Shown piece after piece: positions 1 through 55,113 of a stretch of DNA of 55,113 nucleotides. The DNA lies in the NCBI GenBank assembly GCA_937916515.1, contig CALFSX010000139.1, positions 1 through 55,113 of the forward strand. Direction: 5' to 3'. Both the position numbers and the translations under genes were made by a program. A model generated the notes under the pieces. That model saw only the letters and a list, made by a program, of their open reading frames with translations, was not told the origin of the DNA and ran no database searches. This stretch comes from an uncultured Planctomycetaceae bacterium (GTDB taxonomy: Bacteria; Planctomycetota; Planctomycetia; Planctomycetales; Planctomycetaceae). Numbering within the stretch: the first letter of the stretch is position 1; every line of letters begins with the position of its first letter.

Positions 1-1318
1 CAGAGGCCATGCCGGCGATAAGCACCTCCGGATCAAGTGATCAGGTGACTCCCTACTGCGTACTGCAAGCAACTCAGCATTGTCGGGACTCCCAATTCTG
101 GCGTCTCTGGATCACCTTGCTGAACGTTTTTCGCGGGAGAGCCGCACCGGACTTTCAAAACCGTTTTCTTAATCGCACCGCGAACCGCCACTTGGAAACA
201 ACTTGCGGTGATCACTGAGAAAACGTTTGGCAAATTGCCCGTCGGAAACGATACGATTTCTCCGGGCTGAAACTGTGTCTGGCTATAGACTTCAGTTCGC
301 TGACGGTCTTCAGATCGGCCCTATTTCTTCACGCGCAGATCTGCGCGACGGTTTTGGTGTCCAAATCTGGCCTCTATGAATCACCGGGAGCCCACTTGGC
401 TCTGCTGGCGATACGCACATGTCAGCGTCGACAAACTACTAACTGCAACTGATCTGAATTTCTCGCAAATTTGCGAGGCTGCTCGTCCAAACTCTGATCG
501 TGAGATCGCAGCGTTGCCTAATCTCCTGATCCGATTTTGCCTAAACGCAACACCGGCTGTCAGTACGACATCGCTCGTTTGGTTGTGGATCTCTGAAGGT
601 TCGACGGGGTGCTTTCTACCGGGTGTCGCGACACCCGCTGAGCGCAACAATAGATAACTATGGGCGCTAAAAAAGCGGAATATTTCTGGATTTCCAACGC
701 TTTTCGTCGGTCAAATTGGTTTAGAAGACCGCTGCTCTATCCAGCTGAGCTACAGGCGCGCCTTGGTGGCGTTGGGTCAGAATACCCGAGAACTCCGTTT
801 TCGACAAGATTGCGAACAACATGTTCGCCACACGCACGCGATTGAGACGAATCCCACCGCAACCTGAACCGCAATGCAGAAGCTTGAGGCCTTCCGGTCG
901 ACTAAATCGCAACATGCTGAGATTGAGGAGATTTCCAACCCAGTCGGCGATTAAGGAACGCGGGAAGCTGCACAACTTTGAGGTTGAGTCGAAATTCGAA
1001 CATTTAAGGGCCTGTCAAACCTCTTGCAACACGATCCCATAAAGAGATACTAATAACGTATCAGTTTAAACAGATTTGCCTTCTTTGTATTTGCCCGAAC
1101 ACTGGCCTCGGGCACTCATTTTGAGCGAAGAACACCAGAGAAATATGCGTTTTTAATGAGTTATCAAGATTCTTAATTCTTCTGCACAAGTGAATCGGGC
1201 GATCTTCTGGCTAGACTGGCATCCTGCGGTTGACCTGCATCAACAGTTCAGTCGCACTTTATGCAGCCAGTGAATGTTTTGTTCGCAGTAATAATCAATC
1301 AGGAAACAGGAATTCAAC
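1..1318. other. Long region without recognisable protein gene
   Basis: All open frames here are short (under 100 codons), overlap each other on both strands, and show no family resemblance. Besides the tRNA half at 718-759 there are two perfect short palindromes: CGCGCAGATCTGCGCG (332-347) and GGGTGTCGCGACACCC (around 620-635). The last 250 bases must hold the tpx promoter, but I could not pick a convincing -35/-10 pair. The region may be decayed mobile or genic DNA, given the truncated tRNA, but no integrase or transposase is visible. Confidence 0.5.
718..759 (-). pseudogene. 5' half of a tRNA-Arg (anticodon TCT)
   Basis: On the minus strand the sequence has a plausible 5' acceptor strand (GCGCCTG), T8-A9, a canonical D arm (GCTCAGCTGGATAGAGC), the 5' anticodon stem GCGGT, the loop CTTCTAA with anticodon TCT, and ACC, the first three bases of the 3' anticodon stem. 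The match then stops: the next bases are AATTTGACC instead of GC plus variable loop, and no T arm or 3' acceptor strand follows. I therefore call a truncated tRNA. Such halves can be left after integration and deletion events at tRNA genes. An interrupted (intron-split) tRNA is an alternative, but the break is in the stem, not in the loop, and I see no 3' half between position 1 and 717. Confidence 0.75.
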
Positions 1319-1837
1319 ATGTCGGATATTAGAAGTGGCGTTACTACTCTTCAGGGGAATGCAGTTGACCTGGCAGGAGCGGCTTTGGAAGTTGGCTCAA
1401 CGGCGCCGGACTTTATGCTGCAAAACACATCTCTGGAAGATGTGACCCTGGCAAGCAGTGCTGGCAAAGTGCGAATTATTGCCACCATTCCTTCGCTGGA
1501 TACTCCCATTTGCCACGCCGAAACTCACAAGTTCAACGAGCAGGCGGGTTCGCTTGCGGGCGTTGAGATTCTGGTTGTCAGCATGGACCTGCCGTTCGGT
1601 CAAAAACGCTGGTGCGGAGCCGAAGGCATTGAGGCCGTGCAAACACTGAGTGCTCATCGCTGTTCAAAGTTTGGCAAAGACTATGGCGTGCTGATTCACG
1701 GCGGCCCGCTGGATCGCTGTCTGGCACGAGCTATCTTTGTTGTCGGAGCAGACGACAAAGTGAAGCACGTCGAATACGTGTCAGAAATCGCTGAACACCC
1801 GAACTACGATGCAGCACTGGCTGCGGCAAAGGCGTAG
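1319..1837 (+). CDS. tpx: Thiol peroxidase (Tpx-type atypical 2-Cys peroxiredoxin)
   Basis: A 172-residue protein of the usual Tpx length. It should reduce hydrogen peroxide and organic peroxides using thioredoxin, in the cytoplasm. The peroxidatic cysteine is C65 in the motif IPSLDTPIC, which matches the Tpx pattern of a Thr and a Cys after Asp. The resolving cysteine is C99 in RWCGAEGIE, with the Tpx-specific spacing of about 34 residues (C61/C95 in E. coli). The ATG at 1319 follows an AGGAA ribosome site about 10 bases upstream. The gene stands alone: no regulator is adjacent, and the next gene starts 374 bases later after two repeat elements. Confidence 0.95.
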   Translation: MSDIRSGVTTLQGNAVDLAGAALEVGSTAPDFMLQNTSLEDVTLASSAGKVRIIATIPSLDTPICHAETHKFNEQAGSLAGVEILVVSMDLPFGQKRWCGAEGIEAVQTLSAHRCSKFGKDYGVLIHGGPLDRCLARAIFVVGADDKVKHVEYVSEIAEHPNYDAALAAAKA

Positions 1838-1921
1838 TTCTTGCACAGGGCGGGGCGGTGATTGAATCGCCTTCGACCTTGTTGGCAGTCGTTTTTTTGG
1901 GGAACTCGCCCTATCCTGATT

Positions 1922-1982
1922 AGCCGCAGGGCGTTAGCCCCGGTTGTTTGCCAGGTTAAACCGGGGCTAACGCCCTGCGGCT
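1922..1982. repeat. Long perfect inverted repeat (REP-like), 24-bp arms
   Basis: The arms AGCCGCAGGGCGTTAGCCCCGGTT (1922-1945) and its exact complement (1959-1982) flank a 13-base spacer. The structure lies about 85 bases after the tpx stop and has no T-run, so it is not a standard terminator, although it could stop or stabilise transcripts. I know palindromes built on 'GGGCGTTAGCCCCGG' as common intergenic elements in planctomycete genomes; here I see one copy. Confidence 0.85.
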
Positions 1983-2022
1983 GATTAAAGCGACAGTTTC
2001 CTAAGTCAGGGGTGCGGAATTT

Positions 2023-2153
2023 TGAGTCTTACTCAAAATGATACGTGCACGGAGCGCATGTTGGTCGTAGCGACAACGGAGCGGCTGGGCGATTTTAGCG
2101 TTCCATGTCTTCCAGCCAACCACGCCACTGGGTCAAGGACGAAGCCCTTGTTA
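2023..2153 (-). repeat. Intergenic repeat type A, copy 1
   Basis: In the minus orientation it starts at TAACAAGGGCTTCGTCCTTG (hairpin at 2134-2150), runs through GTGGCGTGGTTGGCTGGAAGAC and GCTCCGTTGTCGCTACGACCAACATGCG, and ends in an AT-rich TCATTTTGAGTAAGACTC. The same order of blocks recurs at 12610-12708, 24334-24421, 33755-33871 and 43849-43982. It separates tpx from the nucleotidyltransferase gene. Confidence 0.85.
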
Positions 2154-2211
2154 GCTCAACACGGCGACACATTTGCGGCGCATCAACTATTTCAGATTTC
2201 AGAGAATTCCA

Positions 2212-3066
2212 ATGAAGATCACAAAGGCCGTCATTACTGCGGCGGGTGAGTATCACAGCAATTTGCCGCTGCAAAGTGTTGTCGACCGTCATGGCAAGCC
2301 ACTAACCGCTTTGCGATGCACGCTGGACGAAATCGTTGCAGCAGGCATCGAAGAGATTGCGATTATTGTGCGGCCGGGGCAGTCTGATCCCTATTTGTCA
2401 GCCGCGGGGCCTCACGCTTCTCGACTGGTCTTTTTCGAACAGGGCCACCCTCGCGGTTACGGTGATGCCATTCTGCGAGCTCGAGACTTCATCAACAACG
2501 AAGCCTTTCTGCATCTGGTTTCCGACCATCTGTATGTAAGCCGCACGGATGTCAGCTGTGCGGCTCAGCTGTGTCAGGTCGCCAGACAAAACGGCTGTTC
2601 TGTATCCGCCATTCAGCCAACTCGTGAAAACGAAATTGTGTATTTCGGAACCGTTGGCGGAAGCCCGGTTGCTCAACAGGATCGACTTTACAACGTCAGC
2701 ACTGTGGTCGAAAAGCCGACTCCCACCGTTGCCGAACAGGAACTTGTGGTTGCCGGGCAGCGAGCTGGCTATTACCTGTGCCTGTTCGGTATGCACGTGC
2801 TGACTCCCACAATTCTAACACTGCTGCAACAGCAGCTGGATCAGGCAGCCGATGGCGAGTCGATCGATTTGTCGTCGTCGTTGGCTCAGCTGGCTCAACG
2901 CGAACAATATCTGGCGTTTGAAGTCGACGGTTCGCGGCACAACATCAGCTATAAGTACGGCCTGTTGTTGGCTCAATTGGCGATTACTTTGGGTGGCGAC
3001 GATCGAGATCTGATTTTGACAGAACTGGTAAGCCTGCTGGCGGAATCCAACGGTCGACCTCGCTAA
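2212..3066 (+). CDS. GalU-like nucleotidyltransferase
   Basis: A 284-residue protein of the sugar-phosphate nucleotidyltransferase fold. The N-terminus carries KAVITAAG (residues 5-12), a relaxed form of the GalU signature in which the usual Gly-rich GxGTR is replaced by EYHS. GYGDAIL (about 82-88) corresponds to the GalU GLGHAVL block, an Asp lies in LVSDH (105), and a VEKP block lies near residue 168. The substrate cannot be inferred; the altered nucleotide loop argues against plain UTP:glucose-1-phosphate activity. I chose the ATG at 2212; an upstream TTG at 2173 lies just beyond the type A repeat. It is probably co-transcribed with, or functionally linked to, the kinase/pyrophosphorylase fusion 267 bases downstream. 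Confidence 0.8.
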   Translation: MKITKAVITAAGEYHSNLPLQSVVDRHGKPLTALRCTLDEIVAAGIEEIAIIVRPGQSDPYLSAAGPHASRLVFFEQGHPRGYGDAILRARDFINNEAFLHLVSDHLYVSRTDVSCAAQLCQVARQNGCSVSAIQPTRENEIVYFGTVGGSPVAQQDRLYNVSTVVEKPTPTVAEQELVVAGQRAGYYLCLFGMHVLTPTILTLLQQQLDQAADGESIDLSSSLAQLAQREQYLAFEVDGSRHNISYKYGLLLAQLAITLGGDDRDLILTELVSLLAESNGRPR

Positions 3067-3126
3067 CGATTCTGCCACAGACTTCGGCGTTGCCTGCGGG
3101 GCCCACAAATGGCGCGGTCAGGTACT

Positions 3127-3207
3127 TGCGAGGCGGGGCCTCAGGCCATTCGAGCTGTCGCTCGGAAACGCTCCGCTGTCGCTCTTGAAACTTGACTCAA
3201 CGTGAAT
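3127..3207 (+). repeat. Intergenic repeat type B, copy 1
   Basis: Contains GCGAGGCGGGGCCTCAGGCC, then ATTCGAGCTGTCGCTCGGAAACGCTCCGCTGTCGCT and TTGACTCAACGTGAA. The same block order is seen (reverse complemented) at 33661-33750 and 37464-37548. It lies between the GalU-like gene and the 1102-residue fusion gene. The rest of the 267-base gap shows nothing I recognise. Confidence 0.75.
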
Positions 3208-3333
3208 ATATCCGCTGCAATAAAGAAGTCTCGCACAGTTCACTCACAGATATCGCCACTCACACATCTATTCACCGAGACCGCATCGCCCGTGCGTTCA
3301 GGTGTTTGTTTTTCGATCAGGACATGAGTCTCC

Positions 3334-6300
3334 ATGACGAACCTTTTGCAGATCATTACTTCCAGCGATCCAACTATTCGCAATGCGTCGCTGGAAAGCC
3401 GTTGCGCAGGGCTGTCTGCCGAACAACTGCTGGCGGAATGTGTTGCGTTGGACGATTTTCGCAGAACGTGCAGCAACCTGTACGAACGCGTCCGAGCTCT
3501 ATTCTTTCTGTACGCCATCTACCGTTTTCATCTGCCGGAAGCATTATCCGCCAGCGGCCGTGAAACCGGGAAGATTCCGTTTGGCGGCTATGAACAATTG
3601 CTGGCACGGCGTTTTCCGGAAGCGATTGACACATTTCTGGCAGCTCAAACGACGGATGGCCCCACAGTTACTTTGTCCACTGCAATTGCCGAAGCTTATC
3701 ACCGGCTGGCGTTTCAAACTCTGGCAAACCAGGTGCGCCGCAGCGTTCGCACGGTAAAGGGCAATCAGTGGATGTTCCGCACGGGCCACCCAGCTGACGT
3801 TCCGTTAAAGATTCGTGCGGAACTGCTGAAGCAGGACCCTGTTACTCAGTGTTTCCCAAACCTGCGAGAACGCACGGCTGTGCGGATGGACTTCACTCAC
3901 AGCGCGTGGAGCGACATTTTCTTTCTGGGTATGGATTTTCCGGAAGGTGCTCAGGTGATTAACGCCAGCGTGAATCTGGCTGTGCGAGGACGTCACAAAT
4001 CGCCGGAACCACCGATCGATTGCAGCCTGCGAATCATCGACGAGCCGGTGCTGCGTTTGGTTAGCATCGACCTTGACGCCAAAGCCGACATTCATCTGGT
4101 CAACGAAGTGTTCGATTTTGCTCGCGATTACCTGGGGCTGTTAAAAGCTGCTGTCATCGCTTCCGGCATTATTCCTCCCGGCATGGAAGGCTGCGGAGCC
4201 AAAGTGGCCGACGTGTTTTCCAGAATGATCGGACCGGGGCTGGGGTTGGAAGTTGTTAGTCGAGTGAACGACATTCCGAAAGGTTCGCGATTGGCCGTCA
4301 GCACAAACCTGCTGGGTTCGCTGATTTCCATGTGCATGCGAGCGACGGGGCAGGTGTCGCAGTTAACCGGACCGCTGGCAGAAGAAGATCGCCGCATTGT
4401 GGCGGCTCGAGCAATTCTGGGCGAATGGTTGGGCGGTTCCGGAGGCGGTTGGCAGGATTCCGGCGGGATCTGGCCGGGCATTAAGCTGATTAAGGGAGCC
4501 GCTGCCAGTGAAGGCGATCCGGAATTCGGCATCAGTCGCGGCCGTCTTATGCCGCAGCATACCGTATTCAACAGCCAACAAATTACGGCCGCCACAAGGC
4601 AGCGTCTGCAGGATAGCCTGGTGCTGGTTCATGGCGGAATGGCTCAGAACGTCGGGCCGATTCTGGAGATGGTTACTGAGAAGTACCTGCTTCGAAGTGA
4701 AAAGGAATGGGCGGCTCGCAAAGACGCGATCAGCCTGCTGGAAGAAGTTTCAACCGCTCTGCAAAAAGGCGATATTCCAGCGGTTGGACGCGCCACAGGG
4801 CGCAACTTTGCAGAACCGCTGCAGGCGATTATTCCGTGGTGCTCAACGGCGTACACCGAAGAGCTGATTCGTCGCTGCAAAGAACGTTACGCCGACAAGT
4901 TTCATGGGTTCTGGATGCTGGGAGGCATGTCGGGCGGCGGCATGGGCTTCATCTTCGATCCGGCCGTTCGACCGGAAGCTCAGGATTGGCTGCAGCAGAT
5001 GATGCTGGAAGTCAAACGCGAAGCTCAGGATTCGGTGCCGTTTGCCATGGATCCCGTTGTCTACGATTTCGAAATCAACGACGATGGAACTTTTGCCGAA
5101 CTCCGTACAGATGGGGCCATGCCCCTGGGATATCGAGCTCTCGTAATTCCCGATCTGCTGCGGCAGAACATCAGCGAGCTGTCAGCCGCCAAGCGGCGAG
5201 AACTTGAACGAGCGGGCGACGCGTGTCGTGATACCGCCGATCAGTCCGATCTGGCCATGCGTCTCATCAACCGCATTCTTCCCGGAACACTGGCGGCCAC
5301 CGATAAGAGCGAACGACTGGAAACACTGCTTCCGGCCAATGGCTTCGATTCGATCGCTCACGAACAGCTTCGAGAAGACCTGCGTTCCGGAAGACTGGGG
5401 CTTTCGCAAAACCGGCTGTCGTCCACCGTAAGAATCGAAGACGTCACCAGTGACGATGTCATTGACGCCAGAAACAATGTGTCGGCTGCTGTTGTCGCTC
5501 TGGGGCAAAAGGCGATTGCAGAAGGCCGAGTGGGAGTGATCACGCTGGCGGCCGGAGTTGGCAGCCGGTGGACTCAGGGAGCTGGCGTTGTCAAAGCGTT
5601 GAATCCGTTCTGCCGAATGGGCGGCAGCTTCCGTTCGTTTCTGGATATTCACCTCGCAAAAAGCCGCTTAACGGAACAGACGTTTGGGGCCACCCCACCT
5701 CACATCATCACAACCGGCTATATGACCGACGGTCCGATTCGTAAAGCGGTTGAGGCAGCCTATGCTGGTCGCAACGTGCATGTATCGAAAGGAGCTTCCG
5801 TTGGCCTGCGAATGATTCCCACTGTGCGAGACCTGCAGTTTGCGTGGGAAGAGATGCCTCAACAGGTGCTGGACGAACAGCAGGAAAAGATGCGATTCAG
5901 CGTGCGAGCCGCGTTAACTAATTGGGCTCGATCCATGAGTGAGGCGGCGGATTATCGGGACAATCTGCCGTTCCAATGCATGCATCCGGTCGGCCATTGG
6001 TACGAAGTTCCGAATCTGTTGATCAACGGAACTCTGGCAAAACTTTTGCAGCAGCAGCCGCAACTGGAATACCTGATGCTGCACAATGTTGACACATTGG
6101 GAGCCAACTTGGACGCAGGCTGCCTGGGGCTGCACATGCAATCGGGAGCTGATCTTTCTTATGAAGTCATCAGCCGCAGATTGGAAGATCGTGGCGGTGG
6201 GCTGGCACGTGTTAACGGAAAGGCTCGTCTGGTAGAAGGCCTGGCGATGCCGCGCGAAGCAGATGAATTCAAGCTTTCCTACTATAATAGTTTAACGACC

Positions 6301-6642
6301 TGGATTTCCGTGGACCGTTTGTTGGCGATCTTCGGGCTGAGTCGCGAAACCCTTTCCAACGCCAAGCTGATTGAAGAAGCGGTTCGCAATGTTGGAAATC
6401 GCATGCCGACGTACATCACATTGAAGGACGTCAAAAAGCGGTGGGGCCGTGGCCAGGAAGACGTATTCCCGGTCACTCAGTTTGAAAAACTTTGGGGCGA
6501 CATGACAGCTCTGCCGGATGTGAATTGCCAGTTTCTGGTTGTACCCACCTTCCGAGGTCAGCAATTGAAAGATCCGGCTCAACTTGACGGCTGGCTAAGA
6601 GACGGCAGTGCCGCGTACGTGGAGCAGTTACTAAGCTGGTAG
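3334..6642 (+). CDS. GHMP (fucokinase-like) kinase fused to a UDPGP-type pyrophosphorylase
   Basis: A 1102-residue protein. Residues 1 to about 190 are mostly helical and unknown to me. The middle (about 190-590) resembles fucokinase-type GHMP kinases: a degenerate ATP loop PKGSRLAVSTNLLGSL (about 313-330), SGGGWQDSGG (about 367-377), a LVLVHGGMAQN block (about 430) and the Gly-rich GGMSGGGMGF (about 529). The C-terminal part (about 690-1102) resembles eukaryote-like UDPGP pyrophosphorylases: LAAGVGSRW (about 739), PVGHWYEVP in place of PxGHGD, and NVDTLGANLD. The order is opposite to Bacteroides Fkp (pyrophosphorylase, then kinase). It should phosphorylate a sugar and activate it to an NDP-sugar, for envelope or exopolysaccharide glycans; the sugar is unknown. 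Homologues are often labelled simply uridylyltransferase. Confidence 0.75.
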   Translation: MTNLLQIITSSDPTIRNASLESRCAGLSAEQLLAECVALDDFRRTCSNLYERVRALFFLYAIYRFHLPEALSASGRETGKIPFGGYEQLLARRFPEAIDTFLAAQTTDGPTVTLSTAIAEAYHRLAFQTLANQVRRSVRTVKGNQWMFRTGHPADVPLKIRAELLKQDPVTQCFPNLRERTAVRMDFTHSAWSDIFFLGMDFPEGAQVINASVNLAVRGRHKSPEPPIDCSLRIIDEPVLRLVSIDLDAKADIHLVNEVFDFARDYLGLLKAAVIASGIIPPGMEGCGAKVADVFSRMIGPGLGLEVVSRVNDIPKGSRLAVSTNLLGSLISMCMRATGQVSQLTGPLAEEDRRIVAARAILGEWLGGSGGGWQDSGGIWPGIKLIKGAAASEGDPEFGISRGRLMPQHTVFNSQQITAATRQRLQDSLVLVHGGMAQNVGPILEMVTEKYLLRSEKEWAARKDAISLLEEVSTALQKGDIPAVGRATGRNFAEPLQAIIPWCSTAYTEELIRRCKERYADKFHGFWMLGGMSGGGMGFIFDPAVRPEAQDWLQQMMLEVKREAQDSVPFAMDPVVYDFEINDDGTFAELRTDGAMPLGYRALVIPDLLRQNISELSAAKRRELERAGDACRDTADQSDLAMRLINRILPGTLAATDKSERLETLLPANGFDSIAHEQLREDLRSGRLGLSQNRLSSTVRIEDVTSDDVIDARNNVSAAVVALGQKAIAEGRVGVITLAAGVGSRWTQGAGVVKALNPFCRMGGSFRSFLDIHLAKSRLTEQTFGATPPHIITTGYMTDGPIRKAVEAAYAGRNVHVSKGASVGLRMIPTVRDLQFAWEEMPQQVLDEQQEKMRFSVRAALTNWARSMSEAADYRDNLPFQCMHPVGHWYEVPNLLINGTLAKLLQQQPQLEYLMLHNVDTLGANLDAGCLGLHMQSGADLSYEVISRRLEDRGGGLARVNGKARLVEGLAMPREADEFKLSYYNSLTTWISVDRLLAIFGLSRETLSNAKLIEEAVRNVGNRMPTYITLKDVKKRWGRGQEDVFPVTQFEKLWGDMTALPDVNCQFLVVPTFRGQQLKDPAQLDGWLRDGSAAYVEQLLSW

Positions 6643-6667
6643 TTTTATCGCTGAAAAATGGTGAATC

Positions 6668-6961
6668 ATGACCGTTCAAGAATTGCTTGAGTCTGCAAAT
6701 AACGATCGACACCCGCCGGAAGGTTTATCCGACGAATTGCTGGCGCTGTGGCACACAAAAGCTGATAACTGGGATGCTGCTCACAACATCGCTCAGGATA
6801 TTCACACACCAATGGGATCGTGGCTGCACGCGTTACTGCATTTGATTGAAGGCGACACGGGCAACGCGGGCTACTGGTTTCGTAAAGCCGGTCGGCCAGT
6901 GAGAAACATGTCCGACATCGATGCGCTATGGCTGCAGATTGCCGAAGAGCTGCTTGGGTAG
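6668..6961 (+). CDS. Small conserved protein, function unknown
   Basis: A 97-residue acidic, soluble protein with no signal or membrane segment. It has the pattern W-x2-AH-x2-AQDIHTP, then WLHALLHLIEGDTGNAGYWF and RKAGR, which I recognise as a recurrent bacterial pattern without a known function. It starts 25 bases after the fusion gene and so probably belongs to the same transcript. A role in sugar metabolism is only guilt by association. Confidence 0.75.
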   Translation: MTVQELLESANNDRHPPEGLSDELLALWHTKADNWDAAHNIAQDIHTPMGSWLHALLHLIEGDTGNAGYWFRKAGRPVRNMSDIDALWLQIAEELLG

Positions 6962-7007
6962 AACGGGCGGAAGGTCAGGTCCACGCACTTGACAGATGCT
7001 TTTCGAA

Positions 7008-7077
7008 ATGGGAGCGAGGTGCGAGCCGAAAAGCCCGGGGTTTCCTTCGCAAGCTCAGTCCAGCCCCGGCCACCCAC
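7008..7077 (-). repeat. Intergenic repeat type C, copy 1
   Basis: Reads on the minus strand as GGGTGGCCGGGGCTGGACTGAGCTTGCGAAGG followed by AAACCCCGGG and a diverged tail with CTCGCTCCC. Related copies are at 16354-16425 and 36805-36880. It fills most of the 164-base gap between two convergent genes and overlaps neither. Confidence 0.75.
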
Positions 7078-7125
7078 AAAAACACTTCGCCCCCAATTGG
7101 GTTCGAAGTTATTTCGCCCGGCATT

Positions 7126-9036
7126 TTACTTGCTTGAACTCACGCCGAACAAGTTGTCGCGGCTCATGTCTTTCTTCAACAGTTCGACACGCCCACGAAA
7201 CTGCTGCTTTTCAGCAGCTTGTTGCAGTCGACGAAGAGCGCCGCTGAAATCCGCTCTGGCTTCTCCATCGGGGCCAGCTTCGCGAACAATGGCGTCTGCC
7301 AGCCAACTGCCGAAGCGGGCCACCAGAGTGTCTTCAGCAGACACAAACGTTTGAGCTGTTCCGGGATTACCCTGTCTGGCACAACGTCCCACAAGTTGGC
7401 GGTCCATGCGGCTGGAAAGCTGGCATTCGGCCACAATCACATGCAGGCCGCCAAGCTTCAACACGTCTTCATCAACGGAAATATCGGTACCTCGGCCTGC
7501 AAGATTTGTTGAAATGGTAACGGCATTTCGTTTTCCGGCAGCGGAGACAATTTTGGCTTCTTCCACTGTCTGCAGACCGTTTAGTAATTGATAGCTGATA
7601 CCTACGTCATCCAGCAGTCTGGCGATGGCTTCGCTGTCGGAGATCGATTGTGTTCCCACCAGAATTGGCTGTCCGGTGCCATGCAGTTGCAGCACCTGCT
7701 GAACAATCGCCGCATGCTTGGCATCCAGTGAGGCAAAGTAACGAGTCGGCAGAATCTGTCGTTGCGAAGGAACTCTCAAAGGAATCTCTGCAACATCGCA
7801 GCGATAGACGTGTTTGAATTCCTGTTCGCAGCCGATTGCTGTTCCTGTCATGCCGCACAGGTTTTGATACAGCCGAAAGAATCTTTGCCGACTGATTTGT
7901 GCCAGTGATTCTTTTTCCGGCGTGACCAACAGCTGTTCGCGAGCTTCGATAGCCTGATGCAGTCCGTCCTGCCAGGAGCGGTCTTCGAAAATGCGTCCGG
8001 TGGTTTCATCCACAATCCGAACTTCGTCTTCTGTGACGACGTAATGCACGTCACGCCGAAAGATGTATTTAGCTCGCAACGCCTGTTCCACGTACGACGT
8101 CCACGGACGCAGCAACACCGATGCGGGCACAGCGATGTCGTTTTGATAGCAGCGATCCATGCCGGCTTCCGTAAGAGCCAGCTGCCCGGTGGAACGTTCG
8201 TGGCGGAAGTCTGTGTCTTCAATCAACACTTCGGCAACGTGCATCGCGGCGACATGAGCGTCCAGGTCGGGAGCGGGGCCGTGCATGCCCATGCTCAGCA
8301 CCAGCGGAGATCCGGCGTCGTCAATCATCACGCTGTCCGCTTCGTCGACGACGGCGTAAATGAGTCCTCGCTGCATCGTCGAACGTTGCCCTGGACCAGG
8401 GCGATGCAGGTCCTGCAGCAGACGCATTCCCAGGCCGGCGGATGCTTCTCGGCGAAGAGTCAGCTGGTCGCGCAGATAGTCGAAGCCGAATTCGTGCCCT
8501 GTTCCGTAGGTGACGTCGCAATCGTAGGCATCGGTTTTGGCTTCGGTTTCGCCCTGTTCAGGCGTGAGGCCGACGGTCATGTTAAGCTGTTGCAAAACGG
8601 GACCAGCTTTTTCGCAGTCGCGTTCTGCAAGATAGGCGTTGGGCGTCATCACATGCACGCCTCGCCCGGCAATTGCCAGATGCGTGGCTGTAGCGATCGC
8701 GACAAACGTTTTGCCTTCGCCGGTCTGCATTTGAGCGATGCGACCCTGAGCCAGATTCAACACCGCCTGCAATTGCACGTCGTAAAGTTGAATCTGGTGT
8801 GCTCGCCGCAGGGCTTCCACAGCCAAAGCGGTGCCAGCCACCAGCAGCTCAGGAGCATATTGCTTTACGCTGCGAGCGAATTCCGTTCTTAGGTTCGCAG
8901 CTTCGGCCTGCAGTTCCGAATCCAGGCAACTGCTTAGCGATTCGGCAAGTTCGCGAATGTGCGAGATCATCACAGCCGACGCGTTTCCCGAACCGGAAAG
9001 ACGTGAGCTTTTCGCTTTGGACGTGTGTTTCAACAC
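7126..9036 (-). CDS. Truncated SecA-like translocase ATPase
   Basis: A 636-residue SecA homologue, against about 850-900 for housekeeping SecA. It has NBD1 with Walker A MQTGEGKT (103-110) and Walker B VVDEADSVMIDD (229-240), the GTGHEFGFDYLRD block (178-190), a compact preprotein-crosslinking region, GRIFEDRSWQDGLHQAIEA and NBD2 with ISTNLAGRGTDI and a DRQLVGRCARQG finger. It ends soon after NBD2, so most of the helical scaffold and wing and the C-terminal zinc linker are missing. The EARTPL motif of SecA reads DAGSPL. It begins at GTG 9036, 26 bases after the TolC-like gene, so they form one unit. Expected role: ATP-driven export of special substrates; this is inferred. Confidence 0.85.
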   Translation of the reverse strand: MLKHTSKAKSSRLSGSGNASAVMISHIRELAESLSSCLDSELQAEAANLRTEFARSVKQYAPELLVAGTALAVEALRRAHQIQLYDVQLQAVLNLAQGRIAQMQTGEGKTFVAIATATHLAIAGRGVHVMTPNAYLAERDCEKAGPVLQQLNMTVGLTPEQGETEAKTDAYDCDVTYGTGHEFGFDYLRDQLTLRREASAGLGMRLLQDLHRPGPGQRSTMQRGLIYAVVDEADSVMIDDAGSPLVLSMGMHGPAPDLDAHVAAMHVAEVLIEDTDFRHERSTGQLALTEAGMDRCYQNDIAVPASVLLRPWTSYVEQALRAKYIFRRDVHYVVTEDEVRIVDETTGRIFEDRSWQDGLHQAIEAREQLLVTPEKESLAQISRQRFFRLYQNLCGMTGTAIGCEQEFKHVYRCDVAEIPLRVPSQRQILPTRYFASLDAKHAAIVQQVLQLHGTGQPILVGTQSISDSEAIARLLDDVGISYQLLNGLQTVEEAKIVSAAGKRNAVTISTNLAGRGTDISVDEDVLKLGGLHVIVAECQLSSRMDRQLVGRCARQGNPGTAQTFVSAEDTLVARFGSWLADAIVREAGPDGEARADFSGALRRLQQAAEKQQFRGRVELLKKDMSRDNLFGVSSSK

Positions 9037-9062
9037 GGGGATGTCCGCCTTTCGTCAGCAGA

Positions 9063-12000
9063 CTATTGCCGCATCGGCCGGTTGGAAGTATCGGGTAGTC
9101 GATCCCACGTGGTAGGAAACATGGGCATCGGTCGCGTAGTTCCCTGAATTTCCGACGGCCTCGGAGCAAGGGCAGCCCCCACTTCTGACTGGCTGTTTGA
9201 GCCACCGAAATTCAAGTCCAGTTGGTTTCCTGCGGAAACAGTTTGAAACTTGTTGCCCGACATTGGCTTTGAACCGGTTGGCGGCGAACTGGCCGAAGCG
9301 AACTGACTGTTGACCGTTGATTCCAGGCGTCCCTGCATCCAATCCATATGAGAATCGTCGACCTGAGGTCGATCGTTGCGAGACTTCAGCAGGATGCCCA
9401 GTTCCTTTTTCAACTTCACCAGTGCCACGGCATGATCCACCTGAGCCTGCACAAAGGCAGATTCTTCGTCAGCCATGCGTTCAAACGAATCCAGTAAGTC
9501 TTCCAGCAGTAGAATGGCCGAATCTTCTGATGCAGGCAACACTTCAAAACGGTCCTGCAGATAATTGGACTCGTTTTCCGCTGCCTTCATCGATTCGTAG
9601 CGACTGGAGATTTCTGAATACGCCGTACGAACTTCACGGCTGGCGATTTCAACATCCGTCAGCGATTTCTCAACGGTCGCTCTGAAGATGTTGATTGACC
9701 GTTTCAGTTCCCACTGACGCTGTTCAACCTTGGCAACAGCTGCCCGGTTTCCTATGGGAATTTCGAATTCCAAACCAACGGTGTAGCCTGGACGATTGTC
9801 TCCAAGTTCGCCCCGGATGGCTCGTTGAATTTTTGAATTACCGGCCAGGTCGGCCACGTAGGTTTCGACAAGGAAGTCCAGGCGAGGCAGCAGTTCGTTG
9901 CGGCTCACACCCAGGCGAACTCCGGCAGCACGCATCTTGCGAATGGCTTCAGAAATATCGGGACGGTTGATTAACGCGGTTTGCAGTACGCTTTGCAGAT
10001 CTGCACTTTCTGTGACCATGCCCGGAACTTCCATAGGCATCAGTTCAATCGCACCGCCGTTCAGCATGTCGGGAGAATTCACCAACAGGCGAAGCTGCGC
10101 TTCCGCATCTTTGACTCGAGCGTACGTTCGGCGTGTTCGAGTGTCCGCACGAGCAACCGCAGCACGTGCTCGCAGTACCTGACGAGGAATCGTGTCAACC
10201 TGACTTCGTCCTTCAAGGCGAGCCAGCACTGCATTGGCCGACGTCAACAACTTTTGACGTTGAAAAAATTCAGCTCTGGCCCGGAACAACGTCCAGTACG
10301 ATTCAGTGACTTCAATCAAATGAGTTTGCAGAGCGTCAACAACTTCGTCTTCTGCTGCGTTGGCCTGAATTCTGGCCAATACGATTTCGCTTTCGTTGTA
10401 AGTTCGACCGGCACCATCCATTAACGGCTGGCGGTAGCTAAGTTCCAGACGAGCGGAACCCTGGTTGTTCGGCACGAAGAATCGTGAATTCTGATTTTCG
10501 TGGCCGATGTCCTGAGCGATCCGCGTTTCGCCGCCGTAAATGTTCTTGGAACGCAGTCCGCCGCTGGCAGACACCTTGCGAGTCAGCAGTCGATCCTGTC
10601 CATTTCCAGTCGTCAAATCGTTACCGACGGGATCGTTCAGGTCATCGTATGTTGCCTCAAGAAAAGTGCTCCAGTCGAACTTCGCTTCTTCCTGAGTGAT
10701 CACTCGATACTGAACTTCTGGTTCTGTCTGAATGGCTGTCACCTGCGGAGAATACAGCATGGCGTCCTGCAGCAATGTGCGGACGTCTACCTGAACCCTG
10801 GCGGCTGTTTGGCTAACAGGGCTTTTTACGGCAGATTCCCACCACGGACCGAATCCTGCAGGAACCGACATCCGTTGAACTCCTCCCGCAAAATCGCTCG
10901 CGGCTACTGCTCGGCTGGTATAAGGGGCCATCCATGTACCAGCGTCAGCTTCAACGGTTGCTCGAAACCCGGACGTTCCCGGATAGCTGTTGAAAACCGA
11001 ATGACCAAAGTTGGGCGGCTGCACAGTGGTTGTTCCATTCGGCTGCCCCATTATCTGATTGCTATAGCCTGATGAATACCCGTCCGCCTTTGCATGAGGC
11101 GAATTGTTTAGCGGCATCGCTTCGATCGATGGAATTTCGTTGCCGTAAACTTGAGGGTATTGCTGCCCACCTTGTGGGTAGGACAAAGCTTCGTTAGTTG
11201 TTGGTGCCTGCTGATGCCCCGAATCGTATTGCGGTAGCGGCAACGCAGTTGAAGGAATTGGAACGGGGATCATTGGAACTGCCTGGCGGGGCATGGCTCC
11301 CGCAGGTGGTCCAAACTGAGTCCGTGGTGTTTGAACTGACTGAGTCGTCGCGGGGTACTCCGAAGCAGGCATTGAATAATTGCCCGCACTGTAGGGCTGC
11401 CCGTTCATGATCGGTGGCGCAGGGACCGGCAGGCCTTGCATGTGAGGCACAGTCGATTGTTGCTGAGCGTTTGCAAAATTCTGAGCCAGTAGCGGTCCGT
11501 CAGGCTGGCGAGCAGCGGGTTCAGGTACGGCAATCGCAGCGGCTGCACCAGTCGACACGTTCGTACCAGTCGCGATCGAATTGTTCGTCTGCTTCTGAGC
11601 GACCATCTGCGTTGGGATACTGCCGACGGCAGGGATGCTGAGCGCCGGAGCAGCCGGTTCGGGATTGGCCGCAACAGCGGATTCATCAATCACAACACCA
11701 TTTCCAACCAGCAATGTTCTGGCGGAACTTACCGGCGTAACAACTGCCGCCGGCATCTGTGACCCCAATCGCGATTGAATCTGAATTGCCGCCGATGGAC
11801 CGGTGACAGGCTTTGAAGTGTCAATCAGCTGGAAACCGGCATTGCGGTGGTTTGGATTGATCGCACCGTTCTGCTGTACATTTAGCGGAGTCGCGTAAGC
11901 ACTATGTTGTTGCGGTGCCTGAGACAAAAATTGATTAACGCGGGCTTCAGGCGCGTAGCTGCCAGTTGCCGTGTTTGAGGCTTGAACAAAACTGGGAGTG

Positions 12001-12200
12001 CCCAATGTGACCGTTGCGCGGGACGCACCCGGCTGTTCGCCCGCCGTCAAGTCGCGAGCCGTAAAGAACTCACAACAAACGGCGGAAACGACAACGACAG
12101 ACAATGCAGCGCCAACTCGACCTGCGTTGGAAAACGCGAGGCGGTTTCTCAGCAATCGAGGTGTTGACGGCTGGTTGTGTTTTTCAGACTGCTTACTCAT
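9063..12200 (-). CDS. TolC-like outer-membrane protein with long Pro/Gln-rich N-terminal region
   Basis: A 1045-residue protein starting at ATG 12200, chosen because AAGG lies just upstream; an extension to 12263 is possible but less likely. Residues about 20-45 form one hydrophobic segment (a signal or anchor) after a basic N-terminus. Residues about 50-460 are low-complexity, rich in Pro, Gln, Asn and Ser. From about 470 (VDVRTLLQDAMLYSPQV) to about 960 it follows the TolC pattern: two coiled-coil halves, with LSYRQPLMDGAGR, NRPDISEAI and GLEFEIPIGNRAA. A Ser/Pro-rich tail follows. Usual TolC proteins have about 450-500 residues. It sits directly upstream of the SecA-like gene. No HlyD or ABC partner is in the window. 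Confidence 0.85.
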   Translation of the reverse strand: MSKQSEKHNQPSTPRLLRNRLAFSNAGRVGAALSVVVVSAVCCEFFTARDLTAGEQPGASRATVTLGTPSFVQASNTATGSYAPEARVNQFLSQAPQQHSAYATPLNVQQNGAINPNHRNAGFQLIDTSKPVTGPSAAIQIQSRLGSQMPAAVVTPVSSARTLLVGNGVVIDESAVAANPEPAAPALSIPAVGSIPTQMVAQKQTNNSIATGTNVSTGAAAAIAVPEPAARQPDGPLLAQNFANAQQQSTVPHMQGLPVPAPPIMNGQPYSAGNYSMPASEYPATTQSVQTPRTQFGPPAGAMPRQAVPMIPVPIPSTALPLPQYDSGHQQAPTTNEALSYPQGGQQYPQVYGNEIPSIEAMPLNNSPHAKADGYSSGYSNQIMGQPNGTTTVQPPNFGHSVFNSYPGTSGFRATVEADAGTWMAPYTSRAVAASDFAGGVQRMSVPAGFGPWWESAVKSPVSQTAARVQVDVRTLLQDAMLYSPQVTAIQTEPEVQYRVITQEEAKFDWSTFLEATYDDLNDPVGNDLTTGNGQDRLLTRKVSASGGLRSKNIYGGETRIAQDIGHENQNSRFFVPNNQGSARLELSYRQPLMDGAGRTYNESEIVLARIQANAAEDEVVDALQTHLIEVTESYWTLFRARAEFFQRQKLLTSANAVLARLEGRSQVDTIPRQVLRARAAVARADTRTRRTYARVKDAEAQLRLLVNSPDMLNGGAIELMPMEVPGMVTESADLQSVLQTALINRPDISEAIRKMRAAGVRLGVSRNELLPRLDFLVETYVADLAGNSKIQRAIRGELGDNRPGYTVGLEFEIPIGNRAAVAKVEQRQWELKRSINIFRATVEKSLTDVEIASREVRTAYSEISSRYESMKAAENESNYLQDRFEVLPASEDSAILLLEDLLDSFERMADEESAFVQAQVDHAVALVKLKKELGILLKSRNDRPQVDDSHMDWMQGRLESTVNSQFASASSPPTGSKPMSGNKFQTVSAGNQLDLNFGGSNSQSEVGAALAPRPSEIQGTTRPMPMFPTTWDRLPDTSNRPMRQ

Positions 12201-12609
12201 GTGACCTTGTGAGCCAAAGTTGGTTTTGCTCTTCCAGACTCTCTCAGTTCGGAAAATCGGCACAAGCCATACATCCGGAACACCAAAACCGGCGCCGTAC
12301 AGACGTTACAAGGCGAATTAGACGGACTGTTTGCGCCGCCTACCCAAACTAACATCGCTTTTGCGTTTGCTGGGTGCTTTCCCGGACGGACAACAGCAAG
12401 GGGCCGCTGGCGAGTAGCGGGGCCGGCCGATTGAAAGGAAGTTCAAGCCTGTCAAAACAATCTTCGCAGCTGAACTGAATCGCCCATCACTCCCTGACAC
12501 TATCAAGTTGCCAGAACTGCCCAGTCCAGTCTGGTCTGGTTGCGTGAGGCCGTTGCAATACCCGCCATCTGCGCGGCTTGTTGCGGCTAGATTTTAGCCA
12601 GCCAAAGTT
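12201..12609. other. Intergenic region upstream of the tolC/secA-like unit
   Basis: No reading frame here looks coding on either strand. The stretch must hold the promoter of the minus-strand TolC/SecA-like unit, but I cannot identify it with confidence. Confidence 0.4.
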
Positions 12610-12708
12610 GCGCATCATTTTCGTAGCGACAACGGAGCGCCTCGGCGATTAGAACTCCCTACGTTTTCCCACGTGCCACGCCACTGGGTCAAGGGCGAAG
12701 CCCTTGTA
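12610..12708 (-). repeat. Intergenic repeat type A, copy 2 (enters the preceding gene)
   Basis: Carries the CAAGGGCTTCGCCCTTG hairpin (12690-12706, minus strand), GACCCAGTGGCGTGG, and the GAGGCGCTCCGTTGTCGCTACGA core. The hairpin lies inside the 3' end of the solute-binding-protein gene: the codons CAA GGG CTT CGC CCT TGA give its last residues and its stop. Confidence 0.85.
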
Positions 12709-13726
12709 CCGTGCCTGAAGGCAGGAATGAGGTATCAAAGCACTTAGCTGCGACGACCGCTCCCGTTTCGATTTCGCCCAGTTCTTCAATCTGCTGGATC
12801 AATGTTGCCCAGCGTTCCGGCTGCATGCCGCACAGCGGAGTTCCATTTTCCGGCTGACACAATGGTTTCATGGTTTCGACGCCAAACTTTAGCGACGCAA
12901 GACTCATTTCTTCATTGTCTGCGTGAATCGATTCGTTTACTTCGTCAGGCGAATCCAGATACGCAGTCCACCCCTTCACGCTGGCTTCTACCATTTTCTT
13001 GACCAGCGTCGGATCGTTGCGGATCACGTCTTCGGTCGTGACCAGCAGGCTGGAATACGGATTGAATCCGATGTCCGACAGCATCAACGTTTGTGGGTCG
13101 CCGCCGTTTTCCTGAGCGACAAACGGTTCGCTGAACACGTAAGCCTGTTGAGCAAAATTCGGTTTCTGCAGAAATTCACCGACCAACCCGTTGAATGGCA
13201 CCATGGTGACGCCCGTTAGCGGAAGCTTCTTTTTCATCCACAACGCAAAGGGGCGAGAATCGCTGATTGCCAGTTCTACGTTTGCCAGATCGTGAAGCGA
13301 GTTCATTCCCGCCGCTTTGTGAACCATGATGCAACGCGGCGAATTTTGCAGCGGCGCCGCGACGGCCACAATGGGCACTCCCTTTGATCTGGCCAGAATT
13401 ACCATGTCGGCACTGGATATGGCGAACTGAATTCGGCCCGCCGCCAATTCCTGAATCACCAGATTGGGAGCTCCCGGGCCGCCTTGCTGAATGTCCACAT
13501 CCAGGCCGCTTTCACCGAAATATCCCAGCTTGACGCCGGCCACATAGCCGCCGTGTTCCGCTTCGGCATACCAGTTTAAAGCCAATGTGACCCGCTGAAC
13601 GTCGTCTGTTGAGTCGGCTGATTTGTCGGCAGGCCCGCTTGTGCCACAGCCTGTGTTTGACAGCAACAAACAGCAGAACGCAAACAGTTGCAGAGCGTTA
13701 CCGGAAGACTTAAGCATCTGTGACAT
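12689..13726 (-). CDS. NMT1/THI5-like ABC transporter solute-binding protein
   Basis: A 345-residue exported protein. Residues 11-24 are hydrophobic and are followed by SNTGC, so it is probably a lipoprotein at C27, although the -3 residue is Asn rather than Leu. The mature part matches NMT1/THI5-like binding proteins: LALNWYAEAEHGGYVAG, a GGPGAPNLVIQELAAG loop, the FAISSADMVILARSKG block and VFSEPFVAQENGG. Family members bind thiamin precursors, pyrimidines, riboflavin, nitrate or sulfonates; the ligand here is unknown. No permease or ATPase gene is adjacent. The last four residues (GLRP, and arguably VQ before them) and the stop codon are encoded by a type A repeat. Confidence 0.85.
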   Translation of the reverse strand: MSQMLKSSGNALQLFAFCCLLLSNTGCGTSGPADKSADSTDDVQRVTLALNWYAEAEHGGYVAGVKLGYFGESGLDVDIQQGGPGAPNLVIQELAAGRIQFAISSADMVILARSKGVPIVAVAAPLQNSPRCIMVHKAAGMNSLHDLANVELAISDSRPFALWMKKKLPLTGVTMVPFNGLVGEFLQKPNFAQQAYVFSEPFVAQENGGDPQTLMLSDIGFNPYSSLLVTTEDVIRNDPTLVKKMVEASVKGWTAYLDSPDEVNESIHADNEEMSLASLKFGVETMKPLCQPENGTPLCGMQPERWATLIQQIEELGEIETGAVVAAKCFDTSFLPSGTVQGLRP

Positions 13727-14522
13727 GATGTTTCAATATTCTGCTGGGCAGTGACGGTGTGTTGTTCTGAAATCTGAAGTTTGCAACGATCCAGAGTTTG
13801 TCATGTTTTAGCCTGCTCGCCCCTGAATTCCAATTGCTGCCTAAAAACGGCTGAGTCCGCCCACCTAAGCAGACCGTTGCTTCATGCCCATGATGCTTTT
13901 CCAGCCCGTCGACCGCAACCAGCAACGCCGGTTTGTCACTGCAGAGTGTCTTAGTAGCCATCACGCTCCGTCGTGATGTAAAGCCACGGGTGAAGCGTTC
14001 AGCTTACTGAACGACGTGACTGATATCTGCGACACGGCAACTGCTGCTCTTTGCGATGCGGGCTGATTTCGGCAAGCAACTTCTGCTTCTGTCGTTTGCC
14101 CCCGGTGCATTTCATCACGCGGAGCGTGATGGCTACTTTTGCAGTTGCCCGCCAGCCGAAACTGGCGGCTTAAAGAATGGCGGTCAACGGTTCGAATTCT
14201 CCACACCAGCTTTCAAACCTGATAAAACACGACTTTCACAGTCGTTCTTGAGGCCGCTGGCCGTTGGAATCTGCCAAATCCTTCTCAAATACGGGCTGGA
14301 ACGTGTGAATTGGGCAGAGAACTGTCAGCGCCTGTTCCCTTGGCCGTTTTCCGACTCTATACTGCCGCCCTCTGCGAAAACGAAATGCGGGCATTTTCAG
14401 TAGCCAGACTTCTGATGGATGCCGCGTTTTTCTAATATTCGACTTCAAAACGGCGGCTCACTGCGAGGCTGCCAACATGATTCGGGCGGGATGCTCGAAA
14501 GTAAACCTGACTGGAAATCAAA
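13727..14522. other. Divergent intergenic region with a pair of inverted repeats
   Basis: About 800 bases between the solute-binding protein (minus) and aspS (plus). The open frames in it are short and mutually overlapping; I do not support any as a gene. It holds TAGCCATCACGCTCCGTCGTGATG at 13955-13978 and, inverted, CATCACGCGGAGCGTGATGGCTA at 14113-14135. Each is itself a small hairpin, and the two can pair with each other. Promoters for both flanking genes must lie here. Confidence 0.6.
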
Positions 14523-16298
<1,776 letters not shown>

Positions 16299-16631
16299 CG
16301 GCCGCTAAACGCAAGCCGCACGGTGGCGGTGAACGGTGGCAGTGGATAAAAAAAGGGTGGCCGGGGTTGGGCTGAGCTTGCGACGGAAACCCCGGAGTTT
16401 CGTGATTCGTTGCTGGGACCATGTACCTGCACCTCGGCCGCCCAACGCGATTTGTTCTCATTCGTTCACATCCTCAATTGTCGTACACGGACTGTTCGCC
16501 CTACCCCGCCTGGCTTCGGGGGAAGACGCGCTGCGTCTGTTGCAAAAACTCAAAATGAAAACATTTCGCACGTTGGTTGCGACGCAATGGAACGGTGCAT
16601 GCTGTAACCCTGCAAACGTCACGGAAGTATC
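16299..16631. other. aspS-uvrD intergenic region
   Basis: About 330 bases holding one type C repeat (16354-16425) and otherwise nothing I recognise. No hairpin with a T-run follows aspS. Confidence 0.5.
16354..16425 (+). repeat. Intergenic repeat type C, copy 2
   Basis: GGGTGGCCGGGGTTGGGCTGAGCTTGCGACGG followed by AAACCCCGGAGTTTCG. It is the same block order as the copy at 7008-7077, in the opposite orientation. Confidence 0.75.
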
Positions 16632-19088
16632 ATGGCTGACCAACTAACACCACCACAACAGTCCGCCGTCGAACATTTCGAAGGCCCCTTAATGGTGTTA
16701 GCTGGGCCCGGGTCCGGCAAAACGCGAGTCATCACGTATCGGATCGCTCGACTGCTGGAACAGGGGGCCACCCCGGACGAAATTCTGGCGCTCACGTTTA
16801 CCAACAAAGCGGCTCGGGAAATGTCCGAGCGAGTTCACAAGCTGCTGGGTGGCGTGCGAGTTCAGGTGAGCACCTTCCACCGATTTTGTGCTCAACTGCT
16901 GCGGCGTTTTCCGGAACAGGTCGGCCTGAAACCCAACTTCACAATTCTGGATGCTTCAGACCAGACGCAACTGGTGCGGCGCATTATGAAGGACATCGGC
17001 TTCGACGCCATGTCGCTGGATCCTCGGCGAGTACTGAACCGCATCAGTAAAGCTCGCAACGAACTGATCACGGCCGAACAGTTCCGCACGAACTATGAAG
17101 AACGCGTAGGCGATCCGATCGACGCGGTCGTATACGAAGTTTTTCCGGAATACGAACTACAAATTCTGCACCAGAATTCCGTCGATTTCGACGCCTTGCT
17201 GCTGCACGTCGTGAACATGCTTGGTGAAAACGAAGAACTGCGAGAGTTTCTGGACCGATTGTTCCGCTTTGTGTTAGTGGACGAATATCAGGATACCAAC
17301 CTGGCTCAGTATCGCATTGTGCTGGCGCTGTCGCAGGTCTTTCCGAACCTGTGTGCCACAGGCGATCCGGATCAGTCAATTTATGGTTGGCGGGGTGCTC
17401 GACCGGAAAACATTGTTCAGTTTGAACGCGACTTTCCGGGCACAAAAATCGTTTCGCTGGATCAAAACTTCCGCAGCACGGCAGCCATCGTGCGTAACGC
17501 AGACAAGCTGATTTGCAACAATCCGCGACGTCATCGCAGCCCACTGTTCACAAAGAACGACGAAGGCGAATCCGTCAAACTGCGAATTTTTTCCAACGCA
17601 GAAGACGAAGCGAACGGCATCGCTCACGAAATTGCAGAACTGGTGCAAAGCGGCAAACGCCGTTTCGCGGACTTCGCAATTTTTTACCGAGTCAACGCTT
17701 TGTCACGTTCTCTGGAAACCGCGTTTTCGCGTCACGGTGTTCCGTTTCAGGTGGCGGCGGGTTACTCGTTTTTTGAACGAGCCGAAGTTCGCGATCTTGT
17801 GGGATACCTGCGGCTGATTGAAAACCCGTCAGACAACGTGGCCTTTCTGCGAATCATTAACCGGCCCGCTCGTGGACTGGGCGAAAAGACGATTGAACGA
17901 GTAGCGAAGTTTGCTCTGCAACACGACATTTCTCTGCTGGAAGCCACCAGCCACTACAAAGACATCCCGTCTCTGACCAAACGCAGCCAGAATCCCTTGA
18001 AGGCGTTTTCTGAATTGATGGCTACGCTAAGCCAGCGAGCGACCACCGGTACCGTGCATGGTTTGATCGAACGTCTGATCAGCGAAATTAATTACATGTC
18101 GTTGTGGAAAGACGAAAACGACGAAGTCGATCAGGACCGTCGAGCCAACGTTCATGAATTAATCAATGCCGCCAGGCTTTACGAAGAAACAGAAAAGGCC
18201 GCCGGTCGACCAGCGTCGCTGCAGGGCTTTCTGGAAATGTCCAGCTTAACCAGCGAAGCTGACAGCGTTGACGCAACATGTGGCGCAGTAACATTGATGA
18301 CGATGCACGCAGCCAAGGGGCTGGAATTTCCCGTCGTGTACATTATCGGCGTGGAAAACGGATTGATTCCGCACGATCGAGCCGTCCAGAACGGAGATCC
18401 TGCCAGCTTTCAGGAAGAACGTCGTCTGCTGTTTGTGGGCGTTACCAGAGCCATGCAGGAATTAAACCTGACTCAAACACGCCAACGCGATTTTCGTGGT
18501 TCTCGACGCTACACGATTTCCAGCCCGTTTCTTCCGGAAATGGACCTCGAAGTTGTCTGCGAAGATGACGAGCTGCCTCCACCGATTCGCCGAAACCCTG
18601 TCAGCGAACACGTTGAAAAAGCTCGCCTGCGCTACGAAGCGTCGTTGAATCGTCCCGCCGATTCGCTGATTATATCCGCAGCAGAACTGGAGAAACGACT
18701 GTCCGCCAAAGCTGCCGACGAAGACGCTGATGAAGCGGACACAGCCGGCGATGACTTTGCAGAAGTTGAATATCCAGCGTTACCAGAATCACCACGTGTG
18801 CAGCCATCCAAGTCGAAGACTGCGGATTCAGGTGCTCTGGCGGAAACTCGCTCGGCCCTGCAATTGCTGCTTCAAAAAAAGGCAGCATCAGCGGCAGACT
18901 CCAGTAATACAACACCGAATACATTTTCAACGGGAACTCAGGTACGACACCCAAGATATGGTCGAGGCGTTGTTGTGGATGCATCGGACGGGGGAAGTCG
19001 AGCCACTGTCACCGTGCTGTTCGAAGTTGATGATCGTCAGGAAACCTTCGTCGCCGCCCATTGCCCGCTACAGCCCATCGGCGGTTAA
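16632..19088 (+). CDS. UvrD/PcrA-family DNA helicase
   Basis: An 818-residue superfamily 1A helicase. Walker A is AGPGSGKT (24-31), LTFTNKAAREM follows as motif Ia, Walker B is LVDEYQDTN (about 216-224), then the GDPDQSIYGWRGA and LDQNFRS motifs, and the C-terminal LMTMHAAKGLEFPVVYIIG and RRLLFVGVTRA motifs. Residues about 765-818 form a small Tudor-like C-terminal module (VRHPRYGRGVVVDASDG) typical of PcrA. It should unwind DNA 3' to 5' in nucleotide-excision and replication-fork repair. The ATG at 16632 follows GGAAG. The acidic, Ala/Asp-rich linker at about 690-735 is ordinary for the family. Confidence 0.93.
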   Translation: MADQLTPPQQSAVEHFEGPLMVLAGPGSGKTRVITYRIARLLEQGATPDEILALTFTNKAAREMSERVHKLLGGVRVQVSTFHRFCAQLLRRFPEQVGLKPNFTILDASDQTQLVRRIMKDIGFDAMSLDPRRVLNRISKARNELITAEQFRTNYEERVGDPIDAVVYEVFPEYELQILHQNSVDFDALLLHVVNMLGENEELREFLDRLFRFVLVDEYQDTNLAQYRIVLALSQVFPNLCATGDPDQSIYGWRGARPENIVQFERDFPGTKIVSLDQNFRSTAAIVRNADKLICNNPRRHRSPLFTKNDEGESVKLRIFSNAEDEANGIAHEIAELVQSGKRRFADFAIFYRVNALSRSLETAFSRHGVPFQVAAGYSFFERAEVRDLVGYLRLIENPSDNVAFLRIINRPARGLGEKTIERVAKFALQHDISLLEATSHYKDIPSLTKRSQNPLKAFSELMATLSQRATTGTVHGLIERLISEINYMSLWKDENDEVDQDRRANVHELINAARLYEETEKAAGRPASLQGFLEMSSLTSEADSVDATCGAVTLMTMHAAKGLEFPVVYIIGVENGLIPHDRAVQNGDPASFQEERRLLFVGVTRAMQELNLTQTRQRDFRGSRRYTISSPFLPEMDLEVVCEDDELPPPIRRNPVSEHVEKARLRYEASLNRPADSLIISAAELEKRLSAKAADEDADEADTAGDDFAEVEYPALPESPRVQPSKSKTADSGALAETRSALQLLLQKKAASAADSSNTTPNTFSTGTQVRHPRYGRGVVVDASDGGSRATVTVLFEVDDRQETFVAAHCPLQPIGG

Positions 19089-19173
19089 AGTGAGTGCCGA
19101 TTCGCGTTTTTGTCGGACCGTCTAATGTATTGAAGTGCTGGGGCAGGGAAAGAAATTCCGAGCACAAAACCAG

Positions 19174-19527
19174 CTATCCCTTTACTTTGTAGCCGATCTT
19201 CTGAAGTTCGCTACGAACGCGATCCAGGTGCTTTCCCTGAATTTCGATCTCTTCTTCCTGCAGACATCCGCCGGCACCACAACTGTTTTTTAGTTTTGTC
19301 AGCAAGGCGGGCAGGTCGTTGCCCAGGGGGGCAAGTCCTCGAATAACGGTGACCATCTTTCCTTTCTTCCGTTTTTCCACGGCCAGTTGAGCCGTCTGTT
19401 TTTCGGGAGCAATACGAAAGGGCTCCGGCGCTGGTGGTGGAGGACACTTGCAGTCTTCTTCCAGCATGTCGCACACTTCGCAGCGAGGAGCACGGTCGAA
19501 TTGAGTTCCGGCAAAAAGGCGAGTCAT
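19174..19527 (-). CDS. yciH: SUI1/YciH-family translation factor
   Basis: A 117-residue protein related to eukaryotic eIF1 and E. coli YciH. The C-terminal 60 residues match SUI1: KMVTVIRGL, LLTKLKNSCGAGG, EIEIQGKHLDRVRSELQKIGYKVKG. The N-terminus has CEVC and CKC (C19, C22, C28, C30), a possible small zinc site found in many bacterial members. The family influences start-site fidelity on the 30S subunit; the role in bacteria is not settled. The spacing to truB upstream (about 200 bases with hairpins) suggests separate transcription. Confidence 0.85.
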   Translation of the reverse strand: MTRLFAGTQFDRAPRCEVCDMLEEDCKCPPPPAPEPFRIAPEKQTAQLAVEKRKKGKMVTVIRGLAPLGNDLPALLTKLKNSCGAGGCLQEEEIEIQGKHLDRVRSELQKIGYKVKG

Positions 19528-19596
19528 AATTTCGTTGCTTCGACTGTTGTTGAATTCGTGTTGCTGATTCCGGATTCAAAAATTGCAGATTCGTGG

Positions 19597-19690
19597 GGCA
19601 GGTTTATAACCTGCCATCGTTCCAGAAACGAACGCCCGTATTTTCAGAGTTTTTGCCGCACACCTGGCAGATTAAAAACCTGCACCACCG
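19597..19690. repeat. Pair of small related palindromes
   Basis: GGCAGGTTTATAACCTGCC (19597-19615) is a perfect palindrome, and GGCAGATTAAAAACCTGCAC (from about 19667) is a diverged second copy some 70 bases on. They lie between truB and the yciH-like gene, both on the minus strand. They could act as transcript-stabilising or attenuating hairpins, or be one more small repeat family. Confidence 0.6.
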
Positions 19691-19724
19691 GGAAAAAGAT
19701 CGGTATTGCTCTCACCAGATACCA

Positions 19725-20621
19725 CTACGTCATGAATACGGCTCGAGGTTGTAGTTGTGTTCCGTCTTTGCTGAATTCTGCAAACGCCAGCAGCGAATTT
19801 CCATCATCAGAAGTGAGTGCCACGTTGGATTCTGTCGATTGCTTATTACCGGCCAGGCGACCGGCATCAACGTCAACAAGTCGCCCTCCCTTCACCAGCA
19901 ACTGGTCGGAATCCGTACAGCGATAGTGTCGCAAATGGTCCACCATTTGAATGGGATCCACCAGATGCGATTGCAGGTTGTCCGCCGTCAGGGTATCCGC
20001 GTCGATAGCCGAAGTGACCTTGAAGCGTCCAATACTGCTGCGTTCCAGGGCACTCATCAGTCCGCCGCATTGCAGCTGTTCGCCAAGATCTCTGGCGATA
20101 GATCGAATGTAGGTGCCAGTGCCGCAGGTAATCGCCAGCGTTATGGAAGGCCATTCGTAGCGCAACAGCTGAATCTCATACACGTTGACGGTTTTCGCCG
20201 ACAGTGTCACTTCTTCGCCGCGTCTGGCCTTTGAGTAGGCTCGCTGCCCGGAAACCTTAACCGCTGAATACGCGGGTGGCACCTGACTGATGGTGCCAAC
20301 AAATCTGATCAGGCCTGCTTGAATCTGTTGTTCTGTCGGAGGATTGTCAGGCAATTCCAGGTGTTCAACTTCACCCGTCGAATCATCGGTGTCAGAACGC
20401 TGCCCCAGTTGGAATTCCGCGAGGTAAGTTTTGGGAGCTTCCTGAAGCAACGAAATCAGCCGAGTCGCCTTGCCGACACACACCAAGAGCACGCCTGTGG
20501 CCATAGGATCAAGCGTTCCCGCATGCCCCACTTTGGCGGGCTTCACAAGACGCTGCACAACATTCACGACGTCTCGCGATGTAACGCCGGCAGGTTTCTT
20601 CAGGTTCAAAATGCCAAACAT
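19725..20621 (-). CDS. truB: tRNA pseudouridine-55 synthase
   Basis: A 298-residue TruB, which makes pseudouridine 55 in the T loop of tRNAs. The catalytic aspartate is D38 in HAGTLDPMATGVL, and the N-terminal LNLKKPAGVTSRDVV and the later TYLAEFQLGQRSDTDDSTG, VPPAYSAVKVSGQRAY and ITCGTGTYIRSIARDLG blocks are all present. The C-terminus is of normal length, with a weakly conserved PUA-like tail. It is not next to rbfA or infB as in many bacteria. Confidence 0.95.
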   Translation of the reverse strand: MFGILNLKKPAGVTSRDVVNVVQRLVKPAKVGHAGTLDPMATGVLLVCVGKATRLISLLQEAPKTYLAEFQLGQRSDTDDSTGEVEHLELPDNPPTEQQIQAGLIRFVGTISQVPPAYSAVKVSGQRAYSKARRGEEVTLSAKTVNVYEIQLLRYEWPSITLAITCGTGTYIRSIARDLGEQLQCGGLMSALERSSIGRFKVTSAIDADTLTADNLQSHLVDPIQMVDHLRHYRCTDSDQLLVKGGRLVDVDAGRLAGNKQSTESNVALTSDDGNSLLAFAEFSKDGTQLQPRAVFMT

Positions 20622-20730
20622 GGAACGTAATATGTCTATTCAGAAATTGTCGCAGTGACGCGAAAGGACGGGCACGGGGGCACGCGAGCTTTGGGCAGAT
20701 GTGTCTTTAGGAAGCGGTCAACGCCAGGGA

Positions 20731-21324
20731 TCAGCGTTTGGGGTGCGTCCACCATCGTGGTTGCAGAAACATGTCGCTGATTTTGATTCGAAATCCCGGC
20801 AGCGCATCATCGCCTTCCAGGTGCTGCCAATCCGCTAGTGCAAGTGTATGACCACCTTTGCGAATGACCTGCACTTCCTTCTTTACGGGATCCGTCACCC
20901 AGATCGTGTGAACTCCCATGGCCGCGTAGGCCAGAGTGCGAAACCGGATATCTGATCGGCGATCGTTGGCCGAAACAACTTCCACCACCAGCCTGGGAAT
21001 CTGGCTGGCGATGATATTGTCGGTCTCTTCAAATTGCTGACCGGTGGAAAAATAGCTGATGGCCGGAACGTAAACGGTGTCCGGGTCGGAACCGACCTTC
21101 AGGCCGATTTCGTGACATCCATAGCCAACTTTCTGTTCCGCGTTTTCCTGAAACCAGGCCGCCATGGCTCGACTAAGGTTTAACACGGTTGTGCCGTGAT
21201 GATCGTCCGGAGCCTGCATGATCACAGGTCGCCCTTCATGCAGTTCGTGCCAGCGACCTCCATCCGGAAGTTCGTGTTTAGTCGCCGCAAATTCTTCTGC
21301 GGTCATCTGATGGCTGTTGATCAC
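20731..21324 (-). CDS. Uma2-family protein with altered catalytic residues
   Basis: A 197-residue member of the Uma2 (DUF820) group of restriction-endonuclease-like folds. Recognisable blocks are the MTAEEFAA start, ELHEGRPVIMQAP, HHGTTVLNLSRAM, PRLVVEVVSANDRRSD and AYAAMGVHTIWVTDP. The active site looks damaged: the usual xPDV aspartate block reads YVPAIS (Asp to Ala), and the lysine expected before the AYxxxGV block is Arg (FRTLAY). The Glu of VVEV is kept. Function in this family is poorly known; many copies per genome are common in planctomycetes and cyanobacteria. The start could be GTG 21324 or the internal ATG 21306. Confidence 0.8.
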   Translation of the reverse strand: MINSHQMTAEEFAATKHELPDGGRWHELHEGRPVIMQAPDDHHGTTVLNLSRAMAAWFQENAEQKVGYGCHEIGLKVGSDPDTVYVPAISYFSTGQQFEETDNIIASQIPRLVVEVVSANDRRSDIRFRTLAYAAMGVHTIWVTDPVKKEVQVIRKGGHTLALADWQHLEGDDALPGFRIKISDMFLQPRWWTHPKR

Positions 21325-21506
21325 AGTCCCGTACTCTGCTTTGAGGGTTCAATGGGAGTTTCGCTCGACGCCGCGATTGTATCGGAATCGAAAGCAATTT
21401 GAAGCTTCTGCTGTGGAACAGCGAACACTCCCGAATTGTGATTTCCGATAGGGTGCTGATAAACGGCACAAATCTGGATGACTAAATTCGGCCCGCCGCG
21501 CATAAG

Positions 21507-21540
21507 AAAAAGGTGATCCTGTTGCCAGAATCACCTTTTT
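21507..21540 (-). terminator. Hairpin terminator after htrA
   Basis: Arms AAAAAGGTGAT (21507-21517) and ATCACCTTTTT (21530-21540) around a 12-base loop, 27 bases downstream of the protease stop codon on the minus strand. The T-run on both strands means it could work in both directions. Confidence 0.8.
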
Positions 21541-21566
21541 GCAGGAAGGCCTGAGTTACGACAGTG

Positions 21567-22730
21567 TTACCGCGTCAGGAAGCTTCCGCTGGCCTCTTCG
21601 GCGGATTGATACGTGTATCGATCCGTCAGTTTGATCTGTAGAGATTGTCGTCGACCGGCTCGAAACACTTCGATTTGCACTGGGTTATCGATTTCCGCAA
21701 GGCTCACCAGGTTGATGAGGTGATTTTCGTCCGCAACGGGTACTCCGTTAAAGCTGATGATCACGTCATCGGCACGCACGCCAGCCAAGGCTGCTGGGGT
21801 TGGTGTGTTGCTGCGGTAAACTTTAGTGACTCGTGCACCCTGAGCTTTCGGCAGACCAAGTCGCAAGGCTGAATCGGACGTGAAGTTGTTATCCAACTCA
21901 ACGCCCAGGTAAGCTCGGCGAACTCGACCATAACCGACAAGCTGTTCAAACACATGCTTTGCCAAATTGCTGGGAATGCTGAATCCAATACCCTCATTGC
22001 CACCACTGTTGGATGCAATAGCTGTGTTGATTCCGACAACCTGCCCGTGCATATCAATCAGTGGTCCGCCGCTGTTGCCTGGGTTGATGGCCGCGTCTGT
22101 TTGAATGAAGTCCTGATTGGTGACAGAACGGTCTTCGGTCAAGGTCAGGTCGCGACGACCTTTGGCACTCACGATTCCCATCGTCACAGATTGGCTCAAC
22201 CCAAACGGGCTTCCCACGGCCAACACGAAGTTGCCGATGCTTACCTGATCGCTATCGCCCCATGTGCCGGTGGTCATGGGCATTTCTGCAATCTGCAGCA
22301 CGGCGATGTCAGTCTCAAGATCTCGATAGACCTTTTGAGGATGAAGTTCACGACCATCAAAAGTTACCAGGTCGATGGCACTCAGTTCCGCTCCACGAAT
22401 AACGTGGTTGTTGGTAATGACGAACAGTCCCTTTACTTTGGAACTTCTCATCATCACGCCGGAACCGGTTTCCTCCACGCGTCGCCCGTCGGTTTCTCGT
22501 CGAGTTGCCTGAATGTGCACGGCGGATGGCATCACTTCCGTTGAAACGCGAGCGATATGTTCGCCGCTTTGAACCAACGGAGCTGCACTGTTATATGCCG
22601 AGCTTTCAATCGGAGACGGCACTGCCGTGGCTTCCGATGTTAGTTTAAGTGAATCCAAATGGCCTCCAATCGCCAGCCCAAGGGCCAGCATGGAAGAGCT
22701 CAAGAGGATTGTGTTTGATCGTCGCGCCAT
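21567..22730 (-). CDS. HtrA/DegP-like periplasmic serine protease with one PDZ domain
   Basis: A 387-residue envelope protease and chaperone of the HtrA family. I start it at ATG 22730 (GGAGAG ribosome site) rather than 39 bases upstream. A hydrophobic N-terminal segment (about 7-24) is a signal or anchor. The trypsin-like domain has the complete triad: H109 (ITNNHVI), D141 (ETDIAVL) and S220 (NPGNSGGPL). One PDZ domain follows, with YLGVELD and AGVRADDVIISFNGVPV, ending before a short tail. DegS- and HhoB-like proteases share this one-PDZ layout. It likely removes misfolded envelope proteins or acts in an envelope stress response. It stands alone. Confidence 0.93.
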   Translation of the reverse strand: MARRSNTILLSSSMLALGLAIGGHLDSLKLTSEATAVPSPIESSAYNSAAPLVQSGEHIARVSTEVMPSAVHIQATRRETDGRRVEETGSGVMMRSSKVKGLFVITNNHVIRGAELSAIDLVTFDGRELHPQKVYRDLETDIAVLQIAEMPMTTGTWGDSDQVSIGNFVLAVGSPFGLSQSVTMGIVSAKGRRDLTLTEDRSVTNQDFIQTDAAINPGNSGGPLIDMHGQVVGINTAIASNSGGNEGIGFSIPSNLAKHVFEQLVGYGRVRRAYLGVELDNNFTSDSALRLGLPKAQGARVTKVYRSNTPTPAALAGVRADDVIISFNGVPVADENHLINLVSLAEIDNPVQIEVFRAGRRQSLQIKLTDRYTYQSAEEASGSFLTR

Positions 22731-23065
22731 CAACGTACTCTCCACGGGAAAGTGGTCATCCTTAGGCACGGCTCCGTCCGCGGTTTTGTCAGTTTACAGT
22801 GCCGAAGAACTCGGCAAAGAAGGGCACTCAGGTCCGTCGAGATACCAATGAGTAACAGCAAACTGTTTGAAGTTCAGATTGCTTTCTCTGGCGAATGTCA
22901 TCGAACGAATCGATGCTGTTGGGCAAGCTCTCTTCGGCAGAAAATGCCACGACGGCGGTCTTTCCGAACCGAACGCCGAACTATCCCGCAATGTCCGACC
23001 GCAAGGCGCGAAGCAGTAACGGCAATGACGATTGTATGGCCGTGCCCCTGGTAGGCGATTGTCGG
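22731..23065. other. Intergenic region upstream of htrA
   Basis: About 335 bases with no plausible gene or clear structured element; it must hold the htrA promoter, which I cannot place. Confidence 0.4.
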
Positions 23066-23227
23066 TCAGGCAGTTAAGCGGCGACGCCTGCCCAGACGCT
23101 CGTGCGAGCGACGGTACAGTTGCGACGAAATATCTTCCACGCGGCTGGGCTTCTGGGCAATTGTTGATTCAGGATCTTTAACAAGATCCACTACGGCCAA
23201 CCCCTTGTTTTCAGATGCCCGGACCAC
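23066..23227 (-). CDS. Possible 53-residue protein overlapping the CobW gene end
   Basis: A GTG at 23225-23227 shares its first base with the last base of the CobW stop codon (TAGTG on the minus strand). The frame then runs 53 codons with sense-like codon use and ends in TGA. The peptide reads GLAVVDLVKDPESTIAQ, then KPSRVEDISSQLYRRSHERL, and ends in a basic GRRRLTA. There is no signal or membrane segment. The one-base overlap suggests translational coupling to the GTPase gene. I recognise no family. It is short, and no separate ribosome site is visible, so the call is tentative. Confidence 0.45.
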   Translation of the reverse strand: MVRASENKGLAVVDLVKDPESTIAQKPSRVEDISSQLYRRSHERLGRRRRLTA

Positions 23228-24321
23228 TATTCGTTAATCCGGTGAGTCGGCACGGGGCGACCAGGGCGGAAGCTTTGCAATGACACCACCTTATGGTCAA
23301 CGTTGATCGCCGAACTGCATGCTGCCAGTTCTTCGCGAACGATTGTTTCCAGCTCAGCCGGATCAATGGCGACTCGCGCATTCACAACCACATTTGCCGC
23401 GTTCGTTTCCGTTGACGAACTTAACGATAGTTCCGGCCCGGTAACGTTGCTGACAAGGTTGGCCACGGCGTAACTGCCATCGCACAGACCGATCACCTTT
23501 AGATGAGCGGCTTCTGCATCCAGTTGCAGCAGTCGCTGGTGAAGTCTGGCAATAAGGTCCATCAGCAAAGCGTCCAGGTGAAACGAGTTCTGGCAGGTGA
23601 CTTCTACCTGACTGTTCAGCCAGCCAAGTTCCGCCTCGCCATCTGCGTAGATGTCGTAGTCCACCTCCATCACTCGCTGACCAAATGCTCCTCGCTGGTC
23701 CAGCATCGCCACCAGCGAATCCAGGCCTTCGCCCGTTTGGGCGCTACATTTCAGCACAGGACGTCCTGGATATTCGGCTTCAATCAATGATTGCAATTCA
23801 GCAACCTGATCTGCGGAAAGTTCATCAATGCGATTAATCACCACAAAGTCCGCTTCTTCGATCTGCTTCCGAAAGATGTAGTTGGCTTTCGGAGAAAACC
23901 CGCTGCCGCTGTCGCCTTTCAGAATCCGCAGTCCGTGGCTGGGCTTCAGAATCACTCCATATGGAGCGATGTCCAACGGTACGCCGTACACTTCGGTTAA
24001 CGGGCGAATCACGGTGGCGACAAGGTCTGTGCAACTACCAACGGGTTCCGCCAGAATGATTTCCGGAAGCTCGCCGGCCCCCAGAGTTTCCACGGTTGAA
24101 GTCAATGCGTCGAAGTTACAGCAGAAGCACGAACCAGCGACCTCACCAACATCGAAACCCTGCGAACGCAGATTGTGAGTGTCCACAAGGTCTGTCGTTT
24201 GATCGTTGGTGACAATGCCAACTCGTTTGCCCTGCGACATGTAGTGCTGAGCCAGACGCGAAACCGTAGACGTTTTGCCCGCGCCAAGAAAGCCGCCCAC
24301 CATAATATAAACTGGTTTCAT
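23227..24321 (-). CDS. CobW/P47K-type metal-chaperone GTPase
   Basis: A 364-residue G3E GTPase. Walker A is GGFLGAGKT (9-17), the CxCC metal motif is SCFCC (C65, C67, C68), AEPVGS is the switch region, and NRIDE takes the place of the NKxD guanine motif. The second half (from about 210) is a larger, diverged C-terminal part with no CobW_C signature I can place. The family delivers metals such as zinc or cobalt to client enzymes. ATG 24321 follows GGAAG; the open frame upstream of it is type A repeat sequence and is not coding. An ArsR-type regulator gene lies about 230 bases upstream in the same direction, which fits metal control. Confidence 0.85.
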   Translation of the reverse strand: MKPVYIMVGGFLGAGKTSTVSRLAQHYMSQGKRVGIVTNDQTTDLVDTHNLRSQGFDVGEVAGSCFCCNFDALTSTVETLGAGELPEIILAEPVGSCTDLVATVIRPLTEVYGVPLDIAPYGVILKPSHGLRILKGDSGSGFSPKANYIFRKQIEEADFVVINRIDELSADQVAELQSLIEAEYPGRPVLKCSAQTGEGLDSLVAMLDQRGAFGQRVMEVDYDIYADGEAELGWLNSQVEVTCQNSFHLDALLMDLIARLHQRLLQLDAEAAHLKVIGLCDGSYAVANLVSNVTGPELSLSSSTETNAANVVVNARVAIDPAELETIVREELAACSSAINVDHKVVSLQSFRPGRPVPTHRINE

Positions 24322-24333
24322 AAGTCTTCTTCC

Positions 24334-24421
24334 AACAAGGGCATCGCCCTTGACCCGGTGGCGTGGATCGCCGAAAAATATGGTACGTTCAAATCGCCGA
24401 ACCGCTCCTTTGTCGCTACGA
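24334..24421 (+). repeat. Intergenic repeat type A, copy 3
   Basis: CAACAAGGGCATCGCCCTTG (hairpin 24336-24352), GACCCGGTGGCGTGG and the core CCGCTCCTTTGTCGCTACGA. It begins 13 bases upstream of the CobW start codon, so it lies in the 5' leader of that gene, unlike copies placed at gene ends. Confidence 0.8.
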
Positions 24422-24550
24422 ATCAAGGGAGAAGCCCAACGCAGTGATTGATGATGTCAATGTTTAACCCGTGGTCTGCGATCGCCGGTTAATCGACTGT
24501 AATTTCCAACGCAAAACTCTGCACGACGTTCGGCGAAGCTGTTGTCAGGT

Positions 24551-24874
24551 CTAGTGAGTTCCATCCGGAACTTCCAAACGGCAGCATCCCAAATCCAGAA
24601 ATTTCGCACCACGCTTTGCGGACGTCATCAGTTCGTCGTGCAGGCGGTAGTACATAAAGCGTCCTTGTTTACGCACTTCCACCAAAGCCGCATGCTTCAT
24701 GATTTTCAGGTGATGAGAAATCGTTACGACTTCTGCTTCCAGTAACTCTGCGATGTCGCTCACAGACATTTCGCCGTAACGCAACGCGTCAACAATTCTT
24801 AAACGATGAGGATCGCTAAGCGCCTTCAGGCGTTCGGCACAATAGTCAGCTTGAAAAACGTCTGCATTTGTCAT
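24551..24874 (-). CDS. ArsR-family winged-helix repressor
   Basis: A 107-residue regulator (from ATG 24874; a GTG at 24901 would add nine residues). It matches ArsR/SmtB proteins: AERLKALSDPHRLRIVDAL, then the helix-turn-helix SVSDIAELLEAEVVTISHHLKIMKHAALV and the wing VRKQGRFMYYRLH. A C-terminal LGCCRLEV could take part in metal or thiol sensing (two adjacent Cys), but the classic ELCVCDL metal site is absent. It lies upstream of the CobW GTPase gene in the same direction and could control it, perhaps in response to a metal. Confidence 0.85.
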   Translation of the reverse strand: MTNADVFQADYCAERLKALSDPHRLRIVDALRYGEMSVSDIAELLEAEVVTISHHLKIMKHAALVEVRKQGRFMYYRLHDELMTSAKRGAKFLDLGCCRLEVPDGTH

Positions 24875-25399
24875 TGGTTTGGCAATCTGTGACGCCCGCA
24901 CATTCTGTCATTCGTAAGTACGTTTGAATATACACGCAAGAGCAGCGACAGACAACCGGACTGCGTTTGAGTTGATTGATGAATGATGAATGATGAATTG
25001 GGGGCAATTGTTGGGTGGGAGCGACCTTTTCGCCAACTACCCGAGACTGGTGATGTGATAACAACGGTACCAACGACGTCTCAGGGCTTTGATCGCTAAG
25101 GACATCGAACGCCTGCTTCGGCCAGCCTTCGTGAAAATGACAATCGTTAAGGTCAACGCAGTTCTCCAACTCTGTCATCATTCTGACATCAAGAGTATCG
25201 ATTCGATTTGCTAATGCAAAGCTCATACTAACGCAGCATGAAGCTGTAAGGCGTTTCCTGTAAGCAGCTTACGGAACATTTTCAGTTTTGGCACGTTTTC
25301 CGCAAAGCTGAAAACGCATCAGGCCTGAATGAATCGCAACGACGTGGTTTGCAGAGTCTGACGAATTCCCGCACTCCCCCCGGAACAGGAACCAGAACC
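24875..25399. other. Intergenic region between ArsR gene and His-rich protein gene
   Basis: About 525 bases between divergent genes. A 126-codon minus-strand frame overlaps the ArsR start and shows no family traits; I do not accept it. A short direct repeat of GATGAAT units lies near 24979-25000. Confidence 0.4.
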
Positions 25400-26098
25400 A
25401 TGACGATTCAAAAGACACTGTTGTTCAGCCTCGCTAGTTTGATCTTCGCCAGCACTGCAAACGCTCAATCACATTGCCATCGGCCAATTGTCGTTCCCCC
25501 GTCGCATCATCATCACCACCATGGCTACAGTCGCCCAGTTGTGATTAACCACGTTGCTTCGCGAGTTGCCCCGTACATTTCAGCTCACCTGACTCACACG
25601 TCGTACTCACCCGGCAGCTATCAAACCGCTGGCCTGGCACCTTTGCCAACGAACGTCAGCTTTGGAGCGTACTCGCACGTTGACGAACTGGCTTCACGGC
25701 TGGAAATTCTGATGAACGAACTCTGCCTGGATATGTACTACAACTACTCACACAATCCAGGATTTCAGGAAACGTACTCAGAAGCTTACAGCCTGTACCA
25801 GACGGCCAAATACATTCACGCATCAGAACACCATTACAATCGTGAAGCCATTCGCAGCCAGCTAAGCGGAGCCGACGCGTTGTTTCATCACATTCAGGAT
25901 GACGTTCGAGGTTGGTCGCGAGCTTCGAATCGCCAGATTGGAACGCTGGGCATCTTAACCAAGATGGAAATGACCGAAGAAACAATTCACCACTTGATGG
26001 AAGATCTGGGAGTGTCCGCCACGCCAGGCCTTGAAGAGCCGCCCGTGCCAGCAGGTTTCAGCCCAGCCGGTACACTCAGCGTGCCGCCACTGCCATAG
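25400..26098 (+). CDS. Secreted His-rich hypothetical protein
   Basis: A 232-residue protein that I do not recognise. The ATG at 25400 has an AGGA ribosome site. Residues 1-23 are a clear signal peptide ending in ANAQS. Near residues 35-41 there is a run of six consecutive histidines after PPS, then a Tyr/Ser/His-rich segment. The middle (about 95-200) is helical, with regular His and Tyr residues (YYNYSHNPGF, SEHHYNREAI, HHIQDDVRGW). The tail is Pro-rich. The His content suggests metal binding in the periplasm, but this is inference. A strong terminator follows. Confidence 0.8.
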   Translation: MTIQKTLLFSLASLIFASTANAQSHCHRPIVVPPSHHHHHHGYSRPVVINHVASRVAPYISAHLTHTSYSPGSYQTAGLAPLPTNVSFGAYSHVDELASRLEILMNELCLDMYYNYSHNPGFQETYSEAYSLYQTAKYIHASEHHYNREAIRSQLSGADALFHHIQDDVRGWSRASNRQIGTLGILTKMEMTEETIHHLMEDLGVSATPGLEEPPVPAGFSPAGTLSVPPLP

Positions 26099-26161
26099 TG
26101 CGATGAACGGTATTTCAACAACAGAGCGGCCCCCAGAATTCCGGATCACATCATTCAGCAA

Positions 26162-26198
26162 GCCCTGACTTTTGCTCAGCAAAGGTCAGGGCATTTTT
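26162..26198 (+). terminator. Rho-independent terminator
   Basis: Arms GCCCTGACTTTTGC (26162-26175) and GCAAAGGTCAGGGC (26179-26192) with one G-T pair and a 3-base loop, followed by ATTTTT. It ends the transcript of the His-rich protein gene. Confidence 0.9.
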
Positions 26199-26214
26199 GT
26201 GCGATTATATCCGA

Positions 26215-26287
26215 TGGCCTGCGAGGCTGTCGATTTAGTCGGGAACAAGCCCCAGTCGGCTGATTAAGTCGACAGCCTGCTACGCCA
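26215..26287. repeat. Imperfect long inverted repeat
   Basis: TGGCCTGCGAGGCTGTCGATTTAGTC pairs imperfectly with CGGCTGATTAAGTCGACAGCCTGC plus TACGCCA further on. It lies right after the terminator and well before the sulfatase start. It looks like another small intergenic palindromic element; the remaining 250 bases to the sulfatase hold nothing I recognise. Confidence 0.65.
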
Positions 26288-26536
26288 CCGGCAGTTGTTG
26301 TGCCGCATTATAGGCTTAACAGGCCGTCGGTGTTCAGGCGCAGCAGGCACGTGTGTTTTGTTCTGCACGCCAAACTGCCCGGGGAAAACGCTGTCGGCTG
26401 GGGCATTCCCGCGATAAACCTGACTTCGTGCATTGCGGGCGACTTGAATAGCGATTCGGGACGTGCGAACATCTGCTGTACCAATCGATTGCAGATTGTT
26501 CCGCTTCGTTATTCGATATAGAAGTCTATCACTCCT

Positions 26537-28417
26537 ATGACCGTCACCAGAAACGCCGCGATTCTTGTCGCTATCTTTAGTATCGCAACGGTTCAATCTG
26601 CGAGAGCTGCTGGTAGCAGCAAATCGGCCACGCGACCGAATATCGTCTGGCTCAGTTGTGAAGACATCAGTTCTCACCTGGGTTGCTATGGCGATCCCAA
26701 TGCAACCACACCCAACCTTGACGCATTGGCAACACAAGGCGTTCGGTACACTCAGGCGTTTACTGTTCATGGAGTGTGTGCTCCCTGCCGAACTGGCATC
26801 ATCACCGGCATGTACCCAATCAGTATTGGTGCCAACCACATGAGATCCAAGGCTACTTTGCCGGATCACATCAAGTGCTTTCCGCAGTATCTGAAAGATG
26901 CCGGATACTACTGCACCAACAATTCCAAGACCGACTACAACTTCCACTGGAAGGAAAACGACGTCTGGGATGAATCGTCCGGCAAGGCTCACTGGAAGAA
27001 CCGTTCGTCTGACGATCAGCCGTTCTTTGCCGTGTTCAACATGACGATGACTCACGAAAGCAAGATCTGGCCCAAAGGCTGGGAAGGCGTTGTTAAGGAT
27101 GTGCCGAAAGACAAGCTGCATGACCCTGCAAAGATCAAAGTTCCTCAGCTATACCCGGACACCGCAGAAGTCAGAGCCGCTCATGCTCGACTGCTGGACA
27201 TTATTATGGTGATGGACACCAAGGTCGGGCAGTACCTGCAGGAAATTGAAGACGCCGGACTTGCCGACAACACGATTGTGATTTACTGGTCAGATCACGG
27301 CAACGGGTTTCCCAGAGCCAAACGCTGGATTTACGACAGCGGAACACTGGTCCCCATGATCGCTCGCATACCGGAACAGTTTCGAGCTGACGGTCAGGGA
27401 ATTCCCGGAAGTGTGGACGACCAACTGATTAACCTGATTGATCTTGGCCCGACGGTGCTTAACCTTGCAGGGGTGAAGATTCCAGACAACATGCATGGCC
27501 AGCCGTTTCTGGGAAGCAACCTGCCACCGCAGCGCCAGTACATTCACGGAGCTCGCGATCGCATCGACGAACGCTTCGACCTGGTCCGGTCCGTTCGCGA
27601 CACTCAGTATCGTTACGTCCGAAATCTGAATCCGTGGCGTCCGGCGTTGCAGCACATTGGCTATGCGGAAACCAGCGTTGTTCGGAAAGAAATGCGTCGC
27701 CTGAAAGCAGAGGGCACGCTGCACTCTGAATCAGCTCAGTTCTTAAATGATACTCGACCAGCAGAAGAACTTTACGACCTGAAGGCTGATCCCTGGGAAC
27801 TGAACAATCTTGCTGCGGCCCCCAACATGGCCAGCGTTTTGAATCGCCTGCGAACAGAATGCGATCGCTGGCAACTGGATGTGCGAGATGCTCACCTGAT
27901 TCCCGAAGCGATTCTTGATGCCGAAGAACGCGAAGTAGGCAGTCGCTGGGCAATTCTGCACAACGCAGAATCGGGAGCCGAACGTACTCAGCAATTGCTG
28001 AATGTCGCAAAAACGGCCCCCGCCGCGACCAGCAAAGATGCGTCAAGCCTGATCAAATCTGCGACAAGCAGCGACCCCGCTATTCGATGGTGGGCCATCA
28101 CTGGAATTGGCAACATTGGCGCCATGGACGCAGCGTGTATGAGAGCCGTCAATGCCGCCATGTACGATGACTCGCCGTCTGTTCAAATTGCGGCGGCCAG
28201 AACATTGCATAAAGACGGCAAAGACCAGTTAGCACTTGATTTGCTGGAATCCGCTTTACAAAACAAAAACGACTTCGTGCGGCACGCGGCCTTAATTGAA
28301 CTGGATGAAATGGGTTCCGCAGCCGCACCTTTGCTGGACCAGATTCAGCCGTTGGCAAAAGGCAAAGGCTACGCTCCCGATGTTGCTCGCCACATTGTGG
28401 ACACCCTGAAAAAGTAG
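26537..28417 (+). CDS. Secreted sulfatase with C-terminal HEAT-like repeats
   Basis: A 626-residue type I (formylglycine) sulfatase that hydrolyses sulfate esters, probably of polysaccharides, outside the cytoplasm. Residues 1-25 are a signal peptide. The active-site signature is CAPCRTG (C81-G87): it fits C-x-P-x-R, but the usual Ser at the fourth place is Cys. Other ligands: the metal site region WLSCEDISSHLGCYG, and YWSDHGNGFPRAKRW near 250. The core ends at about residue 455. Residues about 500-626 form HEAT-like helical repeats (SDPAIRWWAITGIGNIG, DDSPSVQIAAARTLHKDG, NDFVRHAALIELDEMG), a combination familiar in planctomycete sulfatases. The substrate is unknown. No maturation enzyme gene is in the window. 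Confidence 0.93.
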   Translation: MTVTRNAAILVAIFSIATVQSARAAGSSKSATRPNIVWLSCEDISSHLGCYGDPNATTPNLDALATQGVRYTQAFTVHGVCAPCRTGIITGMYPISIGANHMRSKATLPDHIKCFPQYLKDAGYYCTNNSKTDYNFHWKENDVWDESSGKAHWKNRSSDDQPFFAVFNMTMTHESKIWPKGWEGVVKDVPKDKLHDPAKIKVPQLYPDTAEVRAAHARLLDIIMVMDTKVGQYLQEIEDAGLADNTIVIYWSDHGNGFPRAKRWIYDSGTLVPMIARIPEQFRADGQGIPGSVDDQLINLIDLGPTVLNLAGVKIPDNMHGQPFLGSNLPPQRQYIHGARDRIDERFDLVRSVRDTQYRYVRNLNPWRPALQHIGYAETSVVRKEMRRLKAEGTLHSESAQFLNDTRPAEELYDLKADPWELNNLAAAPNMASVLNRLRTECDRWQLDVRDAHLIPEAILDAEEREVGSRWAILHNAESGAERTQQLLNVAKTAPAATSKDASSLIKSATSSDPAIRWWAITGIGNIGAMDAACMRAVNAAMYDDSPSVQIAAARTLHKDGKDQLALDLLESALQNKNDFVRHAALIELDEMGSAAAPLLDQIQPLAKGKGYAPDVARHIVDTLKK

Positions 28418-28701
28418 AATCCGAGTGACCGCGATTTTGCCACCACCGTGTGGCAGGAAAAAATGGCGACGCCAAGACACCGGGCGGCATGAATTATGGA
28501 GGCGTCTCTGAAGGCGAAAACGTACTTCGCTGAACTGCGAAGAGTTCGCAATGCTGCTGCTGATTTGTCACTTTGAAAATGAGTCGCTCGTCGCAAAAAT
28601 GTACTTGATGTTTTGAAGACATAAGTTTTGTTAAAGAATCAGCCTTGCCGAAGAGTTGGTGATGTGATGGTTGCAAAACGGCCATTTTGGAGTAGCGAGT
28701 T

Positions 28702-29151
28702 ATGTTTTTGCGGATACTTGTTTGTGTTTTGCCCGTTATTTTGTGCCTGACGGGGTGCGACCGCACGGCAAAGTTGACCAGACTTAAATCCGGCGTCACG
28801 TTTGAAGTGCATTCAATTTTGGCAACCGCCAGTGCGAACACGATCAGCATGCCGGCCCCCGACACGGGTGAAGAAGTGTTTCTGTTTGTGAACCCTTTGG
28901 TTACTGCGGCAGACGTGGTGTTTGCAACTGCCACCACAGACGAATTCGATTTGGTGGCATTGAATGTGATTGTCAACAAGGCAGCCGGAGCCACCTTGGC
29001 AGCAGCAACTGCAACTCCTGGATCCAGGCTGGGTGTAGTGGTTAACGGTAAGCTGATATTTGTTTCTCCTGTCGTTACTGCCACAATCTCCAATTCGTTT
29101 GCAATTTCCGGATCGTTCAACATTGAGGACTGGAATGCGATACTGGAATAG
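28702..29151 (+). CDS. Lipoprotein resembling the SecD P1 head domain
   Basis: A 149-residue lipoprotein: hydrophobic residues 2-15, lipobox LTGC with acylated C19. The C-terminal half (RLGVVVNGKLIFVSPVV, then ATISNSFAISGSFNIEDW) resembles the part of the SecD periplasmic P1 domain that reads 'ixLDGkVisAPvIxxxIsxGxaqIsG'. No membrane channel part is present. Thus it is a stand-alone SecD-P1-like domain tethered to a membrane. ATG 28702 has a GGAG ribosome site. The next gene, 66 bases on, encodes a small membrane protein and may be co-transcribed. A role in export is only a resemblance-based guess. Confidence 0.7.
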   Translation: MFLRILVCVLPVILCLTGCDRTAKLTRLKSGVTFEVHSILATASANTISMPAPDTGEEVFLFVNPLVTAADVVFATATTDEFDLVALNVIVNKAAGATLAAATATPGSRLGVVVNGKLIFVSPVVTATISNSFAISGSFNIEDWNAILE

Positions 29152-29217
29152 GGCATGTTAATTGGTGGCAGTGTGTTGATATCAAGGTCGGTCAGGCGTG
29201 AATGAAGGGATCCTTGA

Positions 29218-29496
29218 ATGAGCGGCAAGACGGTGCTTTTGCGTTGGCAGCGGCGAGGTTTGATTGCGGCGGTATTATGCGTGATATCAATGTTGTTTGC
29301 GTTGCCGCTGGTGGTGCTGTTGGGCGGAGGCATTGCGGCCGCCGTGAGTGGGTTTCTGTTCTTAAGCCTGTTCGCTTTTATTCAGGTTCCATTGTTGTTG
29401 TTACTTCGTTTTAACAAGCAGTTTGGCGCCACAACGTGGGGGCTGCCGACACGGGCAGTTTCGGAAAGTACTGTAGTTGCCGCGGCGAAGAACTAA
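29218..29496 (+). CDS. Small membrane protein, unknown
   Basis: A 92-residue protein with a basic N-terminus (LLRWQRR) and two hydrophobic segments (about 13-38 and 42-62), so both ends are probably cytoplasmic. AAGGGA lies about 15 bases before the ATG. I recognise no family. It follows the SecD-P1-like lipoprotein gene in the same direction. Confidence 0.6.
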   Translation: MSGKTVLLRWQRRGLIAAVLCVISMLFALPLVVLLGGGIAAAVSGFLFLSLFAFIQVPLLLLLRFNKQFGATTWGLPTRAVSESTVVAAAKN

Positions 29497-29989
29497 CGTC
29501 ACAGACCAGTACGCAGCGCAGGCAAGCAGATCTATTCAACAACCGGATTCGTGGCCCCTAGTAAGACGCTCTATTGAATGGGGATCTTCAGCACAATCCC
29601 CCACGGCTGATTTCACGCTCAATTCCCTCGCATTTTGCTCTTCAGAGACTGTCACAGTCTTCGTCAGGGCCTTCCTGACCGGATTTCCGCTCCCGTATTG
29701 CCGAAAACAGGCGGTTGGTCGGCGAAGCCTTTTGAGGAAACGGGCTGAGCTGAGTACACTAATCGCTGACGAATTTTGGCAATCGCCGTCACAACTGGCG
29801 GTCACGGCATCGTTTCGGCGGCATTATTCGCAATAAACAATAAACCAGATCAGGCGTTCGCTTCGAGTAATTTCAGCGGCCGCCGGGAAATGTGACACTG
29901 CGGCGTAATCACGCGGCGATGTCGCTAAAAAAGAATCCGGCCAAAACCGGCCAGGTTGGCTGTCTTAACAAATTTAGAACTATCCACGT
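29497..29989. other. Intergenic region upstream of rimO
   Basis: About 490 bases. Two open frames of 89 and 119 codons lie on opposite strands over each other and lack any family traits. No clear repeat was seen apart from small hairpins such as CCGGCCAAAACCGGCC near 29938-29953. Confidence 0.4.
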
Positions 29990-31408
29990 ATGTCGCTGCC
30001 AATTATTGAACCCGATGCACCTGTGCCAATGATGTCCGTTCCGGAAGTGACGGGCCCCAGCAAGGGCAGTTACGCTTTCGTGAGCCTGGGATGTCCGAAA
30101 AATCTGGTCGACAGCGAACGCATGCTGGGTAGTCTGGCCATTGACGGTTATTCCCTGGTGACGGACCCTGCCAATTCCGACTTTGTGATCGTGAACACCT
30201 GCGGCTTTATCGAAAGCAGTCGGCAGGAATCCAAAGCCGTCATTCAGGAAATGTTAGACCTGAAACGTCAGGGCAAGACCAAGGGAGTTATTGTCGCCGG
30301 CTGCCTGCCTCAGCGTTTGGAAGAAGGCGGGCTGATTAATGAGATGCCTGAAATCGACCACGTTGTAGGCGTCTTCGGTCGCGACGAAATCACCAAAGTT
30401 GCCGATCGACTTGTCGGCGGAATGAATGAACAGCGCGAGTTGTTTCGTCCGGCCCCAATTAAGGCCATGGACGACCGAGCCCGCCTGCGAATCACGCCCG
30501 CCCACTATGCTTACCTGAAGATTTCAGAAGGCTGCGATCGTACGTGTACGTTTTGTTCGATCCCCATGATGCGTGGTAAACACATTACCAAGCCGATCGA
30601 AATGGTGGTTGAAGAAGCTCGCGAACTAGCGGCTGACGGTGTTCGAGAGCTGATTCTGGTGGCTCAGGATACAACCTATTACGGCATGGATCTGTATGGC
30701 GAAGTGCGGCTGGTCGAGCTGCTGAAAGAACTGGACAAGGTGGACGGCATTGACTGGATTCGCCTGATGTATCTGTACCCGGTTCACTTTACCGATGCAT
30801 TGATTGATCAGATTGTGGCGTCGCCCAGGATTATCCCTTACCTGGATATGCCGCTGCAGCACATCAATTCCGCCGTGCTGAAACGTATGCAGCGTCGAGT
30901 TAATTCTGAGGCAACACGGGAACTGGTCACGAAGCTGCGAGAACGTGTTCCGAACCTTGTACTGCGAACGACCTTCATCGCCGGCTTTCCGGGGGAGACT
31001 CAGGAACAGTTTGAAGAGTTGCGTGACTTTATCAAAGAGACTCGTTTCGAACGGATGGGCGTGTTCACATATTCCGTAGAACCGGGAACTCCCGCGATCA
31101 AGCTGGATGGCCATCTGGATGAAGCTGTGAAGGATGCTCGCCGAGACGAACTGATGGAATTGCAGCAGCAGATCGCCTTCGAACACGCTGATTCGCTGAT
31201 CGGATACGAACTGGACGTCATCATCGACGAAGAAGTGGAAGAAGGCGTCTACATCGGACGATCTTTCGCGGATGCTCCGGAGATCGATTCCAACGTGTTT
31301 GTTTCCGGTGAGAACCTTGAAATCGGCAGCATGGTGCCAGTTGAGATCGTTCGTCGCGAAGATTACGATCTGATCGGTGTGGCCATCACGGAAGACGTCA
31401 TTGAATAA
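29990..31408 (+). CDS. rimO: Ribosomal protein S12 methylthiotransferase RimO
   Basis: A 472-residue radical-SAM enzyme that methylthiolates the conserved aspartate of ribosomal protein S12. The N-terminal iron-sulfur cysteines lie in SLGCPKNLVDSE, NTCGFI and VAGCLPQR. The radical-SAM CxxxCxxC is CDRTCTFC (about 181-188). The order of blocks (NTCGFIESSRQES) and the start SLGCPKN point to RimO rather than MiaB. A C-terminal TRAM domain (about 405-470) is present. It is followed 10 bases later by a perfect palindrome. Confidence 0.95.
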   Translation: MSLPIIEPDAPVPMMSVPEVTGPSKGSYAFVSLGCPKNLVDSERMLGSLAIDGYSLVTDPANSDFVIVNTCGFIESSRQESKAVIQEMLDLKRQGKTKGVIVAGCLPQRLEEGGLINEMPEIDHVVGVFGRDEITKVADRLVGGMNEQRELFRPAPIKAMDDRARLRITPAHYAYLKISEGCDRTCTFCSIPMMRGKHITKPIEMVVEEARELAADGVRELILVAQDTTYYGMDLYGEVRLVELLKELDKVDGIDWIRLMYLYPVHFTDALIDQIVASPRIIPYLDMPLQHINSAVLKRMQRRVNSEATRELVTKLRERVPNLVLRTTFIAGFPGETQEQFEELRDFIKETRFERMGVFTYSVEPGTPAIKLDGHLDEAVKDARRDELMELQQQIAFEHADSLIGYELDVIIDEEVEEGVYIGRSFADAPEIDSNVFVSGENLEIGSMVPVEIVRREDYDLIGVAITEDVIE

Positions 31409-31417
31409 CAGTTGTGG

Positions 31418-31443
31418 CCGTGCCGCTTGATCAAGCGGCACGG
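31418..31443 (+). terminator. Perfect 26-bp palindrome after rimO
   Basis: CCGTGCCGCTTGATCAAGCGGCACGG, 9 bases after the rimO stop. It has no spacer (a real hairpin would leave a 4-base loop) and only a weak T-rich tail. It is probably a terminator or a transcript-end hairpin; a protein-binding operator is an alternative. Confidence 0.65.
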
Positions 31444-31676
31444 TTGTCGACCTTGTTTTGATCGCCCATGATGTTGCGGCATTGAAAACAGCATTGCTTT
31501 GTCACGCACCGCGAAGCACGCTGCATCAATGTAAATAACCTGGATGAAGCATCATCAAAACGGACTAATTTTGCGATGGATCGCAGTAAGGTCTTTTCAG
31601 TCGCTATTAAGCTATTAACCTGCCCTGCAAAATTCGAACAATCGTCGGTTTAAACACAGAACTCAGAACGAACAGC

Positions 31677-32312
31677 ATGAGCGTTTCGGAGACAACAGTC
31701 AGCGACACAAACAAGCCAGCCAGGCTGGGGCGAGAATCGCTGAACCTTCCGAATTTTATCACCATCAGTCGTTTCGCGCTGTCGTTGATTCTGTTTGCCT
31801 TAATCGATATCGGCGGGTACTGGCTGACATCCACGGCGTTGTTTGTATTTGCGGCGTCCACCGATTGGCTGGATGGCTATCTGGCTCGCAAGTACGGCCA
31901 GGTAACGACTCTGGGCCGAATTCTGGATCCGTTTGTCGATAAGATTATCGTGGGAGGCGCTTTTCTGTTTCTGCTGGCTAAGTCAGGGGCAAGCGAAAAC
32001 GGTGTTGTGCTGAATTCCGGCGTTAACGCATGGATGGTGATTATTGTCATTGGTCGAGAAATGTTCATCAGCAGCCTGCGTGGTTTTCTGGAACAACAAG
32101 GCAAAGATTTTTCCGCCAGCATCAGCGGCAAACTGAAGATGGCTCTGCAATGTGTGGCCGTTACAGCCAGCCTGTTGTCACTGAGTCCCGCTGTAGAATA
32201 CTCGTGGTTGGTACTGACACGCGATGTGTTGCTGTGGTCTGCCGTGGCAGTTACCGTTTGGAGCGGACTGGTGTACGTGGTGCGAGCCGTGAAATTGCTT
32301 CGCGAGAAATAG
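31677..32312 (+). CDS. pgsA: CDP-alcohol phosphatidyltransferase, PgsA type
   Basis: A 211-residue membrane enzyme that should make phosphatidylglycerophosphate from CDP-diacylglycerol and glycerol-3-phosphate. The family motif DG-x2-AR-x8-G-x3-D-x3-D is intact at about residues 64-88 (DWLDGYLARKYGQVTTLG, then RILDPFVDK). N-terminal LNLPNFITISRF is typical of PgsA. Four to six hydrophobic segments are seen. It lies between rimO and tgt in the same direction but with gaps of 170-270 bases. Confidence 0.92.
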   Translation: MSVSETTVSDTNKPARLGRESLNLPNFITISRFALSLILFALIDIGGYWLTSTALFVFAASTDWLDGYLARKYGQVTTLGRILDPFVDKIIVGGAFLFLLAKSGASENGVVLNSGVNAWMVIIVIGREMFISSLRGFLEQQGKDFSASISGKLKMALQCVAVTASLLSLSPAVEYSWLVLTRDVLLWSAVAVTVWSGLVYVVRAVKLLREK

Positions 32313-32484
32313 TGCTCACCCAAACTCGGAGGCTGTTTCGTTCTGCAGGCGAAGCAACTTTGATTCAGTTTTTAATTTACGCTGAACGCAGGCCAAACGA
32401 CGCCTGACAGCACAATGGCAGTCTTTGCGGCCGAAGCATGGCACCAAATTTCCTTAATCGGCGCAATTCAATTTCGATCGTCTG

Positions 32485-33642
32485 ATGACAACAGAAACTT
32501 CCAAGTGGACTCCCGGTGGAGGACTACATTTCGAACTGCTGGCAACCAGCGGGCAAGCTCGTCGAGGGCGCTTCGTTACGGCTCATGGAGTCGTGGACAC
32601 GCCGGCGTTTATGCCCGTCGGCACGCAAGCGACCGTTAAGTGCGTACTGCCGCAGCAGGTTGCCGACACGGGGGCTCAGGTGGTTCTGGCCAACACTTAC
32701 CACATGGGGCTTCGCGACCGAACTCAGATTGTCGAACGTCTGGGCGGCCTGCATGGAATGATGCGTTGGGATCAAACCATTCTCACGGACTCCGGCGGGT
32801 TTCAGGTGTTCAGCCTGCCCGACCGAAAGATCACGGAAGAAGGCGTCAGCTTCCAGTTTCGTACGTCTCAGGACGAACACGGAGAAGCCATGACTCTGTC
32901 GCCCGAAAAGGCGATGGACATCCAGCGCAGACTGGGAGCCGATATTGTGATGGCCTTCGACGAATGCGTCGATCACAAGGCGCCTCGAAACTATATGAGC
33001 CAGTCATTAGATCGCACGCTGCGATGGCTGAAACGCTGTGCCGATTGCCCGATTCAGGAACACCAGCACCTGTTCGGCATCATTCAGGGCGGCATGGAAC
33101 TGGACCTGCGCGCGAAAGCCGTCAAACAGGTGACATCGCTGAACCTGCCCGGTTACGCCATCGGTGGCGTTTCCGTGGGAGAAGGCCATGAAGCGATGGT
33201 GCGAATTGTACGTCACACCGCGCCGTTGATGCCCGCCGATCAGGTGCGATACCTGATGGGCGTGGGGCTTCCGGAAGACCTTGTGGCTTCTGTGCGAGCC
33301 GGAATGGACATTCACGACTGCATCATTCCCACGCGTTATGCTCGCGAAGGTACCGTCTTTAACTGGGACGGAAAAATGCGGCTGCAGGACAAACGCTTTC
33401 GCAAAGACCGCTATCCGATTGATACCGCTTGTTCCTGCGTAGCGTGTGCGGGCGGCTTTAGTCGAGCGTACCTGCGACATCTGCTGTTTGCCGACGAAGG
33501 CCTGTATCAGACGCTGGCCACCTTACACAACCTGCAATTCTATCAGGACCTGATGAAGGCCATGCGAACCGCCATTGAAGACAACGTCTTCGATCACTGG
33601 GCGGCTGCATTTCTGCAACGCTATCTGCCAAAGCGTCGTTAG
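32485..33642 (+). CDS. tgt: Queuine tRNA-ribosyltransferase
   Basis: A 385-residue TGT that exchanges guanine 34 for preQ1 in tRNAs with GUN anticodons. The base-binding Asp lies in LTDSGGFQVFSL (about 102), the nucleophile Asp in GMDIHDCIIPTRYAREG (about 279), and the zinc site in CSCVACAGGFSRAYLRH near the C-terminus. The length and order of motifs are normal for bacterial TGT. It ends 19 bases before a repeat block of types B and A that separates it from the convergent porin gene. Confidence 0.95.
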   Translation: MTTETSKWTPGGGLHFELLATSGQARRGRFVTAHGVVDTPAFMPVGTQATVKCVLPQQVADTGAQVVLANTYHMGLRDRTQIVERLGGLHGMMRWDQTILTDSGGFQVFSLPDRKITEEGVSFQFRTSQDEHGEAMTLSPEKAMDIQRRLGADIVMAFDECVDHKAPRNYMSQSLDRTLRWLKRCADCPIQEHQHLFGIIQGGMELDLRAKAVKQVTSLNLPGYAIGGVSVGEGHEAMVRIVRHTAPLMPADQVRYLMGVGLPEDLVASVRAGMDIHDCIIPTRYAREGTVFNWDGKMRLQDKRFRKDRYPIDTACSCVACAGGFSRAYLRHLLFADEGLYQTLATLHNLQFYQDLMKAMRTAIEDNVFDHWAAAFLQRYLPKRR

Positions 33643-33660
33643 ACCTCTGGATTGACGAAA

Positions 33661-33750
33661 CATGTTCACATTGAGTCAAATTTTCAGAGCGACAGCGGAG
33701 CTTTTTCGGTCGGTAGCTCGCAGCGTCTTAGGCACTGCCTCGTTAGAGTT
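33661..33750 (-). repeat. Intergenic repeat type B, copy 2
   Basis: Reads on the minus strand as CTAACGAGGCAGTGCCTAAGACG, AGCTACCGACCG, GCTCCGCTGTCGCTCTGAAAA, TTTGACTCAATGTGAACATG. It joins the type A copy at 33755-33871, so the gap between tgt and the porin is one composite repeat. Confidence 0.8.
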
Positions 33751-33754
33751 TTGC

Positions 33755-33871
33755 TTAAAATGATGCACACGGTCCGCATGTTGGTCGTAGCGACAACGGT
33801 GCGCCTTAGCGTTTGGAACGCCACACGTCTTCCAGCCAACCACGCCACCAAGTCAAGGGCGAGCCCCTTGT
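33755..33871 (-). repeat. Intergenic repeat type A, copy 4, abutting the porin stop codon
   Basis: Hairpin CAAGGGGCTCGCCCTTG (33854-33870, minus strand) directly after the TAA of the porin gene, then GTGGCGTGGTTGGCTGGAAGACGTG, and the core GGCGCACCGTTGTCGCTACGACCAACATGCG. The block order is identical to copies 1 and 5. Confidence 0.85.
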
Positions 33872-35301
33872 TAGAATTCCAGTTGAGCTCGAACAGCGAA
33901 GATATCGGTATCGCTGCTGCCGACCGGCGCTCTGTTCAGGTCTGCTTTGATGTAGTTGAATTGCATCTTGGTGTAGTTGTTCAAATACCAGTTCAAACCG
34001 TAAGTCATGTTGGTTAATTCGCCACCTGTGATCAGGCCGTCGTTAAGGTCAATCCATGAATACCGCACGGCCACTTCCCACGCTCCAAAACCGCAGGATG
34101 TCCCAACGGGATGAGCCGGCTTTATTCGGCCGAGGGCGGCACTTGTCTTGTTGTACGGACGGTGTTCTCCCGTCATGATCCAGCCCATTTGAGCGTAGTA
34201 GGACGGAAACGTCGCGTTGTTGCCGCTGTCTGTATTCACCAGCGAATAGCGAAGTTCAGACTGAGCGTGCAGGGGGCCCCATGTGCCCGCCAGTTCAGCA
34301 TTAAACAGGTTGGCATTTTCTGCAGGAATCGGCAGTGTGTCGACGAAAAACGGAACAGAACCAGGTTCATTCACCGGACCACCGAATTCCGGAACGTTGC
34401 GATAGCGAATATTGCTGTCTGGATTCGCCACAAAGCTATAGCCGCCGCCAATGTGGACAAGAAAATCGTTGCACGTGTCTTCCAACAGGACTCGCGTAAC
34501 TCTGGCGGCTCCACCATAACCGCGGTCGCCGATGCTGTTACCGAATGCATCTGTTCCGCTGCCGAAGATCGACGCGGCCCATGTGGCATTTTCGTCGGCA
34601 GTTGAATCGTGAAACCCAATGCCGAACTGCCGGAAGGGGGCCATCCCGAACATCAGCGGACGTTCCAGAAAGGTAAGTTCTTTAACGCTGGTCAGTTCGT
34701 CCAGGCCAAACGGCTGACGCTATTGTCCAATTCGAACATTGCCGAAAACGGGGACTTTCGAGATGTCCAGCCAGACGTCCATGAACGAGGGACGCCCGTT
34801 GAACGCAAAGTCCATTTCCAATTGATAGCTTACATTGTCAGCAACTTTGCCAATGGCAGCAATTCGAGCACGCCGAAATCCTCGGTCATCCTGCACGTCT
34901 CCCACGGTTGCCGTGCTGGCAGCATCCTGTCGAAACCACGCTGAATCGGCCTGAAAGAACCCCGTCACCTTGACGGATGGATACACCGGAGCAGCAGGAG
35001 CCATGGATGAGGCTGCTTTCGGCTTTTCACTAAGGGCGAGCTTTAGGTGCCTGAGTTCCTCTTCCAGTGCCAAAAATCGAGCGTCAAGTGGATCGACTGA
35101 CGCTGGCGCCACTTGGGTGTCTGGTTCCTGAAATGTGACGGCCGTTGGCAGGAATGGCGGACTGTTACCGTCGTTAAACAATGGCAGTGAGTCGCCAGCC
35201 ATGGTGTTGGAGACCATAGCGACAGACGTGATTGCGAGAAGTAGTAGCTGTCGTCCGGAAGTTAGTTTCCGGACTTTGCCTGGTTCGTTGCAATTCATCA
35301 T
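33871..35301 (-). pseudogene. Phosphate-selective porin O/P-like gene with an in-frame amber codon
   Basis: An outer-membrane porin gene of 477 codons interrupted by TAG at 34720-34722. Both sides stay in one frame: before the stop the protein reads VPVFGNVRIGQ, after it RQPFGLDELTSVKELTFLERP, the expected OprP/OprO continuation. The first part has a signal peptide (ending near NTMAG), a short coiled-coil (LDARFLALEEELRHLKLAL) and barrel strands; the second has the rest of the barrel, ending in the outer-membrane-type Phe (RAQLEF). A single base change from Trp, Tyr, Gln, Lys, Leu, Ser or Glu would explain it. ATG 35301 has a GGAAC site. The gene is a pseudogene, a readthrough case or a sequencing error. 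Confidence 0.85.
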
Positions 35302-35331
35302 AATCGTTCCGTCGTGTTTTGCGGGCAATGG

Positions 35332-35355
35332 CCTAAGCAACAATGGTTGCTTAGG
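35332..35355 (-). promoter_or_regulatory. Hairpin/operator-like palindrome upstream of the porin
   Basis: CCTAAGCAAC and GTTGCTTAGG flank a 4-base centre, 31-54 bases upstream of the porin start codon. It may be an operator or a leader hairpin; the sequence alone cannot decide. Confidence 0.45.
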
Positions 35356-35525
35356 ATGCTGCACGATTTATCGGTTCGATTGTTTGCATGGTACGGGCTA
35401 CAACGATTGTTCGGCCTAATCTTAACGATGATGCAGGCTTCCATGTGCTATAACTTACCCAACGGTCACAACTGGGATCTCGCCCTCTTCGGCAAAAACT
35501 GCCACCAGCAGCTAAACTGCTTTAA

Positions 35526-36653
35526 TCACTCGCGATCGAAGCACTGGTTAACTATGTCTGAAGGACTGACGGCGATATGTTGCTGCGCTGACAGATAGGC
35601 GGCATCGACCAACGCCATGGTGTGCAGATTGTCCTGGCCGTTTCCCTGTGGAACCGTACCGGATTCAAGGCTGCACAACAGGTCGGCCATCGGTCCGATA
35701 AAGGCATCCGGAAACCAGGCTTCATCCCACCGAGGTTGATGCCAGCCGCCGGAGTCGTCAATTGTTGTGTAGTCGAGCGTACTGGGAGTTCTTTCTGGAT
35801 ACCCGGGCCAGCCAATGGTTCCGCGTGCCATGCCGCGAGTTCCTTCAACTCGCCAACGAATGCCAATGTCGTCGGCAGCACCTTCTCTGGCGGGCCCGGC
35901 CCAGACATCGTCCCACGCAGACGCCCGGACTCCGGAATCGTACTCCAGAATGTACAGAGCAATTCCATCCTGATGGTCGAACTTCTGGCTGGTGCGAGGA
36001 TCGGGAGTCACGCTGGCGAAAATGCGATCGGGATTCCCCAGCCAGTAACGAAACGTGTCCAAATGATGGATACTCATAATTCGCAACGTCACCCAACCCT
36101 GTCGTTCCTGCCACGGCATCCAATGCGGAATAGCTCGCATGTCAATCGTCGCCAATACGGGGTCACCCAATTTCCCCGAATCCAACAGATACTTGCAGGC
36201 TCGCACAGAATGGTCGAACCGCATATTCTGATTCACGGAAAGCACAACTCCGGCATCGTCGCACATTTTCACAATCGCAGCCGCTTCTGAGTAGTTCGAT
36301 CCCAGCGGCTTCTGAGCCAGAATTCCTCGCAGACTATTGGGAGCGGCTAACGCTCTGCGAATGATGTCGGCTTCGCAATCGGGAGGCACCGCAACGTCCA
36401 GCACCTTCACGTTGGGATCGGCAACCAATTGCTCAACAGTATCGTAGACTTTGGCGATGCCGTGGCGATTGGCCGCAGCTTCTGCGTTGGTTCGCGTGCG
36501 TGAAGTGATTGCAACGGGGTTCAAACCGTGACGGCGATAGGCCACCAAATGGCAGTCAGCCATGATAAACCCGGCTCCCACGCAGCCGATACCAACTGAC
36601 CGATCAAGTGGTAACGGTGTGTGAATCGATTTCAGAAGGCTGTCTTCAAACAT
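35526..36653 (-). CDS. Gfo/Idh/MocA-family oxidoreductase
   Basis: A 375-residue NAD(P)-dependent sugar or inositol dehydrogenase-like protein. The Rossmann domain begins with [12 protein letters not shown] (about 21-32). The family's catalytic EKP block reads AQKPLG, with Gln for Glu. The C-terminal beta-sheet domain runs from about 135, with [14 protein letters not shown] at the usual His position. No signal peptide is present. The substrate is unknown. It is flanked by unrelated genes, so context gives no help. Confidence 0.9.
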
Positions 36654-36804
36654 TCAGTCACAATTCAAAGAAAGGAATCGTTTCGCAGTTTTCTGTGAAC
36701 GTCGCTGGTTGAAAGAGGAGTGCTGCATCTGATACTGGTTCTGCAGCAGATACTGTAAGTTATGGTCGTAATTCGTTGCAAAAAAAACGCACAGACGCAG
36801 TTGC

Positions 36805-36880
36805 CTTGGGGCGTGCGGCGTTCGACTGAGCTTGCGAAGGCAGCCCCGGGGATTTCGTTGTACCTCGCTCCAGTTGCGGC
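36805..36880 (+). repeat. Intergenic repeat type C, copy 3
   Basis: GGGGCGTGCGGCGTTCGACTGAGCTTGCGAAGGCAGCCCCGGGGATTTCG, then CTCGCTCC. It shares ACTGAGCTTGCGAAGG and CCCCGGG with the copies at 7008-7077 and 16354-16425. It takes up much of the 330-base gap between the oxidoreductase and the next gene. Confidence 0.7.
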
Positions 36881-36981
36881 CACTCATCGTGCGTCCATCT
36901 CGACAAGCGTCAATTCAAAGCCTGAGCCACGGTGTTTAACACATCACCACCATCCCAACCGGGATGGCTAAACCGAGATGG

Positions 36982-37362
36982 CTAAGTTGTGGGCGGTTCT
37001 TCAATTCTCAACGTGACGGCGTCAACATGAGTGCCCGGTCCGGTTAGCGGAATGCTGACAATGTTGTAGTCGGCCAATTTGTCGCTGACATCAAATTCAC
37101 ACGTGGACTCAACACATCGAATCGCCCCAATATGAGAATCGTTGACTTGAATCGATTTCAAATCGGGAACACCGTCAACGACCAGCAATAGTCGAGTCCG
37201 GTTGTCAACTCCACTGGGTTTATGAAACTTCCGTCGAATCCGAATGGGAAGTTCGCCGGGGGCTTTTGCTGGAACAACAAAAGGTAAAACGCAGCGTTCC
37301 CAATTGTCTTCGTCAGCCGCAGAACAATCCCACGGGCCAGCAAGTCGGATATCGTGTGGCAT
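36982..37362 (-). CDS. Hypothetical beta-rich protein
   Basis: A 126-residue protein from ATG 37362; the frame upstream of that is type B repeat sequence. It has alternating hydrophobic strands with IRLAGPWDC, NWERCVLPFVVPA, IRRKFHKPSG, RLLLVVDGV and VNDSHIG, which recall the jelly-roll sugar-binding domain at the N-terminus of family 2 glycosidases. That resemblance is weak. No signal peptide. It lies 181 bases downstream of the DUF58 gene, in the same direction. Confidence 0.6.
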   Translation of the reverse strand: MPHDIRLAGPWDCSAADEDNWERCVLPFVVPAKAPGELPIRIRRKFHKPSGVDNRTRLLLVVDGVPDLKSIQVNDSHIGAIRCVESTCEFDVSDKLADYNIVSIPLTGPGTHVDAVTLRIEEPPTT

Positions 37363-37391
37363 AGTGTTTTTCGATCTCAGTTCGATGAATA

Positions 37392-37448
37392 TCGGAGCGA
37401 TTCCGAGCGGCAGCTCGAATGGTCTGACGCGTGGCCTCGTTAGACTTC
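37392..37448 (-). repeat. Intergenic repeat type B, partial copy 3
   Basis: Minus strand: CTAACGAGGCCACGCGTCAGACC, ATTCGAGCTGCCGCTCGGAATCGCTCC. It lacks the GACTCAACGTGAA end and stands in tandem with copy 4. Confidence 0.7.
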
Positions 37449-37463
37449 TTAAAGCAGCAAACT

Positions 37464-37548
37464 TGTTCACGTTGAGTCAAGTTTTCAGAGCGACAACGGA
37501 GCGTTTCTGAGCGTCAGCTCAAATGATCTGAGGCACGGCCTCGTTAGA
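37464..37548 (-). repeat. Intergenic repeat type B, copy 4, starting at the DUF58 stop codon
   Basis: Minus strand: TAACGAGGCCGTGCCTCAGATC, ATTTGAGCTGACGCTCAGAAACGCTCCGTTGTCGCTCTGAAAA, CTTGACTCAACGTGAACA. Its first TAA is the stop codon of the DUF58 gene. Confidence 0.8.
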
Positions 37549-38440
37549 ATCTTGCCTGTCGCTGGTACAGGTATTCGGTAAGAGCTTTGTCGAAGGGCAT
37601 GCTTGTATCAAGAGCGACATAGTCGGCACCCAAAGAGAAGCAGACTTCTTTGTATCGCGTTCTTAGTTCGTTTAATGCGTCCAGATAGTCGCCTCGAATA
37701 CCCGCCGCATCGACGATCTGGTTTTCGTTGGATTCCGGGTCCAGCAGGTCCACGCTTCCGGAAAACGGAAACGTTACTTCGGCTTCGTCCAGCACGTGAA
37801 ACAGGATCACGTCGTGTCCCGCATAACGCAGCATCCGTAAACTGTCGATGACTTCATCCGGATCGGTCAGCAGATCCGACATCAGCATCATCAGGCTGCG
37901 ATGCCGAATCATGCTGGCGATTTGCTTCAGATTGGCACCGATATTTGTTTCGCCCTGAGGCTTCGCTTGCTGAAGAACCGTCAGGATATTGCCCAGTTGA
38001 GAACGCCGGCTGCGAGCTGGCAACGAATGCAGCAGCTTTTCACCAAACGTGACCAGACCCACCGGGTCCTGTTGGTGAATCATGAGATACGCAATCGCGG
38101 CTCCCAGACAAATTGCATAATCAAATTTCGTCAGCTTCTGGCGATAGGTGTAGTCCATGCTGCGAGACACATCCATCAGCAGATAGCCGGTGATGTTGGT
38201 CTCAGCCTGATAGCGTTTCACATAGATGCGGTCGGTTCTGGCGAAAACCTGCCAGTCGATATCCTTGGGATCGTCACCTGGGTTGTATCGTCGATGTTCG
38301 CTGAATTCGACGCTGAACCCATGGAACGGACTTGTGTGCAGCCCCGACAGAAAACCTTCCACAATAAACTTCGCGCGCAGGTCCAGGCGAGCGATATTTT
38401 GAATCACTTCTGGTTTTAAGTATTGCTCAGACGAAGTCAT
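37544..38440 (-). CDS. DUF58 domain protein
   Basis: A 298-residue protein from ATG 38440. It matches DUF58: FVEFSEHR-type block FSVEFSEHRRYNPGDDPKDIDW followed by VFARTDRIYVKRYQAE, then the vWA-like LLMDVSRSMDYT. No membrane segments. Family genes normally sit next to a MoxR ATPase and BatA/BatB membrane proteins; none is present here, so this copy is an orphan. The likely role is as a partner of a MoxR-type chaperone elsewhere in the genome. The stop codon coincides with a type B repeat. Confidence 0.9.
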   Translation of the reverse strand: MTSSEQYLKPEVIQNIARLDLRAKFIVEGFLSGLHTSPFHGFSVEFSEHRRYNPGDDPKDIDWQVFARTDRIYVKRYQAETNITGYLLMDVSRSMDYTYRQKLTKFDYAICLGAAIAYLMIHQQDPVGLVTFGEKLLHSLPARSRRSQLGNILTVLQQAKPQGETNIGANLKQIASMIRHRSLMMLMSDLLTDPDEVIDSLRMLRYAGHDVILFHVLDEAEVTFPFSGSVDLLDPESNENQIVDAAGIRGDYLDALNELRTRYKEVCFSLGADYVALDTSMPFDKALTEYLYQRQARF

Positions 38441-38890
38441 GGTTGGGCTGGCGTGGTGTAAACAAACAGACGTGGGGAATGATACGAAAGATTGCTGCCG
38501 GGCAGAAGTCACGCAGCATTTCGAATCACCGGGCGGCAATTCATGAATTGGTTTTCTCTGGCGGATTTATACGTTTTCGCTGCAATCGAGACGAGACCAG
38601 CGGAATCGCTTTAGCAATGACGACAGGGAAAGAAAACCAGTTGTTTGCGGATTCTCCGACTTTGATCGTACTTTGCAGATGTTGCCGACGCATCGTTTCC
38701 TGAAACCTGGTCTTGCCTATAATTGGGCTTTGCAGGAGAACTTAGTTGTTTCGCTTTCAGATGCTGAACATCTGATGGGGTTTCGGACATTCGGCTATCG
38801 AATCGATTTTTTTCATTAGCTCAATTCCGCCAGTGAATGAGCATTCTGTCGACATAAACACTGTCTCGAATTTTGCACGCAGGTGCCGCT
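38441..38890. other. Divergent intergenic region
   Basis: About 450 bases. It contains the perfect palindrome CAATTCATGAATTG near 38539 and a TATAAT at 38718-38723 without a good -35 element; a promoter for the plus-strand gene is possible but not firm. Confidence 0.35.
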
Positions 38891-39433
38891 ATGCCAACTC
38901 AAATTTCACGCCCTGACGTTGCCGACATGGTGATTCGAACTTTTGAACGGTCGATCCATCCGGAGTTGTTTGAATCAGAAAAGCAGTGCACCATTAATTT
39001 CGGCGGAAGCAAGGCGAAGCTCAGGCTGGGACGAACAGGGCATGTGATTGAGTTTCGGAGCGGCAACGCGATTCTCACTGAGGTTGCCGTAACAAAGCAT
39101 GAGGAAATGCCGTCCACAAACAAGGTGATTGATCGACGGCTGATTGGCTATCGAACTCATATGGTCGACCTTCCGGGAGTTCGCTACCACTGCAGCTTTC
39201 AGCTGGAACACGTTCCGTTGGACGTTTATCTGCAGCTTCATCGCGAAATGGAAGTCGATGCACAAAACGCAACTTTGGCCATCCAACTGCCTGGTGCCAC
39301 GCCGCAAAGTCCGGACTGCATTAGCCTGCTGAAGTGCGACATTCTGCAGGAAGGACTTGTCGTCCACGGATTCCACACCTTCCCCGAAAATGCTGCCATC
39401 CTGCGAATTCAAACATTGTTTGAATTGCTGTAA
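38891..39433 (+). CDS. DUF2617-like hypothetical protein
   Basis: A 180-residue soluble protein from ATG 38891. The pattern HVIEFRSGNAILTEVAV in the first half and GLVVHGFHTFPENAAILRIQTLFE at the end (positions about 155-178) resemble DUF2617, whose members end in a 'HxYPxxxxivxTxt' block. No function is known. It stands alone between two long gaps. Confidence 0.6.
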   Translation: MPTQISRPDVADMVIRTFERSIHPELFESEKQCTINFGGSKAKLRLGRTGHVIEFRSGNAILTEVAVTKHEEMPSTNKVIDRRLIGYRTHMVDLPGVRYHCSFQLEHVPLDVYLQLHREMEVDAQNATLAIQLPGATPQSPDCISLLKCDILQEGLVVHGFHTFPENAAILRIQTLFELL

Positions 39434-39886
39434 CTGCGCACGATTCTCGTTCGACATGCGGCTGGTCATTAGTTGCCAATGCAGTGCGTCATTTATCGTC
39501 GTCTGATGCCACACCCGGGGACACCGGCCTACGCGAACACTTTGCGTAGTGATGCCACTGCTTGAAGTTGCTGCTGTTCTGTTTTCACCTGCCTGTGCAA
39601 AAGCGCGTCAAGCGTTGTTAAGACTGGAAGCGGCCGTTACCAATCACAAAGCAGCCGTCCGTTTCAGTTCCGGAATAATCCGATAAGTTTTGGCGATCGC
39701 GTTTCAACACCCGCGGACAATCGTTACAGCCGGACCAAAATTTCATCGGTTGCGTCCGATTCCACTCTCCGTTCCGTCCGCCGGTCTGAAGTTGACCAAT
39801 CTTTCAGCAAACACGGACTCCTTACGCACCAAGGACTCTGTTTGAATTTCACCGGGAAAGCTCTGGAAGCAGAAGAAGGCGGCTCA
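39434..39886. other. Intergenic region upstream of the pseudopilin cluster
   Basis: About 450 bases without a credible frame or clear repeat. The promoter of the HAMP/Tad cluster should be here. Confidence 0.4.
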
Positions 39887-40375
39887 ATGGCCAAGTCGAG
39901 AAACCAACGGAAAAAGTCGGTCGCAGATGCTCGAGTTCAGTACTCGCTGGCAATGAGAGTTGTCATGCATTTTTCGATCTTTATCGTGGCCGGCACATTT
40001 TTTGGCATCATTAATCAGTTTCTGGCTGACCCATTCGGCAGCGTCAAAGAAAACCTGATGACTTTCTTTAGAAGCTCTGCCCCGTTTCTGATCGCATTAG
40101 TGTGTTTGATGCCCGTTTTTGTGCGAGACACGCTGACACTTAGTAACCGAGTGGCTGGCCCTATTCATAACATGCGAAACACAATCCGCAGTCTGTCGAA
40201 CGGAGAAACAGACGTGCGGCCTCTAAAGTTCCGCAAGGGCGATTTCTGGAATGATCTTCCGGATTCATTTAACAAAATGGTGGAAACGCTGCGCAACAGC
40301 CAACCTGTTTCAACAGACACGGCAGCCTCTGCAAAATCACAGGCGGCGCCAAACAAAGAGCTGGTGGAAGTCTGA
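39887..40375 (+). CDS. Two-span membrane protein with HAMP-like domain
   Basis: A 162-residue protein from ATG 39887 (AAGGCGG ribosome site). A basic N-terminus is followed by two membrane spans (about 22-46 and 64-83), then a HAMP-like segment (about 88-140: NRVAGPIHNMRNTIRSLSNG, then DFWNDLPDSFNKMVETLR). No kinase, methyl-accepting or cyclase output domain follows; the protein ends after an Ala-rich tail. It leads a group of pseudopilin genes and may anchor or regulate their assembly. Confidence 0.75.
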   Translation: MAKSRNQRKKSVADARVQYSLAMRVVMHFSIFIVAGTFFGIINQFLADPFGSVKENLMTFFRSSAPFLIALVCLMPVFVRDTLTLSNRVAGPIHNMRNTIRSLSNGETDVRPLKFRKGDFWNDLPDSFNKMVETLRNSQPVSTDTAASAKSQAAPNKELVEV

Positions 40376-40432
40376 CAGTACAAATGTTTTTGCCGGCACT
40401 TTTAGACGGATATAGATACAGGGGCATCTTGG

Positions 40433-40855
40433 ATGAGAAAACAGAGTGCGGCAAATGGACGAGCGACGCCGAGCAGATCTGGCGTCGCTGCTGCCGAATT
40501 TGCAGTCTGTCTGCCTATTCTTTTGGTGATCGTTATCGGGACCATTGAGGCCTGTTCAATGATCTATCTGAAGCAATCGCTAAGCGTTGCTGCGTACGAA
40601 GGTGTGCGAGCGGCTCTAAAGCCTGGTGCTGAAACGGCTGATGTCGACGCGGCCTGCAAACAAATACTGACAGCCCGAAAAGTAAGTGGGGCCACCGTTA
40701 CCATTACTCCAGGTGACTTTGCAAGCCGGCCAGAGCAAACGTGGATTACGGTTAGAGTCGTCACAACTGGCGGCGCCAATTCCGTGATCAGTGGCTGGTT
40801 TTATGACAATCTAGTTATTGATGGCGAAGCCACAATGATGAAGGAATTCGATTAA
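40433..40855 (+). CDS. TadE-like pseudopilin
   Basis: A 140-residue TadE-family protein. The N-terminal RSGVAAAEFAVCLPILLVIVIG carries the conserved Glu (AAAEFA) that follows the prepilin-peptidase site in this group, then one membrane span. The rest is a small extracytoplasmic domain. Such minor pseudopilins assist Tad/Flp pilus assembly or related surface structures. Its TAA stop overlaps the next gene's ATG by one base (TAATG). Confidence 0.85.
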   Translation: MRKQSAANGRATPSRSGVAAAEFAVCLPILLVIVIGTIEACSMIYLKQSLSVAAYEGVRAALKPGAETADVDAACKQILTARKVSGATVTITPGDFASRPEQTWITVRVVTTGGANSVISGWFYDNLVIDGEATMMKEFD

Positions 40856-41931
40856 TGTTGAAGTCAACCGCTTGTCGCCCAACCATCAGGCAGCAGTCAG
40901 CTGATCGCCGGGGAGCGATTTTGATGCTGATTGTGATGTGCCTGCCAGTGATTCTTGCCTTTGGTGCATTCGCAATCAACGTTGCCTGGATGCAGTTAAC
41001 CCGCACAGAACTGCGGACAGCAACCGACGCGTCTGTCAGAGCTGGCAGTCGCACTCTCAGTATTACTCAGGATACAGACGCTGCTCGTACTGCCGCTGTT
41101 ACGGCTGCGTCGAAAAATACAGTCGCTGGAACAGGGCTGGTTCTTACAGCGACCGATGTTCAATTCGGAAAATCGTCAACAGACGCAGCTGGTAAGTATT
41201 CGTTCGCAGCACAGTCTGAAACAGCAACCACAAACAACAGCGTGCGTGTCACCGGACGTCGCACGGCAGGATCAGGTTCCGGTGCCATCCCAATGCTGTT
41301 TGCCGGTGTCTTCGACAAGGGAACGTTTGAACCTGTCAAAACCGCCGTGGCGACTCATATCGACCGTGACGTGTTTCTGGTACTGGACCGATCCGGCTCC
41401 ATGACGACCACGACTCCAGGTAGCAGTAATCGCTGGCTGGATCTTAAAAAAGCCGTTCAGGCATTTCTGGATACGCTGGCCGCTACACCTCAGGATGAGC
41501 TTGTGGGAGTCGTGACATATTCTTCCACCTCAACACTGGATGAAAATATGAATCTGAACTACGGGCAACTGATGTCTACGATCAACGGCAAGCCGGTCTC
41601 AGGAGCTACCGCAATCGGACTCGGATTGCAGGATGGGATTGCTGGCGTCACTAGTCTCGGCTATGCAAGACCTACAGCCGCCAGGACAATCGTTTTGATG
41701 ACCGATGGAATTCATAACACCGGTGTTTATCCCGACGTTGTGGCGGCCACTGCAGCAGCTCAGAAGATTACAGTGCACACAATTACATTCAGTGCTGGAG
41801 CCGACCAGGTTCTGATGAAGAAGGTTGCTCAAATTGGTGGTGGTAAGCACTGGCATGCAGACGATCAGGCTGGCCTGGTTGCCGTGTTTAAAGAAGTGGC
41901 GAACAACCTGCCTACATTGATTACCGAATAA
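40855..41931 (+). CDS. TadG-like protein with von Willebrand factor A domain
   Basis: A 358-residue protein. Residues about 18-40 (RRGAILMLIVMCLPVILAF) are the TadG-type N-terminal membrane anchor. A beta-rich segment of about 110 residues follows, then a vWA domain from about 170 with the MIDAS motif LDRSGSM, a Thr in the second loop region (SGATAIG) and MTDG near 283. It probably sits on the cell surface or in the periplasm and binds partners through a metal ion. It is translationally coupled to the TadE gene before it. Confidence 0.88.
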   Translation: MLKSTACRPTIRQQSADRRGAILMLIVMCLPVILAFGAFAINVAWMQLTRTELRTATDASVRAGSRTLSITQDTDAARTAAVTAASKNTVAGTGLVLTATDVQFGKSSTDAAGKYSFAAQSETATTNNSVRVTGRRTAGSGSGAIPMLFAGVFDKGTFEPVKTAVATHIDRDVFLVLDRSGSMTTTTPGSSNRWLDLKKAVQAFLDTLAATPQDELVGVVTYSSTSTLDENMNLNYGQLMSTINGKPVSGATAIGLGLQDGIAGVTSLGYARPTAARTIVLMTDGIHNTGVYPDVVAATAAAQKITVHTITFSAGADQVLMKKVAQIGGGKHWHADDQAGLVAVFKEVANNLPTLITE

Positions 41932-42058
41932 TTCGACAATTCGAAATCGCCTGTGCTTTGGAAGCTCAGATTTCACGTTGAACGGGCCGGGCTGATTCAA
42001 CGTTGCGGCAGCTGCATCCAATCAAGCGGCATTCGCGACATCAGAAAAGTGTTAAAGC

Positions 42059-42514
42059 ATGAAACCATCCGCATTCCGAATCAGACGTACGATAAGCGAG
42101 CGTTCAAGGTTGCAGCCTTCTTCGTGGCTTCGTAAAGGCGTCACGGCTGTTGAGTTTGCCATTGTGACACCGGTGTTTCTGATTCTGGTTTTTGCGGGAC
42201 TTGAATTTGCCGTTATCGGCACCATTCGAAGCACGTCACACAACGCTGCCTACGAAGCGGCTCGAATGCTGGTGATTCCGGGAGCTCAAGCCAACGACGG
42301 AATTGCAGAAGCGAAGCGAATTTTGGGAATCGTCGGAGTCGATACGTTGACCGTCACCGTGAGCCCAACAACGATTACCGACACGACTCAAACCGTTGAA
42401 GTTAATATCAGCGTTCCGTATGCTCAGAACGCCATCTTCACACCATGGTTTGTTGGCAACATTGTGCTGAAATCCAGTTGCAAGCTGAACACAGAACGCT
42501 ACGACGGAACTTGA
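42059..42514 (+). CDS. TadE-like pseudopilin, second copy
   Basis: A 151-residue TadE-family protein: basic N-terminus, then LRKGVTAVEFAIVTPVFLILVFAG with the Glu (AVEFA) and membrane span, then a domain like that of the first TadE gene (AAYEAARMLVIPGA against AAYEGVRAALKPGA). It is 127 bases after the vWA gene. No Tad ATPase, secretin, TadB/C or prepilin peptidase gene is in the window. Confidence 0.85.
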   Translation: MKPSAFRIRRTISERSRLQPSSWLRKGVTAVEFAIVTPVFLILVFAGLEFAVIGTIRSTSHNAAYEAARMLVIPGAQANDGIAEAKRILGIVGVDTLTVTVSPTTITDTTQTVEVNISVPYAQNAIFTPWFVGNIVLKSSCKLNTERYDGT

Positions 42515-42583
42515 TGCAGACTTGTCAGCGACGCGCTAAGCTTCGTTAGCGCTCCCCCTGCAGGCAAGCTGAAATGCAATGTT

Positions 42584-43456
42584 CTATTTCGAGACCTGCT
42601 GCTGCCGCAGCTTTATGATTGCGTTGGGATCGTCAGGCGCAATACCTGGGTCAACGTACTTTTGAAGATCTCGCATGGCGATCACTTTGTATTTGTTGAC
42701 GCTTAGATACTTCATATAAGACTCAAAATTCTGCTGTGGCGAATTCACCCAGCTGTGAGCCGTATCGGGCACGCCGTGAAACTGCAGCACCGCGATGCGA
42801 CCATCTTTGGCCTGCTGAACAGCACGGATGAAGTCGGCCAGTGTCCAGTTTGGCCGAGCATCTCCGGCTGAAGGCACCAGCAGCGGATGGTCCTTGTTTG
42901 GTTCGAAGGCAAACCCGCGTCCCTGTTCGTAAGGATATTCCGGAGCACCACCTCGGCGCGCAAACAGGATTCCATGCTCACGCAGACCACCGAATGCCTT
43001 TAGCGAAGTCGCATTTCCGGGCCACGCAAACGTAACTGGTTGAGTAATCCCGTGAGCGGCACACTTCTGGTTAATGCCACCCAACTGTTCACCCAGCTTG
43101 TCCACCTTAGCATCAGAAATGCCCAGATGATCGCGGGTATGATTTCCAATTTCGAAGCCGTCGCGGTGCAACTGAGCGATCTCTTCCCACGTCATGTAGT
43201 CGGTTTTGTTGGTTGGAAAGTCAAAGCCTTCCGTAATAAAAAAGGTCGCTCCAAAGCCGTAGTCCAACAACATGGGTCTGGCGATCGTGAAATGCGACTT
43301 AGCAGAATCGTCGAACGTCAGAACAACAAGCTTGTCCGGAATGGGCTCAACAGCGGCAACCTGAGTTTGCACGATCGCGAACAGCAGACCACACAGAACG
43401 CGGCACATCAATCCCTGGTCGACATTGGCTCGACCAGAAGTCGCTTTAACAGGCAT
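42584..43456 (-). CDS. Exported polysaccharide deacetylase
   Basis: A 290-residue protein with the NodB fold (family 4 carbohydrate esterase). An N-terminal hydrophobic stretch (about 17-36, CRVLCGLLFAIVQTQVAA) is a signal peptide; a start at ATG 43408 would make it more typical. Catalytic blocks: TFDDS (47-51; the general base and a metal-binding Asp) and NHTRDH (H106 and H110, metal ligands), then FAWPGN in place of the usual FRxPxG and LQFHGV near the end. It should remove acetyl groups from an extracytoplasmic glycan; the substrate is unknown. Confidence 0.88.
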   Translation of the reverse strand: MPVKATSGRANVDQGLMCRVLCGLLFAIVQTQVAAVEPIPDKLVVLTFDDSAKSHFTIARPMLLDYGFGATFFITEGFDFPTNKTDYMTWEEIAQLHRDGFEIGNHTRDHLGISDAKVDKLGEQLGGINQKCAAHGITQPVTFAWPGNATSLKAFGGLREHGILFARRGGAPEYPYEQGRGFAFEPNKDHPLLVPSAGDARPNWTLADFIRAVQQAKDGRIAVLQFHGVPDTAHSWVNSPQQNFESYMKYLSVNKYKVIAMRDLQKYVDPGIAPDDPNAIIKLRQQQVSK

Positions 43457-44039
43457 GGAGGGCTTCCTTCATTGGGGCCTAAAACAGCACTCTGTAAAGT
43501 TTAGCCAAAAGTTCCGGGGCAGAACACCGGCTGGGGGTCGAATACGCTGCACAGTCTGCTTGAACAATTCCTGGAACTTAATTAGGAGGTTGTGAACTAA
43601 ATATTTGGAGTGCTTCGACTTGTCGAAGCTTTCCTTTATTGGCGTTCACAGAGCAGAAAAGCCTCGCAACTTTGATGTGCGGCAGCTAATGTCACGCGGT
43701 GACAAGTCACCGCGTTCCATAAATTCACAACCGGTCAGGCCTCGCTTTTAGAGAAGAAGACGACCCACTTCGTGGGGGCGGATATCGTGATGGCACTGGC
43801 TGGCATGAACATCACGAGTTCACGATCTATCGCAAATAGGCAAGTCGGCAACACAAGGGCTTTGCCCTTGAACGAGTGGCGTGGAACGCAGGCGGACGTG
43901 GAACACTCGAACCGCTGAGGCGCTCCGTTGTCGCTAAGGCCAACATGCGCGCCGTGCTCGCATCATTTTAAGCAGGGCTCTAGCCGATGGCAGGCGGGGA
44001 CGTGAGTTGCACTGGTGGGAAACTGTACAGCTAATACCG
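43457..44039. other. Intergenic region with repeat and hairpin
   Basis: About 580 bases. It holds the hairpin CGCGGTGACAAGTCACCGCG (around 43696-43715) and the type A repeat at 43849-43982. No gene is supported. Confidence 0.55.
43849..43982 (+). repeat. Intergenic repeat type A, copy 5
   Basis: CAACACAAGGGCTTTGCCCTTG (hairpin 43854-43870), GAGTGGCGTGGAACG, ACGTGGAACACTCGAACCGC, core GAGGCGCTCCGTTGTCGCTAAGGCCAACATGCG, then GCATCATTTTAAGCAGGGCTCTAG. This is one of the two most complete copies. Confidence 0.85.
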
Positions 44040-44801
44040 TTAGCCGACCGGCACGGCGGTGTTTGTGAGTTGCGACAGAATGTGTCTGGCGATGTTGTGA
44101 GGTCCCAGTGTTGCCTGACAACGGCGACTGACTCGCAGAACTCCACCATTCAACAAACAGCGTTCCCAGCACGCGGGGACTCGCTCCCAGGGGTTTGAAC
44201 CACGCAGCATCATCATTGACTTGATGCGGTGTGAATCCATCTGGTCAATCCAGTCCAACGCCGATTGGTGTTGAGGCTTAAAGATGTCTCGACCAGTTCC
44301 GAACACGGCGTTCAAGGGAACCAGCATGTCAACTCGTAAACGCAGGGCGTCGTCAAGGCAGTCGTACAAACCATCTTTAATGGTGCGTTCAGCGTGATTG
44401 TATGTGTGCAATCCGCGACTTCCGGGCACCACCAAAATTGCTCGAGCCTTCAGGCTGGCGGCGAATTCCAGAGCTTTGCGAGTATCATCAACGGCGGCTT
44501 TGTAGTTGCGTCCCAGAGTTCCGGTGAAACCTCCGGCAAAGCCAACCGTGCAGACTCGCATGCCCGCGTCTTCCAGAACTTCCTGCAAACGTTCGCGACC
44601 GATTCGCAACGCATTCTGTCGCCGAATGCTGACCACTCGAATTCTTCGTCGCTGAAGTTGCCGCACCTCAGTTACCAGGTCAGAAAAATCTGACGACTGC
44701 AGCAGTTCGGATCGAACAAGCAGTTTGGGTGGGGAACCCTGTGGGTTGGCGTGACAGCCATCTGACGTGGAATTGGTTCGGCGTTCCAGAACAACATCCA
44801 T
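44040..44801 (-). CDS. TIM-barrel sugar isomerase/epimerase-like protein
   Basis: A 253-residue protein from ATG 44801 (longer starts are possible). It resembles the xylose-isomerase-like TIM-barrel group: residues about 60-90 (LEDAGMRVCTVGFAGGFTG), a conserved RNYKAAVDDTRKALEFAASLKARAILVVPG block, and ERTIKDGLYDCLDDAL. The metal-binding Glu and His residues expected in the second half are not obvious (LVPLNAVFG in place of the usual 'E' block), so catalytic ability is doubtful. No signal peptide. Confidence 0.65.
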   Translation of the reverse strand: MDVVLERRTNSTSDGCHANPQGSPPKLLVRSELLQSSDFSDLVTEVRQLQRRRIRVVSIRRQNALRIGRERLQEVLEDAGMRVCTVGFAGGFTGTLGRNYKAAVDDTRKALEFAASLKARAILVVPGSRGLHTYNHAERTIKDGLYDCLDDALRLRVDMLVPLNAVFGTGRDIFKPQHQSALDWIDQMDSHRIKSMMMLRGSNPWERVPACWERCLLNGGVLRVSRRCQATLGPHNIARHILSQLTNTAVPVG

Positions 44802-45300
44802 GCGAGTCCAGCTCCCAATTTTTCGAAACGTCACAGTCGCGGAAAGGCGGAGGTTAAGGATTGTTGGACTCACTGCAACAGCGATGCACGCGGTTTTTAA
44901 TAAAAATTTCTGAGTACGAAATTCGGACAAGCGGGCAATGCTTCCATCGCTGAAAAATTAGATCACCGATGGCTGATCGCCCTTGACAGTTTCATGCGCA
45001 TCGCAGCAGTTTATTTTCTGGATGGTTGTCTGTCGTTCCGCGACAGAGAGCGCCGACTCGCTTTTGCAAATCGAAAGCCGATCAGCTTCCTCCACAACAC
45101 CGGGAAAGATTGCCATCGCAGTGCGGAAGTCTGTGCTTGTCGGAATCTGGTTTTCGGCGGGCAGGATCTATCACCGCTTGAGTCGCTTAATCGACCGCAA
45201 AGTCTGTTTGTCAGCCGACATAACGCAAGAAGCCGAAGCAATTGCTTCGGCTTCTGATAGTGCTAAGTTGTATGTTCGCTTCGGCAGCGATTCATGCCAA
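44802..45300. other. Gap between the TIM-barrel and FKBP genes
   Basis: Some 500 bases with several short overlapping frames on both strands; none is convincing. The palindrome at 45228-45255 is the only clear element. Confidence 0.4.
45228..45255 (-). terminator. Perfect 28-bp palindrome, probable FKBP terminator
   Basis: AGAAGCCGAAGCAATTGCTTCGGCTTCT, 45 bases after the FKBP stop on the minus strand. It can form a hairpin with a tight loop; a strong T-run is lacking. Confidence 0.7.
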
Positions 45301-46014
45301 CTATTTGCCGTTGTCGACTGAAATCAGTTCGATGTCGAATACCAGCAGGCTGTTTGGCCCGATGCTGGCTGGTCCGTTTTCGCCATAAGCCAGGCCTGGT
45401 GGAATGAACAGGCGATACTTTGAACCGACCTTCATCAGCTGCAGTGCTTCTGTCCAACCAGAAATTACCTGAGTCACGCCAAACGAAACAGGTTCTTCGT
45501 CGGTCGTTGGTTCAGCACCTTTGTAGGACTCATCAAACGTCTTGCCGTTCAGCAACTTGCCGCGATAATGCGTTGCGACTGTGCTTGCTTCTGTTGGGAC
45601 AGCTCCTGTACCTTCCTTCAGCACAACATACTGAAGTCCGGATTTGGTTTTCTTAACGCCTTCTTTGGCAGCGTTTTCTTCCAGAAACTTCTTGGCGGCG
45701 GCCAGATTCTTTTCGCCAGCCTGAGCGGCTTCGGCGGCTCGTTCGGCTTCATACGCAGCAAACGCAGCCTGAAGTTCCTGTTGCGTCAAAGCTGGTTCCG
45801 TACCTTCCAAAACGGCGGCAATACCAAGGGCGACGTTCTTGACGTTTAAGTCAAGGCCCTGGCTTTTGAACTGTCGGCCAATGTTCATGCCGATGCCATA
45901 GCTGACTTTATCAATTGCAGATTCGAGTGCAGGGGCGGCTGGTTTTTCAGTGTCCTGGGCGACACACATTGAGCAGGAAGACACGACGGTCAACAGGGTA
46001 AGCAGAGCACGCAT
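45301..46014 (-). CDS. Exported FKBP-type peptidyl-prolyl isomerase
   Basis: A 237-residue protein from ATG 46014. Residues 1-19 are a signal peptide ending in CVAQ. A Mip/FkpA-like helical N-terminal dimerisation domain follows (SAIDKVSYGIGMNIGRQF, then an Ala/Glu-rich long helix at about 95-125), and the C-terminal FKBP domain has THYRGKLLNGKTFDESY, VISGWTEALQLMKVGSKYRLFIPPGLAYG and LVFDIELISV. It should speed prolyl isomerisation of envelope proteins in the periplasm. Confidence 0.93.
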   Translation of the reverse strand: MRALLTLLTVVSSCSMCVAQDTEKPAAPALESAIDKVSYGIGMNIGRQFKSQGLDLNVKNVALGIAAVLEGTEPALTQQELQAAFAAYEAERAAEAAQAGEKNLAAAKKFLEENAAKEGVKKTKSGLQYVVLKEGTGAVPTEASTVATHYRGKLLNGKTFDESYKGAEPTTDEEPVSFGVTQVISGWTEALQLMKVGSKYRLFIPPGLAYGENGPASIGPNSLLVFDIELISVDNGK

Positions 46015-46499
46015 GAAGCGACTTTCACAAAGGGGGGGAATATTCGAAACGCAAACTATCCGAAGATTTCTGTCGAATTGAAAGCGTCGTCTCAATCCGT
46101 TGCCAAAAACCATTCCAAAAGTTAGACGATTCCAGAAAATTCAAGAGTTTTTGCCTTACCAGACTGATGCATATGTTCCGCAACTGTGCGCGGCATTGTC
46201 ACCTGGCGGCCAAAGTCTGCCCGTGTCCGAGAAAAGTACGAAAGAAGAAATGTCGTGAAAGTGAAGACCGGCAACGAAGCCGTGACAGCGATTCGCCAAA
46301 TCTTAAACGGCCAAAGTCTGCGCGGCTTCCGGTGCAGAAACACCTTAATCAGCTTCCGAACCTTCCCTGGGTCGCCCGTTCAGGCAGCAAACCGTCTTGC
46401 GCCGACTTGTCAGTTACTGCCGTTGTGCGGTATCTTTCGAACCGACCGCCGTGCAGGCGATTTGATTCTGTAAGATTTGCAAGAAGGATTTGTTTAATA
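46015..46499. other. Intergenic region between FKBP and phosphoesterase genes
   Basis: About 485 bases between divergent genes. The plus frame that extends the phosphoesterase upstream by 111 codons is Arg/Cys-rich and has no family traits, so I do not count it as coding. Confidence 0.45.
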
Positions 46500-47309
46500 A
46501 TGCCATCCGTGCCGACTCGCATCGACGGGCCTGTTGCAGTCATTGGTGACGTGCATGGCCAGGCCGACAAGCTACGTGTCATTCTGCAAAAGCTTGCTCG
46601 GGTTCCAGGTATCGGCAACCGCTGGATTGTGTTCATCGGCGACCTGGTCGATCGAGGGCCGGATTCCAAAACGGTGATCGACATGTATTGCGAACTGGCC
46701 GCACAGCACTCCAGGGTCACCTGGGTTTGTGGAAACCACGAACTGGCCATGGCAGGTTCGATCGGCCTGATTCAAGTCCCCGACTTTGTAGACTGGCCGT
46801 CCAGATGGCTGCCGCACTACGATTCGGACAAGACCTTTGCTTCGTACGGGGTTGAACACGGTGACTTGAAGGGGCTTAGGGAAGCTTTGCCGGAAGAGCA
46901 CGCCAGGCTGATGTCTGATTTGCCCTGGAGCGTGGAGCATGCTAAATACCTGTTTGTTCACGCGGGTCTGGACAACAACCTTCCGTTCAACATGCAGGTG
47001 AACATTCTGCGACAGCGCGACTATTCGCTGGCTCATCCCGCCTGGCTTTACGACAAGTCGTTCGTTCGTACCGGGCCGGCTTCTGACTGTCCGGTTACTG
47101 TGGTCGTCGGCCATGTGCCATTGCCGCAAGTGCATTTTGGTAATCGAGTGATCGGCACAGATACCACCGGCGGAGTGCAGGGAGATCTTAGCTGCGTGCT
47201 GCTGCCAGAAAATGTGGTGATCACATCGGGCGAAGATCCTCCCGGAGGTCGCCCCGTTCCTCGACAAGCTCACACGGCAAAGAAGAAGCCGTGGTGGCGG
47301 CCCTGGTAA
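46500..47309 (+). CDS. PPP-family metallophosphoesterase
   Basis: A 269-residue protein from ATG 46500 (AAGGA about 12 bases upstream). The calcineurin-like signature is complete: GDVHG (16-20), GDLVDRGPDS (47-56) and GNHE (78-81), with later His ligands in FVHAGLD and VVGHVP. The layout resembles bacterial serine/threonine phosphatases of the PrpE/ApaH group. The substrate (phosphoprotein or dinucleotide) cannot be decided. The tail is Pro/Lys/Trp-rich. Confidence 0.88.
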   Translation: MPSVPTRIDGPVAVIGDVHGQADKLRVILQKLARVPGIGNRWIVFIGDLVDRGPDSKTVIDMYCELAAQHSRVTWVCGNHELAMAGSIGLIQVPDFVDWPSRWLPHYDSDKTFASYGVEHGDLKGLREALPEEHARLMSDLPWSVEHAKYLFVHAGLDNNLPFNMQVNILRQRDYSLAHPAWLYDKSFVRTGPASDCPVTVVVGHVPLPQVHFGNRVIGTDTTGGVQGDLSCVLLPENVVITSGEDPPGGRPVPRQAHTAKKKPWWRPW

Positions 47310-47394
47310 CACAGAACGTCACCCAGCAGAGCTGCGAAAAATTTTAACGTGCGTGCGTTCAGAACTTCAACGCATTGACTTGTGTACTCAAACG

Positions 47395-47434
47395 AAAGCA
47401 GCCCGGCGGCGAATCCGTCGGGCTGCTTTGTTTT
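47395..47434 (+). terminator. Bidirectional terminator between convergent genes
   Basis: AAAGCAGCCCGGCGG and CCGTCGGGCTGCTTT (47395-47409 and 47415-47429) around GAATC-like loop bases, followed by GTTTT on the plus strand and with an A-run giving T's on the minus strand. It separates the phosphoesterase from the giant surface protein gene. Confidence 0.85.
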
Positions 47435-47501
47435 ACGTCCGCTTTGCCGAACGCTTTTCAGTGCGATTGGCTGGCGTTTTCTGGTCATGAAGCGATTCTA
47501 A

Positions 47502-50500
47502 CTAAATACGTTTCAAGCCAGTTCCCTGACGAGCGTTATAGCGGAAGAACAGTTCACCTTCTGAATACAACGCGGTGGTTGAAAACAGTTCAGCGGTTTC
47601 GTACAGCTGATAGCTGGTTTGGTCACCTCGTTCTGTTCGCACAATGGTGCCGCTGCTGTCAACCTTGTCAAGTGCCCCACCACCCTGCAAACCGTAGTCA
47701 TAGTTTTCTTTGTAGAAGTCGCCGTTTCTGGCATCCGTGTCGCCGTCAACTGTCTGGCCCCACAACCCGTGCGGAGCGACCAGGTCGCTGAACGGGTTGA
47801 TAACCTTGATGCGGACTGAAAACAGACCATCCTGTTTAATAAACTGCAACTGATATTCGCTTGTGATTAACGTGGTGGTATCTCCGTCAATAGAAACTGT
47901 TCCGCCATCAATAGCGGTTGAGCTTCCAGCCGTTAGCGCGATGCCGTTAAGCGTTGCTCCTGAAAAATTCAGGTGCACCTTATCGAGCCCCACGGTTACT
48001 CCCAGTTCTCCAATTACGGTTCCATCGCTGGCGATGTCATTCCAGTGAACGAATTTAGCATTCACCTGAAGTCCGCTGTCGCTTAAAAGATTGTAGATGT
48101 GGCCCGCTTCGCCCTGAACATCGAACAGACCTCCATCGTCACCTCGGAAATGCGGGTCGCCCCAAATCAAACCATCCTGACCATTGTTGTTGTAGGTCGT
48201 GTCGTAGTTCACTTCTGCCAAAACAAGTTTCACCTGAGCTGACTGAGTGACCGATCCCGCCACAACAAGCGAATAGCTGAACGTATCCTGCCCGCTGAAG
48301 CCGTCGTTGGCCAGATAGCAGAAGGTTCCATCGTTGTTTAGTTCCAGAGTGCCATTGGTTGGCCCGCTAACCAGCACCACTTTGACGTCCTGCCCATCAA
48401 CAATGTCGTTCAGAGTGACATTGCCTTTAATTGCTGCACCGGCATCACCTGTGTAGCCGTCGTCCACCGGAACTGCAGGAGCGTCCTGAACGGTGATCTT
48501 CACATTGGCTGTCGTCACGTTGCCGTTACCGTCGGACGATTCATAGACGAACGAATCAGTTCCCGTGAAGTTAATGGCAGGTGTGTAGACAAATGAACCG
48601 TCAGAATACAGAGTGACCGTGCCACCTTCGGACGTGCGCACATCCGTCATTTCGGCGGTGCTTAAGGTATCACCGTCTGGATCGAAGTCGTTGTCCAGCA
48701 CGTTGCCGGTGACGATGCTGTTATTGTCGGCAACATAGTCGTCATCGGTGGCACTGATGGTATTTGGAGCGGAATCGACGGTAATTGTCACGACAGCCGT
48801 GTCTGTGCCGCCGTTGCCATCATCAATCTGGTAGGTGAATGTGTCCTGCCCGCTGAAGCCAGCGTCGGGAGTGTACACGTACTGTCCAGATGGATTGACT
48901 GTGACATTGCCATTGCTGGCTTCTTCAATCAGGCTAACCGTCAACTGATCGTTATTGGGATCGGAATCGTTGGGCAGCACGTTTCCGGAAACGCTTGTTT
49001 CGTATGCTGTTGAATTTGAATCGTCAACCGCGTCTGGATTGTCGTTTGCTGCTGCTGGTGGTTCCGGCGGTGGGCAGACTTCAATCGTGACGGTGGCGGT
49101 GTTGGTGCCCCCCTTGCCGTCGCTGATGGAATAGGTAAATGTATCCGTTCCGCTAAAGCCATCATTCGGGGTGTATGTGTAACGTCCACCAGCGGTTACG
49201 GTGACTGTGCCGTTTTCAGGGTTGGTGAAACCGGTTACCGCTAAAGCATCGCCGTCGGGATCTTCGTCGTTACACAGCACCTTACCAGTAACAGTTGTGT
49301 TGAAGTCTGTTTTCGCAGAATCACCTACCGCATCGGGGTTTTCGTTAGCAGAAACAGCGGGTTCAACATTGATGATCACCAGTGCCGTATCCGAGCCTCC
49401 TTTGCCATCGCTGACTTCATAGGTGAAGGTATCCGTGCCGCTGAAGCCTTGATATGGCGTGTAAGTGTAGCTGCCGTCTGTGTTGAATTGCAGACTGCCA
49501 TTGGCTGGTCCCTGATCAACTGAAAACGTCAGGCTGTCGCCGTCTGCGTCTGAATCGTTACCAGCCACGCTTCCGGAAACGGCTACGTTTTCGTTGGTGG
49601 CGTTGGAATCATCCTGAGCATCCGGGCCACTGTTGGGTGCCGGGCAGACTTCGATCTCAACTTCAGCCGTATCCGTGCCTCCGTTGCCATCGCTGACTTC
49701 GTAGGTGAAGGTGTCCGTACCGCTGAAGCCTTGATATGGCGTGTAAGTGTAGCTGCCGTCTGTGTTAAACTCCAGACTGCCATTGGCTGGTCCCTGATCA
49801 ACTGAAAACGTCAGGCTGTCGCCGTCTGCGTCTGAATCGTTACCAGCCACGCTTCCGGAAACGGCTACGTTTTCGTTGGTGGCGTTGGAATCATCCTGAG
49901 CATCCGGGCCACTGTTGGGTGCCGGGCAGACTTCGATCACAACTTCAGCCGTGTCCGTGCCTCCGTTGCCGTCGCTGACTTCGTAGGTGAAGGTGTCCGT
50001 ACCGCTGAAACCTTGATCCGGTGTGTAAGTGTAGCTGCCGTCTTCGTTCAGGGAAACAGTGCCGTTAGCGGGTTCGTTCAGCAGCGTTGTTGTCAATGTG
50101 TTTCCGTCTGGATCGATATCATTGTCCAGAACCTGGCCGCTGACTGACGTTTCGTAATCTGTTGTTGCGACGTCATTGACTGCGTCAGGGGCCTGATTTT
50201 CAGGAACCGGTTCTGCCTCAACGGGGCACATTGGGGCACCAGGTTCTGGTTCAGGCTGCGGGTCAACGATAAGCTCTGGTTCAACAAGGATAGAGACCGT
50301 CGCAATCGCCGTACCGCCGTTTCCGTCATCAACCTGATAGCTGAAGCTGTCTTCTCCTGCAAATCCGTCGTTAGGAGTGTACACATAGCTGCCGTCTGCC
50401 TCCAAAGTGACAAGGCCGTTGGCAGCGTTCTGTGACAGCGTGAATGTTAAGAAGTCACCATCGGGATCCGAATCATTTCCGGCAACGGAACCAAACGCAG

Positions 50501-53500
50501 GCGAATTATAGGCAGTGACGTTAGTGTCGTTTTCTGCGATTGGAACGTCGTTTGGATCAACGGGACACTCTGGCTCTGGTTGAGGTTCTGGCTCTGGAGC
50601 GATAAACAGGACAACCTCTTCTGCAACTTGATCTTTGGTGTCAAACCAACCCTGGGCGCTAAACGACCATGAATCCAGATATCCATCGTCGCCGTAAGTC
50701 GTGTTGACATTGGTCATCGGATGCAACCACATTCCCAGCGATTTATTAAACGAGACTCCCGTCCAATCTTCACCATCGCTGTGCTGCACGATTGACGTGG
50801 CATTCATGTTGAAGCTGAAGACGTGATTGCCGTTTTCATCATAGGAGGCTTCAATCGAGGTAAACGGACTGTCTGCCGACAACGACGAAACCAGAGCTTC
50901 GTCCTGATAGGATGAGAAGTCGTTTTGGCCGTTGTAGTTGTAAGCCGTTACAACAGGCTGGCTGCCCGAGTTGTCAAAATAGAACAAAGCCATCTCATCG
51001 CCGTGCCCCTTTGGATTCGGCCCATCGTTGATTGCCAAAGTGAATCCATTTGTGCGACCGTTGCCAACCGCGTCCGCAATAACGACTCGAAACGAAAAGG
51101 CGTTAGTCGTTGAGTTGTACGATGTTGAAACCTGCTGAATGTCGCCACCGGCATCGCTGCCTTCGGGCGTCACAACATTGTAGTTATAGATGTATTCGGT
51201 GCCATCCGCAGTTGATTCAGCAGAGGTTGGCTCAACAGGTTCGTTCTCGTCACCGCCGTTGTCTTCGCTTGCTGATCCATCTGCGATCTCGTCGCTGATT
51301 TCGCCCGGTTCTTCTGACGCATCGACAACTTCAGTTTCGTCGTTTTTGCCGGATTCTTCTGAACTGCCTTCGGAAACTTCTGATTCGCCAACGCTGCCGT
51401 CTGTTTCGTCTGAGGAAGCTGCTTCGTCGCCGACGTACTGCACGTTGCTGCCTTCAGCTTCGCCAGCACCGTTAGCAGTCGCTCCGTCATCTTCTCCGTC
51501 AAACCAGACGCTTTCCGTTAGAACTTCTTCGCCATCGCCGCTGTTGGCTGAGCCGTCGTTGTTTTCGGGGCTTGGTTCAACATCAACAGTGTGTGTGCCT
51601 GTGGAGTTCTCTGCTGCATCGTCTGTGCCTGTGGAATCATCAACGGCAGGAGTCTCGCATTCTATTGGTTCCGGTTGAACTTCCGCAGCTGGATCGAGGT
51701 ATGGAACTGGCTCTTCAACCAACACAGGAGGCTCGGGGCTTACCGGATATCCGCCAAACACATTCAGTTGCAGTACCACATCGTCGAAATCTCTGTCGCC
51801 CAGCCCCGGCAGGTCTTCTATGCTGATGCTGTAACCGGAATCAGTGGGTTCAATCTGGAAGTGATCCAGACCGCCGGGATTTCGGCTGGCATCGCTGACA
51901 TAGACCGGGCCATTTAAAGTTGTGGTCTGTCCATTCGGTTGAACGGCTGTCAGTTTCAGAACTCCATCGTTGTCAGGCTGGAGTTGCAGCGAACTGCCTT
52001 CGATAGCACTCAGGTTGTTCAGCTGATTGCCGTTGGCCAGAATAAAGAAGCCTATTGGATTGCCCTGGCCTCCTGAGAAGGACACGGAATCGCCCGATAC
52101 CAAAGATCCGCCCGATCCCTGTGCCGATGCGTTACCAAACAGAATTCGAACATCGGAGATTTCACCGGTCGATGGATCAATCTCGTAGATGCCAACGGTG
52201 TTCTGGTATCCAGCTCCTTCACTGATAAAGCTTATTGTCGTCCCCACGTCTGCCGGAAGGTACAAGGCTCCAAGGTCAGTCGGGCCTTCCGGGACAACCG
52301 GCGGTTCGACAACTGGTGGTTCGACAACCGGCGGTTCCGTTGGATAGAAGACGTCTGGTTCAATATTCAGAGTCAGAACCACATCATCAAAGTCGTGGTC
52401 ACCAAGTGCTGGCAGATCTTCAATATTGATACTGTAACCGGTTCCGTTTGGCTCAATTCGAAAGTGATCCAGTCCAGCGGGATTTCTCTCAGCTTCGCTT
52501 GTGTAAACCGGTCCGTTCAGAGTGCTGGAGTTGCCGTCGGCGTCCGTTGCAACAAGATGCAGATTCCCATCTTCCCCCTGCTGCAATGCCAGCGAGCTGT
52601 CTTCGCTCGACTGGATGTCGTTCAAAGAGTTACCGTTGGCCAGAATGAAGAAGCCGATCGGCTGCACTTGACCGCCGGAAAACGAAACGGTTTCGCCACC
52701 CAGAAGGCTGCCGCCGGATCCAACTTCAGATGCATTCGCAAACAGAATCCTAACGTCTGAAATGGCTCCGGTGGCTGGGTCAACAGAGTACATTCCGATT
52801 GTGTTTTGATAGCCGGCGCCTTCGCTGACAAAGGAGACCGAAGTTGACACGTCAGCCGGAAGGATAAACGTGCCAGTGTCGCCGTTCGGGTAGACAGGAG
52901 GCAACGGTTCGGTCGGCAATAAGCCACCATCTTCAATGAGAACCGGGCCATCGTTGATGACTTCAAATTCGGTCGTCTCAGATTCATCCACGACACTGTT
53001 GTCGATCAGGTCGACATCGCCAGTCAAAGCCTCGTCAGTTTCGCCGGCGTCCTGAGTTGTGGCCCATGGCGGATCTGCCGAAACCCAGACCTGTTCACCC
53101 GCGTTCTGCGACGATTCCACTGTTGTTTCATCCGTCTGGCCGGAATCTTCAATTTCCGCAACCACGGTCTCTGGATCTTCTGCACAGCCAGACAGCAGGT
53201 TGGCAAGGTCGAACTTGCCATCAAAGAATTCCAGGTGCGTAATGTCGCTCAGGAAGTCCACGCAGCCTCGGCCCGCTACTGCAAAGATCCCGAATCCCTG
53301 ATCTTCAACCGTGTATTCTGAACGCTGTCCGTCAAAGCAGGAAGTTCGTTGCTGCTCTCGATCGTTCGACTTCCCTTTTAGAAGCCCCAAAGTCCAATCG
53401 GCACCACGATAGCTGTCTGCTTTACCATCAGAATCACAGTTGTTATCGCGGAGACCGTCTCCACGACCGCTGCTGTGATCGTCTCCATCGCAATTGGCCC

Positions 53501-53705
53501 ACACGCTGCGAAGATTCTGAATGGCTTCGCTGGCGCCACCATGTGATCCCAGACCATGCGCTTCCGAACCATGGCCTCCGAAATCGTGTCCACCGTCACC
53601 GCAGTCAAACAGGTTGACAATCTCGCAGTCGGCAGGAGACGCCGACATCAGAACAAGGGGCTCAAGAATTTCAATATTCAGATTTCGATTCAACGATTTA
53701 GACAC
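47502..53705 (-). CDS. Giant repetitive surface protein: LEPR-XLL-like start, 2 DUF4114, 8 cadherin-like repeats, vWD-like end
   Basis: A 2067-residue acidic protein starting at GTG 53705 (GAGG site). No classical signal peptide; residues 11-24 (IEILEPLVLMSASP) are a variant of the LEPR-XLL motif found at the start of large planctomycete surface proteins. Two DUF4114-like domains follow (about 278-455 and 481-650: EGAGYQNTIG, GFFILANGN, LGDHDFDDVV), then a Ser/Glu/Asp-rich acidic linker (about 690-835), an unknown beta-rich domain (about 838-1038), eight cadherin-like repeats (about 1055-1838) with NDSDPDGD and YTPNDGFSGTDTFTY cores, and a vWD-like domain from IWGDPHFRG (about 1843). Five repeat linkers carry a Cys-Pro. 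It is probably a calcium-dependent cell-surface or adhesion protein. Confidence 0.9.
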   Translation of the reverse strand: MSKSLNRNLNIEILEPLVLMSASPADCEIVNLFDCGDGGHDFGGHGSEAHGLGSHGGASEAIQNLRSVWANCDGDDHSSGRGDGLRDNNCDSDGKADSYRGADWTLGLLKGKSNDREQQRTSCFDGQRSEYTVEDQGFGIFAVAGRGCVDFLSDITHLEFFDGKFDLANLLSGCAEDPETVVAEIEDSGQTDETTVESSQNAGEQVWVSADPPWATTQDAGETDEALTGDVDLIDNSVVDESETTEFEVINDGPVLIEDGGLLPTEPLPPVYPNGDTGTFILPADVSTSVSFVSEGAGYQNTIGMYSVDPATGAISDVRILFANASEVGSGGSLLGGETVSFSGGQVQPIGFFILANGNSLNDIQSSEDSSLALQQGEDGNLHLVATDADGNSSTLNGPVYTSEAERNPAGLDHFRIEPNGTGYSINIEDLPALGDHDFDDVVLTLNIEPDVFYPTEPPVVEPPVVEPPVVPEGPTDLGALYLPADVGTTISFISEGAGYQNTVGIYEIDPSTGEISDVRILFGNASAQGSGGSLVSGDSVSFSGGQGNPIGFFILANGNQLNNLSAIEGSSLQLQPDNDGVLKLTAVQPNGQTTTLNGPVYVSDASRNPGGLDHFQIEPTDSGYSISIEDLPGLGDRDFDDVVLQLNVFGGYPVSPEPPVLVEEPVPYLDPAAEVQPEPIECETPAVDDSTGTDDAAENSTGTHTVDVEPSPENNDGSANSGDGEEVLTESVWFDGEDDGATANGAGEAEGSNVQYVGDEAASSDETDGSVGESEVSEGSSEESGKNDETEVVDASEEPGEISDEIADGSASEDNGGDENEPVEPTSAESTADGTEYIYNYNVVTPEGSDAGGDIQQVSTSYNSTTNAFSFRVVIADAVGNGRTNGFTLAINDGPNPKGHGDEMALFYFDNSGSQPVVTAYNYNGQNDFSSYQDEALVSSLSADSPFTSIEASYDENGNHVFSFNMNATSIVQHSDGEDWTGVSFNKSLGMWLHPMTNVNTTYGDDGYLDSWSFSAQGWFDTKDQVAEEVVLFIAPEPEPQPEPECPVDPNDVPIAENDTNVTAYNSPAFGSVAGNDSDPDGDFLTFTLSQNAANGLVTLEADGSYVYTPNDGFAGEDSFSYQVDDGNGGTAIATVSILVEPELIVDPQPEPEPGAPMCPVEAEPVPENQAPDAVNDVATTDYETSVSGQVLDNDIDPDGNTLTTTLLNEPANGTVSLNEDGSYTYTPDQGFSGTDTFTYEVSDGNGGTDTAEVVIEVCPAPNSGPDAQDDSNATNENVAVSGSVAGNDSDADGDSLTFSVDQGPANGSLEFNTDGSYTYTPYQGFSGTDTFTYEVSDGNGGTDTAEVEIEVCPAPNSGPDAQDDSNATNENVAVSGSVAGNDSDADGDSLTFSVDQGPANGSLQFNTDGSYTYTPYQGFSGTDTFTYEVSDGKGGSDTALVIINVEPAVSANENPDAVGDSAKTDFNTTVTGKVLCNDEDPDGDALAVTGFTNPENGTVTVTAGGRYTYTPNDGFSGTDTFTYSISDGKGGTNTATVTIEVCPPPEPPAAANDNPDAVDDSNSTAYETSVSGNVLPNDSDPNNDQLTVSLIEEASNGNVTVNPSGQYVYTPDAGFSGQDTFTYQIDDGNGGTDTAVVTITVDSAPNTISATDDDYVADNNSIVTGNVLDNDFDPDGDTLSTAEMTDVRTSEGGTVTLYSDGSFVYTPAINFTGTDSFVYESSDGNGNVTTANVKITVQDAPAVPVDDGYTGDAGAAIKGNVTLNDIVDGQDVKVVLVSGPTNGTLELNNDGTFCYLANDGFSGQDTFSYSLVVAGSVTQSAQVKLVLAEVNYDTTYNNNGQDGLIWGDPHFRGDDGGLFDVQGEAGHIYNLLSDSGLQVNAKFVHWNDIASDGTVIGELGVTVGLDKVHLNFSGATLNGIALTAGSSTAIDGGTVSIDGDTTTLITSEYQLQFIKQDGLFSVRIKVINPFSDLVAPHGLWGQTVDGDTDARNGDFYKENYDYGLQGGGALDKVDSSGTIVRTERGDQTSYQLYETAELFSTTALYSEGELFFRYNARQGTGLKRI
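49417..49938 (-). repeat. Tandem 282-bp repeats inside the surface protein gene
   Basis: Two neighbouring cadherin-like repeats are nearly identical in DNA, offset by exactly 282 bases (94 codons); a stretch of over 130 bases (TGATCAACTGAAAACGTCAG onward) is unchanged, including silent sites. A third, more diverged copy follows with the same spacing. Confidence 0.85.
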
Positions 53706-53880
53706 GGATAAAACCTCGCCGAGAAAAGAACCGGCCCCGGTTTGATAAATGATTCAAGTGGTTGCGAAGAATGCAGGACGCAATAAAGTGCTTTCGCAAT
53801 CGGAAGACGTCTGTCACTGCAATATCATTGACAGGCAGAATATTGGTGCTTCCAAAAGAAGGCAGCCGACGCGATCTGGC

Positions 53881-54618
53881 TTACTGCTGCACAAATCCCA
53901 CGTCTTCCACAATTTTCAGGATGCCGCGAGACGTCAGAAACTCGCCGTCGGCATTGGTGGCCAGTTTCTGTTCGACTTGTCGAGTGAACGCGATCTGGAC
54001 ACGGCAACGGTCTTCGTCGTCCAGCCATTCCTGCGGGAACCCGTCGGAGTTCAGCGGGCGATATCCAAGGCTCCAGACAATACTTAGCAGTTCTTCAGAC
54101 GATGCGAATTGCCGCCCAGTGTGTTCTCGAAGATCCTTCAAGGCATCCAGAAATCTGTGTTCCTGATCGTTCAGTTCCATCTGTTCCTGAACGCTGAGCT
54201 CCGTCGAAGAGCGGCGTTCATGAGGCGTGTCGCGTTCGTCTTCTTCGCGACGACGTCGGTCGATTGGCAGCCCCGGAATCACGGTTGGCGTTTCCTCAAT
54301 CAGGCGGTAGTAGTGCAGTCGATCTGCCACTTCCAGCACGTCCTGGCAGGACGGAAACGCTATGTCGTTCTCTTTTTGATACTTTGACAAAGCCATCGTA
54401 AACAGGCGCACGGCATCTGCGTCGGATATTCGACGATTCTCTGGACGTCGATAACCAAGGTCTGCCAAAATTGCCAAAACCTGCTCAGGAGATGATGTAC
54501 CGTGCCCCGTTTTTTGACGGTGAGCACTTAGAGCACGCATCAATTCAACGGCCGCTGGTGTGTATTCGCCGTCTGACAGAAACGGGTTGCCTGAATCCTG
54601 AGTTTGTGTGCCTGACAT
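53881..54618 (-). CDS. Hypothetical protein with an internal duplication
   Basis: A 245-residue soluble, charged protein from ATG 54618; I know no family. It contains two copies of one module: ELMRALSAHRQKTGHG, then SSPEQVLAILADLGYRRPE (about 25-60) and RFLDALKDLREHTGRQ, then ASSEELLSIVWSLGYRPL (about 155-190). Each is followed by a helix (LFTMALSKYQKEN; VQIAFTRQVEQKL) and a second 'EVA/KIVEDVGF' block. A basic/acidic linker (RRRREEDERDTPHERR) lies between. It ends 176 bases upstream of the giant surface protein gene, in the same direction. Confidence 0.75.
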   Translation of the reverse strand: MSGTQTQDSGNPFLSDGEYTPAAVELMRALSAHRQKTGHGTSSPEQVLAILADLGYRRPENRRISDADAVRLFTMALSKYQKENDIAFPSCQDVLEVADRLHYYRLIEETPTVIPGLPIDRRRREEDERDTPHERRSSTELSVQEQMELNDQEHRFLDALKDLREHTGRQFASSEELLSIVWSLGYRPLNSDGFPQEWLDDEDRCRVQIAFTRQVEQKLATNADGEFLTSRGILKIVEDVGFVQQ

Positions 54619-54773
54619 TTCCAATTGAACTCCAACGCAATGGGTGAGTATCTCGAACACCCGAAAACCGAAGGCGATGCCGTGGCAGAGGGCGCGTAAA
54701 TTGGTCCATGATGCGTGGAACTTAGGTCGCGATTTGCGGACGAGATTTCATTTGCCCTACACCAGCGACTGAG

Positions 54774-55037
54774 ATCGCCCCGTTCAATTTGACCTTGCCG
54801 GTTGTGACGATATTGCAGCCAAAGCTGCAAAGGCCCTTACTTCCACGGCCGGCGGACCTGAGGCCAGCTTTCGTAAACTGATGGAAGCTGATGGCTTCGC
54901 GTTTGCCGATGGCATGGTGATCGGAAATTCGCGAGCCACCGAATTGTTTTGGCCGCAGGTTGCTATCACGACACCTTCAGCAGCGGGGGCAAATACCAGG
55001 CACCGAACGACCGGACACGCCAGGTTCGGCATTTGAG
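54774..55037 (+). pseudogene. Possible gene remnant without a start
   Basis: An open plus-strand frame without a start near its beginning reads like coding sequence (SFRKLMEADGFAFADG, then MVIGNSRATELFWP) and ends at TGA near 55035. An equally long minus-strand frame overlaps it. I recognise neither. It may be the tail of a decayed gene. The rest of 54619-55113 shows nothing else. Confidence 0.2.
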
Positions 55038-55113
55038 CGAAAGAAGCCAGACAGTCTTCCGTCAAACCGTCAAACCGTCAGTACTGCCAGTCAACAGGCT
55101 TTGCCCTGCATGA

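Follow-up and report, generated by a model that had tools for sequence, protein, structure and literature searches.

We analysed a 55,113-nucleotide contig of an uncultured Planctomycetaceae bacterium (the window, meaning this whole stretch of DNA). On balance, we read its TolC-SecA gene pair as one half of a type-I-like export module in which a short SecA would supply the power; the genes of the remaining half would lie at a different place in this genome. The basic association of SecA with HlyD, M50 and sometimes TolC proteins is not new: Kamneva, Poudel and Ward already reported it in 2015 (PMC4452313). Relative to the main text of that description, three observations are new: the TolC-SecA pair occurs apart from its HlyD-type partners across several genera, with agreeing trees, the membrane partner of the SecA module resembles RRE-associated peptidases, and the Pro/Gln-rich part of TolC diverges rapidly. 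Judged by its genes, the window locus is a split-locus variant of the known module, with a new hint at possible substrates.

The TolC-SecA gene pair

The features of the pair are as follows.

7126-9036, minus strand: short SecA-like ATPase of 636 aa with a GTG start, comprising NBD1, the preprotein cross-linking domain and NBD2
9037-9062, minus strand: tolC-secA intergenic gap of 26 bases
9063-12263, minus strand: TolC-family outer-membrane protein of 1066 aa with a GTG start and a long N-terminal extension
10911-10982, minus strand: conserved PGTSGFRAT... stretch of TolC (residues 428-451), preceding the TolC core
10983-12065, minus strand: low-complexity Ala/Pro/Gln/Ser/Thr-rich extension of TolC (residues 67-427)

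A preliminary description of this DNA had placed a TolC-like and a SecA-like gene, 26 bases apart, at 7126-12200. Open reading frame (ORF) calls confirmed the pair and its spacing, although position 12200 lies 63 bases short of the start of the TolC ORF. Within the gap, a purine-rich, ribosome-binding-like stretch, judged by eye, precedes the GTG of secA.

The short SecA retains the motor and lacks the SecA C-terminal elements

In profile searches the window SecA matched PF07517 with 273.6 bits, as well as PF21090 and PF01043, and no scaffold or wing family was among the matches at E ≤ 0.001. Its motor motifs are intact (GEGKT at residue 106, VDEAD at 230, AGRGTDI at 513 and GRCARQG at 550). 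When aligned with the 1186-aa SecA of the same genome, it breaks off near the start of the scaffold helix, and an AlphaFold model built from 35 sequences (mean pLDDT 84.1) ends in a single helix at residues 598-630. The chain of 636 residues has no room for the wing, the two-helix finger or the C-terminal zinc linker. Compared with a canonical SecA, the window protein therefore has the NBD1/NBD2 motor, the Walker motifs and the preprotein cross-linking domain, but not the scaffold, wing, two-helix finger or zinc linker. The preliminary description of a SecA without most of the scaffold, wing and zinc linker is thus borne out by profile search, alignment and model alike.

It had also been asked how many SecA paralogues the genome carries, on the reasoning that a sole SecA would have to be the housekeeping one. 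Four SecA_DEAD proteins were found, on contigs C224 (open frame of 1186 aa), C87 (659) and C58 (689) and in the window (642); besides the window protein there are one SecA of 1186 residues and two further short SecAs, and the window protein is not the housekeeping copy. A SecA_DEAD protein that lacks scaffold and wing and is extra to the housekeeping SecA corresponds to the secondary SecA_DEAD proteins of the 2015 study, which lack all or most of the scaffold and wing (PMC4452313). These are described there as partnered by HlyD, M50-HlyD and GAF-HlyD proteins and sometimes by an outer-membrane efflux protein (OEP), with SecA proposed as the ATPase that replaces an ABC transporter; according to the authors, the partners are encoded elsewhere in some genomes (PMC4452313). 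The window protein and its relatives share the short SecA and these associations. The window departs from the published module in that its neighbourhood lacks the HlyD-type genes and in that the M50 partner described below resembles daptide peptidases and in some cases matches PqqD, a term that a word search did not find in the main text of PMC4452313. In a library of open-access papers, no later study of the module's function was found.

Related SecA genes sit in HlyD and M50 cassettes

ORFs were called and clustered in 40 fetched loci, selected from a longer match list, plus the window. A SecA-family gene was present in 38 of the fetched loci, in one case the housekeeping gene. In 12 of these 38 a TolC gene lay on the same strand no more than 200 bases away, and HlyD-family genes were present in the stretch in 17. 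The fullest cassettes (e.g., L035, L036 and L040) encode TolC, SecA, a small HlyD protein (~300 aa), a GAF-HlyD-type protein (~620-690 aa) and an M50-HlyD protein (~720-780 aa); the last three are referred to as the trio. A GAF domain was matched outright solely in L145, and the proteins of L025, L036, L040 and L066 matched in the HlyD part alone, so the name GAF-HlyD rests on family resemblance and on PMC4452313. No ABC transporter was seen among the module proteins examined. The module shares TolC and HlyD-type adaptors with type I secretion (HlyB-HlyD-TolC; PMC4452313), but has a SecA-type ATPase where the ABC transporter stands.

The partners guessed at in the preliminary description, HlyD and an M50 protease, both exist in related genomes and at a second locus. 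Conservation of the tolC-secA adjacency had also been proposed as a check, the proposal being open to refutation if the adjacency were unique to this genome; in fact, 16 of the 19 window-type loci, from several genera, have TolC next to SecA. The three exceptions are L080, in which TolC is missing from the contig, L089 and L094. Other neighbours of the window-type loci mostly differ between genera.

Composition of the cassette varies. Cassettes with TolC, HlyD, GAF-HlyD and M50-HlyD and no SecA in the stretch were found at L075, L078, L083 and L084, and the same genomes carry a stand-alone short SecA (L026, L045, L046 and L079), so SecA is not always part of the module. A wider contig scan returned at least 80 loci, none above 41% identity among the matches listed. 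One of the loci examined, L145, belongs to a Gammaproteobacteria MAG and has a cassette of GAF-HlyD, M50-HlyD, SecA and HlyD in which no TolC was seen.

The pair and the trio occupy separate loci

ORF calling in the 55-kb window yielded no HlyD, GAF-HlyD or M50-HlyD gene, and none was found beside the window's orthologues L028-L033. A matched trio is nevertheless present in the window's own genome (L066/L067), on contigs C201 and C338, which are both shorter than 6 kb and share 5663 identical bases. Trios without SecA or TolC were found at L066/L067, L065, L069 and L070, and disrupted or incomplete copies at L068, L071 and L072. Eighteen of the 19 window-type SecA loci are without a trio, with several contigs too short to exclude a linked one, and 14 of these 18 genomes carry a matched M50-HlyD at another place. 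In G004, the sole closed genome of the window's genus and a single contig of 8.92 Mb, the pair lies at 0.76 Mb and M50-HlyD at 2.65 Mb, 1.88 Mb apart. The split arrangement looks alike in loci of two further genera (g48 and g72). GAF-HlyD frames are open in G004, G151 and G147, and the SecA spans of L085 and L092, read directly, are free of stops.

Quick trees of SecA (50 rows) and M50-HlyD (42 rows), which followed smaller, earlier ones, were compared. The 19 window-type SecA rows form one set (support 94). L095, the sole member whose stretch also carries a trio, branches as sister to the remaining 18 (99). The window SecA groups with module SecAs from both linked and unlinked loci, with a support of 100, in trees of 39 and 50 rows, built without the sequences of the 2015 paper itself. 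For M50-HlyD, L095 is likewise sister to 16 trio rows from separate loci (92; 99 for the set including L095), and the linked loci L034 and L035 lie near the window-type set in both trees. Left out of trees and counts were L039, which represents the same place as L080, together with weak matches and fragments shorter than 250 aa, which were pieces of L071, L072 and L088; L067, identical to L066, was left out of the M50-HlyD tree. L073 of G012 was considered as a member of the matched trio and rejected, as it was placed elsewhere in the M50-HlyD tree. The two trees agree, including the position of the linked locus L095 as sister, and are most simply explained by one split of an ancestral cassette.

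Co-occurrence of the two halves

A matched-clade M50-HlyD is present in 15 of the 19 genomes with a window-type SecA. Neither a matched M50-HlyD nor a matched GAF-HlyD was found in G143, G156 and G159, which are 98-100% complete, or in G012 (86%). The first three form one SecA subclade (95) and so probably reflect a single genuine loss of the trio in which SecA was retained. Across 170 genomes of the family, with wider cut-offs chosen post hoc (SecA at E ≤ 1e-155, M50-HlyD at E up to 1.3e-144), 24 genomes had both proteins, five SecA only, six M50-HlyD only and 135 neither. SecA alone was found in G012, G143, G156, G159 and G018, the last having a linked but divergent M50-HlyD. M50-HlyD alone was found in G007, G024, G088, G140, G142 and G158; G007, G088 and G140 contain a partial SecA of this type, and G158 and G142, without a window-type SecA, are 89% and 61% complete, respectively. 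Fisher's exact p of ~6e-19 for the co-occurrence ignores kinship and is far too strong, because the genomes share ancestry. Indeed, shared descent alone would give agreeing trees and a strong co-occurrence without any joint function.

G006 has neither a SecA of this type nor an M50-HlyD. In G007 both halves are damaged. TolC is missing from the contig of the pair, the front half of SecA is gone and the remainder contains a stop; in its trio, M50-HlyD is interrupted by one stop and one frame change and the small HlyD by three stops, and GAF-HlyD is open. G001 retains TolC and SecA, and its small HlyD and GAF-HlyD frames are broken.

The TolC protein and its extension

The window TolC matched OEP with 64.8 bits against a Pfam cut-off of 22, over residues 756-955 and a second stretch; TIGR01844, the model for type I secretion TolC, gave 47.1 bits, under its curated cut-off of 225.15. 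Residues 67-427 contain 12.7% Pro and 10.0% Gln, and the combined fraction reaches 0.32 in two blocks of 50 residues. The 400-residue Pro/Gln-rich region of the preliminary description is accordingly a long low-complexity stretch, as stated, but rich in Ala, Pro, Gln, Ser and Thr rather than in Pro and Gln alone. A hydrophobic segment at approximately residues 50-66, with its peak starting at residue 50, resembles a signal peptide, and the extension that follows should therefore be periplasmic.

In L028-L032 the extension is 19-22% identical to that of the window, and the core 66-70%. In an alignment of 17 TolC sequences out of 27 listed, the part ahead of the WW motif is 239-558 residues long in the 12 TolCs from loci without a trio and 74-350 in the five linked ones. 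Among those 12, the other 11 share 17-22% identity with the window's in this part and 51-70% in the core. The Pro/Gln-rich stretch is short in some relatives. The PGTSGFRAT stretch is found in all 12 TolCs whose loci lack the trio and in none of the five from linked cassettes, a distribution that follows phylogeny as well as trio linkage. From its sequence, the extension is probably a fast-evolving, disordered periplasmic tail that may bridge the periplasmic space or serve as a docking site for partners.

It had been suggested that the Pro/Gln-rich part, with TolC-SecA, could stand in for an HlyD adaptor. This is not supported: related SecAs adjoin HlyD-type proteins, an HlyD trio exists at a second locus in the window's genus, and the extension, being poorly conserved and short in some relatives, was rejected as an adaptor. 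The wider proposal of an unusual SecA-TolC export route is partly supported, in that the pair is conserved and has partners, and falls short where it had the HlyD adaptor replaced.

The M50-HlyD partner and possible substrates

Each of the 36 M50-HlyD proteins in the alignment has a match to daptide_HExxH (NF041824), the family of the daptide intramembrane metalloprotease (E ≤ 0.01, best 3e-56), and 35 match the YydH/LiaK family. The seven scores retrieved in full against the daptide model are 158.8-191.2 bits (L066 172.5, covering positions 18-368 of 379), all below the cut-off of 300. In the HExxH motif, H210 and E211 are invariant across the 36 sequences and H214 is conserved in at least 90%. 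PqqD was matched at the N-terminus in six of the 36 at E ≤ 1 (best 0.0011), and not in the other 30. A PqqD scan of 20 genomes returned two places in all. One (G040:C95:28828-29022; 24.3 bits against a cut-off of 23.4) is in frame within an M50-HlyD match at 28744-30882, and the second, in G003, is not known to be M50-HlyD. The model of the L145 M50-HlyD structure, from a single sequence, had a pLDDT of 42.8. Given the daptide and YydH matches, the HExxH motif and the few PqqD hits, recognition and cleavage of a leader by M50-HlyD is a fair hypothesis.

The daptide peptidase MpaP and the YydH/LiaK epipeptide proteases similarly combine an RRE-like part with an intramembrane HExxH protease (PMC10036551). 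The module's M50 protein differs from them in being fused to an HlyD adaptor and in scoring below the family cut-off, and unlike in those systems, no precursor has been identified near the module genes. When 851 ORFs of 18-150 aa from 25 loci were compared in search of a conserved short precursor close to either half of the module, no substrate gene was found; the conserved small ORFs among those listed occur in two to three genomes each and resemble ordinary neighbours or shadow frames. FG-GAP/UnbV, cadherin and DUF11 proteins, encoded near some of the cassettes (L040, L041, L051, L037, L054 and L038), were considered as substrates, a role that we do not claim for them.

Proposed mechanism and alternative readings

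SecA is not known to work without SecYEG. Under the reading that we favour, the small HlyD, the GAF-HlyD-type protein and the RRE-like/M50/HlyD fusion of C201/C338 would make up the other half of the module. The PqqD/RRE-like part of the fusion would bind the leader of a substrate, and the short SecA, a motor and polypeptide clamp without wing or two-helix finger, would feed the chain through an inner-membrane pore, either the M50-HlyD assembly or SecYEG. The M50 site would then cut off the leader in the membrane, and the HlyD proteins would bridge to TolC, through which the substrate would leave the cell. The sequences themselves show the domain make-up, an undamaged motor, the HExxH motif, a conserved module, its split and the agreement of the trees; we infer each of these steps and the joint working of both halves. 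The larger trees strengthened the split but added no weight to joint working of the halves, which leaves our confidence in the whole as it was.

The short SecA could instead be an accessory, SecA2-like motor still working on SecYEG, delivering substrates to the periplasm from where TolC would export them, or others, in a second step. We regard this as a minority possibility. Like accessory SecA2 (C. difficile 6sxh and the mycobacterial and Listeria models), the window protein is a second SecA beside a housekeeping one, with the same motor fold and an intact preprotein cross-linking domain. SecY-bound SecA (6itc) gave the highest TM-score (0.84, TMq) of 50 listed PDB rows, SecA2 of C. difficile gave the best PDB sequence matches, and the pair encodes no pore-forming protein. 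Against this, the window SecA ends in the first scaffold helix and so lacks the two-helix finger and the wing, the latter implicated in SecYEG contact (PMC4452313). It also scores far under the cut-offs of all four SecA2 models (NCBIfam equivalog/exception; 370-501 against 725-1100 bits), and the clustering with HlyD and M50 genes points to a trans-envelope complex.

An independent two-gene TolC-SecA system that does without the trio in this clade, perhaps working via the TolC extension or other adaptors, would account for the pair being retained without a matched trio in G012, G156 and G159, for SecA being retained in G143 with neither trio nor adjoining TolC, and for the confinement of PGTSGFRAT to TolCs of trio-less loci. 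We consider it improbable, since most window-type genomes do have a matched M50-HlyD, the extension is unconserved and PGTSGFRAT tracks phylogeny as well as linkage. That the two genes are functionally unrelated neighbours, with SecA not in export at all, would fit G066 and G143, in which no TolC was found beside SecA. This is very improbable, being already weakened by the conservation of the same-strand adjacency across genera amid mostly different other neighbours, and by the published neighbourhood evidence (PMC4452313).

Returning to the split export module, a stronger form of it would be a Sec-independent, SecA-driven trans-envelope exporter, in which a SecA reduced to motor and polypeptide clamp would push leader-bearing peptides through the RRE-gated protease-HlyD fusion and out through TolC. 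We put this forward as a speculative extension; if true, it would place a ribosomal-peptide-style step of leader recognition and cleavage within a SecA/TolC machine. The RRE-peptidase-like partner offers a concrete route to a substrate search, namely for leader-bearing precursors, and the split loci offer two-locus genetics in Planctomycetes.

Trio cassettes and short SecA genes

Cassettes comprising a TolC gene together with the trio of small HlyD, GAF-HlyD (named by family resemblance) and M50-HlyD genes were found at two loci in genome G004 (L075 and L078) and at two in the window's own genome (L083 and L084). No SecA gene was present in the stretch fetched for any of these four cassettes, and the trio is therefore able to exist without a dedicated SecA. 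The related genomes G159, G156 and G143 (loci L091, L092 and L094, respectively) retain the window-type SecA without the trio, and in each of them a trypsin-transglutaminase-TPR protein is encoded close to SecA. A third short SecA of 642–649 amino acids stands alone at L026 (own genome, contig C87), L045, L046 and L079, with neither TolC nor HlyD found nearby. In the SecA tree, these stand-alone proteins form a separate clade within the genus.

The matched trio of the own genome (G000) is carried by two short contigs, C201 (L066) and C338 (L067), whose sequences are identical over 5663 bases; either the region was duplicated recently or the assembly contains it twice. FG-GAP/UnbV_ASPIC proteins are encoded a few genes away from three cassettes (L040, L041 and L051), and could possibly be substrates.

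Motifs in the TolC proteins

Two motifs were read by eye. A short GHS-type motif lies within the N-terminal extension, ahead of the conserved stretch, in the window TolC and its orthologues L028–L032. A GHSF/GHTF-like motif is found near the TolC C-terminus at L028, L030, L086–L088, L090 and L091.

Other genes of the window

Three further reading frames were annotated:
3334–6642 (+), protein of 1102 residues that matches UDP-sugar pyrophosphorylase
7957–8892 (+), open frame of 311 codons overlapping SecA on the opposite strand
47502–53705 (−), protein of 2067 residues in which DUF4114 accompanies numerous bacterial Ig/cadherin-like repeats

The 2067-residue repeat protein is likely a giant surface protein. 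The 1102-residue protein also resembles part of a bifunctional fucokinase/guanylyltransferase model. The 311-codon frame is most likely a shadow frame.
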